This document shows positions 1 to 64,000 of a stretch of 64,000 nt of DNA, piece after piece. The stretch is taken from contig NZ_JABBWV010000001.1 of NCBI RefSeq assembly GCF_012999535.1, positions 1 through 64,000 on the forward strand, given 5' to 3'. Within the stretch, counting starts at the first letter, position 1; every line of letters starts with the position of its first letter. The stretch comes from Microbispora sp. H11081 (GTDB lineage: Bacteria > Actinomycetota > Actinomycetes > Streptosporangiales > Streptosporangiaceae). The position numbers and the translations under genes were made by a program. The notes under the pieces were generated by a model. The model was not told the DNA's origin. It saw nothing but the letters and a program-made list of their open reading frames with translations, and did no database searches.

Positions 1-171
1 ACACGGTTCGGCAGCCCACCATCCCCGCCGCCTCTCCCAACAACCGCCTGGATCAACCCACCAACCCCACAAGCGCTCATAGCGTCCAAGTAGCAGGACA
101 CTGTCTCAGAAACCTTGACAGGTACCGCCCGGCCAAATCAGGGGGTGGATGGAGGCGACACAGAAGGAACG

Positions 172-184
172 TTGCATACTGCAA
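172..184. promoter_or_regulatory. Inverted-repeat element TTGCATAnnGCAA, copy 1
   Basis: The sequence reads TTGCATACTGCAA, with TTGC and GCAA half-sites separated by five bases. It lies 17 bases upstream of the GTG start of the small protein at 202. A second copy, TTGCATAGAGCAA, occurs at 1794-1806 upstream of the lactate monooxygenase gene. An octamer TTATCAGG follows this copy on the + strand and recurs next to the second copy on the - strand. It is probably an operator for one local repressor; the regulator is not identified. Bases 1-171 hold nothing else I can support. Confidence 0.4.
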
Positions 185-201
185 TTATCAGGTGAAAGGT
201 C

Positions 202-528
202 GTGGTCTCGATGACCGTCAGAGCGAAGGCCCTGATCACTCTCTTCCCGACAGGCGAGGGCGGCCTGCCACATGAGCTTCCTTCTCGTACGCAGTCGCTG
301 GTGGTGGTCGCGCGCACGGTCGATCACGGCGGGCAGCTGAGCAGGCCGTTCTCGGCGGCCATCGCCGCCGACGACCAGGAGCCGCTGGTTCCAGGCGAGC
401 GCCTGCACGTCGTCACCATCACCACGACAGACGAGGGTGCGCGCGCTTACATGTGCCCCGGGAAGCGCTTCCGGCTGTGGTGCGGGCACGACGTCGGCTA
501 CGGAATCGTCTCGCGCCGCTTCATCTGA
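202..528 (+). CDS. Small EF-Tu domain-3-like beta-barrel protein
   Basis: This is a 108-residue protein of unknown role. Its pattern resembles the C-terminal (third) domain of elongation factor Tu: an LFPTGEGG stretch near residues 14-21 matches the EF-Tu TPEEGG strand, PGERLHVVTI near 63-72 matches PGDNVTVTV, and a C-terminal strand ends in GYGIVSRRF. It has no GTPase domain, so it is not a translation factor; it could bind a nucleic acid or protein partner as a free barrel. The GTG start at 202 is chosen because AGGTGA sits 6 bases upstream; an ATG at 211 is the alternative. It stands alone, converging on the lactate monooxygenase gene. The domain relation is my reading of the pattern and was not tested by search. 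Confidence 0.7.
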   Translation: MVSMTVRAKALITLFPTGEGGLPHELPSRTQSLVVVARTVDHGGQLSRPFSAAIAADDQEPLVPGERLHVVTITTTDEGARAYMCPGKRFRLWCGHDVGYGIVSRRFI

Positions 529-549
529 CGCGCTGGGCCGGACCATCGG

Positions 550-1704
550 TCACGGCACGCGGCGCAGCGCCTCGGGCGTGAGGTCCTTGACGGCGGGATA
601 GCCGTCGACCGCCATGATGAGGTCCGCTTCGGCCAGGATGGAGCGGATGACGTGCACGACGCCGTCGACGCCGCCGATCGCGAGGCCGTACGCGTAGGGC
701 CGGCCGATCCCCACCGCGGTGGCGCCCAGGGCCAGCGCCTTGACGACGTCGGCGCCGCTGCGCACACCGGAGTCGAACAGGACGGGTAGCCCGTCGGCGG
801 CGTCGAGCACGCCGGGCAGGCACTCCAGGGCGGGCAGCCCTCCGTTGGCCTGCCGTCCGCCGTGGTTGGAGCAGTAGACGGCGTCGGCGCCGTGGTCCTT
901 GGCCCGGCGGACGTCGTCGGGATGGCAGATGCCCTTGAGCATCAGCGGCAGCCTGGTCTGGGTCCGCAACCAGTCCAGGTCGTCCCACCAGAACGGTCCG
1001 CCGAAGATCGGCAACGTGCGCACCACCGCCTCGACGGCGTCCTCGCCGGGCCGCAGCCCCTTCCGGAACACCGGGTCGCTGGTGTAGTTGCTCAGGCATC
1101 CGCCGGGCACCTGCGGGTAGTTCGAGCCGCGCAGGTCCCGGGGCCGCCAGCCGGTGACCCAGGTGTCGAGGGTGACGGCGATGCCTTTGAAATCCGCGGC
1201 CTCGGCGCGGTGCACCAGGCTCGCCGCCAGATCACGATCCGGCGGCGTGTAGAGCTGGAAGAAGCCGGGCGTGCCGTCCAGCACCGCCGCCACGTCCTCC
1301 ATCGGATCCGCGGACAGGGTCGCCGCGAAGAACGGGACGCCCGTACGGACGGAGGCCCGCGCGCACGCGAGGTCGCCGTGCCCGTCCTGGGCGCACACCC
1401 CGATCACCCCGATGGGCGCCATGAAGACCGGCGAGGGCAGCGTCGTCCCGAGCAGCTCGATCGACATGTCGCGCTCGGCGGGAGCGACCAGCATCCGCGG
1501 ATACAGGCCCCATCTCGCGAACGCCGCACAGTTGGCCCGCTGGGTGCGCTCGTCACCCGCGCCCCCGGCCACGTACTCCCAGACCTTCGGCCGCATCGCG
1601 GCCGACGCCCTTTCTTCCAGCTCCGCGAACGTCATGGGATACGGCGGCTGCCGACCGGCCCGCCCCTCGGCGTACAACTCGTCCTGGTACTCCGCGAAGC
1701 TCAT
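550..1704 (-). CDS. Lactate 2-monooxygenase (FMN-dependent alpha-hydroxyacid oxidase family)
   Basis: The 384-residue protein belongs to the FMN-dependent alpha-hydroxyacid-oxidising family and most resembles lactate 2-monooxygenase, which converts L-lactate and O2 to acetate, CO2 and water. Visible landmarks are the FMN-binding lysine in LMLKGI (near K257), the catalytic histidine and arginine in SNHGGRQANGG (residues 279-289), and the WVTGWRPRDLR segment near 182-192 that is typical of the monooxygenase branch. Length matches the mycobacterial enzyme (about 394). It is probably cytoplasmic, as no signal peptide is seen. It is divergent from a small membrane protein and an operon holding a pyruvate-oxidase-like enzyme and an FAD/Fe-S hydroxyacid dehydrogenase, which supports a lactate or 2-hydroxyacid role. 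Lactate oxidase (H2O2-producing) is the main alternative. Confidence 0.9.
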   Translation of the reverse strand: MSFAEYQDELYAEGRAGRQPPYPMTFAELEERASAAMRPKVWEYVAGGAGDERTQRANCAAFARWGLYPRMLVAPAERDMSIELLGTTLPSPVFMAPIGVIGVCAQDGHGDLACARASVRTGVPFFAATLSADPMEDVAAVLDGTPGFFQLYTPPDRDLAASLVHRAEAADFKGIAVTLDTWVTGWRPRDLRGSNYPQVPGGCLSNYTSDPVFRKGLRPGEDAVEAVVRTLPIFGGPFWWDDLDWLRTQTRLPLMLKGICHPDDVRRAKDHGADAVYCSNHGGRQANGGLPALECLPGVLDAADGLPVLFDSGVRSGADVVKALALGATAVGIGRPYAYGLAIGGVDGVVHVIRSILAEADLIMAVDGYPAVKDLTPEALRRVP

Positions 1705-1793
1705 ACGTGCGCGTTACCCCCGGGTGGGTGCGTCACCCGGGCCGGGCGGCCAAGCCTGGGGAAACAGCCTCGACGGGAGCGAGCGCGGAAACA

Positions 1794-1806
1794 TTGCATA
1801 GAGCAA
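1794..1806. promoter_or_regulatory. Inverted-repeat element TTGCATAnnGCAA, copy 2
   Basis: TTGCATAGAGCAA shares 11 of 13 bases, including both half-sites, with the element at 172-184. It sits about 90 bases upstream of the lactate monooxygenase start at 1704 and about 165 bases upstream of the + strand gene at 1972. An operator shared by the two copies is an inference. The rest of the 1705-1971 gap shows no gene. Confidence 0.4.
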
Positions 1807-1971
1807 ATTGCCTGATAAAGAAGGGTTCCGGCCCGAGCCGCCGTTTGCGCCGCAGGGCACTGGGAAAGGCGACCGGGTAGCCGCTGGAAGCCGTGACAAG
1901 TCGCCGCAGATCGTCCATGCGGGCCTGTCTCCCCTCTCGCCTGTGAGGACTCGGCGGAGCGGAGCTGGATC

Positions 1972-2178
1972 ATGACGAATGCGAAGATCCGAATCATGGA
2001 CGTGCGAGAGACCCTCGCGCCCGTGGCAGGCAGCGTGGCCGGCGCCGTCGTCGACCCCAAGGCCGCTCTGAAACGCCTGAAGTCGGCGGTCGTGTCGCCG
2101 AAGCCGCTGTTCATCGCCGCCGCGCTCGCCGCGGCCTATGCCCTGGGGCGGTGGCACGGACTGCGCGCGTGCCGTTGA
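1972..2178 (+). CDS. Small tail-anchored membrane protein, function unknown
   Basis: A 68-residue protein with a polar N-terminal half and one hydrophobic segment at about residues 46-58 (LFIAAALAAAYALG), followed by a short basic tail (RWHGLRACR). This is the layout of a single-pass, C-terminally anchored protein. It begins at ATG 1972 with GGAG about 8 bases upstream; an internal ATG nine codons on is possible. It lies 39 bases before the TPP-enzyme gene in the same direction, so it is probably the first gene of that operon. The FAD/Fe-S enzyme two genes on also ends in a hydrophobic segment plus arginines, so this protein may help hold the pathway at the membrane. I do not recognise a family. 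Confidence 0.55.
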   Translation: MTNAKIRIMDVRETLAPVAGSVAGAVVDPKAALKRLKSAVVSPKPLFIAAALAAAYALGRWHGLRACR

Positions 2179-2217
2179 CCGCGGCCTTCCACCTTCTCTA
2201 TCCGAACGGAGAGCCAC

Positions 2218-3984
2218 ATGACTGAGATCGTCGGTGAGAGCCTGGCCAAGCGGCTGGTGGAGTGGGGAGTCGACACGATCTTCGGGCTCCCGGGTGACGG
2301 GATCAACGGCCTGATGGAGGGCTTCAGGCGGCAACGGGAGAAGCTCCGCTTCGTGCTGGTGCATCACGAGGAGGCCGCCGCGTTCATGGCGACGGGGTAC
2401 GCCAAGGCGACCGGGCGGCTCGGCGTGTGCGCCGCCACTTCTGGCCCCGGCGCGATCCACCTGCTCAATGGGCTGTACGACGCCAAGCTCGACCATGTGC
2501 CCGTGCTTGCCCTGACCGGCATGCAGGAGACCTCGGTGCTGGGAACCCACTACCAGCAGGAGGTCCACCTCGACCGCCTCTACCAGGACCTCGCCGCTTA
2601 CAACCTGATGGTCACCAACCCCCAGCAGATGCCCGGCGTCGTCGACCTCGCCATCCGCAACGCCATGAGCAGACGGACGGTCTCCCATCTGACCTTCCCC
2701 AACGACATCCAGGTCGCCGCCGCGAGCGAGGACCCCTACCGGCACGTCGGCCCGGGCAACCCGCCGTCGAGCATGCCCGGCTGTTCCCGGCTGCCGCTGC
2801 GTCCCCGGGAGGACGACCTGGCCCGGGCCGCCGAGGTGCTGCGGCAAGGCCGCAAGATCGCAATCCTTGTCGGGGTGGGCGCGCGCGACGCGCGGGAGGA
2901 GGTCATCGCGGTCGCCGAGAAGCTGGCCGCCCCCATCGTCAAGACCCTGCCGGGCAAGTTCGTGGTGCCCGACGACCACCCGTTGACCACGGGCGGCCTG
3001 GGGCTGCTCGGCACCGCCCCCAGCGAGGAACTCATGGAGGAGTGCGACACGCTGTTCATGATCGGCACGTCCTTCCCGTACGGGAAGTACCTGCCAGAGC
3101 CGGGCAGGGCCCGGGTGGTGCAGATCGACGTCGATCCCACCCTCCTGGGGGTGCGCCGCCCGACCGAGGCCCCGGTGGCCGCCGACGCGAAACTCGCCCT
3201 CCAAGCGCTGCTGCCCGTGCTCGACCCGGCCAAGGACCGGTCGTTCCTGGAGAAGTACCAGCGCAAGATGGACCGGTGGCGTTCTGACATGAAGGCGCTG
3301 CAGGATCCGTCCCGGGATCCGGTCGCCCCGCAGTACCTCATGGGCTGCGTCGACGAGGCCGCCGCCGACGACGCGATCTTGACCTGCGACTCGGGGACCA
3401 TCGCCACCTGGGCCGCCCGCCACTGGACGATCCGCGGCGGGCGGGAGTTCTACCTGTCGGGCAACCTCGCCACGATGGCCCCCGGCCTGCCGTACGCCAT
3501 CGGCATGCAACTCGCCTATCCCGGCCGGCAGGTCGTCGCCTTCGTCGGTGACGGCGGGTTCGCCATGCTCATGGCCGACTTCCTCACCGCCGTACGGCAC
3601 GACCTGCCCATCAAGGTCGTGATCAACAACAACAACTCCTACGGCCAGATCCTGTGGGAGCAGATCATCCTCGGCTACCCGGAATACGCGGTGCGGCACC
3701 GGCCGCCGGAGGCCGACTTCTCCGCCTGGGCCAGGGCGTGCGGCGCCTACGGCGCGAAGATCAAGGACCCGAAGGACCTGCCCGGCGCGATCCGCGAGGC
3801 CCTCGCCCACGACGGCCCGGCCCTCGTCGACTGCGACGTCGACCCGAACGAGCCGCCCATGCCCGGCAGGGTCAAGTACGAGCAGGCCAAGCACTTCACC
3901 GAGGCGTTCCTGCGTGGGCAGCCGCACAAGGTCAGCACCCTCGCCGCCGTCGCCCGCGACAAGATCAATGAGTTGCTGTCATGA
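2218..3984 (+). CDS. Thiamine-pyrophosphate enzyme, pyruvate oxidase / pyruvate:quinone dehydrogenase-like
   Basis: The 588-residue protein has the three-domain layout of the acetolactate synthase/pyruvate oxidase family. The N-terminal pyrimidine domain carries the TPP-activating glutamate in VLVHHEEAAAF (near residue 51), the middle domain is a nucleotide-binding fold, and the C-terminal domain carries the TPP/Mg motif GDGGFAM (about 443) followed by NNNNSYGQ (about 470). The likely reaction is oxidative decarboxylation of pyruvate to acetate or acetyl phosphate, with FAD and quinone or O2 as acceptor. Context fits, as lactate- and hydroxyacid-oxidising enzymes flank it. The start has GGAGAG just upstream. 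The stop overlaps the next start (ATGA), so translation is probably coupled. Acetolactate synthase or another 2-oxoacid decarboxylase cannot be excluded from sequence alone. Confidence 0.85.
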   Translation: MTEIVGESLAKRLVEWGVDTIFGLPGDGINGLMEGFRRQREKLRFVLVHHEEAAAFMATGYAKATGRLGVCAATSGPGAIHLLNGLYDAKLDHVPVLALTGMQETSVLGTHYQQEVHLDRLYQDLAAYNLMVTNPQQMPGVVDLAIRNAMSRRTVSHLTFPNDIQVAAASEDPYRHVGPGNPPSSMPGCSRLPLRPREDDLARAAEVLRQGRKIAILVGVGARDAREEVIAVAEKLAAPIVKTLPGKFVVPDDHPLTTGGLGLLGTAPSEELMEECDTLFMIGTSFPYGKYLPEPGRARVVQIDVDPTLLGVRRPTEAPVAADAKLALQALLPVLDPAKDRSFLEKYQRKMDRWRSDMKALQDPSRDPVAPQYLMGCVDEAAADDAILTCDSGTIATWAARHWTIRGGREFYLSGNLATMAPGLPYAIGMQLAYPGRQVVAFVGDGGFAMLMADFLTAVRHDLPIKVVINNNNSYGQILWEQIILGYPEYAVRHRPPEADFSAWARACGAYGAKIKDPKDLPGAIREALAHDGPALVDCDVDPNEPPMPGRVKYEQAKHFTEAFLRGQPHKVSTLAAVARDKINELLS

Positions 3985-6900
3985 CGGAGACGATTCGGCT
4001 CCTGCCCGATCCGGTGCTCGCAGCGCCCGCGCCCGGCGGCCGGACCGATCTGGCGGCGCTCGAACGGGACCTCAGGGAGACCGTGGACGGAGAGGTCCGC
4101 TTCGACGCGACGATGCGCGGCGCCTACTCGACCGACGCATCCAACTACCGGCAGGTGCCGCTGGGCGTGGTCATCCCCCATACCGTCGAGGCGGCGGTTG
4201 CGGCGGTGAAGGTCTGCCGGCGCCACCGGGCGCCGCTGCTGTCCCGGGGAGGGGGCACCAGCCTGGGCGGCGAATGCACGAACACCGCCGTCGTCATCGA
4301 CTGGTCCAAGCACTGCCACCGTCTCCTGGAGGTCGACACGGAGAACCGGACCTGCCTGGTGGAGCCGGGCATCGTGCTCGACCAGCTCAACAAGCGGTTG
4401 CGCGACGTGGGCCTCGAGTACGGCCCCAGGCCGTCCACGCACGACCGTTGCACCCTCGGGGGAATGATCGGCAACAACTCCTGCGGCGCGACCGCCCAGC
4501 GGGCCGGCAAGGTCGTGGACAACATCGTCGAGATGGAGGTGCTCCTCTACGACGGCACCCGGATGTGGGTGGGCGAGACCAGCGACGAGGAGATCCAGCG
4601 GCAGAGCGGGCGAAAAGCCGAGATCTACGCCCAACTGCGGGCGCTGCGCGACGAATACATGGAAGAGATCCGCACCCGCTACCCCCGCATCCCGCGGCGG
4701 GTCTCGGGCTACAACCTCGACAGCCTGCTGCCGGAAAAGCGCTTCAACGTCGCCCAAGCACTGGTCGGCTCGGAGGGGACACTCGTCGTCGTGCTGCGGG
4801 CCCGGCTCAAGCTGATCCCGGTGGTCAAGGCGCAGACCATGGTCTACGTGGCGTTCCCCGACATCGCCGCCGCCGGGGACGCGGTGCCGGCGATCCTGCC
4901 CCACCAGCCGATCGCGCTGGAGGGCATCGACCACAAGCTCATCCACTTCCAGCAGGAGAAGAACCTCAACCCCGAGGCGCTGAAGCGGCTGCCGGGGGGC
5001 GGCGCGTACCTGCAGATCCAGATGGGCGGCGAGGACGAGGCCGACGCCGACCGCAGGGCCGGGGAGGTGCTGCGATCGCTCGGCAAGAAGCTGGACGACT
5101 CCGCGGTCGCCGTTTTCGACGACCCGGAACTGGAGGAGCAGATGTGGCAGATCCGGGAGTCGGGCCTCGGCGCCACGGCGCGCGTGCCTGGCCTGCCCGA
5201 CACCTGGCCCGGCTGGGAGGACTCCGCCGTCTCCCCAGACCGGCTCGGCGACTACCTGCGCGACCTCGAAGCCCTGTTGCGGAAGTACGGCTACCAGCAG
5301 GCCTCGCTGTACGGGCACTTCGGGCAGGGCTGCGTGCACACCCGCATCCCGTTCGACCTGAAGACCGCCGAGGGCGTGGCGAACTTCCGCTCCTTCATGG
5401 AGGAGGCCGCCGACCTGGTGGTCGGCTACGGCGGGTCGCTCTCCGGCGAGCACGGCGACGGACAGGCCCGCGGCGAGTTGCTGCCCAGGATGTTCGGCGA
5501 ACGCCTGGTCGAGGCGTTCGGCCGGTTCAAGGCGATCTTCGATCCCGATGACCGGATGAACCCCGGCAAGGTGGTCGCGCCGTACCCGCTCGACGACCTG
5601 CTGCGGCTGGGCGCCGACTACAACCACGGCGATGTGGTCACCAACTTCAAGTTCCCGCACGACCAGGGCAGCTTCGGCCGGGCCGTGCTGCGCTGCGTGG
5701 GGGTGGGCAGGTGCCGCCGCCCCGAGGGCGGAGTCATGTGCCCGTCCTACATGGTCACCCGTGCCGAGGAGCACTCCACCCGGGGCCGCGCCCGGCTGCT
5801 GTTCGAGATGCTGGACGGCACGGCGCGCGGCGGCGCGGTCGCGGACGGCTGGAAGTCGGAGGCCGTCCATGAGGCGCTCGACCTGTGCCTGGCCTGCAAG
5901 GGCTGCAAGTCCGACTGCCCGGTCGACGTCGACATGGCGACGTACAAGGCGGAGTTCCTGTCCCACCACTTCGAAGGGCGGCTGCGCCCGCGCGCCCACT
6001 ACGCGATGGGCTGGCTGCCCGTCTGGGCCAAGCTCGCGTCGTACGCGCCGCGCACGGCCAACGCGCTGTCGCACGCGCCGGTGCTGGACCGGGTCGCCAA
6101 GGCCGCCGCGGGCGTGGACCGGCGGAGGGAACTGCCGCTGTTCGCGCCGCGGACCTTCCAGGAGTGGTTCGCCGGTCACGAGCCGGCCGGCGACGGCCTC
6201 CGAGGCGAGGTCGTCCTGTGGCCCGACACCTTCGACAACCACTTCCACCCCGGCATCGCACGGGCCGCGGTCGAGGTGATGGAGTCGGCAGGATGGCGGG
6301 TCCGGGTGCCTGAGCGGTCAGTGTGCTGCGGCCTCACCTGGATCTCCACCGGCCAGCTCTCCGCCGCGAAGAAGGCCCTGCGGCGTACGGTCGACGTGCT
6401 GCGCCCGCACATCCGGGCGGGCACGCTCGTGGTCGGCCTGGAGCCGAGTTGCACCGCGGTGTTCCGCGGCGACGCGCTGGAGCTGTTTCCCGACGACGAG
6501 GACGTCCGGCGGCTGGCGCACCTCACGGTGACGCTGGCGGAGCTGCTGCGCGACCACACGCCGGGGTGGACGCCGCCGCGGGTGCCGCGAGAGGCGCTGG
6601 TCCAGGTGCACTGTCACCACCACGCCGTGATGAAGCACGAGGCCGACGCCGCCCTGCTCGACGCCGCCGGAGTGAAGGCGAACGTGCTCGACTCCGGGTG
6701 CTGCGGCCTGGCCGGCGACTTCGGATTCACGGAGGGCCACTACGAGGTGTCGCAGGCCTGCGCCGAGCGGGTGCTGATGCCCGCCGTACGGCAGGCCGGC
6801 ACCGGCACGGTGCTGCTCGCCGACGGATTCAGCTGCCGCACCCAGATCGAGCAGAGCGACCCGGGCGGCCGCCGGGCGATGCACCTGGCCGAACTGCTGC

Positions 6901-7097
6901 GCGCCGGGTTGCACGGCGACCTCGGCGACAGCTCCCACCCGGAGGAGACCTACGCCCCGCGGCCGTCGCCGCCGTCGACGGCCGCCCGGGTGGCCGCCGC
7001 CGTGACGGCCGGCGCGGGCGCGGTGGGCGTGGCGGGCGCGGTGGTGGGTGCGGCGCTTGTCATGGGCCGGCGGCTGCTGCGGAGGCGACCGGCGTGA
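3981..7097 (+). CDS. FAD-binding and Fe-S-binding D-2-hydroxyacid (lactate/glycolate) dehydrogenase, fused form
   Basis: At 1038 residues this matches the fused YdiJ-type dehydrogenases. An N-terminal GlcD/vanillyl-alcohol-oxidase-like FAD domain contains SRGGGTSLGGECTN and later SGEHGDGQARG. An iron-sulfur region follows with CVGVGRC (about 572) and CLACKGCKSDCP (about 636-647), and two CCG cysteine-rich repeats (SVCCGLTW about 781, GCCGLAG about 907). It should oxidise D-lactate, glycolate or a related 2-hydroxyacid and pass electrons through Fe-S centres. The unusual part is the C-terminus: residues about 1000-1030 form an alanine/glycine/valine-rich hydrophobic segment ending in RRLLRRRPA, likely a membrane anchor. 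It starts inside the previous stop (ATGA), and its own stop overlaps the next start (GTGA). Confidence 0.9.
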   Translation: MTETIRLLPDPVLAAPAPGGRTDLAALERDLRETVDGEVRFDATMRGAYSTDASNYRQVPLGVVIPHTVEAAVAAVKVCRRHRAPLLSRGGGTSLGGECTNTAVVIDWSKHCHRLLEVDTENRTCLVEPGIVLDQLNKRLRDVGLEYGPRPSTHDRCTLGGMIGNNSCGATAQRAGKVVDNIVEMEVLLYDGTRMWVGETSDEEIQRQSGRKAEIYAQLRALRDEYMEEIRTRYPRIPRRVSGYNLDSLLPEKRFNVAQALVGSEGTLVVVLRARLKLIPVVKAQTMVYVAFPDIAAAGDAVPAILPHQPIALEGIDHKLIHFQQEKNLNPEALKRLPGGGAYLQIQMGGEDEADADRRAGEVLRSLGKKLDDSAVAVFDDPELEEQMWQIRESGLGATARVPGLPDTWPGWEDSAVSPDRLGDYLRDLEALLRKYGYQQASLYGHFGQGCVHTRIPFDLKTAEGVANFRSFMEEAADLVVGYGGSLSGEHGDGQARGELLPRMFGERLVEAFGRFKAIFDPDDRMNPGKVVAPYPLDDLLRLGADYNHGDVVTNFKFPHDQGSFGRAVLRCVGVGRCRRPEGGVMCPSYMVTRAEEHSTRGRARLLFEMLDGTARGGAVADGWKSEAVHEALDLCLACKGCKSDCPVDVDMATYKAEFLSHHFEGRLRPRAHYAMGWLPVWAKLASYAPRTANALSHAPVLDRVAKAAAGVDRRRELPLFAPRTFQEWFAGHEPAGDGLRGEVVLWPDTFDNHFHPGIARAAVEVMESAGWRVRVPERSVCCGLTWISTGQLSAAKKALRRTVDVLRPHIRAGTLVVGLEPSCTAVFRGDALELFPDDEDVRRLAHLTVTLAELLRDHTPGWTPPRVPREALVQVHCHHHAVMKHEADAALLDAAGVKANVLDSGCCGLAGDFGFTEGHYEVSQACAERVLMPAVRQAGTGTVLLADGFSCRTQIEQSDPGGRRAMHLAELLRAGLHGDLGDSSHPEETYAPRPSPPSTAARVAAAVTAGAGAVGVAGAVVGAALVMGRRLLRRRPA

Positions 7098-8179
7098 AGA
7101 TCGACCTCAGCGCTCGGGCGTACACGGTTCCGACCGACTTCCCCGAGGCCGACGGCACCCTCGCGTGGACGAGCACCACGATCGTGATCGTCCGCGCAGG
7201 CGCCGACGGCGTGGACGGGCTCGGCTGGACGTACGGCCCGGCCGCCACCGCCTCGGTGGTGATGGAGATGCTGGCCCCCGTCGTCGCCGATCTCGACCCC
7301 GGCGACGTGCCCGCCGCGTGGTCGGCGATGGCGCGCGGGATCCGCAACGCGGGACGGCCGGGGATCGCGGGCCTGGCTCTGTCGGCGGCGGACAACGCTC
7401 TGTGGGACCTGAAGGCACGCCGGTGCGAGCTCCCGCTGGCGCGCCTTCTCGGCGCGGCCAGGGGCGCCGTTCCGGTGTACGGCAGCGGCGGCTTCACCAG
7501 CTATGACGCCGAACGGCAGCACCGGCAGCTCGCCCACTGGGCACACGAGCTGGGCATCCCCCGGGTCAAGATCAAGATCGGCGAGTCGTGGGGCCGGCGC
7601 GAAGACCGGGATCTGGAGCGGATGACCGCCGCCCGGCGCACCATCGGCGACGGGACGGAGCTTTTCGTGGACGCCAACGGCGCCTACCAGCGCAAGCAGG
7701 CCGTACGGCTGGCGCGCCGGGCGGCCGACCTCGACGTGCGCTGGTTCGAGGAGCCGGTCTCCTCCGACGACCTGCGTGGCCTGGGACTCGTCCGCGACCT
7801 GGTGCCGGCCGATGTCGCCGCCGGCGAGTACGGCTACGACCTGGTCTACTTCGAGCGCATGGCGCCCTACGTGGACTGCCTGCAGGTCGACGTGACCCGG
7901 TGCGGCGGGATCAGTGAGTTCCTGCGGGCGGCGGCGGTCGCCGCCGCCCACGGGCTGCAGGTCAGCGGGCACTGCGCCCCGCACCAGCACCTGGCGGTCG
8001 CGGCCGCGGTGCCCAACCTGCGGCACCTGGAGTGGTTCCACGACCACGCGCGGATCGAGAGCATGCTGTTCGAGGGGACCGCCTCGCCCGAGGGCGGCGA
8101 GGTGCCGATCGACCGCGCCACGCCAGGGAACGGCCTGACGCTCAAGGAGGAGGACGCCGCCCGCTGGCGTACCGCCTGA
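7094..8179 (+). CDS. Enolase-superfamily enzyme (mandelate racemase / sugar-acid dehydratase subgroup)
   Basis: This 361-residue enzyme starts at GTG 7094, overlapping the preceding stop by four bases. It has an alpha/beta capping domain and a TIM barrel. Visible barrel residues are KIKIG (about 159-163, the KxK catalytic lysine motif), VDANGAY (about 192, first metal ligand), EEPVSSDD (about 218, second), GEYGYD (about 244, third) and GHCAPH (about 291, candidate catalytic histidine). The histidine places it in the mandelate racemase/galactonate dehydratase group rather than the muconate lactonizing group. Such enzymes abstract the alpha-proton of a carboxylate and racemise, dehydrate or cycloisomerise it. 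Operon partners that act on 2-hydroxyacids and 2-oxoacids suggest an aldonic- or uronic-acid dehydratase feeding them; the substrate is not readable from the sequence. Confidence 0.87.
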   Translation: MKIDLSARAYTVPTDFPEADGTLAWTSTTIVIVRAGADGVDGLGWTYGPAATASVVMEMLAPVVADLDPGDVPAAWSAMARGIRNAGRPGIAGLALSAADNALWDLKARRCELPLARLLGAARGAVPVYGSGGFTSYDAERQHRQLAHWAHELGIPRVKIKIGESWGRREDRDLERMTAARRTIGDGTELFVDANGAYQRKQAVRLARRAADLDVRWFEEPVSSDDLRGLGLVRDLVPADVAAGEYGYDLVYFERMAPYVDCLQVDVTRCGGISEFLRAAAVAAAHGLQVSGHCAPHQHLAVAAAVPNLRHLEWFHDHARIESMLFEGTASPEGGEVPIDRATPGNGLTLKEEDAARWRTA

Positions 8180-8224
8180 GCCGTCTCGTCCCGTGGTCCC
8201 CGCGTGGGCCGGGAGGGAGGACGG

Positions 8225-10045
8225 ATGCGGATCGAGGACTACGCGCTCATCGGCGACATGCACAGCGCCGCCCTCGTGGGCCGCGACGGCTCGGTCGACT
8301 GGTTGTGCCTGCCCCGCTTCGACTCCGGTGCGTGCTTCGCCGCGCTGCTGGGCGGGCACCAGGCCGGGCGGTGGCTGCTCGCTCCCGCCGGAGGCGGCAC
8401 GTGCACAGAGCGTCGTTACAGGGACGGCACGCTCGTGCTGGAGACCACCTGGGACAGGCCCGGTGGGTGCGTACGAGTCGTCGACTTCATGCCGCCGCGA
8501 GGTGAGGCGCCCGACGTGATCCGGATAGTGGAGGGCGTACGCGGCCGGGTGGAGATGCGCATGGAGTTGCTTCTGCGCTTCGAGTACGGCCACGCCATCC
8601 CCTGGATGCGCCGGCAGAAGGGCGAACTGGCCGTCATCGCCGGCCCCGACGCCGCCTGGCTCCAGTCTCCCGTCGAGCTGTGTCATGACTCTCGTCTGCG
8701 CGCCGCTACCGCGTCGTTCACCGTCGCCGAGGGGGACGTGGCGCCGTTCGTGCTCACCTGGCAGGAGTCCTGGCGGGGCCGGCCGCGGCGGCTCGACGCG
8801 ACACGGGAGATCGAGATCACAGAACGGCTGTGGCGGCAGTGGCTCGGCCGGGGCAGGTACGAGGGAGAGTACGCCGAGGCCGTCAGAGGGAGCCTCCTGA
8901 CCCTCAAGGCCCTCACCTACGCGCCCACCGGCGGCATCGTCGCCGCGGTCACCACCTCTCTGCCGGAACGGCTGGGCGGCCCCCGCAACTGGGACTATCG
9001 CTACAGCTGGCTGCGGGACGCGTCCTTCACCCTGCAGGCCCTGCTGGGGGCCGGCTACGGGGCGGAGGCGACGGCCTGGCGCGACTGGCTGCTGCGGGCC
9101 GTGGCCGGGGACCCGGCCGATCTGCAACTCATGTACGCGGTCGACGGCGCCCGCCGCATACCCGAGTGGACGGTCGACTGGCTGAGCGGATACGAGGGCT
9201 CCCGACCGGTGCGGGTGGGCAACGCGGCCTCCCGGCAGTTCCAGTTGGACGTGTACGGCGAGGTGATCGACTGCCTGTATCTGGCCAGGCAGGCCGGGCT
9301 CCCCCCGGACGACGAGATGTGGGACGTGCAGCGCGCGCTCATGGAGTACCTGGAGGGCGCATGGCGGGAACCCGACAACGGGCTGTGGGAGGTGCGCGGG
9401 CCGCGCCGCCAGTTCACCCACTCCAAGATCTTGGCGTGGCTCGCGGCGGACCGGATGACGCTGTCCGTGGAAAGGCAGGGCCTTGACGGTCCGGTCGGTC
9501 GCTGGCGTGCCCTGCGCGAGGAGATCCACCGCGAAGTCTGCGCGCGTGGGTACGACCCCGGCCGCAACACCTTCACCCAGTTCTACGGTTCGAAGGGGCT
9601 GGACGCGGCCCTGCTGCTCATCCCGAGGCTCGGCTTCCTCCCACCGGACGACCCCCGCGTCACGGGGACCGTCGACGCGGTGCGCGGCGAACTCATGGAG
9701 GACGGCTTCGTCCTGCGTTATCGGCCCGAAGCCGACAGGGTCGACCGGATGCCGGGAGGAGAGGGCGTCTTCATCGCCTGCTCCTTCTGGCTCGCGCACG
9801 CGTTCGCCCTGCTGGGCCGTCGAAAGGAGGCACGGGAACTGTTCGAACGGCTGCTGACCCTGCGCAACGACGTCGGACTGCTCGCGGAGGAGTACGACCT
9901 CGGCCGCCGGCGCCAGATCGGCAACTATCCCCAGGCGTACAGCCACGTCGCGATCGTCAACACCGCATTCGCCATAACCGATGACCAGGACTCCCGTGAG
10001 ATCGGAACGCCGGGCCGGACCCGCACGCCGCACCCGGGCGACTGA
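8225..10045 (+). CDS. Glycoside hydrolase family 15 (glucoamylase/trehalase-like)
   Basis: The 607-residue protein has an N-terminal beta-sandwich (IEDYALIGDMHSAALVGRDGS at the start) and an (alpha/alpha)6 barrel. Barrel landmarks are NWDYRYSWLRDASFT (about 257), LWEVRG (about 388, likely catalytic glutamate), FTHSKILAWLAADR (about 398) and the GNYPQAYSH motif near the end. Actinobacterial members act on trehalose, maltose or alpha-glucan. No signal peptide is present, so it should work on internal substrates. ATG 8225 is preferred over GTG 8204 because GGGAGGGAGG lies at 8211-8220. After the conserved PQAYSHVAIVNTAFAI block it continues about 19 residues (DDQDSREIG...), and this tail overlaps the convergent DUF421 gene by 121 bases. 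Confidence 0.88.
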   Translation: MRIEDYALIGDMHSAALVGRDGSVDWLCLPRFDSGACFAALLGGHQAGRWLLAPAGGGTCTERRYRDGTLVLETTWDRPGGCVRVVDFMPPRGEAPDVIRIVEGVRGRVEMRMELLLRFEYGHAIPWMRRQKGELAVIAGPDAAWLQSPVELCHDSRLRAATASFTVAEGDVAPFVLTWQESWRGRPRRLDATREIEITERLWRQWLGRGRYEGEYAEAVRGSLLTLKALTYAPTGGIVAAVTTSLPERLGGPRNWDYRYSWLRDASFTLQALLGAGYGAEATAWRDWLLRAVAGDPADLQLMYAVDGARRIPEWTVDWLSGYEGSRPVRVGNAASRQFQLDVYGEVIDCLYLARQAGLPPDDEMWDVQRALMEYLEGAWREPDNGLWEVRGPRRQFTHSKILAWLAADRMTLSVERQGLDGPVGRWRALREEIHREVCARGYDPGRNTFTQFYGSKGLDAALLLIPRLGFLPPDDPRVTGTVDAVRGELMEDGFVLRYRPEADRVDRMPGGEGVFIACSFWLAHAFALLGRRKEARELFERLLTLRNDVGLLAEEYDLGRRRQIGNYPQAYSHVAIVNTAFAITDDQDSREIGTPGRTRTPHPGD

Positions 10046-10569
10046 CGGATCTGCCGGCCTGCCCGCTTCAGCACCTCTTCGGTGACATCCCCTACGTCGT
10101 GCCGGCGGCTGATCACACTGATCGCACCCTTGCTTTCGAAGATCACGTAACGGATCGAGGCGAGGGAGGTGACGCCGTGCTGGCGCAAGGTGGCGTAGAG
10201 GTCTTCTTCGGTGAGCCCGCAGCGCCTCAGCTCTCCATGGTGGATTTTCCCCTCGGTCACGAGGACGCGGGGCGCGTGGTCGGTCAGGAAAAGCATCCCG
10301 GGACGCAGCCGTAGCTGCGTGATGGCGCCGTGGGCGATGATCACGATGAGGAGCGCGACGGCTCCGGTGAGGTAGGACGTGTCGGCCGCCGTCGCCGTGC
10401 GGCCCACGATCGCACCCACCGCCACCGCGGCCACGAAGTCGAACAGCGAGAGCTCGGCGACCACCCGGCGCTTGGTGAGCCGCAACCCGGCGACAGCCGT
10501 GACGTAGAGGAGCAGCGCCTTGACGGCCACCCACCCAAGGCTCTCGATCTGTCCGAATAGCAGGGACAT
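9925..10569 (-). CDS. DUF421 (YetF-type) membrane protein with an extended C-terminus
   Basis: This 214-residue protein begins at ATG 10569 with GGGGGAGA just upstream. It has three hydrophobic segments in the first about 90 residues (near GWVAVKALLLYVTAVAG, LFDFVAAVAVGAIVG and LTGAVALLIVIIAHG), then the soluble domain typical of DUF421/YetF (RPRVLVTEGKIHHGELRRCGLTEEDL-like). The domain normally ends after the strand seen here as IRYVIFESKGAISVI. The last 40 or so residues are encoded antisense to the GH15 3' end and look unlike the family, so the ancestral stop was probably lost and translation reads into the neighbour. The function of the family is not established. The alternative long start at 10674 lies in repetitive DNA and is rejected. 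Confidence 0.8.
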   Translation of the reverse strand: MSLLFGQIESLGWVAVKALLLYVTAVAGLRLTKRRVVAELSLFDFVAAVAVGAIVGRTATAADTSYLTGAVALLIVIIAHGAITQLRLRPGMLFLTDHAPRVLVTEGKIHHGELRRCGLTEEDLYATLRQHGVTSLASIRYVIFESKGAISVISRRHDVGDVTEEVLKRAGRQIRQSPGCGVRVRPGVPISRESWSSVMANAVLTIATWLYAWG

Positions 10570-10592
10570 TTCTCCCCCAGGACTTCTTCGTC

Positions 10593-10686
10593 CACCGCAC
10601 CGCAGGACACCGCACCGCAGGACACACGCCGCCGGGGCGCAGCACCGCAGGGCACCCGCACGAGGACGCAGCACCGCGGGACACCG
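10593..10686. repeat. Degenerate tandem repeats upstream of the DUF421 gene
   Basis: A 15-bp unit CCGCACCGCAGGACA occurs twice back to back (10595-10609 and 10610-10624), followed by decayed copies containing GCAGCACCGCAGG and GCAGCACCGCGGG to about 10686. It fills the promoter-side gap of the DUF421 gene and shows no coding signal of its own. Confidence 0.7.
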
Positions 10687-10779
10687 CCCTCGACCAGGTC
10701 TTCCCGGCCCGGCTTCAGGTATTGCGGTATTCCCGCCGCTACGGCAATGCGCGTGGGGCCGTACGACCGGGGGCCCGCT

Positions 10780-11409
10780 TCAGGCCGGGGGGCGGGTGAG
10801 GAAGGCGCGGATGGTGGCGCTCGTGACGATCTCGTACGTCTTGCCGTCGGACAGGTGCCCGGCACGTTCCAGACCGAGCGCGCCCTGGGCCGCGGCCCAC
10901 AGCGCATCGGCGATCTTCCGGGGCTGGGTGGGCACGAGGTGACCGGCGGAGATGCAGTCGGCGATCACCCGGTCCACGATGTTGAGCGCGGCCCTCGCGA
11001 GCGTTCTGGCGCGCTCGCTCGGCACGAAGCCGGGGATGGCCCGCTCGAACATCAGGCTGTAGTAACCGGGCTCGGCCAGCGCCGCCTCCCGGTACGCGGG
11101 GCCGAGCAGGCTCAGGTGCTCAAGCGGGTCGTCGCGCTTCGGCACCGCCTCCAGCCTCCGCCGGAACCGTTCGAAGCCCTCCAGGTAGAGCGCTTCGGCC
11201 AGCCCTTCCTTGCTGCCGAACATCGTGTAGATGACCTGGGTCGAGCAGCCGGCCTCGGCGGCGATCCTGCGAACGGTCAGGCTTTCCGGCCCGGCTTTGC
11301 CGAGCAGCCCGTTGGCGACGTCGAGGAGACGGGTACGCAACTCGTCGTAGTTGCTGCGGTGGCCGCGTGCGTAGGCACCCTGAAGACCGAGCGGCGCCGG
11401 CGTACCCAT
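10780..11409 (-). CDS. TetR/AcrR family transcriptional regulator
   Basis: This is a 209-residue regulator. The N-terminal helix-turn-helix reads SLTVRRIAAEAGCSTQVIYTMFGSKEGLAEAL (about residues 38-69), preceded by the usual RTRLLDVANGLL helix, and the rest is an all-helical ligand-binding domain. ATG 11409 is used because the longer reading frame upstream runs antisense into the aldehyde dehydrogenase gene. It is divergent from that gene with 217 bases between, so it probably represses it or itself in response to a small hydrophobic or aldehyde-related ligand. The ligand is unknown. Confidence 0.87.
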   Translation of the reverse strand: MGTPAPLGLQGAYARGHRSNYDELRTRLLDVANGLLGKAGPESLTVRRIAAEAGCSTQVIYTMFGSKEGLAEALYLEGFERFRRRLEAVPKRDDPLEHLSLLGPAYREAALAEPGYYSLMFERAIPGFVPSERARTLARAALNIVDRVIADCISAGHLVPTQPRKIADALWAAAQGALGLERAGHLSDGKTYEIVTSATIRAFLTRPPA

Positions 11410-11614
11410 CAGCGACGAGCCCTTCTCATATTGGGGGTCCCGCGACAGACCCGGATGATGACTTAACCATGCTGCTCGGCCTTCAAACCGGAGTGAAACA
11501 GAAAACATCATGAAATTGCCGCGCATCTGTGACATCTGAGAAGTTGTCCATGATGGCGCGAAGGAGGGCGGTGATTGTCCCGCCCGGCGTAGGGACCACC
11601 TCCCGTCAGGGGCA

Positions 11615-11620
11615 TAGCGT
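11615..11620 (+). promoter_or_regulatory. Candidate -10 hexamer of a leaderless aldehyde dehydrogenase transcript
   Basis: TAGCGT ends 6 bases before ATG 11627, and no Shine-Dalgarno sequence lies between. Initiation about 7 bases after the hexamer would place the first transcribed base on the start codon. The same geometry is seen at several other genes here (dxr, the GNAT gene at 22453, ThuA-like, cutC). Confidence 0.35.
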
Positions 11621-11626
11621 GAAGAC

Positions 11627-13072
11627 ATGGACGTAGGCCGCACTTCCGATCCCCGCCCCTTCTGGCTCGCCGGGCGCCCCGCCACCGGGGACGCCGAGCA
11701 GGCAGTCACCAGTCCCTACGACGGCAGGGTCGTCGGCGTCCACTCGGTGCCGACCGCCGAGCAGGTCGAGCAGGCGGTGGCCGCCGCAGACGCCGTGCGA
11801 AAGCAGGCCGCCGCGCTGCCCATCCACGTACGCGCCGAGGCGCTGGCCCACGTGTCCCGGCGGCTGACCGAGCGCGCCGAGGAGATCGCGCGGCTCATCA
11901 GCGCGGAGAACGGCAAGCCGATCTTCTGGGCGCGCGGCGAGGTGGGCCGCGCGATCTCGACCTTCCGCTTCGCGGCCGAGGAGGCCCGCCGGTTCAGCGG
12001 CGAGGTGCAGCGGCTCGACACCGAGCCCGCGGCGCAGGGACGGCTCGCCTACGTCTCCCGCGTGCCGCACGGCCCGGTGCTGGCGATCACGCCGTTCAAC
12101 TTCCCGCTCAACCTGGTGGCGCACAAGGTCGCCCCCGCCATCGCCGTCGGCGCGCCGATCGTGGTCAAGCCCGCGCCCGCGACGCCGCTCTCCGCGCTCG
12201 TGCTCGGCGAGATCCTGGCCGAGACCGATCTGCCCGAGGGCATGTTCTCCGTGCTGCCGGTGCCCAACGACCGGGCGGCCGGGCTGGTGGAGGACCCGCG
12301 GCTGCCGGTCATCTCCTTCACCGGCTCAGGCCCGGTCGGCTACTCGATCCTGGAGAGCGTGCCGCGCAAGCACGTCACGCTCGAACTCGGCGGCAACGCC
12401 GCGGCGGTCGTGCTGGCCGACGCCGACCTCGACTGGGCGGCGAGCCGGGTGGCGCTCTTCTCCAACTACCAGGCGGGCCAGAGCTGCATCGCGGTGCAGC
12501 GGGTGCTGGTGGAGGACGCGGTCGCCGACGCGTTCACCGACAAGCTCGTCGCCGCCGTCGGCGCGCTCGTGACCGGCGACCCCGCCGACGACAAGACGCA
12601 GGTCGGCCCCCTGGTCAGCGAGGACGCCGCGATCCGCGTCGCGAGCTGGGTGGACGAGGCCGTCGCCGCCGGGGCGCGCCTGCTGGCCGGCGGCGTCAGG
12701 GAGGGCGCGACCGTCGCCCCCACGGTCCTGGCCGACGTGCCCGCCGGCGCCAAGGTGGCCTGCGAGGAGGTCTTCGGGCCCGTCATGATCGTGCAGCGGG
12801 TCGCCTCGGTCGACGAGGCGTTCGCCGCGGTCAACGACTCCAGGTACGGCCTGCAGGCCGGGGTCTTCACCCGCAGCCTGGACGTCGCCTTCCGGGCCAA
12901 CCGCGAGCTGGAGGTCGGCGGCGTCATCATCGGCGACGTGCCGTCCTACCGGGCCGACCAGATGCCGTACGGCGGGGTCAAGGAGTCGGGCGTGGGCCGT
13001 GAGGGGCTGCGCTCGGCGATGGAGGACTTCACCTTCGAGAAGGTCATGGTGCTCACCGGCCTCACGCTCTGA
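11627..13072 (+). CDS. NAD(P)-dependent aldehyde dehydrogenase
   Basis: This 481-residue enzyme is a full-length member of the aldehyde dehydrogenase superfamily. Landmarks are ITPFNFPLN (about 147), the cofactor loop FTGSGPVGY (about 231), the general-base glutamate in TLELGGNAA (about 252), the nucleophilic cysteine in AGQSCIAVQR (about 286) and EEVFGPV (about 382). The ITPFNFPLNL signature and the short N-terminus resemble the glyceraldehyde-3-phosphate/phosphonoacetaldehyde-type branch rather than betaine aldehyde dehydrogenases, but the substrate is not determinable. It is divergent from a TetR gene that likely controls it. Transcription is probably monocistronic, ending at the strong hairpin 15 bases after the stop. 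Confidence 0.9.
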   Translation: MDVGRTSDPRPFWLAGRPATGDAEQAVTSPYDGRVVGVHSVPTAEQVEQAVAAADAVRKQAAALPIHVRAEALAHVSRRLTERAEEIARLISAENGKPIFWARGEVGRAISTFRFAAEEARRFSGEVQRLDTEPAAQGRLAYVSRVPHGPVLAITPFNFPLNLVAHKVAPAIAVGAPIVVKPAPATPLSALVLGEILAETDLPEGMFSVLPVPNDRAAGLVEDPRLPVISFTGSGPVGYSILESVPRKHVTLELGGNAAAVVLADADLDWAASRVALFSNYQAGQSCIAVQRVLVEDAVADAFTDKLVAAVGALVTGDPADDKTQVGPLVSEDAAIRVASWVDEAVAAGARLLAGGVREGATVAPTVLADVPAGAKVACEEVFGPVMIVQRVASVDEAFAAVNDSRYGLQAGVFTRSLDVAFRANRELEVGGVIIGDVPSYRADQMPYGGVKESGVGREGLRSAMEDFTFEKVMVLTGLTL

Positions 13073-13086
13073 GAGGCGAACGCGGC

Positions 13087-13129
13087 GAGACCGGGCTCGG
13101 GGACCACGCCCCCGAGCCCGGTCTCTTTT
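13087..13129 (+). terminator. Intrinsic terminator after the aldehyde dehydrogenase gene
   Basis: A perfect 16-bp stem is formed by GAGACCGGGCTCGGGG (13087-13102) and its complement at 13110-13125, with a 7-base loop, followed directly by TTTT (13126-13129). It sits 15 bases downstream of the aldehyde dehydrogenase stop and insulates the PPK2 gene from read-through. Confidence 0.9.
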
Positions 13130-13237
13130 CTCCGGGGAGCCAGTCCACCACGAGCGAGCTCCGGGACCGGATCCCCGCCAGGGAATAGCACCGCCCGAGG
13201 GGGATTGGAATCGTCCGACAGGTGTAGTAGAGGGCCC

Positions 13238-14182
13238 ATGGAGACGCCGGAAGCTTCACAGAGCGCGCGGGAGCACCCGGACGGCATCGAACTGCTGCGC
13301 CGTACGCCGGGTCTGAAGGTGCTGGACGACGATGACGACGATCCCGTCCTCGTACGGGCCGACGGCGGCCCGGTGGACACCTGGCGCGAGCACTACCCGT
13401 ACGACCACCGCATGTCCCGGCAGGATTACGACCGGCAGAAGCGGCTGCTGCAGATCGAACTGCTGAAGCTGCAGTATTGGCTGAAGGACACCGGCGGACG
13501 CCTGGTCGTCCTGTTCGAGGGACGGGACGCGGCCGGCAAGGGCGGCACCATCAAGCGCTTCATGGAGCACCTCAACCCCAGGGGAGCGACCGTGGTCGCG
13601 CTGGAGAAGCCCAGCGAGCGTGAGCGCGGCCAGTGGTACTTCCAGCGGTACATCCAGCACCTCCCGGCGGCGGGGGAGATCGTGCTGTTCGACCGGTCCT
13701 GGTACAACCGGGCCGGGGTCGAGCGGGTCATGGGCTTCTGCACTCCTGAGGAATACATGGAGTTCATGTTCCAGGCTCCGCTGTTCGAGCGGATGCTCGT
13801 GCGCGACGGCATCCGCCTGGTCAAGCTGTGGTTCTCGGTGTCGCGGGCCGAACAGCGCACCCGGTTCGTCATCCGCCAGGTGGACCCCGTGCGGCAGTGG
13901 AAGCTGTCGCCGATGGACATCGCCTCGCTGGACGTCTGGGACGAGTACACCCGGGCGAAGGAGGACATGTTCCTCAACACCGACACCGAGGACGCCCCCT
14001 GGACGATCATCAAGAGCAACGACAAGAAGCGCGGCAGGCTTGAGGCGATGCGCTACGTCCTGTCCCTGTTCGACTACGAGAACAAGGACCACTCGGTGGT
14101 GGGCGAGCCCGACCCGCTGATCGTGCGGTCCGCCGCCGACATAGTGGACGAGGACAACGCGGAGCCGCTGTCGCCGTTCTGA
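13238..14182 (+). CDS. ppk2: Polyphosphate kinase 2
   Basis: The 314-residue protein is a one-domain PPK2, which transfers phosphate between polyphosphate and nucleoside diphosphates (most often making GTP or ATP). The P-loop is GRDAAGKGGTIKRF (about 95-108), and the lid/Walker B region reads FDRSWYNRAGVERVMGFC (about 150-167). The helical insertion DWYDEYTRAKEDMF-like segment and KSNDKKRGRLEAMRYVL near the end are typical. ATG 13238 is used; the frame extends to a TTG at 13205 with no support. An acidic run (DDDDDD) near residue 30 is unusual. It is the last + strand gene before two proteases on the other strand, with only four bases between its stop and the neighbouring stop. Confidence 0.93.
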   Translation: METPEASQSAREHPDGIELLRRTPGLKVLDDDDDDPVLVRADGGPVDTWREHYPYDHRMSRQDYDRQKRLLQIELLKLQYWLKDTGGRLVVLFEGRDAAGKGGTIKRFMEHLNPRGATVVALEKPSERERGQWYFQRYIQHLPAAGEIVLFDRSWYNRAGVERVMGFCTPEEYMEFMFQAPLFERMLVRDGIRLVKLWFSVSRAEQRTRFVIRQVDPVRQWKLSPMDIASLDVWDEYTRAKEDMFLNTDTEDAPWTIIKSNDKKRGRLEAMRYVLSLFDYENKDHSVVGEPDPLIVRSAADIVDEDNAEPLSPF

Positions 14183-14186
14183 CCGT

Positions 14187-15245
14187 TCACGCCCGCTCGG
14201 CGGTGCGGTACAGGTCGCGTACGGCGGCGCCGAAGTAGGGGCCGTACATCGTGCGGTGGTCGTTGCTGTACTTGAAGCTGCTGACGGACGTCAGCCTGCC
14301 CCGGCCGGAGGCGGGGTCGAAGCCGCTGAGCCAGGGCCCGCCGCTCGCCCCCGCGGTGAGGTCGCATCGCAGGCCCTGGTCGCGCGTCTGCCGCTGCGGG
14401 TCGCCGTGCGGGACGCCCGCGCAGTAGAGCAGTCGCTCGCCGTCGTACGGAGGATCGGCGGGAAAGCCGAAGCCGTAGGTCCGGCGGCCCCGGGGCGGGT
14501 AGAAGCCGATGGGCTGCCCGCCCACGGCGTCGGTCAGGTGCTGCCCGTCCAGATCGTCCACGGCGACCATGCCCACGTCGTAGTCGTCGTCGCCGGAGCG
14601 CGACCAGGGCCCGGCGACGAACATGCGCCGCGCGGGGTAGGAGCCGTACGGCTGCCGCCCCTCGGCGTATCCGGGAACGAAGGTCCAGTTCTCCGCCCAG
14701 GCTCCGGCGCCGTCCTTGACGCAGTGCCCGGCGGTGACGACGAGGTCCCTGTTCGCGCTGCGTACGGCGCTGGCCGAGCAGGAGAAGTCGACGCCGTTCA
14801 GCGTCAGGAACACCCTGCCCGTGGTCCTCGTCACCGAGCCCCCCGCCGCCCAGTGTGTGCCGCTGGTGGTGGCCGGGGGCATCGCCGCCGCCTGCCGTGC
14901 CCTGCCTGTCCTGCCTGCGCTACCTGAGTTGCTCGTGCCGTTCACGCCGCTTGTGCCGTTCGTCCTGGACGTTTCGGCCGGCTGCGCCGTGTAGCCGGAC
15001 ACGAGCGCCGACTTGGCCCCCGGGGGGAGGGCGGCCCCGACGACGTCCGGCAGGACCGGCGGGGCGCCGCCCAGCAGCCGGACCGGGACCGCGCCCGCCA
15101 TCCGCTGCGGTGTCCAGTAGATCCCGGTCGCGTGCCCGGCGACGTGCTCGACGACGTCTCCGAGGGGCGCGACCTCCGGGCCGGGGGCTCCCAGGAGCCC
15201 GGCGACGAGGGCGGTGACGGCAAGCAAGGGGAGGCTCGGAGTCAT
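14187..15245 (-). CDS. Secreted trypsin-like serine protease, paralogue A
   Basis: This 352-residue protein has a signal peptide (TPSLPLLAVTALVAGLLG) and a propeptide-like region of about 100 residues rich in Thr, Gly and Asn. The chymotrypsin-fold domain has histidine in VVTAGHCV, aspartate in DDYDVGMVAV and serine in TAGASGGPW, giving a complete triad. It should be exported, mature by propeptide removal and cleave extracellular protein. The neighbour on the same strand at 15314 is a clear paralogue, with the same YGFGFPA / YAFGYPA and FKY...MYGPYFG / FKY...MFGPYFG landmarks. The start is ATG 15245, which gives the signal peptide; the frame is open further upstream but runs into the paralogue. 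Confidence 0.88.
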   Translation of the reverse strand: MTPSLPLLAVTALVAGLLGAPGPEVAPLGDVVEHVAGHATGIYWTPQRMAGAVPVRLLGGAPPVLPDVVGAALPPGAKSALVSGYTAQPAETSRTNGTSGVNGTSNSGSAGRTGRARQAAAMPPATTSGTHWAAGGSVTRTTGRVFLTLNGVDFSCSASAVRSANRDLVVTAGHCVKDGAGAWAENWTFVPGYAEGRQPYGSYPARRMFVAGPWSRSGDDDYDVGMVAVDDLDGQHLTDAVGGQPIGFYPPRGRRTYGFGFPADPPYDGERLLYCAGVPHGDPQRQTRDQGLRCDLTAGASGGPWLSGFDPASGRGRLTSVSSFKYSNDHRTMYGPYFGAAVRDLYRTAERA

Positions 15246-15286
15246 GGCTCCCGAGTGTGGACCACGAGTCGTGTTCCCGCTGCTAC

Positions 15287-15318
15287 TTTGCGTGAAATCG
15301 GGTTTGCGTGAAATCAGG
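15287..15318. repeat. 16-bp tandem duplication spanning the stop of protease B
   Basis: TTTGCGTGAAATCGGG (15287-15302) is followed by TTTGCGTGAAATCAGG (15303-15318). The second copy contains the protease B stop (TGA on the - strand, 15314-15316); in the first copy the same triplet is CGA. It is one of five stop-spanning duplications in this window. Confidence 0.85.
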
Positions 15319-16474
15319 TGAGGGCCGTCTTCTGGGCCGTGTTGTAGACCGCCTCGGCCTCGGGGCCGAAGTAGGGCCCGAACATCCAGTAGGGCGCGAA
15401 GTTGTACTTGAAGCTGTTCACCGAGTTGAGCAGGCCGCCGCCGGTGCTCGCGTCGAACCTCACGAACCACGGGCCGCCGCTCGCGCCGCCGGTCATGCCG
15501 CAGCTCAGCCCCTGGTCCTGCGAGCTGAGGTAGTCGTCGAACGTGCGCCCGCCGCAGTACACCAGCCGCGACCCGTCGTACGGCGCGCCTGCGGGGTAGC
15601 CGAAGGCGTACGTCTGCCGGCCCCGCGGCTGGTTGAACGCGACGCCCTGACCCCCGACGACGTCGGTGAGGCTCTTGCCGTCCTGCGGCGCGACCACGGC
15701 GGCGGCGAGGTCGTAGTTCATGTTCTCGCCGGAGTTCCACTGCGGGGTGGTGAGCAGGGTGGTCGCCGGCCAGGTGCCGTGGGGGCGCTCGCCCCGGTCG
15801 TAGCCGGGGACGAAGACCCAGTTGGCGTGGAACGCGCCGTTCAGTTTCACGCAGTGGCCCGCGGTGATGACGACGCTCTTGTTGGCGCTGGTCACGGCGG
15901 TGCCCGAGCAGGAGGCGTTCCGCCCGGTGTCCGGCCCGGCCGCGACCGTGAAGAACACCCTGCCTGTCGTCTTCGCGACAGTCCCGCCCGCCGTCCAGGG
16001 CGAGCCCGAGGTCTGTGCGGAGACCTTCGCGGACGTGACGTTCGCCGACGAGACGTTCTCGGCGGCGCCCGCCGCCAGGGTCCTGGCCGCGGGCGTCGTG
16101 GCGCCCGGCTTGGCGGATGAGGCAGACCCGCCGGAGGAGGCAGGCGGAGTGGGGGAGACGACGACGGGCTGGGCCCCCGAGCCGCTGGTGGAGGCGGCGC
16201 CGGCGGAGGAGGTGGCCGAGGTGGACGCGGCGAAGTGCCGGTCGCCGGCGCGTGGCGCGTCGAGCGGTTCGGCGGCCTCCATCTTCGCCGAGGTCCAGAA
16301 CTTCTTGACCGTGCGCTGCTCCTTCGTCGTGTCGGCGGCCTCGTGGACGGCGGGCCGGGGGCCGGGGGCGCCCCCGGTCACGGTCGCGGCGCCGTGCGCG
16401 GCGGGGAGCATAGCCCCCGCGGCCGCGAGTGCGGGGACGGCGATAACCGTGAGACGTCGTGCGATGGGGTGCAT
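15314..16474 (-). CDS. Secreted trypsin-like serine protease, paralogue B
   Basis: A 386-residue exported protease with a signal peptide (RRLTVIAVPALAAAGAMLPAAHG) and a long Ala/Ser/Thr/Pro-rich propeptide or stalk to about residue 150. The catalytic domain has VITAGHCV, NYDLAAAVV and GMTGGASGGPW as histidine, aspartate and serine sites. An excellent ribosome site (GGAGGT) sits upstream of ATG 16474. It is the upstream member of a head-to-tail pair with paralogue A, 68 bases apart, and the two may be co-transcribed. The pro-regions differ far more than the catalytic domains, which suggests an older duplication with different activation or localisation. The A/T-richer stretch around 16508-16590 upstream probably holds the promoter. 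Confidence 0.9.
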   Translation of the reverse strand: MHPIARRLTVIAVPALAAAGAMLPAAHGAATVTGGAPGPRPAVHEAADTTKEQRTVKKFWTSAKMEAAEPLDAPRAGDRHFAASTSATSSAGAASTSGSGAQPVVVSPTPPASSGGSASSAKPGATTPAARTLAAGAAENVSSANVTSAKVSAQTSGSPWTAGGTVAKTTGRVFFTVAAGPDTGRNASCSGTAVTSANKSVVITAGHCVKLNGAFHANWVFVPGYDRGERPHGTWPATTLLTTPQWNSGENMNYDLAAAVVAPQDGKSLTDVVGGQGVAFNQPRGRQTYAFGYPAGAPYDGSRLVYCGGRTFDDYLSSQDQGLSCGMTGGASGGPWFVRFDASTGGGLLNSVNSFKYNFAPYWMFGPYFGPEAEAVYNTAQKTALT

Positions 16475-16672
16475 GCCTACCTCCGGGTCGGGATCTCCTG
16501 AGGCGGGAAATTAGCGACGCATTCCCCTGTATTTCGCGTAATTCGTCTATACGGTTATGGGCAAATTCGGTCTTATATGTTCTGTTTTCTCCTGCGTATC
16601 GGCCGTCTCGTGCCGGGGCGCGTCACGATGCCTCGTGGGCCCGTGCTGATGCGGGCCCCGGGCGCGGGTTGG

Positions 16673-16678
16673 GACAAT
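16673..16678 (+). promoter_or_regulatory. Candidate -10 hexamer, leaderless dxr transcript
   Basis: GACAAT ends 6 bases before ATG 16685, and no ribosome site is visible between. This fits a leaderless transcript beginning at the start codon. The evidence is spacing only. Confidence 0.3.
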
Positions 16679-16684
16679 GGGGCA

Positions 16685-17872
16685 ATGAGCTCCCAATCGC
16701 TGCCGCAGCCCCGGTCCGTCGTCGTGCTGGGGTCCACAGGATCCATCGGCACCCAGGCTCTGGACGTGATCGCCAACGCCCCTGGACGGTTCCGCGTGGC
16801 CGCGCTCGCCGCGGGCGGCGGCCGGGTCGACCTGCTGGCGAGGCAGGCGGCCGACTTCGGGGCCGAGGCAGTGGCGGTCGCCGACCCGGCGGCCGTCCCG
16901 GCGCTGCGCGAGGCGCTCACGGCGGCCGGCGCGCGGCCGAGGGTGCTGGCGGGCCCCGAGGGGGTGGCGGAGGTCGCGGCGTCGCCCTGCGACGTCGTGC
17001 TCAACGGCATCACCGGGGCGCTGGGGCTGACCTCCACCCTGGCGGCGCTGGAGGCGGGCCGGGTGCTCGCGCTGGCCAACAAGGAGTCGCTGATCGTGGG
17101 CGGCCCGCTGGTCAAGCGCCTGGCCGGGCCCGGACGGATGATCCCGGTGGACTCCGAGCACTCCGCGCTGGCCCAGTGCCTGTGGGCGGCCGGGCCCGGA
17201 GGTGGCGACCTCGCGGCCGTACGGCGGCTGGTGGTGACGGCGAGCGGCGGCCCGTTCCGCGGCAGGAAGCGGTCCGAACTCACGGACGTGACGCCGGAGA
17301 TGGCGCTGAACCACCCCACCTGGAGCATGGGCCCGGTCATCACAGTGAACTCGGCGACGCTCGTCAACAAGGGCCTGGAGGTGATCGAGGCCCACCTGCT
17401 GTTCGACATCGGGTTCGACCGGATCGAGGTGGTGGTCCACCCGCAGTCGATCATCCACTCGATGGTGGAGTTCGCCGACGGCTCGACGGTCGCGCAGGCG
17501 AGCCCGCCCGACATGCGGTTGCCGATCTCGCTCGCGCTTGCCTATCCCGAGCGGGTGCCGGGCGCGGCCCGGCCGGTGGACTGGACCACCGCCCACACCT
17601 GGACGTTCGAGCCTCTCGACGACGAGGCGTTCCCGGCGGTCGCGCTGGCCCGTCACGTGGGCGCACTGGGCGGCACGGCGCCGGCGGTCTACAACGCGGC
17701 TAACGAGGTGTGCGTGGAGGCGTTCCTTAAGGGCGCCCTGCCGTTCCCCGGCATCGTGGACACGGTGGAACGCGTGGTGGCCGCCCACACCCCGGGACCG
17801 GCGGCGTCCGTCGAGGAGGTCCTCGCGGCGGACGCCTGGGCGAGGGTGCGGGCGGCCGAGCTGACGCGTTAG
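16685..17872 (+). CDS. dxr: 1-deoxy-D-xylulose 5-phosphate reductoisomerase
   Basis: The 395-residue enzyme converts 1-deoxy-D-xylulose 5-phosphate to 2-C-methyl-D-erythritol 4-phosphate with NADPH, the second step of the non-mevalonate isoprenoid pathway. Visible landmarks are the NADPH loop [12 protein letters not shown] (about 12-23), [12 protein letters not shown] (about 125), the metal/substrate region PVDSEHSAL (about 155), TASGGPFRG (about 185) and [18 protein letters not shown] (about 211-228). ATG 16685 gives the usual length; the frame is open upstream to 16577 without support. In other actinobacteria dxr is commonly followed by an M50 protease gene and ispG; here an LPMO gene on the opposite strand separates it from ispG. 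Confidence 0.96.
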
Positions 17873-17928
17873 GCGAAGCCCGCCGCCCCTGGCGCGACCC
17901 GGGTCAGGCGGGCCGCGCCACGAGCGGT

Positions 17929-17962
17929 TGGATCAGGTTGTGGATCAGGTTGTGGAGCAGGT
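17929..17962. repeat. 12-bp tandem duplication spanning the LPMO stop codon
   Basis: TGGATCAGGTTG occurs at 17929-17940 and 17941-17952, with a third partial copy TGGAGCAGGT to 17962. On the - strand the unit reads TCC ACA ACC TGA, so the LPMO ending Ser-Thr-Thr-stop is repeated in frame, giving a second stop codon 12 bases after the first. Confidence 0.85.
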
Positions 17963-19096
17963 CAGCGTCGGGGTGCCGCCGCTCGATCCGTTGGCCAGGA
18001 AGCCGAACGTGGTCGATGCGCCGGCGCCGATGCTGCCGTTGTAGTTCATGTTCCGCACGGTGATGTCGCTGCCGGACTGGCTGAGCGTGCCGTTCCAGAC
18101 CTGGGTGATCGTGCCGCCGCTCGGCTGAGTCCATCTCACCGCCCAGCTGCTGATGGACGAGGAGCCGGCTCTCACCGTCACCTCACCCTGGAAGCCGCCA
18201 CCCCACGCGTTGGTGACCGTGTAGGTGGCCGAGCAGGCGCCACCACCGGTGATCGGGCTCGGCGAAGGGCTCGGGCTGACCCTCGGGCTGGGCGAGGTGT
18301 CGGGCGTGATGACGGGGGACGGCGACGGCGACGGGGAGACCGGCGGGTTCGGGCTCGGGCTGGTGCTCGGCCCCTGGCCGACACCGGTCACCTCGCCGTT
18401 GCCGCCGTCGAAGACGACGTCCGAGCAGCTGTAGAACGTCTCGTTGCTGTCCGAGCGCTGCCACACGGTGTAGATGATGTGGCGGCCGCTCTTGCCGGAC
18501 GGCAGGCGGGCGTTCCAGTAGTAGTGGCCGTCCTCGGTGCCCACCGAGCCGAGGCTCGGCGGGTTGGTCACGCTGTCGAAGGGCGTCGACTCCAGGTCGC
18601 TCCAGGCCAGCGCACGGGTCGGGCTCCAGGAGTCCTTCGTGATGTACGACCGGAACGTGCCGGGGTGCGCGGCCCACTTGTTGTACTTGAACTGGATGGT
18701 CGCGCCGGACGTCAGGTGGGTGACCGGCCAGTCGTTGCGGGCGAGGTCGAAACCGCTGAAGTCGTAGACGACCGCGCCGCCGCTGCACAGCTGCCCGTCA
18801 GGGATGAAGCCGGACATCCGGCCGGCACCGTCCGAACGGAGCACAGCGAACCAGTTGTACAGCGCGTTGGTCCCGCCCTTGGCGACCGCGGCGGCACATG
18901 CCGGGTTCTTCGGCTGGATGTTGCCGCTCGTGGTCGTGCCGTCCTTCCAGCACAGGTAGGTCCGGCTGCCGGGCACCATCGGGGCGCCGTGCGCGGACGC
19001 CGGGGAGGCGACCACGACGGCGGACACGAGGGCGGACAGTGCGGCGACGATCAGCCCGATCATCGCCTTCGTTACTTTTCTTCGTGGTCTTCCCAC
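17945..19096 (-). CDS. Secreted lytic polysaccharide monooxygenase (AA10) with C-terminal CBM2
   Basis: This 383-residue exported copper enzyme oxidatively cleaves chitin or cellulose. The signal peptide ends at ASPASA, exposing His36 as the mature N-terminus (HGAPMVPGSRTYLCW), half of the copper histidine brace. The second histidine is probably the one in KWAAHPGTF. AA10 landmarks such as LCSGG, FSGFDL and NETFYSCSDVVF follow. A Ser/Pro linker at about 245-283 joins a CBM2 (about 286-383; TYTVTNAWGGGFQGEV, WNGTLSQSG, GFLANG). GTG 19096 has AAAGGG six bases upstream. It is transcribed against dxr and ispG. A LacI-type palindrome lies upstream at 19211, consistent with induction by sugars from plant or fungal walls. 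Confidence 0.93.
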   Translation of the reverse strand: MGRPRRKVTKAMIGLIVAALSALVSAVVVASPASAHGAPMVPGSRTYLCWKDGTTTSGNIQPKNPACAAAVAKGGTNALYNWFAVLRSDGAGRMSGFIPDGQLCSGGAVVYDFSGFDLARNDWPVTHLTSGATIQFKYNKWAAHPGTFRSYITKDSWSPTRALAWSDLESTPFDSVTNPPSLGSVGTEDGHYYWNARLPSGKSGRHIIYTVWQRSDSNETFYSCSDVVFDGGNGEVTGVGQGPSTSPSPNPPVSPSPSPSPVITPDTSPSPRVSPSPSPSPITGGGACSATYTVTNAWGGGFQGEVTVRAGSSSISSWAVRWTQPSGGTITQVWNGTLSQSGSDITVRNMNYNGSIGAGASTTFGFLANGSSGGTPTLTCSTT

Positions 19097-19210
19097 GGGC
19101 TACCCTTTCGCGTGGTCATGGCTGCCGCACTCGTGGTGCAGCACGGCACCGCCGACGCTGCGAGCACGTCGGCCCGGGGGACAGCCGTTGACACAAACCG
19201 ACCAGATGGT

Positions 19211-19226
19211 GCGAGAGCGCTCACGC
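19211..19226. promoter_or_regulatory. LacI/CebR-like operator candidate upstream of the LPMO gene
   Basis: GCGAGAGCGCTCACGC is palindromic except for one mismatched pair and is centred on GAGCGCTC, the core of the CebR (cellobiose-responsive LacI-family) operator of Streptomyces. It lies about 115 bases upstream of the LPMO start. A second palindrome, GAAAGCTTTC, occurs at 19343-19352, nearer ispG. The assignment to CebR is by resemblance only; no LacI-family gene is in the window. The rest of the 19097-19431 gap shows no gene. Confidence 0.45.
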
Positions 19227-19431
19227 TGTTCGGACTGTAAGTCGGTTTCCATCGTCAAGCCCACCCGCTCGCGGACGCGCTGCCGGTTAGCGCAGGTCCA
19301 GCGGGTCTCCACCACGATGGGTCATGAAACCTTCATTGCTCGTGAAAGCTTTCGGGCCGTCCGGTGTCACGGCACTCCGTAGACTGGCAGGGCCCCCCAT
19401 CGGGCGTCGCCTATCACAACAAGGTGCAGAA

Positions 19432-20598
19432 ATGTCTGTTGATCTCGGGATTCCCGCCGTACGGACCCAGCCGATCGCCAAGCGGCGGGTGTCGCGTCAG
19501 ATCATGGTCGGCTCGGTCCCCGTCGGCGGGGACGCGCCGGTCTCCGTGCAGTCCATGACCACCACGCTGACCGCCGACGTCAACGCCACCCTCCAGCAGA
19601 TCGCCGAACTCACCGCTGCGGGCTGCCAGATCGTCCGGGTCGCGGTCCCGTCGCAGGACGACGCGGAGGCGCTGCCGGCCATCGCGAGGAAGTCGCAGAT
19701 CCCCGTCATCGCCGACATCCATTTCCAGCCCAAATACGTCTTCGCGGCGATCGACGCCGGATGCGCGGCCGTCCGGGTGAACCCGGGGAACATCAAGAAG
19801 TTCGACGACAAGGTCGGCGAGATCGCCCGCGCCGCGTCCGACGCCGGTGTCCCGATCAGGATCGGCGTCAACGCCGGGTCCCTCGACCCGCGCCTGCTGC
19901 AGAAGTACGGCAAGGCCACCCCCGAGGCCCTCGTCGAGTCGGCGCTGTGGGAGTGCTCCCTGTTCGAGGAGCACGGCTTCCGCGACATCAAGATCTCCGT
20001 CAAGCACAACGACCCGGTCGTCATGATCCAGGCGTACCGGCTGCTCGCCCAGCGCTGCGACTATCCGCTGCACCTCGGCGTGACCGAGGCGGGGCCGGCC
20101 TTCCAGGGCACGATCAAGTCCGCGGTGGCGTTCGGCGCGCTGCTGGCCGAGGGCATCGGCGACACCATCCGGGTGTCGCTGTCCGCGCCTCCGGTCGAGG
20201 AGGTCAAGGTCGGCGCCCAGATCCTGGAGTCGCTCGGCCTGCGCGAGCGCGGCCTGGAGATCGTCTCCTGCCCGTCCTGCGGCAGGGCCCAGGTCGACGT
20301 GTACACGCTCGCCGAGCAGGTGCAGGCCGGGCTGACCGGGCTCAAGGTGCCGCTGCGCGTGGCGGTCATGGGATGCGTCGTCAACGGCCCCGGCGAGGCC
20401 AGGGAGGCCGACCTCGGCGTCGCCTCGGGCAACGGCAAGGGCCAGATCTTCGTGAAGGGCGAGGTCATCAAGACGGTCCCGGAGTCGCAGATCGTCGAGA
20501 CCCTCATCGAGGAGGCCCTGCGCCTGGCCGAGGAGATGGGCGTCGACGTGGACCTCGACGAGGACGGGTCCGCGGGCCCCGAGGTCGTCGTCCGCTGA
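19432..20598 (+). CDS. ispG: 4-hydroxy-3-methylbut-2-enyl diphosphate synthase
   Basis: The 388-residue [4Fe-4S] enzyme reduces 2-C-methyl-D-erythritol 2,4-cyclodiphosphate to HMBPP, the penultimate step of the same pathway as dxr. The N-terminal TIM barrel has [21 protein letters not shown] and NPGNI. The C-terminal cluster domain has SCPSCGR (cysteines about 280 and 283) and the third cysteine in [11 protein letters not shown] (about 315). ATG 19432 has AAGGTG upstream and gives the family length; the longer frame from 19324 lacks support. A TAGACT hexamer at 19380-19385 could be its -10, giving about a 40-base leader. Dxr and IspG are normally near neighbours in actinobacteria, so the intervening LPMO gene is a lineage-specific insertion or replacement. 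Confidence 0.96.
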
Positions 20599-20628
20599 CC
20601 CCGGGCGCGCCTGCCCCTCGCCGTGCGT

Positions 20629-20664
20629 TACACAAAGCAATGCTCTGACTACACAATGGCAATG
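20629..20664. promoter_or_regulatory. 21-bp-spaced direct repeat upstream of the exported hydrolase
   Basis: TACACAAAGCAATG (20629-20642) is repeated as TACACAATGGCAATG (20650-20664), 21 bases apart start to start, about two helical turns. Such phasing suggests an activator or a response-regulator dimer binding one face of DNA. It lies about 75-110 bases upstream of the hydrolase start at 20738. The binding protein is unknown. Confidence 0.4.
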
Positions 20665-20737
20665 GTCGGGTAGTACGCGCCGTACTCGGCCGATCACACC
20701 GCGATGCTGTCCTCTGCCGTAAAGGGAGCAGAGGAGC

Positions 20738-22396
20738 GTGCAGGTGAAGCGGGTCGTTGGTGTGGTCGTGGGTGTCACGGCGCTGGTCGCCGGGCTGGTC
20801 GGACCTGAGGCGGCGGCTGGATCCGACCACGCCGGGCCCGCCGGCCACGGGGGGCCGCCGCAGCGCCCACTGGAATGGAAGCCGTGCCCTGCGGAATCGG
20901 AGGCGGCCTCCGGGAAGACCTCCGCCCCGGCCAAACCCGCCCGCCGGGAGCCTGCCCAGGAGTGCGCGGAGTTGCGTGTCCCGCTCGACTACCGCGAGCC
21001 GTACGGCCAGCAGATCTCGCTGGCGCTCAACCGGGTGAAGGGCACCGCCTCGCGCGAAGGCAACCACCTCGGCGCGCTGCTGGTGAACCCCGGCGGGCCG
21101 GGCGGCGAGGGCCTCAGCCTGGCCCGGTTCGTCGCGGCCAAGCTGCCCGCCGAAGTCGCCGCGCGGTTCGACATCATCGGCTTCGCGCCGCGCGGCGTCG
21201 CCCCTAGCAAGCCCGCGCTCTCGTGCGTCGACGCGGCCCGCTTCTACGCGCCGCCCCGGCCGGACAACGTGCCGAAGAACGACGCGGAGGAGCAGGTGCT
21301 GGTCGGCAGGGCCAAGCAGTACGCCGAGGGCTGCGGCAACCGGGGATCCTGGTTCCTGCCCTACCTGACCACGGAGAACACCGCGCGGGACATGGACTCC
21401 GTGCGCGCCGCGCTCGGCGAGGAGAAGATCAGCTACCTCGGCTACTCGTACGGCACCTACCTGGGGGCCGTCTACGCCACGCTGTTCCCGCAGCGGGTGC
21501 GCCGCCTCGTGCTCGACAGCGTGGTGGACCCCGCCGGGGTCTGGTACGAGGCCAACATCGCCCAGGACCACAGCTTCGACCGGCGGCATCGCGACTTCCT
21601 CGCGTGGGTGGCCGAGCACGGCGACGTCTACAAGCTGGGCGCGACGCAGGCGGCGGTGTCGTTCGCGTGGTACTCCATGCGCGCACGGCTGCGCGAAAAG
21701 CCCGCGGGCGGGATCGTGGGCCCCAGCGAACTGGACGACGTCTTCTCCAACGGCGCCTACAGCGACCGCCTCTGGCCCTACCTGGGCGCCGCCTTCTCCG
21801 CCTACGTCCGCGAGGGCGACTCCTCGATCCTGGTGAAACTGTTCCACATGGAGGCCGAGATCGACGCGAAGGAGGAGAACTCCTACGCGGTCTACCTGGC
21901 GGTGGAGTGCCGCGACGCGGCCTGGCCCCGGTCATGGGACCGCTGGCGCGCCGACACGCGCCGGGCGCACGCCGTGGCGCCGTTCATGGCCTGGCCCAAC
22001 GCCGTCTACAACGCGCCGTGCGCCTTCTGGCCGGAGAAGGGCGGCACCCCGGTCAAGGTGGGCACGCCGCGTCTTCCTCCCGTCCTGCTGATCCAGGCCG
22101 AGCGGGACGCCGCCACGCCGTACGAGGGGGCGCTGCGCATGCGCCGCCTGTTCCCGACCGCGCGCCTGCTCACCGCGGGCGGCGGCAACCACGGTGTGGC
22201 GCTCTCGGGCAACGCCTGCGTGGACCGGCACCTCGCGGCCTACCTGCGGGACGCGACGCTGCTGCCGCAGCGCAGGGGCAAGCGGGGCGCGGACGCGACC
22301 TGCCCCGGCGGGCCGGAGCCGCGGGCCGCCATGATGAAGGTCACGGAGGGCGCGCACGGTACGCCCGCCCACGTGTCCGCCGTATCCGTACGGTGA
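20738..22396 (+). CDS. Exported alpha/beta hydrolase (tripeptidyl aminopeptidase-like)
   Basis: The 552-residue protein has a signal peptide (VKRVVGVVVGVTALVAGLVG) and the SlpD/SlpE/TAP-type alpha/beta-hydrolase layout: oxyanion-side LLVNPGGPGGEG (about 113), nucleophile elbow LGYSYGTYLG (about 233), the acidic residue in LIQAERDAATP (about 452) and histidine in GGGNHGVAL (about 486), then a TAP-like C-terminal domain. It probably removes short peptides from the N-termini of extracellular proteins. The segment usually reading FDPRGVG is altered here to GFAPRGVA, which may change the oxyanion or S1 region. GTG 20738 has GGAGCAGAGGAG upstream. It sits between ispG and the GNAT gene, which are often direct neighbours elsewhere. 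Confidence 0.85.
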   Translation: MQVKRVVGVVVGVTALVAGLVGPEAAAGSDHAGPAGHGGPPQRPLEWKPCPAESEAASGKTSAPAKPARREPAQECAELRVPLDYREPYGQQISLALNRVKGTASREGNHLGALLVNPGGPGGEGLSLARFVAAKLPAEVAARFDIIGFAPRGVAPSKPALSCVDAARFYAPPRPDNVPKNDAEEQVLVGRAKQYAEGCGNRGSWFLPYLTTENTARDMDSVRAALGEEKISYLGYSYGTYLGAVYATLFPQRVRRLVLDSVVDPAGVWYEANIAQDHSFDRRHRDFLAWVAEHGDVYKLGATQAAVSFAWYSMRARLREKPAGGIVGPSELDDVFSNGAYSDRLWPYLGAAFSAYVREGDSSILVKLFHMEAEIDAKEENSYAVYLAVECRDAAWPRSWDRWRADTRRAHAVAPFMAWPNAVYNAPCAFWPEKGGTPVKVGTPRLPPVLLIQAERDAATPYEGALRMRRLFPTARLLTAGGGNHGVALSGNACVDRHLAAYLRDATLLPQRRGKRGADATCPGGPEPRAAMMKVTEGAHGTPAHVSAVSVR

Positions 22397-22440
22397 CAAC
22401 CGCGGCCGGGCCGATACCTCCCAAACGGTAATCGTTCGCG

Positions 22441-22446
22441 TAGGCT
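22441..22446 (+). promoter_or_regulatory. Candidate -10 hexamer, leaderless GNAT transcript
   Basis: TAGGCT matches the TAnnnT -10 pattern and ends 6 bases before GTG 22453, with no ribosome site between. This supports the GTG (not ATG 22456) as both first base and start codon. Confidence 0.4.
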
Positions 22447-22452
22447 GGCCCC

Positions 22453-23298
22453 GTGATGCTGCGAACATCGGCGTCGCGCGTGCTCGACGACAGCGATCGT
22501 GACGAGGTGCTGGCGCTCCTCGACACCGATCCGGTCGCCAACGTGTTCGTAGCGGCCCGGGTCAGGGCCGTCGGCCTCAGCGCCTCACGGCTCGGCGGTC
22601 AGATGTGGGGTTACGGCCCGCGCGGCGGACTCGTGTCGCTCTGCTACGCGGGCGCCAACCTGGTGCCCGTGAACGCCACCCGCGAGGCGATCCACGCGTT
22701 CGCCGACCGGGCGCGCAAGCAGGGCCGCCGCTGCTCGTCCATCGTCGGTCCGGCCGACGCCGTCGAGCGGCTCTGGGAGCGGCTGGAACCGCACTGGGGC
22801 GGCGCGCGGGCCATCCGTTGGGCGCAGCCGGTCATGGCCACCAACTCCGCGCCCGCCGTCGAACCCGACCGGCTCGTACGCAGGGTCCGGCCCGAGGAGT
22901 TCGGGATCCTGCTGCCCGCGTGCGTGGCCATGTTCACCGAAGAGGTGGGCGTCTCGCCGGACAACGGCGACGGCGGAGCGCTCTACCGGTCCAGGGTCGC
23001 CGAACTCATCCGCATCGGGCGGTCGTACGCCCGCATCGACGACGGCCAGGTGGTCTTCAAGGCCGAGATCGGCGCGGTGACGCCGCAGGTCTGCCAGATA
23101 CAGGGCGTATGGGTCCATCCCGACCTGCGCGGACGCGGCCACGCGGCGGCCGGCATGGCCGCGGTGGTCGAGCAGGCGCTGAAGTACTTCGCCCCGGTCG
23201 TCACCCTCTACGTGAACGACTTCAACCTCCCGGCCAGGGCGGTCTACCGCAAGGTGGGCTTCAAGGAGGTCGACACGTTCATGTCCGTGCTGTTCTGA
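22453..23298 (+). CDS. GNAT family acetyltransferase (Rv2867c-like position)
   Basis: The 281-residue protein has a degenerate N-terminal GNAT-like half and a C-terminal GNAT half. The acetyl-CoA loop reads IQGVWVHPDLRGRGHAAAGMAAV (about 215-237), followed by TLYVNDFNLPARAVYRKVGFKEV. Genes of this type directly follow ispG in mycobacteria (Rv2867c) and other actinobacteria; here a hydrolase gene intervenes. The substrate is unknown. The start is GTG 22453, supported by the -10-like TAGGCT spaced for a leaderless transcript; ATG 22456 is equally possible by sequence. The last codons (Ser-Val-Leu-Phe-stop) are the first unit of an 18-bp tandem repeat that continues into the intergenic region. 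Confidence 0.85.
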   Translation: MMLRTSASRVLDDSDRDEVLALLDTDPVANVFVAARVRAVGLSASRLGGQMWGYGPRGGLVSLCYAGANLVPVNATREAIHAFADRARKQGRRCSSIVGPADAVERLWERLEPHWGGARAIRWAQPVMATNSAPAVEPDRLVRRVRPEEFGILLPACVAMFTEEVGVSPDNGDGGALYRSRVAELIRIGRSYARIDDGQVVFKAEIGAVTPQVCQIQGVWVHPDLRGRGHAAAGMAAVVEQALKYFAPVVTLYVNDFNLPARAVYRKVGFKEVDTFMSVLF

Positions 23299-23373
23299 CG
23301 CACGGTGCTGTTATGACTCACCGTGCTGTTCTGGCGCACGGTGCTGTTCTGGCCCACGGTGCTGTTCTGATGT
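23284..23373. repeat. Five 18-bp tandem repeats seeded by the GNAT gene 3' end
   Basis: Five consecutive 18-bp units (23284-23301, 23302-23319, 23320-23337, 23338-23355, 23356-23373) share the core ACGGTGCTGTTCTG. The first is coding: TCC GTG CTG TTC TGA ends the GNAT gene. In the same frame the later units carry TGA, TGG, TGG and TGA at the stop position, so the array holds three in-frame stops. It looks like slippage expansion of the gene end. Confidence 0.9.
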
Positions 23374-23416
23374 TGTGGCAACGTGGGTGGTTGTGGCCCT
23401 GGGCTGTTCTGCTTGC

Positions 23417-23827
23417 CTAGGTTGTTCCGGCCTCTTGGGGCGCCTGCGGCGCACGGACCATCCGGGTCAGCAGGTGTTCCAGCTCGGCCGCCGGATCGGC
23501 GGTCAGCCCGGCGTGCACGGGACCGGTCTGGACGACCGTGCTGCGCGGCGCGGTCAGCCAGCGGAACCGGGCGCCGAGAGGCTCCCCGACCAACGGCCCC
23601 GCCTCCTCGCCGCACGCCCGCTCGTAGGCGGCCAGAGCGAGCCGTACGCCGGGCAGGTCCACCGGTGTGCCCAGGGCCAGCAGCCGGGGGTCGTCGAGTT
23701 CGACCCGCGCGCACAGGTAGCCGCGCGGCTGGCAGTAGAGGATGATCCCGGCGTTGACCAGCTCGCCGCGCTCCACGCTGGGCACCACGCGGATCACCGC
23801 GTACTCGTAGACGTCGAGGTCGCTCAT
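23417..23827 (-). CDS. DUF3037 protein, partner of the HipA-like kinase
   Basis: This 136-residue protein matches the DUF3037 pattern: DVYEYAVIRVVPSVERGELVNAGI at the N-terminus, then YLCARVELD and a helical C-terminal half ending in LEHLLTRMV. The start ATG 23827 overlaps the stop of the kinase gene by four bases (ATGA), so the two are translationally coupled. DUF3037 genes are known to sit next to HipA-like kinase genes; the biochemical role is not established. By position it could be an antitoxin, a substrate or a regulatory subunit of the kinase. No DNA-binding motif is seen, so it is not a HipB-type regulator. Confidence 0.85.
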   Translation of the reverse strand: MSDLDVYEYAVIRVVPSVERGELVNAGIILYCQPRGYLCARVELDDPRLLALGTPVDLPGVRLALAAYERACGEEAGPLVGEPLGARFRWLTAPRSTVVQTGPVHAGLTADPAAELEHLLTRMVRAPQAPQEAGTT

Positions 23828-24666
23828 CGGCCGCCCTCCCGGGTGGCGCGCCAGAAGCCGCCGATCGTGGCGCCCCGCTCGGCGGGGCGCGCGGAAGCAG
23901 GAGCCGGAGCCGCGGCGGTGGCGGGGTCGGGCAGCCAGTCGCGCGGCCCCGCGACCCTGGCGAGCAGGTGCTCGGTGTAGGCGTTCCGTACGGCCCGCGC
24001 GTCCGCGAAGCCCGGCTCGTCCTCCAGCCACTCGTCCGGCACGAGCGCGGTCACCTCGTCGAGCAGCGAGCGGGTGACGAGCCCGGCCAGGTCCGCGTCG
24101 GCCTGTTCCAGCTCCGTCGCGTACGGCGCGAGGACGTGGTCGCGGCCGTCGAACCGGCGACGGGGGTCGGCCGTCGGCCAGTTGTGGTGGAACCACAGGG
24201 CCGCGCCGTGGTCGATCAGCCACACCCCGCCGTGCCAGACGAGCAGGTTGGGGTTGCGCCAGCTCCGGTCGACGTTGTGGACGAGCGCGTCGAACCACAG
24301 CACCCGCGAGGCGAAGCCGGCGTCGGGCTCCCAGGCGAGCGGGTCGAAGCCGAGAGCCCCGGGCAGGAAGTCGATCGCGAGGTTGTGCCCGGCGCTCGCC
24401 GTGAGCAGATCCTGGATCTCCTCGTCGGGCTCGCGGACGCCGAGCTGCGGGTCAAGGTCGATGATCTTGAGCTCCGGTGTGGCCAGGCCGAGCCGCCTGG
24501 CGAGCTCGGCGCAGACGATCTCGGCGACGAGCACCCGCCGGCCCTGTCCCGCGCCGCGGAACTTCACGACGTACGTGCCGAGGTCGTCGGCCTCGACGAC
24601 ACCAGGCAGGGAGCCGCCCTCGCGCAGGGGTGCGACGTACCGCGTCGCCGTGATCTGTCCGAGCAC
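23824..24666 (-). CDS. HipA-like kinase
   Basis: A 280-residue protein with the core of a HipA/PI3-4-kinase-like fold but shorter than E. coli HipA (about 440). Candidate residues are the ATP lysine in VVKFRG (K35), glutamate in AEIVCAEL (E49), the catalytic loop HNVDRSWRNPN (N131, D133, N138) and the metal aspartate in WLIDHGA (D152). All are intact, so it is probably active. HipA kinases phosphorylate tRNA synthetases or other proteins and cause growth arrest. This gene lies first in a two-gene operon with DUF3037 and there is no HipB-like gene. The C-terminal about 50 residues are low-complexity Ala/Pro. An alternative is a housekeeping small-molecule or protein kinase. Confidence 0.82.
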   Translation of the reverse strand: MLGQITATRYVAPLREGGSLPGVVEADDLGTYVVKFRGAGQGRRVLVAEIVCAELARRLGLATPELKIIDLDPQLGVREPDEEIQDLLTASAGHNLAIDFLPGALGFDPLAWEPDAGFASRVLWFDALVHNVDRSWRNPNLLVWHGGVWLIDHGAALWFHHNWPTADPRRRFDGRDHVLAPYATELEQADADLAGLVTRSLLDEVTALVPDEWLEDEPGFADARAVRNAYTEHLLARVAGPRDWLPDPATAAAPAPASARPAERGATIGGFWRATREGGR

Positions 24667-24741
24667 GAGAGGAAGGCTACCGTCAGGGCCGGCGGACGCT
24701 CCCCTCCGTGCGCCCGCCGGCCGTCGTGACGGACAAGCTCC

Positions 24742-26064
24742 TCAGCCGGCCTTGCTCGGCAGCCACCACATGCGGCCCTCGGCGACGTCGTGGTAGACGT
24801 CGAGCGGGTCCATGCCGGTGGTCTTGCTGCGGGACTCGGCCGCGGCCCAGGCGTACACGCCCCGGGCGATCGAGCCGGGCTCCTGCTGGACCCGCATCGC
24901 GTAGACGAGGGCTCTGATCTCGTGCACCCGCCGGTCCTCCGGCTCGGCCTGCGCGGCGATCTCGGCGAGCTGGCAGGCCAGGCGCAGGTCGCCGTCCGCC
25001 GCCGCGGCGACGGCCCGGCCCGCGACCGACGCCGCTCCCGCCGACAGTTCGGCGACCGCGCGGGCGAACACGGCGTCAGGGGCCGGCTTCAGGTTGGCCG
25101 GGTTGCCGTCATGCCAGCCGCCGTGCAGCCGCCAGATGTTGCGCACGATGAACTCGGGCTCGTCGTGACGTTCCCGCAGGTAGGGCCGCCCGGCGAGCGC
25201 CGCGGGCGGCGTGACCGAGTGAAGGATCTCGTCCAGCCGGGCGCCCGCGTTCATCAGGTCGAGCGTCTGCTCCACCAGGCTGTCGAGATAGTCGGCGGTG
25301 TCGGTCAGCGCCCGGTGCACCCGCGCGGGCCCGCGTACGGGCAGCCCGCGCCCGGGGAGCAGCAGATCGGCGCCGAGCGCCGCCATGGACCGCAGCGCCA
25401 CCGCCCAGTCGTCCGGATAACGCTGGACCCGCTGCGGGTCGCCCGCTCCTGGAACCGTCCAGGAGAACAGGTCGCCGGTCAGCAGCACGCCCCGCTCCGG
25501 CAGGAACGCCCAGGTGGCGTCCTCGGTGTCGCCGCGGGCGTGTACGAGCTCGAAGGTCACGTCGCCGAGCGAGAGCGACAGCCGGTCGCGGTAGGTCAGG
25601 TCTGGCAGCCGCTGCGGCGGCGGCCAGACCAGCCGGGGGAAGCCCCGCTCGCGCAGGTCGACGACCGCGTTGTAGCCGGCCGTCCTGCCCTGACGGGCCA
25701 GCCGGCGGGCCAGGCCCTCCTGCGCCACGGCCAGCGGGCGGGGGCCGGGTTCCGCGTCGAACTTCTCCAGCGCGGCGAGCCGATCGGCCCGGCCCCGGGA
25801 GAAGATCGCGTACTTGAGCGGCTCGACCGACCATTTCCTGATGGCGCGATACGACTCCGCGGCCTCACGGGCGTCGCCGGTGTCGAAGAGCCCAAGGCCC
25901 TCCTCACCGCGGACCACGTACGCGTTGCCGTGGGCCGGCCACATCGCGACGCCGTAGGTGATCTCCTGCACGCCGTCTCTGCGCAGTTCGGCGTAGGGCA
26001 CGTCCTCCGGGCGCACCGAACCACGCCAGACCTCGTCGGCGTACGAAAGGATCGGTGATTCCAT
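24742..26064 (-). CDS. Metallo-beta-lactamase-fold, alkylsulfatase-like protein with lost metal site
   Basis: The 440-residue protein resembles the MBL-fold alkyl/aryl-sulfatase group: an MBL domain to about residue 260 and a helical dimerisation domain with NIWRLHGGWHDGNPANLKP (about 310-328). In active members a THxHxDH motif binds zinc. Here the aligned segment is IFSRGRADRLAALEKF (about 87-102), with all three metal histidines replaced by arginine (R90, R92, R95) and only the aspartate (D94) kept. The GDLFSW aspartate (about 220) remains, so the fold is probably intact while the usual hydrolysis is doubtful. ATG 26064 follows the XRE gene by 48 bases on the same strand, so it is likely in that operon. 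It may be a binding or regulatory pseudoenzyme. Confidence 0.8.
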   Translation of the reverse strand: MESPILSYADEVWRGSVRPEDVPYAELRRDGVQEITYGVAMWPAHGNAYVVRGEEGLGLFDTGDAREAAESYRAIRKWSVEPLKYAIFSRGRADRLAALEKFDAEPGPRPLAVAQEGLARRLARQGRTAGYNAVVDLRERGFPRLVWPPPQRLPDLTYRDRLSLSLGDVTFELVHARGDTEDATWAFLPERGVLLTGDLFSWTVPGAGDPQRVQRYPDDWAVALRSMAALGADLLLPGRGLPVRGPARVHRALTDTADYLDSLVEQTLDLMNAGARLDEILHSVTPPAALAGRPYLRERHDEPEFIVRNIWRLHGGWHDGNPANLKPAPDAVFARAVAELSAGAASVAGRAVAAAADGDLRLACQLAEIAAQAEPEDRRVHEIRALVYAMRVQQEPGSIARGVYAWAAAESRSKTTGMDPLDVYHDVAEGRMWWLPSKAG

Positions 26065-26112
26065 GGTCAAGAGCCTGATCCTCCGTACGGGCGACGCCCA
26101 GTAGGGAGATCC

Positions 26113-26979
26113 CTAATGTCCGCGCCGGCCCGTGAGGGTCTCGGCGGTCCAGCTCGCGAGCAGGTTCAGGGCCCGTTTCGAAGACGAGCCGGCTTCGGCG
26201 GTGTAGACGAAGAGCGTCGTATCCGGGTCCCCGGGCAAGGAGAGGGTCTCGTACTCGACGGTCAGCTCACCGACGAGAGGGTGACGCAGCCGCTTGGAGC
26301 CGTGGGTGCGCTGGTGGACGCGGTGCTGCTCCCACCAATGGGCGAACTCACGGCTGTGCTCGCGCAGGTCGGCGATGAGCGCGGCGGTTGCCTGGTCGTC
26401 CGGGTCGCGCCCCGCGTCGAGCCGCAGGCTCTCGACCGCGGCGCGCGCATGGACGTCCCAGTCCACGAACAGCGATCGGGCGTCGTCGTCGAGGAACATC
26501 CACCGCGCGTAGTTGCGCTGCCGGGGCGGCAGCCTGTCGAAATCCGTGAACAGCGCTTTCCCCATCGTGTTCGCGGCGAGCACGTCGGTGCGGCGGCCGA
26601 GGACGAGGGCGGGCTCGCCGTCGAGGGCGTCGAGGAGCTGGTAGAGCCCGGGGCGAACGCGCTGGACGCCGCGCGCCGGGCGACGGACGGGGCTCGCGGT
26701 CATCCCGATGAGGTCGTGCAGATGGGCGCGTCCGGCGTCGTCGAGCCCGAGGGCGCGGCCGACGGCCTCGACGACGGCCGGCGAGGGGATGATGCGCCTG
26801 CCCTGTTCGAGGCGCGCGTAGTAGTCGGTGGAGATGCCGGCCAGGAGAGCGACCTCCTCGCGGCGCAGGCCCGGGACCCTTCGCACCCGCCCGTCGGGGG
26901 GCAGGCCGGCCCGTGACGGGTCGACCTGGCTGCGGGCGCGTCTGAGGAAGTCGGCAAGTTCACGGTTGGTTCCGGCCAC
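26113..26979 (-). CDS. XRE-type regulator with MmyB-like ligand-binding domain
   Basis: The 288-residue regulator has an N-terminal helix-turn-helix (LRREEVALLAGISTDYYARLEQGRR, about 38-62) and the MmyB-like domain (YQLLDALDGEPALVLGRRTDVLAANTMG, then NYARWMFLDDDAR and a C-terminal VYTAEAGSSS). Such proteins are known to bind fatty acids or other small ligands and usually regulate an adjacent short-chain dehydrogenase gene. Here the divergent neighbour at 27163 is an SDR, so that pairing is the likely circuit. The MBL-fold gene follows on the same strand and may be co-transcribed. The start is ATG 26979. Confidence 0.9.
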   Translation of the reverse strand: MAGTNRELADFLRRARSQVDPSRAGLPPDGRVRRVPGLRREEVALLAGISTDYYARLEQGRRIIPSPAVVEAVGRALGLDDAGRAHLHDLIGMTASPVRRPARGVQRVRPGLYQLLDALDGEPALVLGRRTDVLAANTMGKALFTDFDRLPPRQRNYARWMFLDDDARSLFVDWDVHARAAVESLRLDAGRDPDDQATAALIADLREHSREFAHWWEQHRVHQRTHGSKRLRHPLVGELTVEYETLSLPGDPDTTLFVYTAEAGSSSKRALNLLASWTAETLTGRRGH

Positions 26980-27162
26980 GAATCCAGTGTCCGCGCTGCC
27001 GGGCGTCTTTGCCTGGTCCTGTGCGTCCTAGGTTGCCCGGTGCGCGGTCGCACAGGGCGCGATATGGGCGTCCGCGGCGGGTCGCGGCGAAGGAAGCTGA
27101 TGTTGTGCCGGTTCCGGGGGCTTCCCGGGCCGGCGCCACTCGCGACATTCGAGAGGATGACC

Positions 27163-28023
27163 ATGAGCTTCCCGACAGATCGACCGGCTACGTGGTTCGT
27201 GACCGGCACCTCCCGCGGCCTCGGCCTCGAACTGGTCAAGCAGGTGCTGGCGCGCGGTGACCGGGTGGCCGCGACGACGCGGTCGTCCGAGCGGCTGCTC
27301 GCCGCGCTCGGCGACGGGATCGAGACGTCGCGCCTTCTCCCGCTGACCGTCGACCTGCGCGACGAGGCGGCGGTCAGGCGGGCCGTCCAGGAGACCACCG
27401 AGCGGTTCGGAGGTCTGGACGTCGTCGTCAACAACGCGGGCTACGGATTCCTGGCCGCGGTGGAGGAGACCGGCGACCGAGAGGTCCGCGACATGCTCGA
27501 CGTCCAGGTCGTGGGCGTGTGGAACGTGCTGCGCGCCGCTCTGCCCCTCCTCCGTGAGCAGCGCGGCGGCCACATTGTCAACGTGTCCTCGATCCTGGGC
27601 CTGACGGCCGTGCCTGGCTGGGCCCTCTACTGCGCGGGGAAGTTCGCGCTGGAAGGGTTGAGCGAGGCGCTGGCCGCCGAGGTGGCGGACTTCGGCGTTC
27701 AAGTCACCATCGTCGAGCCCGGCTACTTCCGTACCGAGTTCCTCACCACCGACTCCCTTGCCCTGCCCGCCGAGGCGACCGCGCACTACCCGGGCATTCG
27801 TGAGATGACCCGCGACCACCTCGAACTCCAGGGCAGCCAGCTCGGCGACCCGGTCAGGGGCGCCCGCGCGATCATCGGCCGGGTCCTGGCCGGGGAGGGC
27901 CCGCTGCGGCTGCTGCTCGGCTCGGACGCCCACTCCTACGCCGTGGCCAAGGTCGAAGCCCTGCGGGCGAACGTCCACGCCGCCGCCCTCACCGCACCCG
28001 CCACCGACTTCCCCGCCGCCTGA
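27163..28023 (+). CDS. Short-chain dehydrogenase/reductase
   Basis: The 286-residue oxidoreductase has the cofactor loop FVTGTSRGLG (about 12-21), VVVNNAGYGF (about 86-95), the catalytic serine in IVNVSS and tyrosine/lysine in YCAGKF (about 157-162). The arginines after the glycine loop suggest NADP preference. ATG 27163 is favoured over ATG 27157, since GAGAGG (27151-27156) touches the latter but is 6 bases from the former. It is divergent from an XRE/MmyB-type regulator that probably represses it. The substrate is unknown; related genes act on small carbonyl compounds. Confidence 0.9.
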   Translation: MSFPTDRPATWFVTGTSRGLGLELVKQVLARGDRVAATTRSSERLLAALGDGIETSRLLPLTVDLRDEAAVRRAVQETTERFGGLDVVVNNAGYGFLAAVEETGDREVRDMLDVQVVGVWNVLRAALPLLREQRGGHIVNVSSILGLTAVPGWALYCAGKFALEGLSEALAAEVADFGVQVTIVEPGYFRTEFLTTDSLALPAEATAHYPGIREMTRDHLELQGSQLGDPVRGARAIIGRVLAGEGPLRLLLGSDAHSYAVAKVEALRANVHAAALTAPATDFPAA

Positions 28024-28142
28024 CGCGCTGTCGCACCGGCCTTCGCGACCGTGCTCAACGCCTCGCCAACCCCGGAACCTGCCGCGTTCGGCCCTGTTCG
28101 GCCCACTGCTCGCGGAGGCGCTGTCAGAGGCACGCGGGGGGA

Positions 28143-30470
28143 TCAGAACGGCGGCACCTCCAACTCGGGCCTGAAGGTGCTTCCTGATGCGGTGTCCACC
28201 TGTGCGGTGTCTGCGTGTGATGTGGTGCCGGCCTGTGATGTGACGTCGGCCTGCTCCCCGCTCTCGCGGGCGCGGCTGCGCCCGGCCCGGCTGTTCGCCT
28301 CGCCGCTCGTCGTGCGGTCGCCTCCACCGGTGGGAGCCGTCCCCGGGCATGAGGGATCCATGATCGTGCCCGGTGCTCCGGGAGGGTCTGTGGGCAGGCG
28401 TTCGGGCGGCGGGTCGGGCCAGCCGCGGGGCCGGGGTTCGGGAAGAGGATGGATGATTCTCGGAAGCGGGTTCGCATATGAGTGTCCGAGCGGGCTGGTC
28501 CAGACGATGAGCCGAGGGCCTTCGAAGGCGACCCGCCAGCCGCCGAGATGCTTGGCACGGTGGTCGTGGCGGCAGGCCAGATGGAGGTTCTCGGCGGTGG
28601 TGGTGCCGTTGTCCGCCCACGCCTGGATGTGGTCCTGGTCGCTCCGCATCGCGGGCATGCGGCAGCCCGGCCAGGAGCAGACCTGGCCCCGTATCTGGAC
28701 ATAGCGGCGTAAGGCCGCATCGGCCTGCCGCCGGTCGGTCGAGGGGGTCGTCTGTGTCGACTGGGCGCGGGTCGATGCGGATGATCGGGCCGGTTGACCA
28801 GAAAGACCGGGTCCTCTCGATGGATCTGATTGGGGCACGTTGGCCGCCGCGCATGCGCGGTCGCTCAGGTCGGCGACCAGGGCAGCCCAGGCGCCGGTCA
28901 CGGCGGGCACGGCGGCCAGCTCGCGAAGCCGACTGAGGGTGACGTGAAGCTCGACGACGCCGCCGCGACGCGCATCGCGCGGAGGTCGTTCGGCGGGCGG
29001 ACAGGGACGGCGACGGGTGACGCCGGTCAGCAGCAGATGCCCGTCGTCGGCACAGATGGCGTAGCGCCACTCCCCGCTGAACATGCCACTGACGATGCTG
29101 CGGGCGTGAGCGGCGTGGACCATGCCCCAGCCAGGCAGATGGGCCGGGTGCTCGTCGAGGCCGAGCAGGGTGGTCAATTCCACCCGTATCTCCCGCACAG
29201 ACCAGGCCTGCGTCGCCCCGGCCTGCGTCGCCGAGGTCTGTGTCGATGGTGCCTGAGCTGTGGAGGCCTGCGTCGGCGGTGCCTGGGTCGAGCTGGTCTG
29301 CGCTGACGGGGTTGGCGTCGACGGGTCCTGGCGACACCCATCGCTGTGACCGTTCCGGTCGCCGTCCTCGTGATCGGCCGTACCGTGAGTCCGCTCGCCG
29401 GTCCACTCGCTCGATCTGTCGGCGGTCTCTTTGGCCCTCTCCGCGTCGGTTTCCCGGACAACCTCGTTGGTCGTCTTCTCGGCGGGGCTCGGGGTCATCG
29501 TGTCCGGTGTCTTCACGTCCTCGGTCGTCGTGTCCTGGGTCCGGCTGCCGGGCGGCGGGATGTCGGGGGAACCGGCCGGGGCGTCGCAGGGGTCGAGGAA
29601 AGGATGCGCACGGACATGGGCGATGATCTCGGCGTCGGACAGGCCCTCGAAGCTGCCGTCCAAGCTGCCCAGGAAGAGGTCGGCACGGATGTGGTCGACG
29701 GGGCGGTGGTTTCCGGCGCGCTTGCAGGCGCGGGCCAGTTCGTCGATGCGCTCGCAGCCGGCCACCGCCCGCTCAAGCGGCAGATCCAGCCCGGAAACGG
29801 TCGCGGTGCCATCGTCGTTGCGCATGCCGACCACCCGGCGCCTGCGCACGGCTTCCCGATAGCGCTTCTCCGCCCAATCGGGGTCGATCGCCAGCACCAG
29901 ACGCTGGATGTGCTCGATCAGCTCTCCAACGGTCCAGGTCGGAGCCCGGCCGATCAGGTGCTCACAGACCCAGCCGGCCTGGGCGTCGGTCAAACCGCTC
30001 GTCCAGCGGATGAAGGCCGCCGCCCGCGGCTCGTCCAGCTCTCCCGCCAGCATGGCCTCTCCCAGAGCGGGAAGGCGGCGATGCAGGTTCCACGCCAGTT
30101 CGAAGGCCGAATCCGCCCGGCGGCGTGACCATACCAACGCTGCCCGCGCCTCGTCGGGGGCGAACTCGTCGGGGACCTCCAGCCGGACCACGCTGTCGCC
30201 GGAGAACTGCTCGCGCAGCCCGACCTCAAGCAGCGCCTGCAGGAACCGCGCCCGGTCGTGGCAGGACTGGCGGTAGGCGGCCCTGAGCACCTCGACGGTG
30301 TCGAACCCCGACACCCGCTCCACATCGATGTCGGCCAGCATCTGGGCGAGCTCGGCCCCCGGTGGGATAGCCGCCAGCCCTTCGGGAATCGGTGCCGGCG
30401 CTCCGCAGGCGTCAGGAGCGCAGGCCACTCGGTGCCCCGCGGGAGCGGACGGCGACGGCGACGCGGACAC
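28143..30470 (-). CDS. DUF222 / HNH endonuclease-domain protein (13E12-like family)
   Basis: A 775-residue protein with an N-terminal DUF222 helical domain (about 60-250; TSGLTDAQAGWVCEHLIG), a long disordered Ser/Thr/Gln/Pro insert (about 290-400), a second conserved part (ELTTLLGLDEHPAHLPGWG) and an HNH nuclease domain (about 600-660) with CSWPGCR, DHIQAWADNGTTTAENL and CRHDHRAKH. The C-terminal 100 residues are low complexity. This is the actinobacterial 13E12/REP-like family, present in many copies per genome and suspected of mobile-element association, but no terminal repeats or integrase lie beside it. It should be a metal-dependent DNA nuclease; the biological role is unknown. The GTG start at 30470 is uncertain. 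Confidence 0.85.
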   Translation of the reverse strand: MSASPSPSAPAGHRVACAPDACGAPAPIPEGLAAIPPGAELAQMLADIDVERVSGFDTVEVLRAAYRQSCHDRARFLQALLEVGLREQFSGDSVVRLEVPDEFAPDEARAALVWSRRRADSAFELAWNLHRRLPALGEAMLAGELDEPRAAAFIRWTSGLTDAQAGWVCEHLIGRAPTWTVGELIEHIQRLVLAIDPDWAEKRYREAVRRRRVVGMRNDDGTATVSGLDLPLERAVAGCERIDELARACKRAGNHRPVDHIRADLFLGSLDGSFEGLSDAEIIAHVRAHPFLDPCDAPAGSPDIPPPGSRTQDTTTEDVKTPDTMTPSPAEKTTNEVVRETDAERAKETADRSSEWTGERTHGTADHEDGDRNGHSDGCRQDPSTPTPSAQTSSTQAPPTQASTAQAPSTQTSATQAGATQAWSVREIRVELTTLLGLDEHPAHLPGWGMVHAAHARSIVSGMFSGEWRYAICADDGHLLLTGVTRRRPCPPAERPPRDARRGGVVELHVTLSRLRELAAVPAVTGAWAALVADLSDRACAAANVPQSDPSRGPGLSGQPARSSASTRAQSTQTTPSTDRRQADAALRRYVQIRGQVCSWPGCRMPAMRSDQDHIQAWADNGTTTAENLHLACRHDHRAKHLGGWRVAFEGPRLIVWTSPLGHSYANPLPRIIHPLPEPRPRGWPDPPPERLPTDPPGAPGTIMDPSCPGTAPTGGGDRTTSGEANSRAGRSRARESGEQADVTSQAGTTSHADTAQVDTASGSTFRPELEVPPF

Positions 30471-30842
30471 GGCGGATGACCCCCGGGGAGCGGAGAGAAG
30501 GCGACTGATCGGTTCCCGACCGCCCGGATCGGGACTTCCTGCACGCAGACTCGGCTCAACACACGGCGTACGGCCACCGACGGCCCGCCAGCTAGGCTCA
30601 CCTCTAAGGGCTGCTCCAAGCCTATATCGAACGCACTATCGAACCAAGCCGTGATCCCCGAAAACGTGGAGTCACAGCCGCAGGGACCTCGTCGGCGCAC
30701 ATGTGTAGAGCGCGCATGCGAAAGAACGAGACGTCGATCCGCCGCGCGTGCCGCCCATGTCTGCGACTACATGCCATGAAGTGGAGGCCGCCGCACTCGG
30801 CGCGGCCGGGGGCCGGAGGCCGGGGGCCGGGGGAGGCCGGGG
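30471..30842. other. Gap between the HNH gene and the octamer array
   Basis: This GC-rich gap holds the presumed promoter of the HNH gene (about 30480-30660, less GC-rich around 30596-30660). From about 30790 it becomes a G/C-only stretch of GGCCGG-type runs leading into the octamer array. I see no gene, RNA motif or element ends in it. Confidence 0.4.
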
Positions 30843-30994
30843 CCCGACTGCCCGGGGGTCTGACGGCCTGACGGCCTGCCGGACCGACGGCCTGACGGAC
30901 CGACGGACCGACGGCCTGGCGGCCTGGCGGCCTGGCGGCCTGACGGACCGACGGCCCGGGGGTCCGACGGACTGACGGACTGATGGCCCGGGGG
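30843..30994. repeat. Octanucleotide tandem repeat array behind the LuxR gene
   Basis: Nineteen 8-bp units run in perfect phase from 30843 to 30994. The main variants are CCTGACGG, ACCGACGG, CCTGGCGG (three in a row at 30915-30938), ACTGACGG and CCCGGGGG. The array ends four bases before the LuxR stop codon (30999) on the opposite strand. It has the form of a variable-number tandem repeat: no spacers and no palindromic unit, so it is not CRISPR. Confidence 0.9.
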
Positions 30995-30998
30995 GCTC

Positions 30999-33605
30999 TT
31001 ACAGCTCGCCGCGTTCGACGGCCAGGGCGAGTTCGACGCGCGACCGCAGGCCGGTCTTCGCGTAGACGCGGGTGAGATAGACCTCCACGGTCTTGCGGCT
31101 GTAGTGCAGTTCCTCGGCGATCTGGGGATTGCTCAGCCCGTCGGCGACCAGTTCGATGACGCGACGCTCCCCGGGGGTGAGGCGGCCCGCCGGTTCCGGC
31201 ACCAGCCCGGCGTCGCGCAGGCGGCGCTCCGCCATGGCCGCCCACGGCGCGGCGCCGAGGCGGGTGAAGATCGCATGCGCGCGGGGGAGATGGGTGGTGT
31301 CGCCGAGTACGCCGAGGGCCAGCCGGGCCTGGGCCTCCTCGAACGGCAGGCCGTCCGCGCGGACCCGGTCGAGGGCCGCGCTCGCCCGCCCGCGGTCGCC
31401 GAACGCCCAGCCCACCGCGAGGTCGGCGGCGAACCTGGCCCTGGGCGTGCCGTTCGCCGACTGCTCGTCCAGCTGGGAGGCCGCCGCCCGGCAGCCCGCA
31501 CCGTCGCCCGCTCCCCGCGCCACCAGCACCTTGACCGCCAGGGCCCGGTGCACCACCTCGGGCACCTGGTGGGCGAGGGCGGTGTCGAGTTCGCGCCGCG
31601 CGGCGGCGATGTCGCCGCGGCCGGACGCCAGGCGGGCGCGGTACACGTTCCGCATGCCCTGCTGCAGGGCCGAGTAGGGCGGCGGATCCGCGAGGACCCG
31701 GGCGGCCTCGTCCAGCCTGCCCTGGTCGAGCAGGATGTCCAGTTCCATGTTGCGCAGGAGGCCGAGGTTCTCCAGCAGGCCCGCCTCTGCCAGCGCCCGG
31801 CGCGCGACCGCGATCTCCTCCAGCGCCCGCGGCCACTCGCCGCTCATCCGCCGGATCACGGCCATGGTCCGCACGTGCTGCCCGGCGATGTCGTGCCAGC
31901 CCAGGCCGCGGTGGATCTGCTCGGCCTGGTCGAGCACCTCGACGGCGCGCGAGCGCAGCCCGGCGATCGCCAGCACGTGCGCCGCCGACTCCAGCGAGGC
32001 GAGCCTGGCGCCGGGCGGCAGCGCGGCGGCGAAGGTGAGCAGGTCGCCGACCGCTCGCTGGGTCTCGGCCCAGTCGCCCTGGACGAGCGCGTGCAGGGCA
32101 AGGTATCCGACGGTGATCGCGCGGTCCTGCGGCGGGCAGTCGGCCAGGCCCTCCCAGGCCCTCCGGGCGGACTCCCGGCTGGGACGGCCCATCTCCGCGC
32201 TGATCAGCGCCTGCTGCGCGAGCAGCGCCGAGGCGTCGTCGGCCTTCGGGATCTGGCGACGGGCCACGTCGAGAGCCACCTCGTACCACCCCATGACGTG
32301 GGCCGCGCCGACCGCGGTGTACGCGGCCCGGGTGCGACGGCGGCCGGCGGGCAGTGCGGCGAGCGCCCGCTGGGCCGAGTTCAGCGCCAGGGCGGGCCGC
32401 GACCCCTTCCAGTACGAGAGGGCCTGCCTGGCCAGCAGTTCGCCGGGCTCCGCGGACAGCTCGGCCGCCTTGCCGTACCAGTGCGCGGCCGACAGCGGCG
32501 CGGTCCAGCGGGTCAGTTCCGCCGCGCGCAGCACCGCGGGCAAGGCCTCCGCGGCGGGCCCCGCCTCGGCCATGTGGGTGGCCCACTCGAGCACCCGCCT
32601 GGTGCCGGTCAGGCCCTCCCTCGCGAGCATGTCGGCGATCCTGCGGTGGACCTCGCGACGGCCTGAAGGGCCGAGGTCGTCGTAGAGCGCCTCGGCCACG
32701 AGAGGGTGCGCCAGCGCGTAGCCGTCGCAGTTCTCGGTCACGACGCCATCCCTGACCAGCGCCCCGAAGGCGCGTTCGGCGGCGGGCGGGTCGAGCCCGG
32801 CCAGTTCGGCGAGCGCCGTGATGTCGGCGGTCTCCCTCGTGCGCGACAGCGCCGCCAGCACGCGGGCGAGGTCGCGTCCGCCCCGGTCGCGCTGGAACAG
32901 CCGGGTCAGGATCGCGCCGCGCCGCGCTCCCGGATCCGCGGAGCGCACCGCGCCGCCCTGCACCAGGGCGAGCACGGCCTCCTGCGCGAACCACGGGTTG
33001 CCCCGGCTCGCGCCGTGGATCCGCCGCAGCACGGTGTCGCTCGGCGTACGGCCGAGCAGCGTGGCGGCCAGGTCCGCGATCTCGGCCATGGTCAGCGGCT
33101 GGAGCCGTACGCACAGGTCCACGTCGAGCGCGGGAGGGTGGCGGGCGGTGCCGAGGATGGCGACGCCGTCGTGGCGGCGCGGCAGGGCCCGCAGCACGCC
33201 CAGCGTGTCGGCGTCGGCCAGGTGCAGGTCGTCGATGGCGAGGAGGGTGGGGCCGGGCAGCGACTCCAGCAGGCGGGCGGCCATCGCGCCCGGCGCGGCC
33301 GCGGTGTGCCCGAGCGCCGCCTGGTCGATCGAGTCGAGCAGGCCGGACAGGAGGTCGGCCGCCGCGCCGCGCAGCGTTCTGAGCGCGTCGACGAGGGGGG
33401 CGTACGCGCGGCCGCCGTCCAGCTCCCTGGCCTGGCCGCGCAGCACGTGGTAGCCCTTCAGCCGCGCCGCGACCTCGTTCAGCAGGTGCGTCTTCCCGAT
33501 GCCCGGCTCGCCGAGGACGAGGACGGTCCGGGGCGTCTTCGACAGGGCCGAGATCACCTGGCCGAGTGTGCCCGCGCGGTCCTCGCCGGCGGCCGATACA
33601 TTCAC
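30999..33605 (-). CDS. Large LuxR-family (LAL-type) transcriptional regulator
   Basis: At 868 residues this matches the LAL regulators (MalT-like STAND ATPases). The N-terminal ATPase has Walker A LGEPGIGKTHLL (about 31-42) and Walker B LLAIDDLHLAD. A long helical repeat region (tetratricopeptide-like, about 350-780) follows. The C-terminal LuxR helix-turn-helix reads LTPGERRVIELVADGLSNPQIAEELHYSRKTVEVYLTRVY (about 803-842). Such proteins are ATP- and inducer-dependent activators, often of secondary metabolism or sugar use. No target gene is obvious nearby, so it may act in trans. GTG 33605 has GGGAG about 10 bases upstream. An octamer repeat array lies immediately after the gene. Confidence 0.92.
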   Translation of the reverse strand: MNVSAAGEDRAGTLGQVISALSKTPRTVLVLGEPGIGKTHLLNEVAARLKGYHVLRGQARELDGGRAYAPLVDALRTLRGAAADLLSGLLDSIDQAALGHTAAAPGAMAARLLESLPGPTLLAIDDLHLADADTLGVLRALPRRHDGVAILGTARHPPALDVDLCVRLQPLTMAEIADLAATLLGRTPSDTVLRRIHGASRGNPWFAQEAVLALVQGGAVRSADPGARRGAILTRLFQRDRGGRDLARVLAALSRTRETADITALAELAGLDPPAAERAFGALVRDGVVTENCDGYALAHPLVAEALYDDLGPSGRREVHRRIADMLAREGLTGTRRVLEWATHMAEAGPAAEALPAVLRAAELTRWTAPLSAAHWYGKAAELSAEPGELLARQALSYWKGSRPALALNSAQRALAALPAGRRRTRAAYTAVGAAHVMGWYEVALDVARRQIPKADDASALLAQQALISAEMGRPSRESARRAWEGLADCPPQDRAITVGYLALHALVQGDWAETQRAVGDLLTFAAALPPGARLASLESAAHVLAIAGLRSRAVEVLDQAEQIHRGLGWHDIAGQHVRTMAVIRRMSGEWPRALEEIAVARRALAEAGLLENLGLLRNMELDILLDQGRLDEAARVLADPPPYSALQQGMRNVYRARLASGRGDIAAARRELDTALAHQVPEVVHRALAVKVLVARGAGDGAGCRAAASQLDEQSANGTPRARFAADLAVGWAFGDRGRASAALDRVRADGLPFEEAQARLALGVLGDTTHLPRAHAIFTRLGAAPWAAMAERRLRDAGLVPEPAGRLTPGERRVIELVADGLSNPQIAEELHYSRKTVEVYLTRVYAKTGLRSRVELALAVERGEL

Positions 33606-33725
33606 GGCTGGCCGTCACTCCCTTCGCGTCCGTCCCGCTGGTGTCCCATTAGGACGCGGCGGAAAGGTTGAGCGATCACACGAAATGTGACCCGGTCCGC
33701 AAGTGATCGCAAGGGGATCGTCGTG

Positions 33726-34265
33726 TCAGGATTCGAACACGGCGACGGCGGCCGCGGTCAGCCTCTCCTCGACGATCTCGGCGGGCATGTCCACGGTCCT
33801 CGCCACCCCGCACCGCACCGCTCCCAGGGCCGCCCAGGCGCGTACGCGCGTGTCCGGAGACGGGTCGGGTCCGGCCAGGCGGGCGAACAGCTCCCGGCCC
33901 AGCTCCCTGATCGCCTCGCCGGGGGATCCCGGTGGGGCGTCGTCGGCGCCGCCGATGTCCTCGGTGAGGAGCCGGATCACCGCGCGGTGCCGTACGGCGA
34001 ACGCGGTGAACGCCCGCAGGAACTCCCGGTGCCCGGGAAACCCGGTGCCGAGCAGCGCGAGCAGGTCGTCGGCCGCCGGGGCGATGATCTCGGCGGCCAG
34101 CCGGTCCTTGGGATGGAAGTGGTAGGCGACCGCGGTCTTGGTCAGCCCGACCGCCGCCGCGATGTCGGCGAGCGACACGGCGGCGTACCCACGCTCGGCG
34201 AACAGGTCGCGGGCCGCGGCCAGGATCCGGGACCGGGTGACGTTGCCCTGGTCGAGTGTGGTCAT
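33726..34265 (-). CDS. TetR family repressor of the adjacent MMPL exporter
   Basis: A 179-residue regulator with the helix-turn-helix VSLADIAAAVGLTKTAVAYHFHPKDRLAAEI (about 31-61) and a short ligand-binding half. ATG 34265 is used; the frame upstream crosses the operator. It is divergent from an MMPL transporter gene, and a perfect 24-bp palindrome (34316-34339) lies between the two starts, an arrangement typical of TetR control of its own gene and of an exporter. The ligand is probably the exported lipid or drug. Confidence 0.92.
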   Translation of the reverse strand: MTTLDQGNVTRSRILAAARDLFAERGYAAVSLADIAAAVGLTKTAVAYHFHPKDRLAAEIIAPAADDLLALLGTGFPGHREFLRAFTAFAVRHRAVIRLLTEDIGGADDAPPGSPGEAIRELGRELFARLAGPDPSPDTRVRAWAALGAVRCGVARTVDMPAEIVEERLTAAAVAVFES

Positions 34266-34315
34266 CGTCTCAGTTTCCGGTGTGCCGCTCGTCCGCAATC
34301 TGTTCCGTCTACCCT

Positions 34316-34339
34316 CGTCCTGTACGGCCGTACAGGACG
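34316..34339. promoter_or_regulatory. Perfect 24-bp palindrome, TetR operator
   Basis: The half-site CGTCCTGTACGG (34316-34327) is followed directly by its exact complement (34328-34339). It lies 50 bases from the TetR start and 32 from the MMPL start, well placed to block both promoters. Confidence 0.85.
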
Positions 34340-34371
34340 GTCGTCGCAAATGCTACCCGGGACGGACGACG

Positions 34372-36621
34372 ATGAGCGGGCTTCTGGGGCGGCTCGGCGG
34401 GTGGTGCGCGCGCCACGGGTGGATCGTGCTGACGCTGTGGGTGCTGGCGGCCGGTCTGCTGACCGCGGCCACCCTGGTGTGGGGCCGCCCGGTGAACAAC
34501 AACGTGTCGATCCCCGGCACCGACGCGCAGCGGGCGCACGAACTCATGCGCGAGGGCTTCGGCCCCGGCTTCGACCCGGGCGGGACGGTGCAGCTCGTCC
34601 TCTACACGGCGGACGGCACGCTGGCCGACGAGCCGCGCAGAGAGGCCGTCGAGCAGTCGATCGAGGCCCTGCGGCGCGAGCCGCACGTCGCCCAGGTGGA
34701 GACGCCGTACCGGATCGGCGGCATGTCGTCCAACCTCAGGATCGGCATGATCACCGTGCGGTTGAGGGGGCAGGACACCACCAAGATCGCGCAGACCTCC
34801 GAGCGGCTCGTCGCCGCCGCCGCGCCGGCCGTGCGGGCGGGCGTCGAGGTCGTGCCGTCCGACAGCTCCACGCCCGCCGACAAGCAGATCAAGACCGGCG
34901 CCAGCGAGGTCGCGGGCGTGGTCGTCGCGCTGCTGGTGCTGCTGTTCGCCTTCGGGACGCTGGTCGCCGCACTCGTGCCGATCTTCACCGCGTTGATCAG
35001 CATCGGCGTGGGGCTCGGCGTCATCGCGCTGCTCGGGCACGTCGTGGACGTGCCGTCGACGGCGTCGATCCTCGCCACGATGATCGGGCTCGGCGTCGGC
35101 ATCGACTACGCGCTGTTCCTGCTGTCGCGGCACCGGTCGCTGCTGGCCGAGGGCGTGCCGGTGCGGGAGGCCGTACGGCGCACCGCGGCCTCCTCCGGCG
35201 GGGCCGTGCTGTTCGCCGGCGGCACCGTCGTGATCGCGCTGAGCGCGCTGATGTTCGCCGGCGTCCCGCTGCTGCGCACGCTCGGCTGGATCACCGGCGT
35301 CTCCGTCGTCTGCGCCGTGCTCACCGCGATCACCCTGGTGCCGGCCATGCTCGGCATCCTCGGCCACCGGATCGACGCGCTGCGGCTGCCCTTCTTCGGG
35401 CGCACCGCCCGCCGCGACGGCCCGGCGACCGGCTGGGCGAGGCTGGGCACCTGGGTGGCCCGCCGTCCCTGGCGGGTGCTCGCCGTCACCGCGCTCGTGC
35501 TCGCGGCGCTCACCGCCCCGGCCGCCACGATCGAGCTCGGCCCCCTGGACGACGGGTACGGCGACAAGGGCACCTCCGCCCGCCGCGCGTACGAGCTGAT
35601 CGAGGCGGGCTTCGGCCCGGGGGCCAACGGCGGGCTCGTCGTCGTGGCCGAACTCGACAAGAAGATCGCCGACTCGACACCGCCCGACCCGGTCGTGCAG
35701 GTGCTGCGGCAGCGGGTGGAGCACACCGACGGCGTCGCGTACGCCGCCTCGCCGCAGGTCAACGAGGACGGCAGGTCCGTGCTCATCCAGGTCGTCCCCG
35801 ACTACGGGCCGAGCGACCCGCGGGCCCTGGACGTCGTCGAACGGGTGCGTGCCATCGAGATGCCGGGCGTGGACGTCCACGTCGGCGGCGAGGTGGCCGG
35901 GATGGCGGACATGGGCGATCGCATCATGGGCCGGACCCCGCTGGTCGTCGGCATCGTGGTGCTGCTCAGCGCCGCGCTCCTCCTGCTGGCCTTCCGCGCG
36001 CCGCTGGTCGCGGTCAAGGCGGCGGCGATGAACCTCGTCTCGCTCGGCGCCGCCTTCGGCGCGCTGGCCGTGGTGTTCTCCCACGGCCTGGGCAGCCGCC
36101 TGGTCGGCATGGACCCCCCGCCGTCGGCCGACGGGTCCTACCTCGCCACCCTGTTCTTCTCCGTGCCCATCGACACGTACGTGCCGCTCATGCTGTTCGC
36201 CGTGCTGTTCGGCCTGTCGATGGACTACGAGGTCTTCCTGCTCACGTCCGTACGGCAGGCGTACGCCCGCAGCGGGGACAACCGCGCCGCGGTGGCCGAG
36301 GGACTGGGGTCGACCGGTCGCGTCATCACCTCGGCGGCGCTGATCATGGTGGCGGTGTTCACCGCCTTCATCGCCTACCCCGACCCGCTGGTCAAGGTGT
36401 TCGGTGTCGGGCTCGCCGTGGCCATCACCGTCGACGCGACCCTGATCCGGGGCTTCCTCGTGCCCGCCACGATGGTGCTGCTCGGCCGGCTCAACTGGTG
36501 GATCCCGCGGTGGCTCGACCGGATTCTGCCGAACATGTCCATCGAGGGCCACGAGGACGGCGAGCGGGTCGTGCCCGCCGAGCCGGGACCGGTCGGCCCC
36601 GGCCGGCACGCCCGCCGCTGA
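34372..36621 (+). CDS. MMPL family (RND-type) membrane transporter
   Basis: This 749-residue protein has the duplicated MMPL layout: one N-terminal membrane helix (HGWIVLTLWVLAAGLLTAA), an extracytoplasmic domain, a cluster of helices around residues 180-360 with the GLGVGIDYALFLLSRHR motif (about 238-254), then a second helix (VLAVTALVLAAL), a second domain and a second cluster with GLSMDYEVFLLTSVRQAY (about 617). These paired GxxxDY motifs carry the proton-relay aspartates. MMPL proteins export lipids, siderophores or drugs using proton flow. It is controlled in all likelihood by the divergent TetR. Family length and topology are normal; ATG 34372 opens directly with the first helix. Confidence 0.93.
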   Translation: MSGLLGRLGGWCARHGWIVLTLWVLAAGLLTAATLVWGRPVNNNVSIPGTDAQRAHELMREGFGPGFDPGGTVQLVLYTADGTLADEPRREAVEQSIEALRREPHVAQVETPYRIGGMSSNLRIGMITVRLRGQDTTKIAQTSERLVAAAAPAVRAGVEVVPSDSSTPADKQIKTGASEVAGVVVALLVLLFAFGTLVAALVPIFTALISIGVGLGVIALLGHVVDVPSTASILATMIGLGVGIDYALFLLSRHRSLLAEGVPVREAVRRTAASSGGAVLFAGGTVVIALSALMFAGVPLLRTLGWITGVSVVCAVLTAITLVPAMLGILGHRIDALRLPFFGRTARRDGPATGWARLGTWVARRPWRVLAVTALVLAALTAPAATIELGPLDDGYGDKGTSARRAYELIEAGFGPGANGGLVVVAELDKKIADSTPPDPVVQVLRQRVEHTDGVAYAASPQVNEDGRSVLIQVVPDYGPSDPRALDVVERVRAIEMPGVDVHVGGEVAGMADMGDRIMGRTPLVVGIVVLLSAALLLLAFRAPLVAVKAAAMNLVSLGAAFGALAVVFSHGLGSRLVGMDPPPSADGSYLATLFFSVPIDTYVPLMLFAVLFGLSMDYEVFLLTSVRQAYARSGDNRAAVAEGLGSTGRVITSAALIMVAVFTAFIAYPDPLVKVFGVGLAVAITVDATLIRGFLVPATMVLLGRLNWWIPRWLDRILPNMSIEGHEDGERVVPAEPGPVGPGRHARR

Positions 36622-36632
36622 CAGGCCGGTCA

Positions 36633-38000
36633 TCAGGAGGCGGGGATCGAGAAGTTCTTGCTGCGGACGGTCCAGGGGGCTCTGACCGCCAGGCCCGAGG
36701 GGCTGAGGATGTACGCGCGAGCGAAGGTGTTGCCGTTGAGCGTCATGTCCAGGAAGTGGACCACCGCGGTCATGCCCTCGGTCATCTGGCCGCCGGTGAT
36801 GAACCCGGTGTGACCGGCCTGCGGATGCTCGGCCAGAACGGCCGGCACCTGCGTGAGGTCGTAGTTGGCCCGGGTGTTGTCGTAGGCGATGTCGGAGGGC
36901 CCGCCGTCCATGAACATCACCGGGGTGTGCAGCTTGTTCAGCTCCGACCGCGGATACCCGAAGGAGGCGTCGGCGAAGAACCCGCTGTCCAGCGAGACGA
37001 CGCTCTTCACCCGCCGGTCCTGCCCGGCGACCAGCGCCTCCAGCCCACCGCAGGAGTGCCCGGCCGTGGAGACCTTGGACAGGTCGAGGCGCTGGTAGAG
37101 CGCGGAGCCAGAGCGGGAGTTCTCCCGCTCTGCCCAGGTGATCCCCTCGGTCAGCAGCGACGGGATCGGCGACCCGCTCTGCACGCCGTTCGGCGAGCCG
37201 TCGACCGACGCGGTGTTCACCACGACGAAGCCGCGGGCGGCGATGAACGTCAGCGCCTGGACGACCTCGCTGCCGTTGGTGTGGGCGCAGGCCCCGTTGC
37301 CGAAGACCAGCACGGGCATGGGACGCCCCACGGCCGCGGGGTTCGACGGCCGGTAGACCGTGTAGCGGTTCGTGCCGTACGCCCCCTCCCTGGTGACGGG
37401 GAAGTTGTTCTCGATGGCCGGCCTGCTGGGGCTGGGGCTGGGGCTGGGACTCGCACTGGGCGAAGGGCTGGGGCTCGGTGAGGCGCTGGGACTGGGCGAA
37501 GGGCTCGGGCTGGCGCTCGGCGAGGCGCTGGGACTGGGACTGGGACTGGGACTGGGGCTCGGGCTGGGCGAGGTGACTCCGCCGGTGCAGGTCACACCGT
37601 TCAACGCGAAGTCGGACGGCACGGGGTTGGCGCCGCTCCAACTGCCGTTGAACCCGAACTCGGTGCTGCCTCCGCCGGCGATGCCGCCGTTGTAGGAGAC
37701 GTTGGTCACCGTCACCTGCGAGCCGGACTGGGTGTGGGTTCCGTTCCACAACTGCGTGATGGTCTGCCCGGCCCCGAACGACCAGGTCAGCCGCCAGCCG
37801 TTGATCGGGTCACCGAGGTTGCGCACGGTGACGCTCGCGCCGAAGCCGCCCTGCCACTGGCTGGTGACCGTGTAGGTCACCTGGCACCCGGTCGTCGCGG
37901 CCGAGGCGACGTGGGCCCCCGCCACTCCGGCGCCGGCCGTCAGCAGCACCGCGGCGGCCGAAAGCCGCAACCGGCGGTGCCAAAAGCTGCCATCTCGCAC
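36633..38000 (-). CDS. Secreted CBM2-alpha/beta hydrolase (esterase-like)
   Basis: A 455-residue exported enzyme with a signal peptide (RRLRLSAAAVLLTAGAGVAGAHVASA), an N-terminal CBM2 (about 38-140; TYTVTSQWQGGFGASVTV, WNGTHTQSGSQVTV), a Ser/Pro/Ala linker of about 50 residues and a C-terminal alpha/beta hydrolase. The nucleophile elbow is TAGHSCGGLEAL, with an aspartate in VMFMDGGPSD and histidine in QAGHTGFITGG. The fold resembles dienelactone-hydrolase/polyester-hydrolase-like esterases. An ester in plant cell wall (acetylxylan or cutin) is the likely substrate, with the CBM2 holding it to cellulose. GTG 38000 has GGGAGAA six bases upstream. The 267-base gap before the next gene shows nothing further except a short tandem repeat. 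Confidence 0.88.
   Translation of the reverse strand: MRDGSFWHRRLRLSAAAVLLTAGAGVAGAHVASAATTGCQVTYTVTSQWQGGFGASVTVRNLGDPINGWRLTWSFGAGQTITQLWNGTHTQSGSQVTVTNVSYNGGIAGGGSTEFGFNGSWSGANPVPSDFALNGVTCTGGVTSPSPSPSPSPSPSPSASPSASPSPSPSPSASPSPSPSPSASPSPSPSPSRPAIENNFPVTREGAYGTNRYTVYRPSNPAAVGRPMPVLVFGNGACAHTNGSEVVQALTFIAARGFVVVNTASVDGSPNGVQSGSPIPSLLTEGITWAERENSRSGSALYQRLDLSKVSTAGHSCGGLEALVAGQDRRVKSVVSLDSGFFADASFGYPRSELNKLHTPVMFMDGGPSDIAYDNTRANYDLTQVPAVLAEHPQAGHTGFITGGQMTEGMTAVVHFLDMTLNGNTFARAYILSPSGLAVRAPWTVRSKNFSIPAS
37420..37573. repeat. Coding hexamer repeats of the Ser/Pro linker
   Basis: Runs of GGGCTG/GGACTG-type hexamers encode the Ser-Pro and Ser-Ala-Ser-Pro linker of the CBM2 esterase on the - strand. 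They keep the reading frame (6-bp unit), so slippage would only lengthen or shorten the linker. Confidence 0.85.
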
Positions 38001-38251
38001 GGGCTTCTCCCACTCTCCGAGCTGTTCGCGTCGGCGCGGACAGCCGCGGATCCAGGGGTCCGCGGACGTGGCTTCGCGCTGCCGGGAGTCAATCCGGCAC
38101 GCCAGAGGCGAGTCAACGAGACGAGAGTGGCCGCTGCCGGCCCGCCACACGGGGAAACCCCTGGTGAACAGGTGATTCTGGCGGTACGCGAACCGGCCGG
38201 CCGCCGGGGCGGAGGTGAATCTTTCACCCGTTTCCGCCCCCAGTGCCCGGG

Positions 38252-38283
38252 TCAGTAGGCCAGGGAATCAGTAGGCCAGGGAA
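38252..38283. repeat. 16-bp tandem duplication spanning the kinase stop codon
   Basis: TCAGTAGGCCAGGGAA occurs twice without a gap (38252-38267 and 38268-38283). The second copy encodes the kinase C-terminus Ser-Leu-Ala-Tyr-stop on the - strand; the first repeats it downstream, shifted in frame by one base. Confidence 0.88.
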
Positions 38284-40571
38284 GGGGGCGGCTCGTCCTG
38301 CTGGCCGGGGCTCAGCACGTTAGGAGTCTGTTGGCTGGGGCTCTGCTGGCCGCGGCTCTGCCGTTCGGGCTCACGCGGGTAGGGATTCTCCGGGGCGGGA
38401 CTCTTCCGCGGCTCAGGGATCGAGGACGTGCCCGGATTTTTGGGCTGATCGGGAGTCTTGGGCTGATCGGGAGTCTTGGGCTGATCGGGAGTCGTGGGCG
38501 TCTTGGGTGAGTCGGGTGTCTTGGGTGAGTCGGGTGTCCTGGGCGGGTCGGAGGTCTCGCCGCCACGGGCCGAGGGGGACTCGCGCGGCCGTGGGCACGG
38601 CGGGCCGTCGACCTCGACCTCGGCCTGGCGCGGCCCGCCGGCATAGGCGGGATCGGTCGTGACCCGCACCCCGAACAGGGCCGTCTTCCCGCATGCCACG
38701 GGGCCGAGGCCGGAGGCCAGTGCGAACGAATACGACGTGCGGCCCGAGAGCGTACGGACGTCGTCCGAGGCCGTGCGGCCGTCGCGGGTGAAGACGGTGG
38801 ACACCCTGACCGGGCCCTTGCCCGCGGTCCGCACCGTCACCGCCGCCGCCTCGCCGTCCCAGCGGTCGATCGCCACGCCCTCGACGGCGGGCACGGGACA
38901 GGGCGCCCCGGTGAGCTTCAGCGTGCGGGCGCGGGGGCCTGTGCCCGCGGCGGGGACCGTGGACACCTCCACCCGCCGATAGACGGTGGTCCCGCAGGCG
39001 GGGGAGGGGAACGCCTGCTGCAGGCCGATGTGGTAGGAGGCCGCGCCGCGCAACGCGACCGTCTGCGCGGGCGCGGCGGTGAGCGCGTCCGTGGACGGCC
39101 CGGACGCGAAACGCGCGGTGAGCAGGACCCGGGCCGTCGTGCTCGCCCGTACGTCGACCGTGACCGCCTGGCCGTCGAACTCCGCGATGCCGAGGCCGGT
39201 CACTCGCGCGGGCGGCGGCGACATGGTCGCGCCCAGGTGGGATGGGGTGGCGCCCGGCTCGGAAGGGCCGGGCGGCCCGGTGGTCACCGACGAGACCGGC
39301 GTGCCGGACAGATCGGGCGGCGTCGCCCCGGTGTTCTCGTCCGGCTCCGCGCCGGTGTTCTCGTCCGGCCCCGCGCCGGTCTCGGAGACATCGCCCGGCA
39401 GGACCACGCCTGGCGAGGCATCACCCGGCGAGGTCTCGTCTGTCGTGTCGGGCGCGAGCGGCGCGGTCGTCTCCGGGGAGGTCGGGGCCGGGGGAAGCGC
39501 GGCGGGAGCGCTTCGCGGCGGCGGTGGGGTGAGCAGGGTGTCCTGCGCCATCGGGGTCTGCCGGTTGGCCGCGACCAGCGCCGCGACCACGACTGCCGAC
39601 AGCACGGCGGCGCCGAGCGCGAAACGGGGCGCGAAGCGCGTGAGCCGCTCCGACAGCACGGTCTGGGCGAGCGACGTGGACGCCTCGACCGGCTCGGCCG
39701 GAGCGGCCAGGGGGAACGTCAATGCCAGCAGCGTCGCCAGTTCGGCGAGATGGCGCCGGCCGCGCTGCTCCCATTCGGGCCCGTACGCGGCGGTCGCGGC
39801 GGTCTCCAGGTCGGCCATGAACGCCCGCGCGGTGGGCGGCCGGTCCGCCGGGTTCTTGGCCATCCCGCGCGTGACCAGGCCCCGCACCGAGCCGGGGACG
39901 TCCGCCGCCGGGATGGGAGCGCCGCGGTGCAGCATGCGCAGCGCCGTCAGGTCGTCGGCGCGGTAGGGCCTGCGCCCGGTGAGGCACTCGTAGAACACGC
40001 AGGTGGCGGCGTACACGTCGGTGGCCGGGCCGGTGGGCCCGCCGTACCACTGCTCGGGAGCCATGTAGGGCGGCGTGCCCGCGGGCGCGTCAGGGGAGCC
40101 GCTGGGCGTCGCGATGCCGAAGTCCGACAGCTTGCTGGTCCCGTCGGCCTGGACGAGCACGTTCTCCGGCTTGTAGTCGCGGTGGACGATGCCCGCGGTG
40201 TGCGCGGCCGACAGGCCGGCGAGTGAGCCCTTCAGCACGACCAGCGCCGCCTCCGGGCTGGTCGAGCCGTGCTCGGCGAGGATCGCGCGCAGCGAGACCC
40301 CGTCGACGAGCTCCATGACGATCGCGGCTCCGTCGCGCGCCTCGACGTACTCGTACAGGCGCACGATGTTGGGGTCGTTCAGCTCCACCATGATCCGGGC
40401 CTCGTGCCGGAACCCGGCGAGGAAGCGCCGGTCCCGCCGCAGTTCCTCGCGCAGGTACTTGATGGCCACGTAGGCGCCGGTGGTCACGTAGGTCGCCAGC
40501 ACGACCCGTCCCGCGCCGCCGGTGCCAAGCGGGCGCACCTCGCGGTAGCCCGGTACCGACCAGGCGTTCAT
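38268..40571 (-). CDS. Transmembrane Ser/Thr protein kinase (PknB-type)
   Basis: The 767-residue protein has a cytoplasmic kinase domain (residues about 9-270), one membrane helix (about 323-343; LGAAVLSAVVVAALVAA) and a long Pro/Thr-rich exterior with two beta-rich modules (TVDVRAST..., AVTVRTAGKG...). Kinase residues include GTGGAGRVV, the ATP lysine in VAIKYL (K38), the catalytic loop HRDYKPENV, DFGIA and APEQW. The usual HRDLKPEN has tyrosine for leucine here; the catalytic aspartate, lysine and asparagine remain, so it should be active. The exterior ends in Thr-Pro-Asp-Gln-Pro-Lys repeats. It has no PASTA repeats, so it is not the classical wall-sensing PknB. It is probably an envelope-sensing kinase of unknown targets. 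Confidence 0.92.
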   Translation of the reverse strand: MNAWSVPGYREVRPLGTGGAGRVVLATYVTTGAYVAIKYLREELRRDRRFLAGFRHEARIMVELNDPNIVRLYEYVEARDGAAIVMELVDGVSLRAILAEHGSTSPEAALVVLKGSLAGLSAAHTAGIVHRDYKPENVLVQADGTSKLSDFGIATPSGSPDAPAGTPPYMAPEQWYGGPTGPATDVYAATCVFYECLTGRRPYRADDLTALRMLHRGAPIPAADVPGSVRGLVTRGMAKNPADRPPTARAFMADLETAATAAYGPEWEQRGRRHLAELATLLALTFPLAAPAEPVEASTSLAQTVLSERLTRFAPRFALGAAVLSAVVVAALVAANRQTPMAQDTLLTPPPPRSAPAALPPAPTSPETTAPLAPDTTDETSPGDASPGVVLPGDVSETGAGPDENTGAEPDENTGATPPDLSGTPVSSVTTGPPGPSEPGATPSHLGATMSPPPARVTGLGIAEFDGQAVTVDVRASTTARVLLTARFASGPSTDALTAAPAQTVALRGAASYHIGLQQAFPSPACGTTVYRRVEVSTVPAAGTGPRARTLKLTGAPCPVPAVEGVAIDRWDGEAAAVTVRTAGKGPVRVSTVFTRDGRTASDDVRTLSGRTSYSFALASGLGPVACGKTALFGVRVTTDPAYAGGPRQAEVEVDGPPCPRPRESPSARGGETSDPPRTPDSPKTPDSPKTPTTPDQPKTPDQPKTPDQPKNPGTSSIPEPRKSPAPENPYPREPERQSRGQQSPSQQTPNVLSPGQQDEPPPSLAY

Positions 40572-40818
40572 GACGCCGCCCCCTCGGATTGGGTCGTCTC
40601 CGACTGGACCAAGCCCCTGCCACGTGTGGCCCGGGCGGCGCCCCCGCCGCGTCGCCGCCCCCACCCATGCCCGCGACGGGCGGCATTCGCCAGGCACTCC
40701 CCGGCCCTGACCCAAGGTCTCACCCGAAAGGGCGGTTGTCACCGGAGCAAAAACGTCACCTCGCGGATGTAGTCCTGGCGGGCGCGGGGCCCGGGCTCCG
40801 CCGTCCGGGGGCGGGGCC

Positions 40819-40824
40819 TATGGT
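40819..40824 (+). promoter_or_regulatory. Candidate -10 hexamer, leaderless ThuA-like transcript
   Basis: TATGGT fits TAnnnT and ends 7 bases before ATG 40832, with no ribosome site between. Confidence 0.35.
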
Positions 40825-40831
40825 GCTACTC

Positions 40832-41533
40832 ATGCCGCGCAACCTCATCCTGTCCGGGGGAGTGGCCCACGACTTCCCGGCCACCTCGGCCGCCCTCGCG
40901 GGCGTGCTCGCCGAGATCGGCGTCGAGTCGGAGATCACCGAGGACGTCGCCGGGGCCCTGGCCGAGCCGCCGCGGGCCGGTCTGGTCACCGTGAACGCGT
41001 TCCGCTGGAGGATGGACGGCGACGACTTCGCGGACGAGCGCGACCGCTGGCGCTTCGAGACGCCCGACTCCGTCAGGCAGGCGCTGCTCGCCCACCTCGC
41101 GGGAGGCGGCGGGCTGCTCGCCGTGCACACCGCGTCGCTCTGCTTCGACGACTGGCCCGAGTGGGCCGGGATCCTGGGCGGCGCCTGGAGATGGGGCGAG
41201 TCGTACCACCCGCCGATCGGCCCCGCGCGGGTCCGCCTCGGCGCCGGCCATCCGGTCGTCGACGGCCTGGACGGCTTCGAGGTGACCGACTTCGAGGTGA
41301 CCGACTTCGAGGTGACCGACTTCGAGGTGATCGACGAGGTCTACAGCGACCTCGACGTCCTGCCGGACGTGAAGCCGCTGGCGTACTCGGACGACCAGCC
41401 CCTGCTGTGGGCGCGGACCGTGGCGGGCGGCAGGGTCGTGTACGACGCGCTCGGCCACGACACCCGGTCGTACGAGAACCCGGTGCGCCGCACCCTGCTG
41501 CGGCGGGCGGCACGCTGGCTCCTCGGCGACTGA
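40832..41533 (+). CDS. ThuA-like (trehalose-utilisation fold) protein
   Basis: A 233-residue protein with the ThuA/glutamine-amidotransferase-like fold: NLILSGGVAHDFPATSAALAGVL at the N-terminus, LAHLAGGGGLLAVHTASLCFDDWPEW (about 86-111) and WARTVAGGRVVYDALGHDTRS near the end. ThuA proteins take part in sugar metabolism, for example conversion of 3-keto-sugars, but the exact role varies. An in-frame 15-bp repeat gives FEVTD three times and then FEVID (about 149-168) in a surface loop. ATG 40832 follows a -10-like TATGGT at leaderless spacing. It converges on the SIS gene, so it may share substrate chemistry with the sugar kinase and isomerase next to it, though not their promoter. Confidence 0.8.
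   Translation: MPRNLILSGGVAHDFPATSAALAGVLAEIGVESEITEDVAGALAEPPRAGLVTVNAFRWRMDGDDFADERDRWRFETPDSVRQALLAHLAGGGGLLAVHTASLCFDDWPEWAGILGGAWRWGESYHPPIGPARVRLGAGHPVVDGLDGFEVTDFEVTDFEVTDFEVIDEVYSDLDVLPDVKPLAYSDDQPLLWARTVAGGRVVYDALGHDTRSYENPVRRTLLRRAARWLLGD
41276..41335. repeat. In-frame 15-bp repeats in the ThuA-like gene
   Basis: TTCGAGGTGACCGAC is repeated at 41276, 41291 and 41306, with a fourth copy at 41321 differing by one base (ATC for ACC). The copies are almost identical at nucleotide level, so the expansion is recent. It adds Phe-Glu-Val-Thr-Asp units to the protein. Confidence 0.95.
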
Positions 41534-41561
41534 CCCGCGAGCACCCCGCCACCCGGTCGTC

Positions 41562-42527
41562 TCACGGGGCCGCGCGTCCCCAGAGCGTCGCGGCGACGAG
41601 CTCGGGCACCAGCGTCTCGGTGAGCAGGGCGACGTCCTGGTCGTCGTCGTGCAGGTAGCGCACCGCCGCCTCCTGTCCCTCGACCTCCCCGCCGACGGCG
41701 AGCACCCGCGACCCCCTGAGCTTGATCCACTCCATCGCCTGGGCGTCGTAGCGCGACCCAGGGAACAGCACGGCCCGGTAGTCGCGGGTCTTGGTGAGAT
41801 AGACGTCCACGTGCGCCCAGTCGCCGGTCTCGCACGCGTCGGCCTGGCGGCGCGGTCCCTCGCGGAACATCAGCGCGGACTGCTCGGCGGACGACAGCCG
41901 CTCGGCGGGCGCGATCGTGTAGACGCCGTCCGGGCCGTCGAGCAGCGTCACGGCGTCGGCCAGCCACTCCCGCCGCCGCTCCAGCAGGTCTGCGGAGGCC
42001 TGCGCGGCCCGCCGTACGAGGCCGGCCACGGCCCCGGGGCCCGCGGCGAGCGTGAGCAGGAGGGCGAGCGTGTGCTGGAAGGTCCGGCAGGCGACGCCGC
42101 CCCGTTCCTCGCCCGCGAGCATCGGCACGACGAGGTCGGCGCCCTCGGTCACGGGGGAGCCGGGCCGGTTGGTCAGCGCCACGACGAAGGACCTGCCCCG
42201 GTGCCGGGCCAGGGCGTCGAGCGTCTCCACGCTGCCGCCCGTGGCCGAGACGACGACGGCGGCCGTACGAGGGCCGGGCGGGGTGGCGAGCGCGGCGGAG
42301 GCGTACTCCGCCACGGCGTCCACCCCCGCCGCCCGCAGCCGCTGGGCCGCCACCCCCGCCGCGTAGCGCGAACTGCCCATGCCGAGGAACACGACGCGGT
42401 CGAGCCGCCCGTCTGTCAGCCGGCCGGCCAGCCCCTCGAACGGGTCGCCGTCGTCCAGGCGGCCGGCCAGCGCGTCCAGCGCGTCCGGCTTGGCCTCCAG
42501 ATCGGCAAGGAAGAGCCCCGCGTCCAC
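41562..42527 (-). CDS. SIS-domain sugar isomerase/deaminase-like protein
   Basis: The 321-residue protein contains two SIS (sugar isomerase) subdomains like the isomerase half of GlmS and the AgaS/FrlB-type deglycases. Landmarks are RVVFLGMGSSRYAAGVAAQRL (about 44-64), VVVSATGGSVETLDAL (about 90-105), TNRPGSPVTEGADLVVPM (about 118-135) and ETGDWAHVDVYL (about 235). Members isomerise or deaminate amino-sugar phosphates or split fructosyl-amine phosphates. GTG 42527 has GAAGGAGAAG just upstream. It follows the APH-fold kinase by 22 bases on the same strand, so kinase then isomerase is a natural order: phosphorylate an amino sugar or sugar-amine conjugate, then convert it. Confidence 0.85.
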   Translation of the reverse strand: MDAGLFLADLEAKPDALDALAGRLDDGDPFEGLAGRLTDGRLDRVVFLGMGSSRYAAGVAAQRLRAAGVDAVAEYASAALATPPGPRTAAVVVSATGGSVETLDALARHRGRSFVVALTNRPGSPVTEGADLVVPMLAGEERGGVACRTFQHTLALLLTLAAGPGAVAGLVRRAAQASADLLERRREWLADAVTLLDGPDGVYTIAPAERLSSAEQSALMFREGPRRQADACETGDWAHVDVYLTKTRDYRAVLFPGSRYDAQAMEWIKLRGSRVLAVGGEVEGQEAAVRYLHDDDQDVALLTETLVPELVAATLWGRAAP

Positions 42528-42549
42528 GTCCTTCTCCTTCGCGATGTCC

Positions 42550-43638
42550 TCAGGCGTACCAGGTCCGCAGCACGCCCATCGGCGCGTACCGCCAGCGCGG
42601 CAGGTGGCGTGCGGCGTAGATCAGTTCACGGCACTCCTGCTCGACCTCGAACGGCCGCAGCAGCGACCGGTCGAGCAGGTCGGCGCGCCCGGCCTCCGCG
42701 AGCGTCCGCGCGTAGGACTCCGCCAGGTCCCGGCGCGCCGCGGCGGCCCAGGCGGCCGTCGCGCCCCGGCCCGCGGACCTGCGCCTGACCGCCACCTGCC
42801 CCGCGTGGTCCACGCTGGTGGTGAGCTGCGCGAGGTCGCGGGCCGCGGGCTGGTACGGCTCGGCGCCCGCGACGGTGGGGTTGCCGTCGAAGTCGACCAC
42901 GGCGTAGCCGTCCCGCCAGCGCAGGATCTGCCCCACGTGCAGGTCGCCGTGGACGCGGATCAGCGGCGTGGCCGGGGCGGAGGCGAGAGGCGCCAGTTCG
43001 CCGCGCAGGGCCTCGGCCCGTCGCGCCAGCCACGTCCCGTCCTCGCCGTCCGTCAGCGCCACGGCCTCGCGCAGCGCCTCCTCGGCCCGCCCCAGCCAGG
43101 CCCCCGAGCCGGGCGGCGACAGCCGTACGGGGTCGGGGAGGACCGCGGACGGCGTGGCCATGGCGAGGTGCAGTTCGGCGGCGAGCGCGCCGATCTCGGC
43201 GGCGAAGCCGGTGCGGCCGGCCTCGGCCTCGTCGACGCACCACTCCCAGCCGTCCCGCGCCTCGGGCAGGTACGCCGTCACCAGGGCGACCAGCGCGTCC
43301 TCCCAGTAGACCGCCGCGTACGGCGTGGCCGTACGGGCGAACCCGGCCAGATGGGCGAGCAGCGCGGGCGCGGGGTGGGGGGCCCGCGACGGCCGGGGGA
43401 ACCACTTGACGACCACGGTCTCGCCCGCGACGACCGAGTGGTTGGTCTGGTCCACGGTGATCGGCCGCTCCCCCGGCGGCACGGGCGGCAGCGGCCGCAG
43501 CGTCCGCACCGAGAAGGGCGGCGGAACCGCTCCCCGCGCCAGGTCGCGCAGAACGCCCTCGGTGACGCCGTCGCGCGCCTCCAGCGAGAGGACGCCGTCC
43601 GGTCCCCCGGTCACCCGGGGCCAGCGGGAGCCTTCCAC
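42550..43638 (-). CDS. APH-fold sugar kinase (glucosamine kinase / maltokinase-like)
   Basis: A 362-residue kinase of the aminoglycoside-phosphotransferase fold, with an N-terminal cystatin-like region as in maltokinase-type enzymes. The ATP lysine is in VVVKWFPRPS, the catalytic loop is RVHGDLHVGQIL and the metal motif is VVDFDGNP. Actinobacterial proteins of this subgroup include glucosamine kinases that neighbour SIS genes, which fits the operon here. GTG 43638 is chosen over the TTG/TTG codons upstream because AGGAG lies 5 bases before it. The operator-like inverted repeat at 43647-43662 overlaps its ribosome-site region, so it should be tightly controlled together with the divergent importer. 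Substrate assignment is an inference from family and neighbours. Confidence 0.82.
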   Translation of the reverse strand: MEGSRWPRVTGGPDGVLSLEARDGVTEGVLRDLARGAVPPPFSVRTLRPLPPVPPGERPITVDQTNHSVVAGETVVVKWFPRPSRAPHPAPALLAHLAGFARTATPYAAVYWEDALVALVTAYLPEARDGWEWCVDEAEAGRTGFAAEIGALAAELHLAMATPSAVLPDPVRLSPPGSGAWLGRAEEALREAVALTDGEDGTWLARRAEALRGELAPLASAPATPLIRVHGDLHVGQILRWRDGYAVVDFDGNPTVAGAEPYQPAARDLAQLTTSVDHAGQVAVRRRSAGRGATAAWAAAARRDLAESYARTLAEAGRADLLDRSLLRPFEVEQECRELIYAARHLPRWRYAPMGVLRTWYA

Positions 43639-43646
43639 TCGATCTC

Positions 43647-43662
43647 CTGAACTCAGATTCAA
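43647..43662. promoter_or_regulatory. Shared operator candidate, copy 1 (kinase/importer divergent promoter)
   Basis: Read on the - strand this is TTGAATCTGAGTTCAG. The copy at 48256-48271 is TTGAATCTCGCTTCAA, identical at 12 of 16 positions including both arms (TTGAATCT and TTCA). It sits 9 bases upstream of the kinase start and about 100 upstream of the substrate-binding-protein gene. It is a probable site for the TetR protein encoded at 47550-48188. Confidence 0.55.
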
Positions 43663-43762
43663 CAAGGGAACGAAACGAGGAGGTAGAGGTAACGGGCAAA
43701 GTCTTGTCTACGTTGAGCCGTCCTGCAACACTGGCCGCCATCCTCACGCAAGGGAGCCCCCC

Positions 43763-44854
43763 ATGACTCGTCGCGTGCCCGCCGTCGTGGCCTCCGCCTG
43801 TCTGGCGTTCGCGGTGACCGCCTGCGGCGGAGGTTCGCCGGCCGACTCCGCGCCCGCGGCCCTCGACCCCAAGGCGGATCTGTCCAAACAGAGCCTGACG
43901 ATCTCGATCTGGGACGGTTACAGCCCGAAGGATCTTCCGGAGCGGGTGAAGGCCAAGCTCGGTTTCGACACCAAGGTCGCCATCCACGACACCAACGAGA
44001 CGATCGTGGCCAAGCTGACCGCCGGCGGCGACAGCGGCATCGACGTCGCGTTCGTGTCCGGCCAGTACGCGCAGGCGCTCAACGCGCAGGGCCTGTTGGA
44101 GCCCGTCCACCGGGAGCTGGTCCCGAACCTGAAGAACCTCTACCCCGAGGCGTCCCAGCTGGCCTACGACAAGGGGAACGCCTTCTCCGTGCCGTACACC
44201 TGGGGCACCACCGGGCTGTGCTACCGCAGCGACCTGGTGAAGACGCCGCCGACGAGCTGGAACGACCTGCTCGACCCGGCCCCCGAGCTGAAGAAGAAGA
44301 TCACGATGATGACCACCGAGCGGTGGCTGGCGCTGCCCGCGCTCAAGATGCTCGGCGCGTCGGTCAACACCACCGACCAGGCGGTGCTCGACAAGGCCAA
44401 GGCGATGCTGCTGAAGGTCAAGCCCGACCTGCTGGCCTACGACGACACCACGTTCGGCGACCGGCTCAAGTCCGGCGAGGCCGCCCTGGTCGAGGCGTGG
44501 GACGGCTGGTGCCCGACGGCGGAGAAGAACGTCGAGTTCGTCGTGCCCAAGGAGGGCAGCGACCTGTGGGCGGACACGATGGTGATCCTCAAGAGCTCGA
44601 AGAACAAGGAGGCGGCGCACGCCTTCGTCAACTACATCCTCGATCCCGAGGTCCACGGCTGGGTGGCCGCGAATATCCTCTACAAGATCCCCAACAAGGC
44701 GGCCATGGACGCCGTCGACCCGGAGCTGCTCAAGAGCTATCCGGCGCTGGCGCAGCCGCCGGCCGAGCTGCTCAAGGGTGAGAGCCTGGTCGACCTGGGC
44801 GAGGCGTCCACCGCGTACACGCGCCTGTCCACCGAGGTCTCGGCGGCCCAATGA
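43763..44854 (+). CDS. potD: ABC transporter substrate-binding lipoprotein (polyamine/PotD-like)
   Basis: This 363-residue lipoprotein has a signal peptide ending in the lipobox AVTAC (cysteine about 22) and a two-lobe binding fold of the spermidine/putrescine group (SLTISIWDGYSPKDLP, DVAFVSGQYAQAL, VPYTWGTTGLCYR, TTERWLALPALKMLG). It captures an extracellular ligand for the two permeases and ATPase that follow with overlapping starts. ATG 43763 has AAGGGAG upstream. The ligand is likely a polyamine or another cationic amine, but PotD-like proteins also bind opines, amino-sugar conjugates and thiamine-like compounds. The downstream amine oxidase and aldehyde dehydrogenase support an amine. 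Confidence 0.88.
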   Translation: MTRRVPAVVASACLAFAVTACGGGSPADSAPAALDPKADLSKQSLTISIWDGYSPKDLPERVKAKLGFDTKVAIHDTNETIVAKLTAGGDSGIDVAFVSGQYAQALNAQGLLEPVHRELVPNLKNLYPEASQLAYDKGNAFSVPYTWGTTGLCYRSDLVKTPPTSWNDLLDPAPELKKKITMMTTERWLALPALKMLGASVNTTDQAVLDKAKAMLLKVKPDLLAYDDTTFGDRLKSGEAALVEAWDGWCPTAEKNVEFVVPKEGSDLWADTMVILKSSKNKEAAHAFVNYILDPEVHGWVAANILYKIPNKAAMDAVDPELLKSYPALAQPPAELLKGESLVDLGEASTAYTRLSTEVSAAQ

Positions 44855-45717
44855 CGGCCCGACAGCCCGCCCGCGTTCTCGGGAAGGCGGCCGGGCGGCT
44901 CGCGACGATGGGGCCGGGGTTCGGCTTCCTGGCCGTCTTCCTGCTGGTCCCGCTGGCGCTGGTGCTGAGTTACACCGTGTTCCGGCGGGGCCGGTTCGGG
45001 GGAGTGGTCTACGAGCCGACGGGGGAGAACTTCGCCCGCCTCGCCGACCCGCTCTACCTCGACGTGGTGATCGGGTCGGTGAAGCTCGCGGCGATCACGA
45101 CGCTGCTCGCCCTGCTGCTCGGCTACCCGACGGCGTACCTGATCGCGAGGCTGCCCGCCCGGTGGAAGGTCGTCGCCCTGGTGGCGGTCGTGCTGCCGTT
45201 CTGGACGAACTTCCTCATCCGCACGTACGCCTGGATCGTGCTGCTCAACTCCGAGGGGCCCGTCAACTCGGGGCTGGAGGCGCTCGGGCTGGGGCCGGTG
45301 GAGCTGCTCTACACCGACGGCGCCATCGTCGCCGGGCTGCTCTACGCCTACCTTCCGCTGATGATCCTCCCGTTGTACTCGGCCGTGGAACGGCTGGACC
45401 CGGAGTTGCGGGAGGCCTCGGCGAACCTGGGCGCACGGCCGGCGAGGACGTTCTGGTCGGTCACGCTCCCGCTGTCGCTGCCCGGTGTGCTGACCGGCTG
45501 CGTGTTCGTGTTCGTGCCGAGCCTGGGCAACTTCGTGATTCCGGAACTGCTCGGCGGCGGGCGCCGGATCATGGTCGGAAACCTCGTCCGCGACCAGTTC
45601 CTCAAGGCCCGCGACTGGCCGTTCGGGTCGGTGCTGGCGCTGGCCGTGGTCGCCGTGCTCGTGGCGCTGCTGTTCGCCCAGGCGTGGGCCACGCGGAGGG
45701 CGGGTCGCGGTGCGTAG
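44851..45717 (+). CDS. potB: ABC transporter permease, PotB-like
   Basis: A 288-residue inner-membrane permease with about six helices and the ATPase-docking EAA loop REASANLGARPARTFWSVTLPLSLPG-like segment at about 189-214. It starts within the stop of the binding-protein gene (ATGA). Its last codons overlap the next permease by 8 bases, as is typical for equimolar subunits of one importer. Confidence 0.92.
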   Translation: MTARQPARVLGKAAGRLATMGPGFGFLAVFLLVPLALVLSYTVFRRGRFGGVVYEPTGENFARLADPLYLDVVIGSVKLAAITTLLALLLGYPTAYLIARLPARWKVVALVAVVLPFWTNFLIRTYAWIVLLNSEGPVNSGLEALGLGPVELLYTDGAIVAGLLYAYLPLMILPLYSAVERLDPELREASANLGARPARTFWSVTLPLSLPGVLTGCVFVFVPSLGNFVIPELLGGGRRIMVGNLVRDQFLKARDWPFGSVLALAVVAVLVALLFAQAWATRRAGRGA

Positions 45718-46483
45718 ACACGGCTGGCTCCGGCTGCCCTTCTGGCTGACCTACCTGTTCCTGTACGCGCCGATCGTCGTGCTCGTTGTGATGTCGTTCA
45801 ACCGGAACGAGTCGCCCTACTCGTGGGGCGGCTTCTCGCTGGACTGGTACGGCAGGCTGGCGGAGAACACCTCGATCCGCACCGGGCTGGTGAACACGCT
45901 GATCGTCGCCCTCGGTTCGACGGCGCTGTCCACGGTGCTCGGCACGCTGCTCGCGGTCGGCCTGGCCCGCCACACCCGCTCCCGGCTGCTCGACGCCCTC
46001 TCGACGCTGCCCGCGATCCTGCCCGACCTCGTCATCGCGATCGGGCTCCTGGTGTTCTACTCCGCGATCAAGCTGACGCTCGGGCTGCACTCCGTGCTGA
46101 TCGCGCACACCGTCTTCGGCATGGCCTTCGTCGCGGCCGTCGTCCGGGCCCGGCTCGGCGGCATGGACACGTCCCTGGAGGAGGCCTCCCGGGACCTCGG
46201 CGCTACCCCGCTGACGACGTTCGTGAAGATCACACTGCCCACGCTCGCCCCGGGCATCCTCGCGGGCGCGCTGCTCGCCTTCACGCTCTCGCTGGACGAG
46301 TTCGTGATCGCGTTCTTCACCGCGGCTCCGTCCGAGCCGACGCTGCCGATCGTCATCTACTCCATGGTGCGGTTCGGCGTGACCCCCGAGATCAACGCGC
46401 TGGCGACGCTGCTGCTCGCGGTGAGCTTCACCGTCGTGATCGTCGCGCAGCGCCTGACCAGACTGACCGAGGCCCTGCGATGA
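45710..46483 (+). CDS. potC: ABC transporter permease, PotC-like
   Basis: The 257-residue second permease has about six helices and an EAA loop (EEASRDLGATPLTTFVKITL, about 156-175). GTG 45710 lies inside the preceding gene and the stop overlaps the ATPase start (ATGA). It pairs with the PotB-like subunit to form the channel. Confidence 0.92.
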   Translation: MRRHGWLRLPFWLTYLFLYAPIVVLVVMSFNRNESPYSWGGFSLDWYGRLAENTSIRTGLVNTLIVALGSTALSTVLGTLLAVGLARHTRSRLLDALSTLPAILPDLVIAIGLLVFYSAIKLTLGLHSVLIAHTVFGMAFVAAVVRARLGGMDTSLEEASRDLGATPLTTFVKITLPTLAPGILAGALLAFTLSLDEFVIAFFTAAPSEPTLPIVIYSMVRFGVTPEINALATLLLAVSFTVVIVAQRLTRLTEALR

Positions 46484-47529
46484 CTCTCATATCCATCGAC
46501 GGCGTGAGCCGCCGTTTCGGCGAGGTGACCGCGCTCGACTCGGTCGGCCTCGACATCCGGCAGGGTGAGTTCTTCGCCCTGCTGGGGCCGTCCGGCTGCG
46601 GGAAGACCACCCTGCTGCGGATCCTCGCCGGATTCGAGCAGCCGGACACCGGCTCGGTGCTCCTCGACGGGGCCGACCTGCTCGCGATCCCCGCGCACCG
46701 CCGCCCGGTCAACCTCATGTTCCAGTCGTACGCCCTGTTTCCGCACATGAGTGTGGAGAAGAACGTCGCGTACGGTCTGGAACGGGAGCGGCTGCCCCGC
46801 GCGGAGATCCGGGAGCGGGTCGGCGCCGTGCTGGAGACCGTCGGCCTTACCGCGCAGGCCCGCCGCAGGCCGCACGAGCTGTCGGGCGGGCAACGCCAGC
46901 GCGTCGCCCTGGCCAGGGCCGTCGTCAAGCGTCCCCGGCTGCTGCTGCTCGACGAGCCGCTGAGCGCCCTGGACAAGCAGGTCCGCTCGGAGATGCAGCT
47001 CGAACTCAAGCGGCTGCAGCACGAGGTCGGCATCACCTTCGTCGTGGTCACCCACGACCAGGAGGAGGCCATGTCGCTCGCCGACCGGATCGCGGTGATG
47101 AACGGCGGCCGGGTCGAGCAGGTGGACGCCCCCGAGGACCTCTACGAACGGCCGCGCACGCCCTTCGTGGCCGGCTTCATCGGGGCCAACAACCTCTTCA
47201 CCGGAAGGGTCACGGGCAAGGGCCTTGAGGTCGACGGGCTGGGTGTGCTCCCCGCGCCCGCGGGGAGCGAGCAGGGCGGGACGGCGATGCTCGCGGTGCG
47301 GCCGGAACGGATCCGCCTCGGCCCGGTCACGGCCGGCGAAGGGGTGCTGCGAGGCCGGGTCGTCGACGTCAGCTTCTACGGCGGCGTCTCCCACGTGGCG
47401 CTGAGCGTGCCCGGTCACGACCGCGCGGTGCTGGCGGCCACGCAGGGGCGGGCGAGGGTGGAGGCCGGCGCCGAGGTCGCCGTCTCCTGGGACGCCGACG
47501 ACGCCGCCCTCGTGACGCCGCCCCTGTGA
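46480..47529 (+). CDS. potA: ABC transporter ATPase, PotA-like
   Basis: This 349-residue ATPase has Walker A LLGPSGCGKTTLL (about 34-46), Q-loop MFQSYALFPH (about 81), signature LSGGQRQRVALARA (about 129), Walker B LLLLDEPLSALD and H-loop VVVTHDQEEAM. A C-terminal TOBE-like regulatory domain (about 240-349) is typical of the polyamine and sugar importer class. It is the last gene of the four-gene importer operon; the convergent TetR gene ends 20 bases further on. Confidence 0.94.
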   Translation: MTLISIDGVSRRFGEVTALDSVGLDIRQGEFFALLGPSGCGKTTLLRILAGFEQPDTGSVLLDGADLLAIPAHRRPVNLMFQSYALFPHMSVEKNVAYGLERERLPRAEIRERVGAVLETVGLTAQARRRPHELSGGQRQRVALARAVVKRPRLLLLDEPLSALDKQVRSEMQLELKRLQHEVGITFVVVTHDQEEAMSLADRIAVMNGGRVEQVDAPEDLYERPRTPFVAGFIGANNLFTGRVTGKGLEVDGLGVLPAPAGSEQGGTAMLAVRPERIRLGPVTAGEGVLRGRVVDVSFYGGVSHVALSVPGHDRAVLAATQGRARVEAGAEVAVSWDADDAALVTPPL

Positions 47530-47549
47530 GCCGCCCCAGCCCACGGAGG

Positions 47550-48188
47550 TCAGCGGCGATCGGCGGGCCTGAGGGGGTTGCCCGTGGCCAGGCGGGCGTA
47601 GTCGAGGATCAGCTCGACGGCCTTGTCCGGGTCGATCGAGTGGTGCCGGGCGACGATGCGGTAGCCGTACGCGTCCTCGAGAGCGACGAGGTTGCGGGCG
47701 ATGGTCTCGGAGTCCTGCGCCAGCGTGAAGACGCCGTGCGCGGCGCCCGTCTCCAGGATCGTCTGGTACATCGACACCTGCCGGTCGAACAGCGTGGTCA
47801 GCAGCGTCGCGTAGACGCGGTTGCGGCCGGCCGCGCCGCCGAGCTCGCACAGCAGCCTGACCCCCGTGTCGTCGGGGCCGTCGGGCAGGCCGGAGCGGAT
47901 CGTGACGATCAGCTTCTCCGCCGGGTCGGAGATGCCGCCGATCTTCTTCATCCGCCGCTCGTAGAAGCGCTCCATGCCGGCGTGGTGCGCCTCGATCAGC
48001 AGGTCGCGCAGGTCGGGGTAGTGATAGAGCACCGCGCCCGAGGTGAGCCCCGCCTCCTCGGCGATCTGGTTGAGGTGGACCCCCTCGGCGCCGTGCTGGA
48101 TCATCGCCCTGTGGGCCGCGTCGATGAGGTCGAGCCGCCGGTCCGCCTTGCTCTTGCGCTGTGTCGGCCTGCTCTCGCGCTGTGTCAT
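47550..48188 (-). CDS. TetR family regulator, probable controller of the amine/sugar block
   Basis: The 212-residue regulator has the helix-turn-helix VHLNQIAEEAGLTSGAVLYHYPDLRDLLIEAH (about 37-68) and a ligand domain with RSGLPDGPDDTGVRLLCELG. ATG 48188 is chosen because GAGGTG lies about 3 bases upstream; an ATG at 48203 has no ribosome site. The gene lies between the importer operon and the divergent glycosyltransferase/oxidase/dehydrogenase operon. Palindromic elements (48203-48219 and 48256-48271) lie in the divergent promoter region, and the latter is repeated before the importer and kinase genes. It probably represses all of them and responds to the imported compound or its product. 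Confidence 0.88.
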   Translation of the reverse strand: MTQRESRPTQRKSKADRRLDLIDAAHRAMIQHGAEGVHLNQIAEEAGLTSGAVLYHYPDLRDLLIEAHHAGMERFYERRMKKIGGISDPAEKLIVTIRSGLPDGPDDTGVRLLCELGGAAGRNRVYATLLTTLFDRQVSMYQTILETGAAHGVFTLAQDSETIARNLVALEDAYGYRIVARHHSIDPDKAVELILDYARLATGNPLRPADRR

Positions 48189-48202
48189 TGCACCTCGCTT
48201 CA

Positions 48203-48219
48203 TATCGTCCGACACGATA
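48203..48219. promoter_or_regulatory. Inverted repeat TATCGT-N5-ACGATA upstream of the TetR gene
   Basis: TATCGT (48203-48208) and ACGATA (48214-48219) are exact complements around CCGAC. It lies 15 bases before the TetR start and 74 before the glycosyltransferase start, in a position suited to autoregulation. Confidence 0.5.
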
Positions 48220-48255
48220 CCCCGCCAGGTCTTGACGGGTGTACAGGCAACGTAT

Positions 48256-48271
48256 TTGAATCTCGCTTCAA
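48256..48271. promoter_or_regulatory. Shared operator candidate, copy 2 (glycosyltransferase operon promoter)
   Basis: TTGAATCTCGCTTCAA is an inverted repeat (TTGAA-N6-TTCAA) 21 bases upstream of the glycosyltransferase start. It matches the element at 43647-43662 in TTGAATCT and TTCA. The nearby CTCGCTTCA at 48193-48201 may be a further half-site. Confidence 0.55.
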
Positions 48272-48292
48272 CTAGCACGCAAGGAGCGGCGA

Positions 48293-49582
48293 ATGACGGT
48301 CACGCCTTTGACGATCCTGTTCATGCCGGAGAGCGCCTACGGGCCGACGAACAACTGCATCGGGATCGGCGACGTGCTGCGCCGCCGCGGCCACCGCGTG
48401 GTGTTCGCCGCGGAGGCGTCGTGGAAGGGCAAGCTGGAGGCGCTGGGCTTCGAGGAGGACCTGGTCGACCTGGCGCCGCCGGCGCCCGAAGAACAGGACG
48501 CGACGGAGCAGGACGCGGGCCAGTTCTGGAAGGACTTCATCCGCGACACGGCGCCGGAGTACCGCAAGAGCACCCTGGACCAGCTGGAGACGGTCATCAA
48601 GCCGATCTGGGAGGCGCTCATCGACGGTGCCAAGTACTGCGAGCCGCAGCTCAAGGCCATCATCGAGCGGGTGCGGCCGGACGTGATCGTCGAGGACAAC
48701 GTGGTGGCCTTCCCCGCGCTGGTGACGGCGGGCGTGCCGTTCGTACGGATCGTGTCGTGCAACCCCCTGGAGGTGAAGGGCCCCGGGGTGGCGCCGCCCT
48801 TCTCCGGCCTGCCCGCGGACGGGACCGGCTGGGCGGAGTTCCGGTCCGAGTACGACCGGACCCACCGCGAGGTGTGGGAGGCGTTCAACGCGTGGGTGGT
48901 GGCGCAGGGCGCCCCGCCGCTGCCGGACCTGGAGTTCATCCACGAGGGCGACGCCAACCTGTACGTGTACCCCGAGATCGCGGACTACACGGCGGACCGG
49001 CCGCTGGACGCGTCGTGGACCCGGCTGGACTCGTCGGTCCGGGAGACCGACGGCGACTTCACCCTGCCCGACATCCCCGGCGACGGCGCGCTGATCTACT
49101 TCTCGCTGGGGTCGCTCGGCTCCGCCGACGTCGAGCTGATGCGCCGCGTGATCTCCGTGCTGGCCCGCACGCCGCACCGGTACGTCGTCTCCAAGGGCCC
49201 GCTGCACGAGGAGATCGAGCTGGCTCCCAACATGTGGGGGGCGGAGCTCGTCCCGCAGACGAAGATCCTGCCGCTGGTCGACCTGGTGATCACGCACGGC
49301 GGCAACAACACGACGACCGAGGCGTTCCACTTCGGCAAGCCCATGATCGTGATGCCGCTGTTCTGGGACCAGTACGACAACGCCCAGCGCGTGCACGAGA
49401 CCGGATACGGCGTCCGCCTCGACACCTACCGCTTCACCGACGACGAGCTGACCGGGGCGATCGAGAGGCTGCTGGCCGACCAGGGCCTGCGGGACCGGCT
49501 CGCGGCGGCGGGGGAGGAGATCCGCCGCCGCGACGGCCTGCGCGTGGCCGCCGACGTGATCGAGAGCACCGCGGCGAAATGA
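48293..49582 (+). CDS. GT1-type glycosyltransferase (UGT/MGT fold)
   Basis: This 429-residue GT-B glycosyltransferase resembles macrolide/UDP-glucuronosyl-type GT1 enzymes. The N-terminal half starts LTILFMPESAYGPTNNCIGIGDVLRRRGH (acceptor side). The C-terminal half has LIYFSLGSLGS (about 265) and the donor motif ITHGGNNTTTEAFHFGKPMIVMPLFWDQ-like region (about 330-357), with HGGNNTTTE as the nucleotide-sugar signature. It should glycosylate a small acceptor. It is first in an operon with an FAD amine oxidase (ATGA overlap) and an aldehyde dehydrogenase, an unusual partner for amine catabolism. AAGGAG lies upstream of ATG 48293. The acceptor may be the imported amine itself or a toxic intermediate. 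Confidence 0.88.
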   Translation: MTVTPLTILFMPESAYGPTNNCIGIGDVLRRRGHRVVFAAEASWKGKLEALGFEEDLVDLAPPAPEEQDATEQDAGQFWKDFIRDTAPEYRKSTLDQLETVIKPIWEALIDGAKYCEPQLKAIIERVRPDVIVEDNVVAFPALVTAGVPFVRIVSCNPLEVKGPGVAPPFSGLPADGTGWAEFRSEYDRTHREVWEAFNAWVVAQGAPPLPDLEFIHEGDANLYVYPEIADYTADRPLDASWTRLDSSVRETDGDFTLPDIPGDGALIYFSLGSLGSADVELMRRVISVLARTPHRYVVSKGPLHEEIELAPNMWGAELVPQTKILPLVDLVITHGGNNTTTEAFHFGKPMIVMPLFWDQYDNAQRVHETGYGVRLDTYRFTDDELTGAIERLLADQGLRDRLAAAGEEIRRRDGLRVAADVIESTAAK

Positions 49583-50970
49583 GCAGGGACAGCCGCCTGA
49601 TCGAGGACGCCGCTCCCCGGGTGTTCTGGACCGACAGGCCAGGGGCGCCCGGCCCCTACGAGCCGCTGCGCGGCCGTACGACGGCGGACCTGCTGGTGGT
49701 CGGCGGCGGCTTCACCGGCCTGTGGGCCGCCGTGCTGGCCAAGGAGGAGAACCCCGCCTGCGACGTCGTCCTCGTGGAGAGCCGCTCCGTCGCGTACGGC
49801 GCGAGCGGGCGCAATGGCGGTTTCGTCTCCGACTCGCTGACCCACGGACTCGGCCAGGGGACCCGCCTGTGGCCGTCGGAGAACGCTGCGCTGCTCGCGT
49901 TGGGACGGGAGAACCTCGCGGCCATCGCCCGCTTCGCCGACGCTCACGGCATCGACGCCGACCTGCGCCTCGTCGGCAAGACCACCGTCGCGGTCGCGCC
50001 GCACCAGGTGGAGGAGCTGAGGCGGGCGGAGAAGCTGCACCGCGAGCACGGCGAGGACGCGGTGTTCCTCGACCGCGACGAGATGCGCGCCGACGTCGAA
50101 TCGCTCACCTACCTCGCCGGGCTGCGCCTGCGCGGCACCGGCGGCCTCCTCGACCCCGCCGGGCTCGCGTGGGGCCTGGCCCGCGTCGCCTCGCGGCTCG
50201 GGGTGCGCGTCCACGAGGGCACCGAGGTCACCGCGCTGACCCGGACGCGGACCGGCGTGGAGGCCCGTACGGGAGGCGGTGGCGTGGTGAGCGCCGGGCA
50301 GGTGCTGCTGGCCACCAACGCCTTTCCCTCGCCCCTGCGCAGGCTGGGCCTGTTCGTGCTGCCGGTCTGGGACTACGTGCTCGTCACCGAGCCGCTGTCG
50401 CCCGAGCAGCGAGCGTCGCTCCGGTGGCGGGAGGGCCAGGGCCTGACCGACGCGGGCAACCGGTTCCACTACTACCGGCTCACCCGTGACGACCGCGTCC
50501 TGTGGGGCGGGTACGACGCGATCTACAACTTCGGCGGCGGGGGATCGGAGCAGCGTGACGCCACGCACCGACGGCTGGCCAGGCACTTCTTCGCGACGTT
50601 CCCGCAGCTGCGCGGCCTGCGCTTCACCCACAGGTGGGGCGGGGCGATCGACTCGACCAGCCGGTTCACCCCGTTCTTCGGCACCGCGATGGGCGGGCGG
50701 CTCGCCTACGCGCTCGGATACACCGGCCTCGGCGTCGGCGCGTCCAGGTTCGGCGCGCTGACCGCCCTCGACCTGCTGGCCCGGCGGTCCACCGCGCGGA
50801 CGCGGCTGCGCATGGTCCGCCGCCACCCGGTGCCGTTCCCGCCCGAGCCGCTGCGCTGGCCCGTGGTGCAGCTCACCCGCCGCGAACTCGCCCGGGCCGA
50901 CCAGAACGACGGCCGCCGGGGGCCCTGGCTGCGCTCGCTCGACCGTTTCGGCATCGGCTTCGACAGCTGA
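49579..50970 (+). CDS. FAD-dependent amine oxidoreductase (PuuB/DAO family)
   Basis: The 463-residue flavoenzyme has the dinucleotide motif LLVVGGGFTGLWAAVLA (about 38-54), VESRSVAYGASGRNGGF (about 67-83) and a C-terminal RWGGAIDSTSRFTPFFG, GYTGLGVGASRFGA block typical of gamma-glutamylputrescine oxidase and related D-amino-acid-oxidase-fold enzymes. It should oxidise a primary or secondary amine to an imine, giving an aldehyde plus amine or ammonia. Its start overlaps the glycosyltransferase stop by four bases, so the two are translationally coupled. The aldehyde dehydrogenase 10 bases later is the natural next step. No glutamylpolyamine ligase gene is nearby, so the substrate may be a free or glycosylated amine. 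Confidence 0.88.
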   Translation: MSRDSRLIEDAAPRVFWTDRPGAPGPYEPLRGRTTADLLVVGGGFTGLWAAVLAKEENPACDVVLVESRSVAYGASGRNGGFVSDSLTHGLGQGTRLWPSENAALLALGRENLAAIARFADAHGIDADLRLVGKTTVAVAPHQVEELRRAEKLHREHGEDAVFLDRDEMRADVESLTYLAGLRLRGTGGLLDPAGLAWGLARVASRLGVRVHEGTEVTALTRTRTGVEARTGGGGVVSAGQVLLATNAFPSPLRRLGLFVLPVWDYVLVTEPLSPEQRASLRWREGQGLTDAGNRFHYYRLTRDDRVLWGGYDAIYNFGGGGSEQRDATHRRLARHFFATFPQLRGLRFTHRWGGAIDSTSRFTPFFGTAMGGRLAYALGYTGLGVGASRFGALTALDLLARRSTARTRLRMVRRHPVPFPPEPLRWPVVQLTRRELARADQNDGRRGPWLRSLDRFGIGFDS

Positions 50971-50980
50971 GGACGACCTC

Positions 50981-52378
50981 ATGACGACATTGATCAATCC
51001 CGCCGACGGCCGGATCATCGAGGAGGTGCCCGACACCCCACTCGACGGGGTGGCGCTAGCCGTACGCGCGGCCCGGGCCGCCTTCGAGCAGTGGCGCGAG
51101 ACCACGCCGGGGGAGCGGGCGCTGGTGCTGCTGCGCCTGGCGGACCTCGTCGAGCGCGACGCCGGCGAGCTGACCAGGCTGGAGGTCGAGGAGACCGGCA
51201 AGCCCGCCGCCGTGTTCCGGGACGGCGAGCTGCCTTTCGCCGTCGACAACCTCCGGTTCTTCGCAGGCGCCGCCAGGTCGCTGGACGGCACGGGCGCCGG
51301 CGTGTTCAGCGCCGGATACACGTCCGTGCTGATCAGGCGGCCGATCGGGGTGGTGGGTGCGATCGCGCCGTGGAACTTCCCGTTCATCATGGCGGTCTGG
51401 AAGATCGGCCCGGCCGTCGCCGCGGGCAACGCCGTCGTCATCAAACCGGCCCCGCGGACGCCCCGCACCACGCTGCGGCTCGCCGAACTGTTCGCCGAGG
51501 CCGGGGCCCCGGAGGGCCTCGTACGGGTCGTGACCGGCGGCGCGGACGTGGGCAGGGCCCTGGTGACCGACCCCGGCGTGGACATGGTCAGCGTCACCGG
51601 ATCGACGGCCACCGGCAAGGAGGTCATGCGCGGCGCGGTGGACGGCCTCAAGCGGGTCCATCTGGAGCTGGGCGGCAAGGCCCCCGCGCTCGTCTTCGCC
51701 GACGCCTCGCTCGAGGACATGGCGGCCGGGGTCGTCATGGGCGCCACCTACAACACCGGCCAGGACTGCACGGCCGCGACCAGGGTGTACGTCGAGAGGT
51801 CGCGGTACGCCGAGGCGGTCGAGGCGCTGCGCGCGGCCGTCGCGCGGGTCAGGCCCGGCGACCCGTGGGCGGCGGACTCCGACATCGGACCGCTGATCAG
51901 CGCCGAGCACCGCGACCGGGTCCACGGCTTCGTGACCCGGGCGTCCGGCCGCGTCGTCCACGGGGGCGGGCCGATCGACGGCCCCGGCTTCCACTACACG
52001 CCGACGCTGATCGCCGACGCCGACCCGGCGAGCGAGATCGTGCGCAGCGAGGTCTTCGGCCCGGTGCTGGTGGCGATGCCGTTCGACGGGGAGGACGAGG
52101 CGGTGCGGCTCGCCAACGCCACGCCGTACGGGCTGGCCTCGTCGGTGTGGTCCTCGGACGTGGGCCGCGCGCTGCGGGTCTCCCATCGGCTCGACGTGGG
52201 GGTGACGTGGGTGAACGACCACCTGCCGATCGCCTCGGAGGCCCCGCACGGCGGCGTCAAGGGCAGCGGGTTCGGCAAGGACATGAGCCAGGAGGCCGTG
52301 CTGGAGTATTCGGTCACCAGGCATCTCATGATCAAGCACGCGGCTCCGCAGGCGCGCGACTCGTTCCGCCCGGCCTGA
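50981..52378 (+). CDS. Aldehyde dehydrogenase (aminoaldehyde / semialdehyde type)
   Basis: A 465-residue NAD(P)-dependent dehydrogenase with IAPWNFPFIMAVWKI (about 126-140), cofactor loop SVTGSTATGKEV (about 203), glutamate in HLELGGKAP (about 229), the nucleophile in NTGQDCTAATR (about 263) and EVFGPVL. This branch oxidises gamma-aminobutyraldehyde and related aminoaldehydes or succinate semialdehyde. It would convert the aldehyde released by the preceding amine oxidase to an acid. It is the last gene of the operon and converges on the AlkD-like gene. Confidence 0.9.
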   Translation: MTTLINPADGRIIEEVPDTPLDGVALAVRAARAAFEQWRETTPGERALVLLRLADLVERDAGELTRLEVEETGKPAAVFRDGELPFAVDNLRFFAGAARSLDGTGAGVFSAGYTSVLIRRPIGVVGAIAPWNFPFIMAVWKIGPAVAAGNAVVIKPAPRTPRTTLRLAELFAEAGAPEGLVRVVTGGADVGRALVTDPGVDMVSVTGSTATGKEVMRGAVDGLKRVHLELGGKAPALVFADASLEDMAAGVVMGATYNTGQDCTAATRVYVERSRYAEAVEALRAAVARVRPGDPWAADSDIGPLISAEHRDRVHGFVTRASGRVVHGGGPIDGPGFHYTPTLIADADPASEIVRSEVFGPVLVAMPFDGEDEAVRLANATPYGLASSVWSSDVGRALRVSHRLDVGVTWVNDHLPIASEAPHGGVKGSGFGKDMSQEAVLEYSVTRHLMIKHAAPQARDSFRPA

Positions 52379-52393
52379 TCTGTCCGGCCATAT

Positions 52394-53074
52394 CTATTCG
52401 CCGGGGAGGTTCCGCAGCGCCTCGCGGCGGCTCAGCCCGCTGATGCCCTGGTGCTTCACGTAGCGGAGCACCTCCTGCGGGTTGGTCTTCGCGTACTCCC
52501 GCAGCGCCCAGCCGATCGCCTTGCGGGCGAAGAAGTCCGTGTCGGACAGGCTGGGCTCGATGCAGGCGTAGAGCAGGTGGGCGTCGGTTCGCTCCTTGAA
52601 GGAGTTCTGGCACAGGATGGCGGCGCGCCGCTTCCACAGGTCGCGGTCGTGCGCCCACTCCAGCACCAGGCGGCGCATGCTCTCGGGATACAGCCGCAGC
52701 AGCGTGCCGATCCGGTGCACGGCGATGTCGTCGACCAGGTCCCACCACGCCCCTGTGACGATCATCTCCTCGTACATGGGGACGGTGTAGAGCGTCTGCC
52801 AGGACCGGTAGTAGCGGTGCGCGGACAGTTCGATCGCGGCGTAGCGCTCCTCGCGGTACTCCGCCTCGCGCCACAGGGCCAGCACGGCCCTGCGCCACTC
52901 GGGGGCGCTGTCCAGCCGGTTCTCGGCGAAGACCCGGCGCAGCGCGGCCCTGCGGGGCACGGCCGGGACCCCGAGGAACGGCATGTCCGACTTCATGTAC
53001 GACCGCATGGAGACGGCGCGCGCGGGGTCGGCCGCCTCGGTCAGCGCGAGCCGTACGGCCTTGTGGAGTGTCAT
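52394..53074 (-). CDS. AlkD-like DNA alkylation repair protein
   Basis: The 226-residue all-helical protein has the HEAT-like repeat layout of AlkD/AlkC DNA glycosylases, which remove alkylated purines. Typical segments are WWDLVDDIAVHRIG (about 109-122), KRRAAILCQNSFK (about 148-160) and DFFARKAIGWALREYAKTNP (about 177-196). Its start overlaps the stop of the TetR gene upstream (ATGA), so the regulator and the repair enzyme form a two-gene operon. That pairing is unusual, because the regulator resembles the steroid-catabolism repressor KstR2. Confidence 0.88.
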   Translation of the reverse strand: MTLHKAVRLALTEAADPARAVSMRSYMKSDMPFLGVPAVPRRAALRRVFAENRLDSAPEWRRAVLALWREAEYREERYAAIELSAHRYYRSWQTLYTVPMYEEMIVTGAWWDLVDDIAVHRIGTLLRLYPESMRRLVLEWAHDRDLWKRRAAILCQNSFKERTDAHLLYACIEPSLSDTDFFARKAIGWALREYAKTNPQEVLRYVKHQGISGLSRREALRNLPGE

Positions 53075-53751
53075 GACGGCAGGGTGGTCCGTTCGCCGGT
53101 CGTCAGGCCGTCGAACAGCAGCTTGACGTAGTGGTCGGCCAGCGCGTCCGCGTCGAGCCCGCCGCCGGGGCGGAACCAGCGGACGGTCACCCAGATGGTG
53201 TCGCGGATCATGCGGTAGGTCAGCTTGGGGTCGACGTCGGGCCGGAACTGCCCGGTGGCCTGGCCGCTCTTGATCTGCTCCACCCAGATGCGCTCGACCT
53301 CGTCCTCGGCCCGGACCAGGTAGTCGAACCTGTCGCCGGGCAGCGAACGCAGGTAGCTCCAGTCGTTCTGCATGACCGTGATGGCCGCGCGGTGGTCCTC
53401 CAGCGTGCCGAAGCCGATCCTGACCATCTCCGTGAGGACCGAGCGCGGGTCGGCGTGCCTGTCCAGGACCCCGCGGTAGCGGGTGATCAAGTCCTCCAGG
53501 AAGGTGCGCAGCACCTCGTCGACGATCGACTCCTTGGAGTCGAAGTGGTGGTAGAGGCTGCCGGAGAGGATGCCCGCCTCCAGTGCGATCTCCCGCACGG
53601 TGGTGGCCTGGAAGCCCTTGCGCGCGAACAGTTCCGCGGCGAGCTTGACGAGGTGGTCGCGTCGTTCGGACGCCGAGCCCGCGGCCCCGCGCTTCGCCCT
53701 GACCGGCGCGGCGGTGCCGCCGGAGTCCTTACGCTGGTTCACGGACCCCAT
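53071..53751 (-). CDS. TetR regulator, KstR2-like
   Basis: This 226-residue TetR protein has the helix-turn-helix TTVREIALEAGILSGSLYHHFDSKESIVDEVLR (about 50-82) and a C-terminal YRMIRDTIWVTVRWFRPGGGLDADALADHYVKLLFDGL segment. Both closely follow what I recall of KstR2, the repressor of cholesterol ring-C/D (HIP-CoA) catabolism in mycobacteria and rhodococci. The sequence AGCAAGAGCTTGCT at 53763-53776, just upstream, fits the published KstR2 operator consensus AnCAAGnnCTTGnT exactly, supporting autoregulation. ATG 53751 is used; a TTG four codons earlier would fall inside the operator. It is longer at the N-terminus than KstR2 (about 200 residues). No steroid genes flank it except possibly the SDR/flavin reductase pair at 58-59.5 kb. 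Confidence 0.85.
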   Translation of the reverse strand: MGSVNQRKDSGGTAAPVRAKRGAAGSASERRDHLVKLAAELFARKGFQATTVREIALEAGILSGSLYHHFDSKESIVDEVLRTFLEDLITRYRGVLDRHADPRSVLTEMVRIGFGTLEDHRAAITVMQNDWSYLRSLPGDRFDYLVRAEDEVERIWVEQIKSGQATGQFRPDVDPKLTYRMIRDTIWVTVRWFRPGGGLDADALADHYVKLLFDGLTTGERTTLPS

Positions 53752-53762
53752 TATGGCCGTCA

Positions 53763-53776
53763 AGCAAGAGCTTGCT
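53763..53776. promoter_or_regulatory. KstR2-type operator
   Basis: AGCAAGAGCTTGCT is an inverted repeat matching AnCAAGnnCTTGnT at every fixed position. It lies 11 bases upstream of the KstR2-like gene and about 60 bases upstream of the divergent phosphatase gene, so it could also control the latter. Confidence 0.75.
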
Positions 53777-53837
53777 CACATCGTCGCCTCGTCCGACCTC
53801 CCCACGCGGCCGGGACGGGTAGGGCAGGATCGAACCC

Positions 53838-55214
53838 ATGGCGAAAATGGGATATCCATTCACCTTGGGGGTGGCATCGGGAGAGCCGTTACCCGACGGC
53901 GTGATCCTGTGGACCCGCCTGGCCCCCGAGCCGCTGCATCCGACACAGCCCGGCGGCATGCCGAGCCGGGCGATGACCGTGCGCTGGGAACTCGCCGAGG
54001 ACGAGGCGTTCAAGAAGATCGTGCAGTCCGGGACCGCGCCGGCGCAGCCGGACTGGGCGCACAGCGTGCACGTGCGGGTGGCGGGGCTGCGGCCGGCCGC
54101 CGACTACTTCTACCGCTTCTCCGTCGAGGGGCACGTCAGCCCGGTGGGCCGCACCAGGACCGCGCCCGCCTCCGATTCGACCGCGCCCGTCCGGTTCTGC
54201 TTCGTCTCCTGCCAGCGCTACGAGCACGGTCACTTCACCGCGTTGCGCCACCTCGCGGGGGAGCGGCCCGACCTGGTCCTCCACCTGGGCGACTACATCT
54301 ACGAGTACGGCAAGCCGAAGGATCCGAAGCCGGGCCGATGGGTGCGCGCGCTGGAGTCGACGGCCGAGTGCACGACGCTGGGCGCCTACCGCAACCGCTA
54401 CGCGCGCTACAAGATGGATCCCGACCTGCGGGCCGCGCACGCCGCCGCGCCGTGGGTCGCGATCCCCGACGACCACGAGGTGCGCGACAACTGGGCGGGC
54501 GCGCTGCCCGGTGACGGCGGCAGCCCGGCCGCCTTCCTCAAGCGCAGGGCCGCCGCGTTCAAGGCCTACTACGAGCACCAGCCGCTGCGCGTGCGCCCGT
54601 CGGGCTCCGGCCTGCAGAACTACCGCTGGCGGCCGTACGGCCGGGTGGCCGACTTCCTGCTCGCCGACACGCGGCAGTACCGCGAGGGCCGTGACATGCT
54701 CGGCGCCGCGCAGGAGAAGTGGCTGACGGACCGGCTGCGCGGCTCGGCGGCCCGGTGGAAGGTGCTCGCGCAGGCCGTGTTCTTCTCCCAGCGGAGGTTC
54801 CCCCTCGAACCCTTCAGCGCCGACGCGTGGGACGGCTACCCCGCCTCGCGGGCCCGGGTGCTCGCCGCCGCCCCCGACGGGCTGGTCGTGCTGAGCGGCG
54901 ACGTGCACAGCGCGTACGCCTGCGACATCCGGGCCGACTGGGACGATCCGGCCTCGCGCGCGCTCGGGGCCGAGTTCGTCGGGCCTTCGGTGACGAGCAT
55001 GCCCGGCATCACCGACGGGAGCGCGATCCTCGACGCCAACCCGCACATCGCGTTCTTCGACAGCCGCCGCGGCTACGTGTCCTGCGCCGCGGACATGGAG
55101 AGCTTCCGCGCGGAGTATCGGGCCGTCGCCTTCGTGGACCGCGCGGGCGCGCCCGTGACTACCATCGCCGGCTTCGAGGTGCGGGAGAACCGGCTCCACC
55201 GCCTCGATCTGTGA
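53838..55214 (+). CDS. PhoD-like phosphatase/phosphodiesterase without signal peptide
   Basis: The 458-residue protein has an N-terminal beta-sandwich (TLGVASGEPLPDGVILWTRL) and a PhoD metallophosphatase domain: CFVSCQRYEHG (about 115), LHLGDYIYEYG (about 147), IPDDHEVRDNWAG (about 209) and LSGDVHSAYACDI (about 352). These hold the Fe/Ca ligands. PhoD enzymes are usually Tat-exported, but this one starts directly at the sandwich domain, with no RR motif or hydrophobic leader, so it should be cytoplasmic unless a start is missed. No upstream in-frame start restores one. ATG 53838 follows CAGGAT at leaderless spacing. Alternative substrates include phospholipid or nucleotide diesters. Confidence 0.9.
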   Translation: MAKMGYPFTLGVASGEPLPDGVILWTRLAPEPLHPTQPGGMPSRAMTVRWELAEDEAFKKIVQSGTAPAQPDWAHSVHVRVAGLRPAADYFYRFSVEGHVSPVGRTRTAPASDSTAPVRFCFVSCQRYEHGHFTALRHLAGERPDLVLHLGDYIYEYGKPKDPKPGRWVRALESTAECTTLGAYRNRYARYKMDPDLRAAHAAAPWVAIPDDHEVRDNWAGALPGDGGSPAAFLKRRAAAFKAYYEHQPLRVRPSGSGLQNYRWRPYGRVADFLLADTRQYREGRDMLGAAQEKWLTDRLRGSAARWKVLAQAVFFSQRRFPLEPFSADAWDGYPASRARVLAAAPDGLVVLSGDVHSAYACDIRADWDDPASRALGAEFVGPSVTSMPGITDGSAILDANPHIAFFDSRRGYVSCAADMESFRAEYRAVAFVDRAGAPVTTIAGFEVRENRLHRLDL

Positions 55215-55241
55215 GCACATCCCCAGGCCCGCCCCCTAGCA

Positions 55242-55260
55242 AATAGGAAACTTTCCTATT
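55242..55260. promoter_or_regulatory. Inverted-repeat operator upstream of the GH3 gene
   Basis: AATAGGAAA-C-TTTCCTATT is a perfect 19-bp inverted repeat. It abuts a -10-like TAGATT (55260-55265), so a bound protein would block RNA polymerase. The shape resembles operators proposed for ROK-family (NagC/XylR) sugar repressors; that assignment is inference. Confidence 0.7.
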
Positions 55261-55301
55261 AGATTGCGGGGCATGCCTGAGCGATGCCTTGTGGGCGCAG
55301 C

Positions 55302-56786
55302 ATGAAGCGAAGCCCTGACCTGCTCCGTTTGGCCGACGCGGTCCTGTTGCCCGGCTTCGCCGGGACCACCGCCCCCGACTGGGTGCGGCGGCGGCTTGCC
55401 GATGGGCTCGCCGGTGTTGTGCTGTTCTCCCGGAACGTCGACACCCCCGCCCAGCTCGCCGCGCTGACCTCGGCGCTGCGCGCGGAGAACCCCGACATCC
55501 TGATCGGCATCGACGAGGAGGCGGGGGAGGTGACGAGGCTCGAGGCCAGGACGGGCAGCTCGCGGCCGGGCAACTACGCGCTCGGTGTCGTGGACGACGT
55601 GGAGCTGACCGAGCGGGTGGCCCGCGACATCGGCCGCGACCTGCGGACCGCGGGAGTGAACATCGACTTCGCCCCGGCCGCCGACGTCAACTCCAACCCG
55701 GACAACCCGGTCATCGGCCTGCGTGCCTTCGGCGCCGACCCGCTGCTCGTCGCGCGGCACACGGCCGCCTGGATCCGGGGCCTGCAGTCCACCGGCGTGG
55801 CGGCCTGCGCCAAGCACTTCCCCGGGCACGGCGACACGTCGGTCGACTCCCACCACGGGGTGCCGCGCGTCACGGCGTCGCGTGCGGAGCTGGCCGAGGT
55901 CGAGCTGTTGCCCTTCCGGGTGGCCATCGACGAGGGGGTGCGCTCGATCATGACGGGCCACCTGCTGGTCACGGCGTACGACGAGGAACTGCCGGCCACG
56001 CTGAGCCCCCGGGTCCTCACCGGCCTGCTGCGCGAGGAGCTGGGCTTCGACGGACTGATCGTCACCGACGGGATCGAGATGGCCGCCGTCGCCGGCCGGT
56101 ACGGCCTGGGCGGCGCGAGCGCGATGGCCCTGGCCGCGGGGGCCGACGCGGTCTGCGTGGGCGGGGAGAACGCCGACGAGCGGGCCCACGAGCACATCCG
56201 CGACGCCGTCGCCGACGCGGTGACCGAGGGCGGGCTGTCGGAGGAGCGGCTCGCCGACGCCGCCGCGCGGGTGCGCGCGCTGACCGCCTGGCAGGCGCAG
56301 GCCCCGCCGCCGGACGGCCGCGGCGACGAGATCGGGCTCCTCGCCGCCCGCCGTGCCGTACGGGTGACCCTGCGCAGGGCCGGGGCGCTGCCGCTGGCCG
56401 GCGCCCCGCACGTGGTGGAGCTGGCGCCGGAGACCAACCTCGCGATCGACAAGGGCATGCCGTGGGGCGCGGGGGAGCCGCTCGGCACGCTGCTGCCCGG
56501 CACCACGGTCGCCCGGCTGCGGCAGGGCGACGTCCACAACGGCGTGGCGGGCACGGTGCTGAGCCGGGCCGCCGACCGGCCCCTCGTCATCGTGGTCCGG
56601 GACGCCCACCGCCACCCATGGCAGCTGGACCTGCTGGAGCGCCTGCTGGCCGCCCGGCCGGACGGCGTCGTGGTCGAGATGGGACTGCCGGGCCGTACGG
56701 ACCTGGGGGCGGTCCACATCGCCACGCACGGCGCCGCCCGGGTGTGCGGCCAGGCCGCGGCGGAGGTGCTGGCCGGCCTCGGCTGA
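55302..56786 (+). CDS. Glycoside hydrolase family 3, NagZ-like beta-N-acetylhexosaminidase
   Basis: The 494-residue protein has a GH3 TIM barrel with GVVLFSRNV (about 37), IGIDEEAGEVTRLE (about 69), the NagZ loop CAKHFPGHGDTSVDSHHGVP (about 168-187; His/Asp acid-base dyad) and the nucleophile aspartate in LIVTDGIEMAAV (about 252). It then has a shorter C-terminal domain beyond classical NagZ (about 340). It removes beta-N-acetylglucosamine from peptidoglycan or chitin fragments, probably in the cytoplasm since no signal peptide is seen. The start is uncertain: ATG 55302 gives MKRSPDLL, ATG 55284 adds six residues. The inverted-repeat operator upstream suggests sugar-responsive control. Confidence 0.88.
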   Translation: MKRSPDLLRLADAVLLPGFAGTTAPDWVRRRLADGLAGVVLFSRNVDTPAQLAALTSALRAENPDILIGIDEEAGEVTRLEARTGSSRPGNYALGVVDDVELTERVARDIGRDLRTAGVNIDFAPAADVNSNPDNPVIGLRAFGADPLLVARHTAAWIRGLQSTGVAACAKHFPGHGDTSVDSHHGVPRVTASRAELAEVELLPFRVAIDEGVRSIMTGHLLVTAYDEELPATLSPRVLTGLLREELGFDGLIVTDGIEMAAVAGRYGLGGASAMALAAGADAVCVGGENADERAHEHIRDAVADAVTEGGLSEERLADAAARVRALTAWQAQAPPPDGRGDEIGLLAARRAVRVTLRRAGALPLAGAPHVVELAPETNLAIDKGMPWGAGEPLGTLLPGTTVARLRQGDVHNGVAGTVLSRAADRPLVIVVRDAHRHPWQLDLLERLLAARPDGVVVEMGLPGRTDLGAVHIATHGAARVCGQAAAEVLAGLG

Positions 56787-56832
56787 CATCTCCCATAGCA
56801 TTGGTGACTGCTGACATGTGTATGGGAGGGTC

Positions 56833-57657
56833 ATGAAGGTCGCCTACGTCACCACGGACGATCCGGTCGGCGAGCGGGACGACGAGCGCGAGATCGCCCT
56901 CGCCGCCTGGCTCGGCGCTGGCATCGAGGGCACGCCGGTGAGCTGGCGCGACCCCCGGGTCGACTGGTCGGAGTTCGACGCGGCGGTGGTCAGGTCCCCG
57001 TGGGACTACATCGACAGGCGGGACGAGTTCGTCGCGTGGGCCCACCGGGTGGAGTCGGCGACGCGGCTGTTCAACCCGGCGGCGGTGCTCGAGTGGAACA
57101 CCGACAAGACCTATCTGCGCACGCTGGGCGTGCCGACGGTGCCCACGCACTGGGCCGAGCCCGGCACGGACCTGCCCGACTGGGACGAGTACGTGGTCAA
57201 GCCCGCCGTCTCCGCGGGGGCCCGCGACACCATCCGCACCACGGACCGGGACGCCGCCGCCGCCCACGCGGCGGGGCTGCTCGCCGAGGGCCGCACGGTG
57301 ATGGTCCAGCCGTACATCCCGTCCGTCGAGCAGGAGGGCGAGCTGTCGCTGCTGTACTTCGGCGGGCAGTTCAGCCACGCCGTACGGCGCCATCCGATGC
57401 TCGCCGGCGTGCCGGAGACCATGGAGAACCGCGCCACGCTGCGCGACCCGGACGATGACCAGTTCGTCCTCGCCGAGCGGGTCCTGGCCGCCGTGCCGCA
57501 GAACCTGCTGTACGCCCGGGTGGACCTGGTGCGGATGCCGGACGGCGAGCCGGTGCTGATCGAGCTGGAGCTCGCCGAGCCCCACCTGTTCCTGCGGGAC
57601 GAGCTGGCCGCGCCCGACCTGTTCGCCGAGACCCTGGCCGGGATGCTCAAGGGCTGA
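56833..57657 (+). CDS. ATP-grasp family ligase of unknown substrate
   Basis: A 274-residue ATP-grasp protein. The N-terminal part has VVRSPWDYIDRRDEFVAWA (about 44-62) and NPAAVLEWNTDKTYL (about 82-96); the ATP-binding core has YVVKPAVSAGARDTIRT, VMVQPYIPSVEQEGELSLLYF and the metal-binding end VLIELELAEPHLFL. It should form an amide or ester bond using ATP, as in the glutathione synthetase/RimK group. ATG 56833 has GGGAGGG upstream. It stands alone on + after the GH3 gene, with convergent TIGR00725. A link to wall amino sugars or peptides is possible but unproven. Confidence 0.82.
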   Translation: MKVAYVTTDDPVGERDDEREIALAAWLGAGIEGTPVSWRDPRVDWSEFDAAVVRSPWDYIDRRDEFVAWAHRVESATRLFNPAAVLEWNTDKTYLRTLGVPTVPTHWAEPGTDLPDWDEYVVKPAVSAGARDTIRTTDRDAAAAHAAGLLAEGRTVMVQPYIPSVEQEGELSLLYFGGQFSHAVRRHPMLAGVPETMENRATLRDPDDDQFVLAERVLAAVPQNLLYARVDLVRMPDGEPVLIELELAEPHLFLRDELAAPDLFAETLAGMLKG

Positions 57658-57674
57658 GCGCTCAAGGGCTGAGC
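57645..57674. repeat. 15-bp tandem duplication spanning two convergent stop codons
   Basis: GCTCAAGGGCTGAGC occurs at 57645-57659 and 57660-57674. The first copy contains the ATP-grasp stop, and the second contains the stop of the opposing TIGR00725 gene. Each unit is also a small inverted repeat (GCTCA...TGAGC), so the pair could fold on either strand. Confidence 0.9.
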
Positions 57675-58153
57675 GGCCCGGCCCCTCGCGCGGCCGCGAG
57701 CGCCAGCCGTACGGCCTCGTCAGGGCCGGCGGCGGCGACGGGACCGGGCACCGGGCGGCCCTCGGCGTCGAGGACCCGCCAGCCGCCCAGGGTGATCACG
57801 GGCGTGCCGCCCCGCCGCGCGAGGGCCAGCTCGGACAGCGTGCCCCAGGACCCGCCCACGACGACGACCGCGTCGGCGGCCCGCACGATCAGCGCGTTGC
57901 GGGCCTCGCCCATGCCGGTGGGAAGGGCCACGGTGAGGTCCTGGCTCGCCCCGGACCGGTCCCGTCCGGACAAAACGCCGACCGCGACGCCTCCGCCCTC
58001 CCGGGCGCCCGCCGCGGCGGCGGCCATCACCCCGCCGTACCCCCCGCACAGCACGACCGCGCCGTGCTCGGCCAGCAGACGGCCCACGGCGCGGGCCGTC
58101 TCGGCCTCCTGCGGGGTGCACTCGCCCGGCCCGCACACCGCGACCTGCCACAT
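57662..58153 (-). CDS. TIGR00725 family (LOG/SLOG-like Rossmann) protein
   Basis: The 163-residue protein has a Rossmann-like fold with CGGYGGVMAAAAAGA (about 36-50) and VVVGGSWGTLSELALA (about 97-112), the latter parallel to the PGGxGTxxE motif of cytokinin-activating LOG enzymes. The family binds nucleotide-like ligands; function is not established. ATG 58153 lies 9 bases after the SDR stop on the same strand, so it is the last gene of an operon that begins at the SDR or flavin reductase gene. Confidence 0.85.
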   Translation of the reverse strand: MWQVAVCGPGECTPQEAETARAVGRLLAEHGAVVLCGGYGGVMAAAAAGAREGGGVAVGVLSGRDRSGASQDLTVALPTGMGEARNALIVRAADAVVVVGGSWGTLSELALARRGGTPVITLGGWRVLDAEGRPVPGPVAAAGPDEAVRLALAAARGAGPLSP

Positions 58154-58162
58154 GCCCTTCCC

Positions 58163-58924
58163 CTACCCGTGGGTGGAGATCCCGCCGTCCACCGGGATCA
58201 CCGCGCCGGTCAGGTACGCCCCGGCACGGGAGGCGAGGAAGATCGCCGCGCCCGCCATGTCGTCCGGCCTGCCGATCCGGCCCAGCGGGATGCCGCTCTC
58301 GATCGCGCTGCGCGCCTGGGGGTCGTCGAGCGCGAAGGCCATCATCTTCGACTCGAACGGCCCGGGCGCGATCGCGTTGACCGTGATCGACTCACGGGCG
58401 AGCTGGTGGGCGAGGTGCCGGGTCAGCATGTGGACGCCCGCCTTGGCCGCCGAGTAGGCGTAGTTCTCCATGAACGGCACACGGAGCCCGTCGATCGACC
58501 CGATGTTGATCACCCGGGCCGGGTCGTCGGGTGAGGCGGCGGCGCGCAGCAGCGGCAGGAACCGGCGGGTGAGGAAGAACACGCCCTTGACGTTGACGTT
58601 CCAGAGCTTGTCGAAGGCGTGCTCGGGATACTCGTCGAGCGGTGCGCCCCAGGTCGCTCCCGCGTTGTTGACGAGCACGTCGAGGCGGCTCTCCCGCGCG
58701 GAGACGGCCTCGGCCAGCGCCTCGACGCCGCCGGGGGTGGACAGGTCCGCCTGTACGGCCTGGCAGCCCAGCTCGGCGGCCGTGGCCTCCAGTTCGTCCT
58801 TCTTCCGTGCGGAGATGTAGACGGTGGCGCCCGCGTCGAGGAACCCCCGGGCGATCATCTTCCCGATGCCCCGGGACCCGCCCGTGACGACGACCGTCTT
58901 GCCTTCCACCGAGAACAGAGTCAT
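58163..58924 (-). CDS. Short-chain dehydrogenase/reductase (FabG-like)
   Basis: The 253-residue enzyme has VVTGGSRGIGKM (about 12-23), VLVNNAGATWG (about 84), serine in NIGSIDG and YAYSAAKAG (about 155-163) as catalytic Ser-Tyr-Lys, and the C-terminal IPVDGGIS. It is a typical NADP-dependent 3-ketoacyl or steroid/polyketide-type reductase. A perfect palindrome ACCGACCGGTCGGT lies 12 bases upstream of the start, indicating its own TetR-controlled promoter. A flavin reductase gene is upstream on the same strand. Confidence 0.9.
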   Translation of the reverse strand: MTLFSVEGKTVVVTGGSRGIGKMIARGFLDAGATVYISARKKDELEATAAELGCQAVQADLSTPGGVEALAEAVSARESRLDVLVNNAGATWGAPLDEYPEHAFDKLWNVNVKGVFFLTRRFLPLLRAAASPDDPARVINIGSIDGLRVPFMENYAYSAAKAGVHMLTRHLAHQLARESITVNAIAPGPFESKMMAFALDDPQARSAIESGIPLGRIGRPDDMAGAAIFLASRAGAYLTGAVIPVDGGISTHG

Positions 58925-58935
58925 GCCCGAAGCAT

Positions 58936-58949
58936 ACCGACCGGTCGGT
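58936..58949. promoter_or_regulatory. Palindromic operator before the SDR gene
   Basis: ACCGACCGGTCGGT is a perfect 14-bp palindrome between the flavin reductase stop and the SDR start, of the type bound by many actinobacterial TetR regulators of acyl-CoA and ketone metabolism. The cognate regulator is not identified; the KstR2-like protein nearby prefers a different sequence. Confidence 0.65.
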
Positions 58950-58955
58950 TCCGCG

Positions 58956-59489
58956 TCAGGGGCGGAACCCGCCGTACCGGCCGCCGAAGAAGACCAGCGG
59001 GCCGCCGTCGGCGTGCCGGTCCAGCCCGGTGACCCGGGCGACGACGATCACGTGGTCGCCGGCGGGGTGCTCCGCCTCCACCACGCAGTCGATCCAGGCG
59101 AGCGCGCCGTCCAGCACGGGCGCGCCGCCGGGGGAGAGGGTCCACGGCAGGTCCGTGAACTTGTCCCCGCCGGAGACGGCGAGCCGCTCGCACGCCTCCC
59201 GCTGGTCCTCCGCGAGCACGTTGACGCACAGGCCCCCGGCGGCCTTCAGCCGGGGCCAGCTCGTGCTGTCGCCCGAGACGCAGAACGCGACCAGCGGCGG
59301 GTCGAGGCTCACGGACGTGAAGGAGTTGACGGCCAGGCCGTACGGCTCGCCGGTGCGCGGGCCGATCCCGGTGACGGCCACGACGCCCGTGGCGTACCTG
59401 CCGAGCACGTCCCTCAGGCGCTGGGGACCGACGGCGGCGATCCTCTCGGCGCCGTCAGGGCCGGCCGTCCTGGACACAGGGATGCTCAT
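58956..59489 (-). CDS. Flavin reductase (HpaC/HsaB-like)
   Basis: A 177-residue flavin reductase-like protein with LRDVLGRYATGVVAVTG (about 26-42), GLAVNSFTSVSLDPPLVAFCV (about 50-70), SWPRLKAAGGLCVNVLAE and a C-terminal GGRYGGF. It supplies reduced FMN or FAD to a partner monooxygenase. No monooxygenase gene is adjacent, so the partner is elsewhere. ATG 59489 is used; the frame extends upstream to 59549 without support. It lies upstream of the SDR gene on the same strand with a 31-base gap holding an operator. Confidence 0.88.
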   Translation of the reverse strand: MSIPVSRTAGPDGAERIAAVGPQRLRDVLGRYATGVVAVTGIGPRTGEPYGLAVNSFTSVSLDPPLVAFCVSGDSTSWPRLKAAGGLCVNVLAEDQREACERLAVSGGDKFTDLPWTLSPGGAPVLDGALAWIDCVVEAEHPAGDHVIVVARVTGLDRHADGGPLVFFGGRYGGFRP

Positions 59490-59930
59490 CGCGCGGGCGC
59501 CTCCTCGATCGGACTCCCTGAGAGTCAAGGAGGGCCGGAGGAGATGCATTCCCCGGGTTCGGATGCGTTCCCGGTGTTAACGGTGGCGCGTCCTGGCGGG
59601 CGTGGGGGACCCGCCAGGACGCGCTCCGCCCCGGCGCGAGAACTCGACCCCGGCGAGGGTTGGGGTCGAGACCTCGTTCATTCGCACGGAGTTCGTGGGG
59701 AGCGGCCGTCCTCGTCCGGTCGCTCCGGGGTGTGGTGGTACCGCGCGTTCGGGCATGTCACGCCGTATCGGCGCAAGACGGTCATGTCGGTGGATACCGA
59801 CAGCTCTGACATGTCGTTCGCGTCGCTCTGATAGGTCTTGGCCCTGGTGGGTCTGGGCTCGGGCACGCTGCGGAGCGACTTCGGCGTTCTCGCACCGGCC
59901 GCCCTCACGGGCCCACCTCCATTGGATGGA

Positions 59931-59947
59931 TTTGTACCAACGTTTGG
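59931..59947. promoter_or_regulatory. Distal GntR operator candidate
   Basis: TTTGTACCAACGTTTGG contains the inverted repeat CCAA-CGT-TTGG (59937-59947) and begins with TTTGT, as does the proximal element at 60012. It is about 100 bases upstream of the GntR start. Confidence 0.4.
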
Positions 59948-60011
59948 ATAATGCGCGGCTGAGTGGGGTCCGGTCAAGGGGTTGTTTCCCGGTAGACCGA
60001 GATCCTCTAGA

Positions 60012-60025
60012 TTTGTTGGAACAAA
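60012..60025. promoter_or_regulatory. Proximal GntR operator candidate
   Basis: TTTGTT-GG-AACAAA is a perfect inverted repeat 18 bases upstream of the GntR start, suited to autorepression. Confidence 0.55.
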
Positions 60026-60043
60026 AGGGTGGATTGAGGAAAG

Positions 60044-60796
60044 ATGGCACGATCGTCGCTCTACCAGCAGGTGGCCGCTGAGGTACGCAGGGCCATCTAC
60101 GCGGGCGAACTCGCGCCGGGCGACCAGATCCCGACCGAGGCCGACCTCATGGAGGCGCACGGGGTCAGCCGCAACACCGTGCGACTGGCACTCGGCGAAT
60201 TGGAGAACGAAGGCCTCATCCTGCGGATGCGCCGGCGTGGCACGTTCGTACGCGAGCGCCGTCCCCTCCTCATGCGCCCCCAGGACGAGTTCCTCCCGCA
60301 CGACCAGGAGGAGCCGCGGTTCGACAGCTTCGTCCACGCGGTCCGCTCCGAGGGCCGCACGGCGGACCAGCGGATCGAGGTCTCGATCGTCGAGCCGCCC
60401 GAGGACGTCGCCACCCGCCTCGCCCTGGCCGACGGCGCGCTGGCCGTCGTACGCCGCAGGCTGCGCTTCGTGGACGGCCAGCCGTACAACACGCTCGACT
60501 CCTTCTTCCCCCTGGAGATCGTGGGGGGCTCCGAGATCGCCAGGCCCGGTGACATCACGCGCGGGGCCAACCGGGTGCTCGAGGAGCTGGGACATCTCCA
60601 GGCCCGTGTGATCGACGACATCTCGGCGCGCATGCCGACCTCGGACGAGTCGTCGCGGCTCCAGTTGGAGCCCGGCACTCCGGTCGTCGTCCACACCCGG
60701 GTCGGCTACGACGCCGACGACACCCCCGTACGCGTCGCCGTTTCCGTGCTGCCCGCGGACAAGCACCTGATCCGATACGAGCTGGAACGTCATTGA
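60044..60796 (+). CDS. GntR family regulator with UTRA domain (HutC subfamily)
   Basis: The 250-residue regulator has an N-terminal winged helix (LYQQVAAEVRRAIYAGELAPGDQIPTEADLMEAHGVSRNTVRLAL, about 6-50, the full GntR signature) and a C-terminal UTRA ligand domain (about 85-245; RRRLRFVDGQPYNTLDSFFP, then RMPTSDESSRLQLEPGTPVVVHTR). GAGGAAAG lies just before ATG 60044. HutC-type regulators respond to small metabolites such as amino-sugar phosphates or histidine-pathway compounds. Two inverted repeats upstream may be its own operators. No adjacent target operon is evident, so it could be an orphan or may control the distant amine/sugar block. Confidence 0.92.
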   Translation: MARSSLYQQVAAEVRRAIYAGELAPGDQIPTEADLMEAHGVSRNTVRLALGELENEGLILRMRRRGTFVRERRPLLMRPQDEFLPHDQEEPRFDSFVHAVRSEGRTADQRIEVSIVEPPEDVATRLALADGALAVVRRRLRFVDGQPYNTLDSFFPLEIVGGSEIARPGDITRGANRVLEELGHLQARVIDDISARMPTSDESSRLQLEPGTPVVVHTRVGYDADDTPVRVAVSVLPADKHLIRYELERH

Positions 60797-60801
60797 CGAG
60801 G

Positions 60802-60862
60802 CCCGGACACCCCCTCGGCTGAGCGGGTGTCCCCGGCCGAAGGGCCCTCCTCCCGAGGGCCG
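60802..60862 (+). terminator. Probable terminator hairpins after the GntR gene
   Basis: Two stems follow the GntR stop: GGACACCC (60805-60812) with GGGTGTCC (60825-60832), and GGCCCTC (60843-60849) with GAGGGCC (60855-60861). No T-tract follows, which is common in high-GC actinobacteria. Confidence 0.5.
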
Positions 60863-61012
60863 TTCCCGCGATTCCCGTCCTGACCCGGCGAGGGGGCCAC
60901 GCAGGACCCGCGCGCCCTGAGACGGCCCGCCGTCTCCGTACGGACGCTGTACGGCACCCCGCCGTCACTCACAGTGATCGAATCGCCGCCGTCGGCACGA
61001 AAGGAATCAGGC

Positions 61013-61714
61013 ATGCCCGCGAACACCCTGGATCTTGTTACGGAACTCACGCTGCGTCGCGCCGCCCCCGCCGATCTGCAGGGCGTCCTCGCCCTGCTGG
61101 CGCGCACCGCCGGATGGCTGAACGGCCTCGGCGTGCGGCAGTGGCCCGCCGGGGGCTTCCCCGCGGAACGCATCGAACCGCTCATCGACGAGGGGGTCAT
61201 GTACGTCCTGGACACCGCCGAGGGCTCACCTGGGGACACCGCCGAGGACGCCGCCGGGAACACCGGTGTCCGGGTCCCGGTGGCCACGATCGCCGTGGAC
61301 GGCCACGCCGACCCGGAGTTCTGGACCCAGGCGGACCGGCCAGGCGACGCGCTCTACGTCCACAAGCTCGCCGTGAGCAGGGACTACTCGGGCTGCGGCC
61401 TGGGGGAGGCGCTGCTCGGCTGGGCCGCCCTGCGGGCCGCCGTCCACGGCCGGTCGCGGCTGCGGCTGGACTGCGCCAAGGACAACGCCCGCCTGCAGTC
61501 GTTCTACCGGAGGGCGGGCTTCCGGCACGTCCGCACCGTCGACCTGCCGCACCGCGCCTCGGGCGCGCTTTTCGAGCGGGACGCGCCGGGCGCGCTCCGT
61601 GCCGCGCCGCTCCGTCGCCGCGCGCCCCTGGTGCCGGCCCCTCGCTCTGGACATGCGGTGCAACCCAGGAGGGTTCTTGACATCACCACTCACAACGAGT
61701 TGATGGAGTGCTGA
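61013..61714 (+). CDS. GNAT family acetyltransferase
   Basis: This 233-residue protein has a GNAT core: TLRRAAPADLQGVLALLAR, WPAGGFPAERIEPLI, VHKLAVSRDYSGCGLGEALLGWA (acetyl-CoA loop, about 120-142) and LRLDCAKDNARLQSFYRRAGF. The C-terminal 50 residues are basic and proline-rich and look disordered. ATG 61013 has AAAGGAA upstream. It stands alone between a GntR regulator and cutC. The substrate is unknown. Confidence 0.85.
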   Translation: MPANTLDLVTELTLRRAAPADLQGVLALLARTAGWLNGLGVRQWPAGGFPAERIEPLIDEGVMYVLDTAEGSPGDTAEDAAGNTGVRVPVATIAVDGHADPEFWTQADRPGDALYVHKLAVSRDYSGCGLGEALLGWAALRAAVHGRSRLRLDCAKDNARLQSFYRRAGFRHVRTVDLPHRASGALFERDAPGALRAAPLRRRAPLVPAPRSGHAVQPRRVLDITTHNELMEC

Positions 61715-61752
61715 ACAGGGCGGATGCCGTTAGGCGCCGCAAAGGGACCCGA

Positions 61753-61758
61753 TACTGT
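61753..61758 (+). promoter_or_regulatory. Candidate -10 hexamer, leaderless cutC transcript
   Basis: TACTGT fits TAnnnT and ends 7 bases before ATG 61766, with no ribosome site between. Confidence 0.35.
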
Positions 61759-61765
61759 TCACTCC

Positions 61766-62446
61766 ATGACGGGATCCCTCCTTGAAGTGATCGCGCTCGA
61801 CCTGCGTGACGCCATGGCCGCCGAGGAGGGCGGGGCCGACCGCCTGGAGATCGTGTCCGACATGGACGCGGACGGGCTCACCCCCTCGGCGGACCTGGTC
61901 GCGGAGATCGCGCGCGAATGCGGGCTGCCGCAGATGGTCATGCTCCGCCACGACGCCGGCTTCACCGTGACCGCGGAGGAGCTCGACCGGCTGCGCGGCC
62001 ACGTCAAGGAGCTCGCCGAGGCCGGCGCGGCGGGGTTCGTCTTCGGTTTCCTGTCCGAGGACGGGTCGGTCGACAGGGAGGCGACGGACGCGCTGATCCA
62101 CGCGGTCTCGCCGCTGCCCTGGACCTTCCACCGCGCCGTGGACCACGCCGCCGACGTGCGGGCCGCCTGGCGTGCCGTGCGGCTGCTGCCGAACCTGGCG
62201 ACCGTGCTCACGTCCGGCTCGCCCCAGGGCGTCGGCGACGGCCTGGGCGTCTTACGCGCGAGGGCCGAGGCCGGTGACGCCTCGCTCATCCTCGCCGGCG
62301 GGGGCCTGCGCGAGGAGCACGTGCCCGTGCTGCTCGACTACGGCGTCCGGGCCTTCCACGTGGGCAGCGCCGTACGGGGCTCGTGGCGCGAGCCGGTCGA
62401 CCCGGACCGGGTCAGGCGCTGGCGCCGGATCGTGGACCGGGTCTGA
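61766..62446 (+). CDS. cutC: CutC family protein (copper homeostasis-linked TIM barrel)
   Basis: The 226-residue protein has the CutC barrel: LLEVIALDLRDAMAAEEGGADRLEI at the start, QMVMLRHDAGF, FVFGFLSEDGSVD (about 91), FHRAVDHAADV (about 118), VLTSGSPQGVGDGL (about 140) and ILAGGGL. It has been linked to copper tolerance, though the biochemical role is unsettled. ATG 61766 gives the usual start. Leucine codon 163 is TTA (62252-62254), a very rare codon in such genomes; if a bldA-type tRNA governs it, translation would be tied to development. It is a single gene with a leaderless-type promoter. Confidence 0.88.
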   Translation: MTGSLLEVIALDLRDAMAAEEGGADRLEIVSDMDADGLTPSADLVAEIARECGLPQMVMLRHDAGFTVTAEELDRLRGHVKELAEAGAAGFVFGFLSEDGSVDREATDALIHAVSPLPWTFHRAVDHAADVRAAWRAVRLLPNLATVLTSGSPQGVGDGLGVLRARAEAGDASLILAGGGLREEHVPVLLDYGVRAFHVGSAVRGSWREPVDPDRVRRWRRIVDRV

Positions 62447-62512
62447 CGCTGTCCGCGACGCGCGCTCTCGCGCTCTCCGCGCACGCTGTGGCGCTTCCCT
62501 GTCCGGCGCTCC

Positions 62513-64000
62513 CTATGCGCGGCGCCGGGCGACGAGGACGGCGTCGCGGATGGTGATCTCGCGGCCCTCCTGGTCGGCCGCGGTGCGCGGGCGGGCATCG
62601 GCCGCCACGATCTCCCACGCGGCGGGGTCGAGGGAGGTCGCGATCTCCTCGGCGGTGAACATCATCTGCGGGAAGTGCATCCGCCTGGCCGTGGTCAGCA
62701 GGTCGGACGGGTGGTGCCCGACGATCAGCAGGGTGCCGCCCGGGGCCACCGCGGCGGCCAGCCGGGCGTACAGCTCACGCCTGGCCTCGCCGGGCAGGTG
62801 CATGTACTGCGCCGAGACCAGGTCGTACGCGCCCTCGGGGAGTGCGTGGTCGCGCAGGTCCGCGTGCAGCCACTCGACGCGCCCCGCCACGTCCGCGCCC
62901 GCCTCGGCCGCGTGGGCGGCGGCCCGCTCCAGCGCCGTGACGGAGATGTCCGCCCCCGTCACCCGCCAGCCCTTCGTGGCGAGCCAGATCGCGTCGGCGC
63001 CCTCGCCGCTGCCGACGTCGAGGGCCCGGCCAGGCGGCAGCCCGGCGGCCTCGGCGACGAGCTGGGGATTCGGCCGCCCGCTCCAGATCGCGGGCCGGGA
63101 GCGGTAGCGCTCCTCCCAGGCCGCCTCCTCGACCAGCGTGCTCATCTGGTCCCGGTAGGCCGCGACGGCCTCCCGCGTCTCCTCGGCCACAAGGTCCATG
63201 TTGATCGCCGCGCCTGAGGCAAGACCGGCCGCGGCCGACGCGACCACCACCGCGCGCACGTCGGTCACGTTCCCCGCCACCCACACGCCGGGCACGCCGG
63301 TCGCCCCCGCCGGGTCCGCGGCGATCCTCGTGCCGGCCACATGGCCGCCGAACTCCGCCTCGACCGGCTTGAGCCCGAGCGATTCCAGCACCCCGGACCT
63401 GGCGGTGAGCGGCGCGGCGACGACGAGCGCGCCGAGCGCGATCACCTCGCCTGAGGCCAGCCGCACCCCGCTGAGCGCGTCGCCGGTCACCTCGATGCCG
63501 GTGACCAGTCCCTCGGCGACGGGGATCCGGCGCGCCGCGAGCCGCTCGGCGTCCTCCTCCGACGGCGCGGGCCGGTCGTGGGCCAGGAACACCACGTCCT
63601 CGCTCCACTGCCGCCACAGGATCGCCTGGTCGACGGAGAACGGCCCGGTGGACAGCACCCCGATGCGCCGGTCGCGGACCTCCCACCCGTGGCAGTACGG
63701 GCAGTGCAGCACGTCGCGGCCCCACCGCTCGGCCAGGCCGGGCACGCCGGGCAGCTCGTCCACGGCTCCGGTCGCGACCAGCAGCCGACGGGCCCGGGCG
63801 GCGCGCCCGTCGTCCAGCGTCACGAGGAAACCCGCGTCCTCCCGGGCGGCGGCCGTGACCCGTCCCGCGACGACCTCGACGCCGTACCGCGCGAGTTCCG
63901 CGCGCCCGGCCTCCAGCAGCTCGGCGGGCGGCGTGCCGTCCCTGCCGAGGTAGTTGTGCATGTGCCCGGCCGGGGCGTTGCGCGGCTCCCCGGCGTCCAC
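62513..64000 (-). CDS. Bifunctional thioredoxin-reductase-like oxidoreductase / SAM methyltransferase (N-terminus beyond window)
   Basis: The 495 residues present are cut at the right edge of the window. The first part is a pyridine-nucleotide-disulfide oxidoreductase: LLVATGAVDELPGVPGL, the active-site-like HCPYCHGWEVRD (CxxC), a second nucleotide-binding segment and GVWVAGNVTD (about 238). A linker at about 280-300 leads to a class I methyltransferase with motif I LDVGSGEGADAIWLA (about 329-343), TGADISVTALERA (motif II) and DLVSAQYMHLP. The missing N-terminus should carry the FAD-binding GxGxxG. Domain fusions of this kind are known in actinobacteria. The likely role is redox handling and methylation of one small substrate, for instance a thiol or metalloid; that is inference. 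Confidence 0.85.
   Translation of the reverse strand: MDAGEPRNAPAGHMHNYLGRDGTPPAELLEAGRAELARYGVEVVAGRVTAAAREDAGFLVTLDDGRAARARRLLVATGAVDELPGVPGLAERWGRDVLHCPYCHGWEVRDRRIGVLSTGPFSVDQAILWRQWSEDVVFLAHDRPAPSEEDAERLAARRIPVAEGLVTGIEVTGDALSGVRLASGEVIALGALVVAAPLTARSGVLESLGLKPVEAEFGGHVAGTRIAADPAGATGVPGVWVAGNVTDVRAVVVASAAAGLASGAAINMDLVAEETREAVAAYRDQMSTLVEEAAWEERYRSRPAIWSGRPNPQLVAEAAGLPPGRALDVGSGEGADAIWLATKGWRVTGADISVTALERAAAHAAEAGADVAGRVEWLHADLRDHALPEGAYDLVSAQYMHLPGEARRELYARLAAAVAPGGTLLIVGHHPSDLLTTARRMHFPQMMFTAEEIATSLDPAAWEIVAADARPRTAADQEGREITIRDAVLVARRRA

Follow-up and report, generated by a model that had tools for sequence, protein, structure and literature searches.

A conserved palindromic operator is common to polyamine-type import and oxidation genes and a glycosyltransferase-kinase-SIS trio in Microbispora and related actinobacteria

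Why should a polyamine-type importer, an amine oxidase and an aldehyde dehydrogenase (ALDH) lie together with a glycosyltransferase (GT), a sugar kinase and a SIS-domain enzyme, and do these genes serve a common purpose? The question is raised by a cluster in the first 64,000 nucleotides of contig NZ_JABBWV010000001.1 of Microbispora sp. H11081 (the window), whose 7.38 Mb genome we also scanned. Genes and coordinates were as described in the original prediction (Table 1), and the ATGA overlap of the GT and oxidase genes (49579-49582) makes the translational coupling suggested there plausible. With moderate confidence, and judging from sequence, we regard the cluster as probably one TetR-controlled regulon for uptake and breakdown or detoxification of an amine; one arm of it would conjugate a sugar and dismantle an amino sugar.

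Table 1. Features of the cluster, in window coordinates
Feature	Position	Strand	Basis or remark
SIS-domain enzyme, GlmS-isomerase / GlcN-6-P-deaminase-like	41562..42527	-	
Kinase, actinobacterial glucosamine-kinase kind	42550..43638 (ORF opens 43665)	-	6hwj match, signature
Operator 1, TTGAATCTGAGTTCAG	43647..43662	-	directly 5' of kinase ribosome-binding site
Probable potD promoter, AAAGTCTTGTCTACGTTGAGCCGTCCTGCAACACT block	43697..43732	+	by eye; promoter role inferred
PotD-like solute-binding protein, altered ligand site	43763..44854	+	E. coli PotD match
PotB-like permease	44851..45717	+	
PotC-like permease	45710..46483	+	
PotA-like ATPase with TOBE domain	46480..47529	+	TIGR01187
TetR-family regulator, presumed regulon repressor, ATG 48188	47550..48188	-	Pfam TetR_N
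Probable -35 box TTGACG of GT operon	48232..48237	+	inferred promoter
Operator 2, TTGAATCTCGCTTCAA	48256..48271	+	overlaps presumed -10 region of GT promoter
GT1 (UGT/MGT-like) glycosyltransferase, Pro at catalytic-His site	48293..49582	+	Pfam UDPGT
DAO-type FAD amine oxidase/dehydrogenase	49579..50970	+	
Aminobutyraldehyde-dehydrogenase-like ALDH	50981..52378	+	6c43 match

Two elements sharing 12 of 16 bases had been predicted at the divergent promoters. Both are real, with one correction to their form, which is a 5-6-5 palindrome, TTGAA-N6-TTCAA. Allowing up to two mismatches, TTGAATCTNNNTTCA occurs 4 times in the window versus 0.18 expected: two matches are exact, one is the palindrome's second strand and one (48188-48202) has two mismatches. 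The exact core TTGAAN6TTCAA is found once in the whole genome, at operator 2, and one mismatch yields 16 sites (the kinase site included) versus 9 for a reversed control pattern, so that genome-wide rarity is by itself weak evidence and conservation is the real test. Judging by eye from an AGGAG site, GTG 43638 is a more probable kinase start than TTG 43665, and operator 1 would then lie directly upstream of the kinase ribosome-binding site. By eye, TTGAC lies 17-18 nt 5' of the operator in Microbispora and in 14 of 17 relatives inspected, and inspection by eye of 15 chosen regions found TGCAACACT in all 15 and AGTCTTG in 14. A conserved TTGCAG...TCAA, 66 nt from operator 1, was at first taken for a second operator; read in the potD orientation, it is the probable potD promoter.

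We assessed conservation in the named loci, the best 80 of 99 by kinase similarity, which come mostly from one family and are therefore not independent. A region passed at a score of at least 9/10, and only regions with a readable neighbour gene were included. Among these best 80 of 99, the operator was present in 65/68 regions between tetR and GT, 57/58 between kinase and potD, 10/10 between kinase and potB and 5/5 between tetR and DAO, and in shuffled promoter regions the rate was 0 to 1%. Absence of the motif from orthologous promoters, named at the outset as fatal to the idea of a regulon, is contradicted by these counts. Eight region tests scored below 9/10 (L040, L056, L069, L070, L073, L086, L106 and L108), and kinase-GT stretches within one operon carried the operator in 1/31, as expected. 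Outside the family (L111-L150) the operator is weaker, passing in 5/9 tetR-potD, 4/5 tetR-GT and 2/4 kinase-potD regions, with scores of 7 or 8 in the failing regions. Three minimal loci with tetR beside or overlapping the kinase gene have it on the GT side only. In genomes whose cluster is spread over several contigs, the operator accompanies the relocated potD or potD-GT in 9/10 cases (potD in 5/5 Microtetraspora-type genomes, potD-GT in 4/4); the sole miss is the relocated potDBCA of G103 (L173), where no operator was found. A TetR gene is present in 73 of the best 80 of 99 loci; L070 has GT, kinase and SIS genes and lacks operator, TetR and ALDH. The transcription units thus have in common a conserved palindromic operator, as a TetR regulon should, though weaker outside the family. 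Because it stands at both promoters of relatives and at relocated potD and potD-GT, the importer, GT, kinase, SIS enzyme, oxidase and ALDH very likely form one regulon, and the proposal of one operator for the whole set is supported.

Co-occurrence of the six functions had been proposed as a further check. That of GT and kinase is near-obligate: in samples of 200 genomes of the order and 394 of the class, GT accompanied the kinase in 87/88 and 50/51 kinase genomes, respectively. Of 154 genomes matching the kinase, 66 had been dropped beforehand because their matches were only weaker and maltokinase-like (E > 1e-32). The oxidase is missing from 60 of the best 80 of 99 named loci, some of them ended by contig edges. 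GT without kinase occurred in 6/200 and 7/394 genomes. Tandem GT pairs are seen in three GT-without-kinase genomes (G018, G021 and G107), and weaker kinase matches adjoin the GT in two from the class sample (G423 and G534). In the class sample the kinase is found in 12 families besides Microbispora's own and adjoins pot genes in five. A kinase-SIS pair lacking the importer, which would speak against the predicted set, is seen in part: pot genes are missing from 12 of the best 80 of 99 loci (3 of the 12 at contig edges, and one, L042, with relocated pot genes), and the altered PotD type is missing from 24/36 kinase genomes outside the family. Conversely, in the order sample the kinase is present in all 81 genomes that have the altered PotD. 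In one genome, G440, the altered PotD type is present while neither GT nor kinase reaches the cut-offs.

The amine half has a relative of known kind. A paralogous ALDH-potA-potD-potB-potC-DAO operon was present in 7/7 genomes fetched for it, and the cluster looks like a paralogue of this canonical actinobacterial polyamine import/oxidation operon, joined by the GT1-kinase-SIS trio. The seven fetched stretches gave no match to GT, kinase or SIS and showed no operator by the canonical operon; in L181 a single motif copy lies 4 kb past the operon. The description of the oxidase as PuuB-type applies at family level (DAO-type) but not beyond. A full-length oxidase homologue (51-56%) was found elsewhere in all 18 genomes searched whose locus lacks the oxidase and might stand in; the Microbispora genome has both copies. 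That the oxidase had simply moved was rejected, as this homologue belongs to the canonical operon in 7/7 fetched genomes and Microbispora has both. Gamma-aminobutyraldehyde dehydrogenases are the nearest relatives of the ALDH (6c43, E 1.5e-130), which scores 610.8 bits with NF010000, below the cut-off of 615; the PotA-like ATPase scores 363.7 bits with TIGR01187, above the cut-off of 355.6.

The PotD-like protein matches E. coli PotD with E 3e-40. We take the amine-binding acids of the latter to be E36, D168, E171 and D257, and its aromatic box to be W34, Y37, W229, W255 and Y293. The acid sites are occupied here by G52, T185, W188 and D271, so that one of four acids is kept, along with all five box positions. 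T185, W188, D228, W246, W249, D271 and Y307 are kept in 78/78 PotD relatives (our residue counts cover predicted ORFs passing length and identity cuts and miss mis-called ORFs). Thr and Trp hence replace two distal amine-binding acids in 78/78, whereas the canonical paralogues retain them: the seven canonical operons and L162 keep the acids at D168/E171 in 8/8, with one E171D. These residues would be compatible with either suggestion first made, an amino-sugar/amine conjugate as substrate or glycosylation of a toxic amine. The PotD change and the Pro of the GT (below) point to unusual chemistry. The 683-residue PotA of Microtetraspora (L041) was suspected of including a fused solute-binding protein, but Pfam shows ABC and TOBE domains only. 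In five Microtetraspora-type genomes potD sits elsewhere, with the operator.

How could these proteins work together? We infer TetR binding, inducer, substrate and order of steps as follows. Without ligand, TetR would occupy TTGAAN6TTCAA at the promoters of GT and kinase, and it would come off these operators once the amine or a product is present. The PotD-like protein would capture the amine, whose far end probably carries no second amine but a neutral or flat group, for example a sugar, and PotBCA would import it. The GT would add a sugar to the compound or handle the compound's sugar; the DAO-type enzyme would convert amine to aldehyde and the ALDH aldehyde to acid, as do PuuB and PuuC; and kinase and SIS enzyme would phosphorylate an amino-sugar product and deaminate or isomerize it to fructose-6-phosphate and ammonia or amine. 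We count in favour of the amine regulon that the GT or the trio is linked to amine-catabolic genes in L162 and in another lineage, where the trio lies beside a class-III aminotransferase and distant ALDHs, and that fold and residues of the SIS enzyme fit C2-amino-sugar phosphates. Against it count the loci that lack the oxidase, minimal clusters with neither importer nor oxidase, the weaker operator outside the family, the kinase signature that is incomplete in some relatives, the classical PotD beside the GT of L162, and the absence from the cluster of a glycosidase to free an amino sugar from a conjugate.

The sugar arm can be understood in more than one way. A tentative reading is that the GT N-glycosylates the amine much as PuuA or GlnA3 glutamylates it, that oxidase and ALDH act on the masked amine, and that kinase and SIS enzyme unmask it. 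Within this phylum, amines are known to be masked by glutamylation (PMC8998196). The overlap of the GT and DAO genes fits this reading, as does the conservation of the GT, the highest of the trio (53-93% identity among relatives versus 33-89% for the kinase). The GT has the C-terminal UDP-sugar motif (HGG..T.E...G.P....P...DQ; Pfam UDPGT), with H335 to N339, E343, D359 and Q360 kept in 122/122 relatives. GT1 enzymes have an N-terminal catalytic His that is normally needed for O-glycosylation; here Pro (P18) takes its place in 121/121 readable relatives, whereas the three solved relatives with displayed alignments have His. The nearest solved structures, UGT203A2 (7lvy) and UGT202A2 (6pnt), presumably spider-mite enzymes, have GH at this site (AFGHVNACIG, GPGHLNACLG) and the Microbispora GT has GP. 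By our reasoning, a GT lacking the His would suit a nucleophilic amine acceptor. Masking is further favoured by L162, in which a GT, without kinase or SIS gene, follows the Pot-DAO set of an agmatinase-Pot-DAO-ALDH operon, beside the agmatinase gene. The PotD there keeps the classical acids, so the altered PotD is no condition for the GT.

A second, equally tentative reading is that an amino-sugar/amine conjugate (N-alkyl-glucosamine, Heyns- or Amadori-type, or aminoglycoside-like) is imported and catabolized: the kinase would phosphorylate the sugar, the SIS enzyme would free fructose-6-phosphate and amine, and oxidase and ALDH would consume the amine. The PotD site, in which Thr and Trp replace two acids while one acid and the aromatic box remain, would allow for a ligand that ends in an amine on one side and in a sugar on the other. 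The catalytic Glu and His of the SIS enzyme (E488/H504 in GlmS, as we take them to be) are intact and 16 apart, as in GlmS isomerase and GlcN-6-P deaminase, also in keeping with conjugate import; an assignment as fructosamine-6-P (Amadori) deglycase (FrlB/FraB) may apply but is weakened. The kinase matches the glucosamine kinase 6hwj (E 7e-55), and its QECRELIYAARHLPRW fits the signature Q-x2-RE-x2-YA-x3-LP-x-W of PMC6520443, full in 91/105 predicted relatives and incomplete in 14/105, some of which may be mis-called ORFs. With NCBIfam NF041273 (glucosamine-kinase equivalog) it scores 258.9 bits, below the 550-bit cut-off, and we therefore call it glucosamine-kinase-like, not the equivalog. 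Published kinases have a Km of 8 mM for glucosamine (PMC6520443), so the true substrate may be another compound for which glucosamine stands in, which would suit a conjugate. Import of a conjugate, however, leaves no clear job for the GT, and it sits poorly with minimal clusters that lack the importer and with the classical PotD beside the GT of L162.

It is improbable that the trio belongs to secondary metabolism, supplying the DasR regulon with glucosamine-6-P or a natural product with a sugar as proposed in PMC6520443, with the amine genes as unrelated neighbours. Gene-cluster predictions published for several actinobacteria (PMC6520443) and trio-only loci, as seen in the kinase genomes outside the family without the altered PotD, would agree with it, but the operator is held in common, also at unlinked potD and potD-GT loci, the GT or trio is tied to amine-catabolic genes in other settings, and potABCD, GT, kinase-like and SIS genes remain neighbours in two genomes of 1.3 Mb (L165 and L166). 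That two ordinary modules came to adjoin by chance and the motif is a coincidence, to which the genome-wide motif count, not far above its control, would lend itself, is very improbable; pure chance is rejected in view of the conservation and relocation of the operator, the shuffled regions and the co-occurrence of GT and kinase. Returning to the amine regulon, we suggest with due reserve a further amine route that would use a sugar as a handle or mask to be taken off later. A GT1 lacking the His would glycosylate the amine, or a conjugate would be imported; a PuuB/PuuC-like pair would oxidize it; and a glucosamine-type kinase and SIS enzyme would remove the sugar in the form of a sugar phosphate, all under one TetR.

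We finally compared the cluster with known systems. Tight association of a kinase, a SIS enzyme (AgaS/COG2222) and a GT1 was reported by Manso et al. 2019 (PMC6520443), with the same three families and kinase signature as in Microbispora; that trio is described beside biosynthetic clusters, PGM and UDPGP, unlike the Microbispora set. Half of the set's novelty, the kinase signature and the SIS/GT1 association, is hence already known. In the available text of PMC6520443 the trio is not accompanied by an amine importer, an oxidase, an aldehyde dehydrogenase or a TetR operator; in its main text 'aldehyde' and 'oxidoreductase' have 0 occurrences and 'transporter' one, in another context. A link of the trio to amine importer, oxidase and dehydrogenase was not found by our searches of the open-licence PMC literature. 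The original interpretation is partly supported: the common operator stands, and the trio is not new. The discoverers of the kinase family stated that evidence on its physiological role was lacking (PMC6520443). The regulon ties this family, its SIS partner and GT1 to amine uptake and oxidation, and makes that role a directly testable question.

The importer, oxidase and ALDH belong to the same families as the Streptomyces polyamine genes SCO5666-SCO5671, which encode an ALDH, a solute-binding protein, PotG/H/I-like proteins and a PuuB-like protein (PMC9397018). The Puu and GlnA3 routes (PMC8998196, PMC9397018) have the same outline of importer, modifying enzyme, DAO oxidase, ALDH and repressor, but the Microbispora cluster has GT1 and kinase-SIS instead of glutamylation enzymes; no glutamine-synthetase-like ligase (gamma-glutamylpolyamine synthetase) or PuuD-like hydrolase was found among the ten cluster proteins scanned. 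A conserved DNA switch over amine and sugar enzymes in many actinobacteria suggests an unreported, sugar-assisted handling of amines. If the sugar is a removable mask, this amine route would be absent from those listed in the available text of PMC8998196 and PMC9397018, and would be added to glutamylation, transamination, direct oxidation, spermidine dehydrogenation and acetylation.

The glycosyltransferase (GT) and the kinase are near-obligate partners. In an order sample of 200 genomes, 87 had both, 1 the kinase only, 6 the GT only and 106 neither, and a class sample of 394 genomes gave 50, 1, 7 and 336; the sole kinase-only genome in both samples, G032, has a contig that stops within the GT gene (locus L033). 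The original prediction had joined six functions (amine importer, kinase, SIS, GT, oxidase and aldehyde dehydrogenase, ALDH) in one pathway. Their co-occurrence held in one direction, as all 81 order genomes with the PotD type, a PotD-like protein with an altered ligand site, also had the kinase, but 24 of the 36 kinase genomes outside the Streptosporangiaceae lacked the PotD type. Among 30 class-sample genomes with this type, the kinase was present in 27 (at the cut-off used) and the GT in 28. Outside the family, at least three pot genes adjoin the kinase in 11 of 36 kinase loci, where the order usually differs, with GT-kinase-SIS forming one operon and potD divergent. Given the co-occurrence of GT and kinase and this patchy pot linkage, the core consists of GT-kinase-SIS, which the amine module joins often but not universally. 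Also outside the family, an acyl-CoA-ligase-like gene adjoins SIS in L119, L120, L121, L128 and L138 (AMP-binding Pfam match in L119, the one scanned). Tandem GT pairs, 63-70% identical to the window GT, occur in G018, G021 and G107 (loci L157, L158 and L159) with no kinase, SIS or Pot operon; by eye, dnaK- and clpB-like genes lie nearby in L157 and L159.

When species genomes were searched with the kinase, 80 named loci were taken, the best 80 of 99 by kinase similarity, from genomes that we assign to Streptosporangiaceae and Micromonosporaceae; 11 are shortened by contig ends. Those closest to the window are from Microbispora. Kinase, SIS, GT, TetR, ALDH and potABC all occur together in 59 of the 80, and 15 of these 59 additionally have the oxidase. 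Sequence comparison identified the palindrome TTGAA-N6-TTCAA as the pattern of both window elements. We counted an operator if at least 9 of 10 core bases matched, with 20 dinucleotide shuffles per region as control. The motif expected in orthologous promoters was indeed found in nearly all tetR|GT (65/68) and kinase|potD (57/58) regions of the 80 loci, as well as at kinase|potB (10/10), tetR|oxidase (5/5) and kinase|tetR (4/7), counts that are not independent because the loci share kinship; shuffled promoter regions attained the score in only 0 to 1%. In the three kinase|tetR regions without it (L040, L106, L108) the kinase closely follows or overlaps tetR, so that a second promoter is not needed. 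The operator was weaker in L111-L150, mostly from other families (tetR|potD 5/9, tetR|GT 4/5, kinase|potD 2/4). By eye, the operator covers part of the presumed -10 in the GT promoter and, at the kinase, is placed immediately 5' of the ribosome-binding site; the potD promoter is a distinct conserved block apart from it.

Some genomes have split clusters. In genus g14 (G029, G101), kinase-SIS, potBCA, TetR, oxidase and ALDH share one site and potD-GT is on a different contig; Acrocarpospora has the same split, with the remaining half in L049-L053. All four unlinked potD-GT units have the operator (9/10 core bases each). Five Microtetraspora-type genomes carry potD by itself on a separate contig (L171, L172, L174-L176), in 5/5 with a perfect operator ~150 bp upstream. 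In G103, potDBCA is relocated and the operator is absent there. As the split-off genes mostly retain the operator, cluster membership and motif nearly always move together.

Locations of the operators and of other features in the window and related loci
Feature	Location	Strand	Observation
Operator 1	43647-43662	-	at kinase
Operator 2	48256-48271	+	at GT
GT	48293-49582
ThuA-family protein	40676-41533		convergent with SIS gene; adjoins SIS in just a few near relatives (L031, L032, L033, L047)
In-frame repeat in ThuA-family protein	near 41270-41335		consecutive FEVTD x3 and FEVID x1
GH3 glycosidase	55284-56786		3 kb past ALDH; perhaps beta-N-acetylglucosaminidase type; gene with similar N-terminus near cluster in L040, L070 (by eye)
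CBM2 cellulose-binding domain protein	36633-38150		C-terminal part resembles cutinase-type alpha/beta hydrolase (by eye)
Microtetraspora PotA	L041:6133-8184		683 residues, about 340 more than window PotA; long ABC-to-TOBE intervening stretch without any Pfam match
Second homologue of the DAO-type oxidase (own genome)	G000:C16:19306-20688		55%; counterparts part of canonical polyamine operon in seven relatives

Overall, the cluster probably combines TetR repression, amine uptake and oxidation, and a sugar arm: TetR would repress the regulon, and the amine would be imported and oxidised to the aldehyde and then the acid, accompanied by the sugar arm. A C2-amino sugar is what the kinase and SIS point to. 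Published kinases of this kind have a Km of 8 mM for glucosamine (PMC6520443), so a better substrate is possible. For the sugar arm, a removable sugar mask and an imported amino-sugar/amine conjugate appear about equally likely. In the GT, proline replaces the catalytic histidine of the closest solved structures in 121 of 121 readable relatives, and the conservation of the GT and the absent histidine point to glycosylation of a nucleophile, for example an amine, as a mask would involve. These structures, 7lvy and 6pnt, are spider-mite UGTs. Such enzymes are thought to have a bacterial origin, and their donor may have been near the His-less actinobacterial family or a sister of it.

The amine link recurs in other settings. 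The L162 operon (ALDH-potA-potD-potB-potC-DAO-GT-agmatinase), whose GT shares 52% identity with that of the window, runs divergently from a class-III aminotransferase gene and has no kinase or SIS match. Its evidence is two-edged, as the GT stands there beside a classical PotD, which favours GT action on ordinary amines. In a separate lineage (L112, L113, L115), the GT1-kinase-SIS trio adjoins an AsnC regulator, a class-III aminotransferase and distant ALDHs (45-49%), as does kinase-SIS rather than the trio in L129; two loci among these four also have a PucR regulator (neighbour kinds from a domain scan of one representative each). In two 1.3 Mb genomes (L165, L166), potABCD and the GT are kept as neighbours of SIS and of a kinase-like gene (34-38%), and one of the two loci also has the ALDH.

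The kinase-SIS-GT1 association was described in 2019, with proposed links to secondary metabolism (PMC6520443). Excerpts of PMC8998196 and PMC9397018 give five amine routes, with sugar in none, and 'glycosyl' has no occurrence in the main text of PMC9397018. Our search of open-licence papers found no report combining the trio with amine genes. An operon resembling the canonical ALDH-potADBC-DAO arrangement is SCO5666-5671 (PMC9397018). Alignment of window PotD with E. coli PotD showed that all five aromatic contacts are retained and that D257 is the sole survivor of four acids. All 78 relatives compared share T185, W188, D228, W246, W249, D271 and Y307. Such a changed site suggests that the ligand is an amine whose distal end is neutral and perhaps resembles a sugar. 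In contrast, the eight PotD proteins compared from canonical ALDH-potADBC-DAO operon paralogues and from L162 all remain acidic at D168 and E171 (E171D in one).
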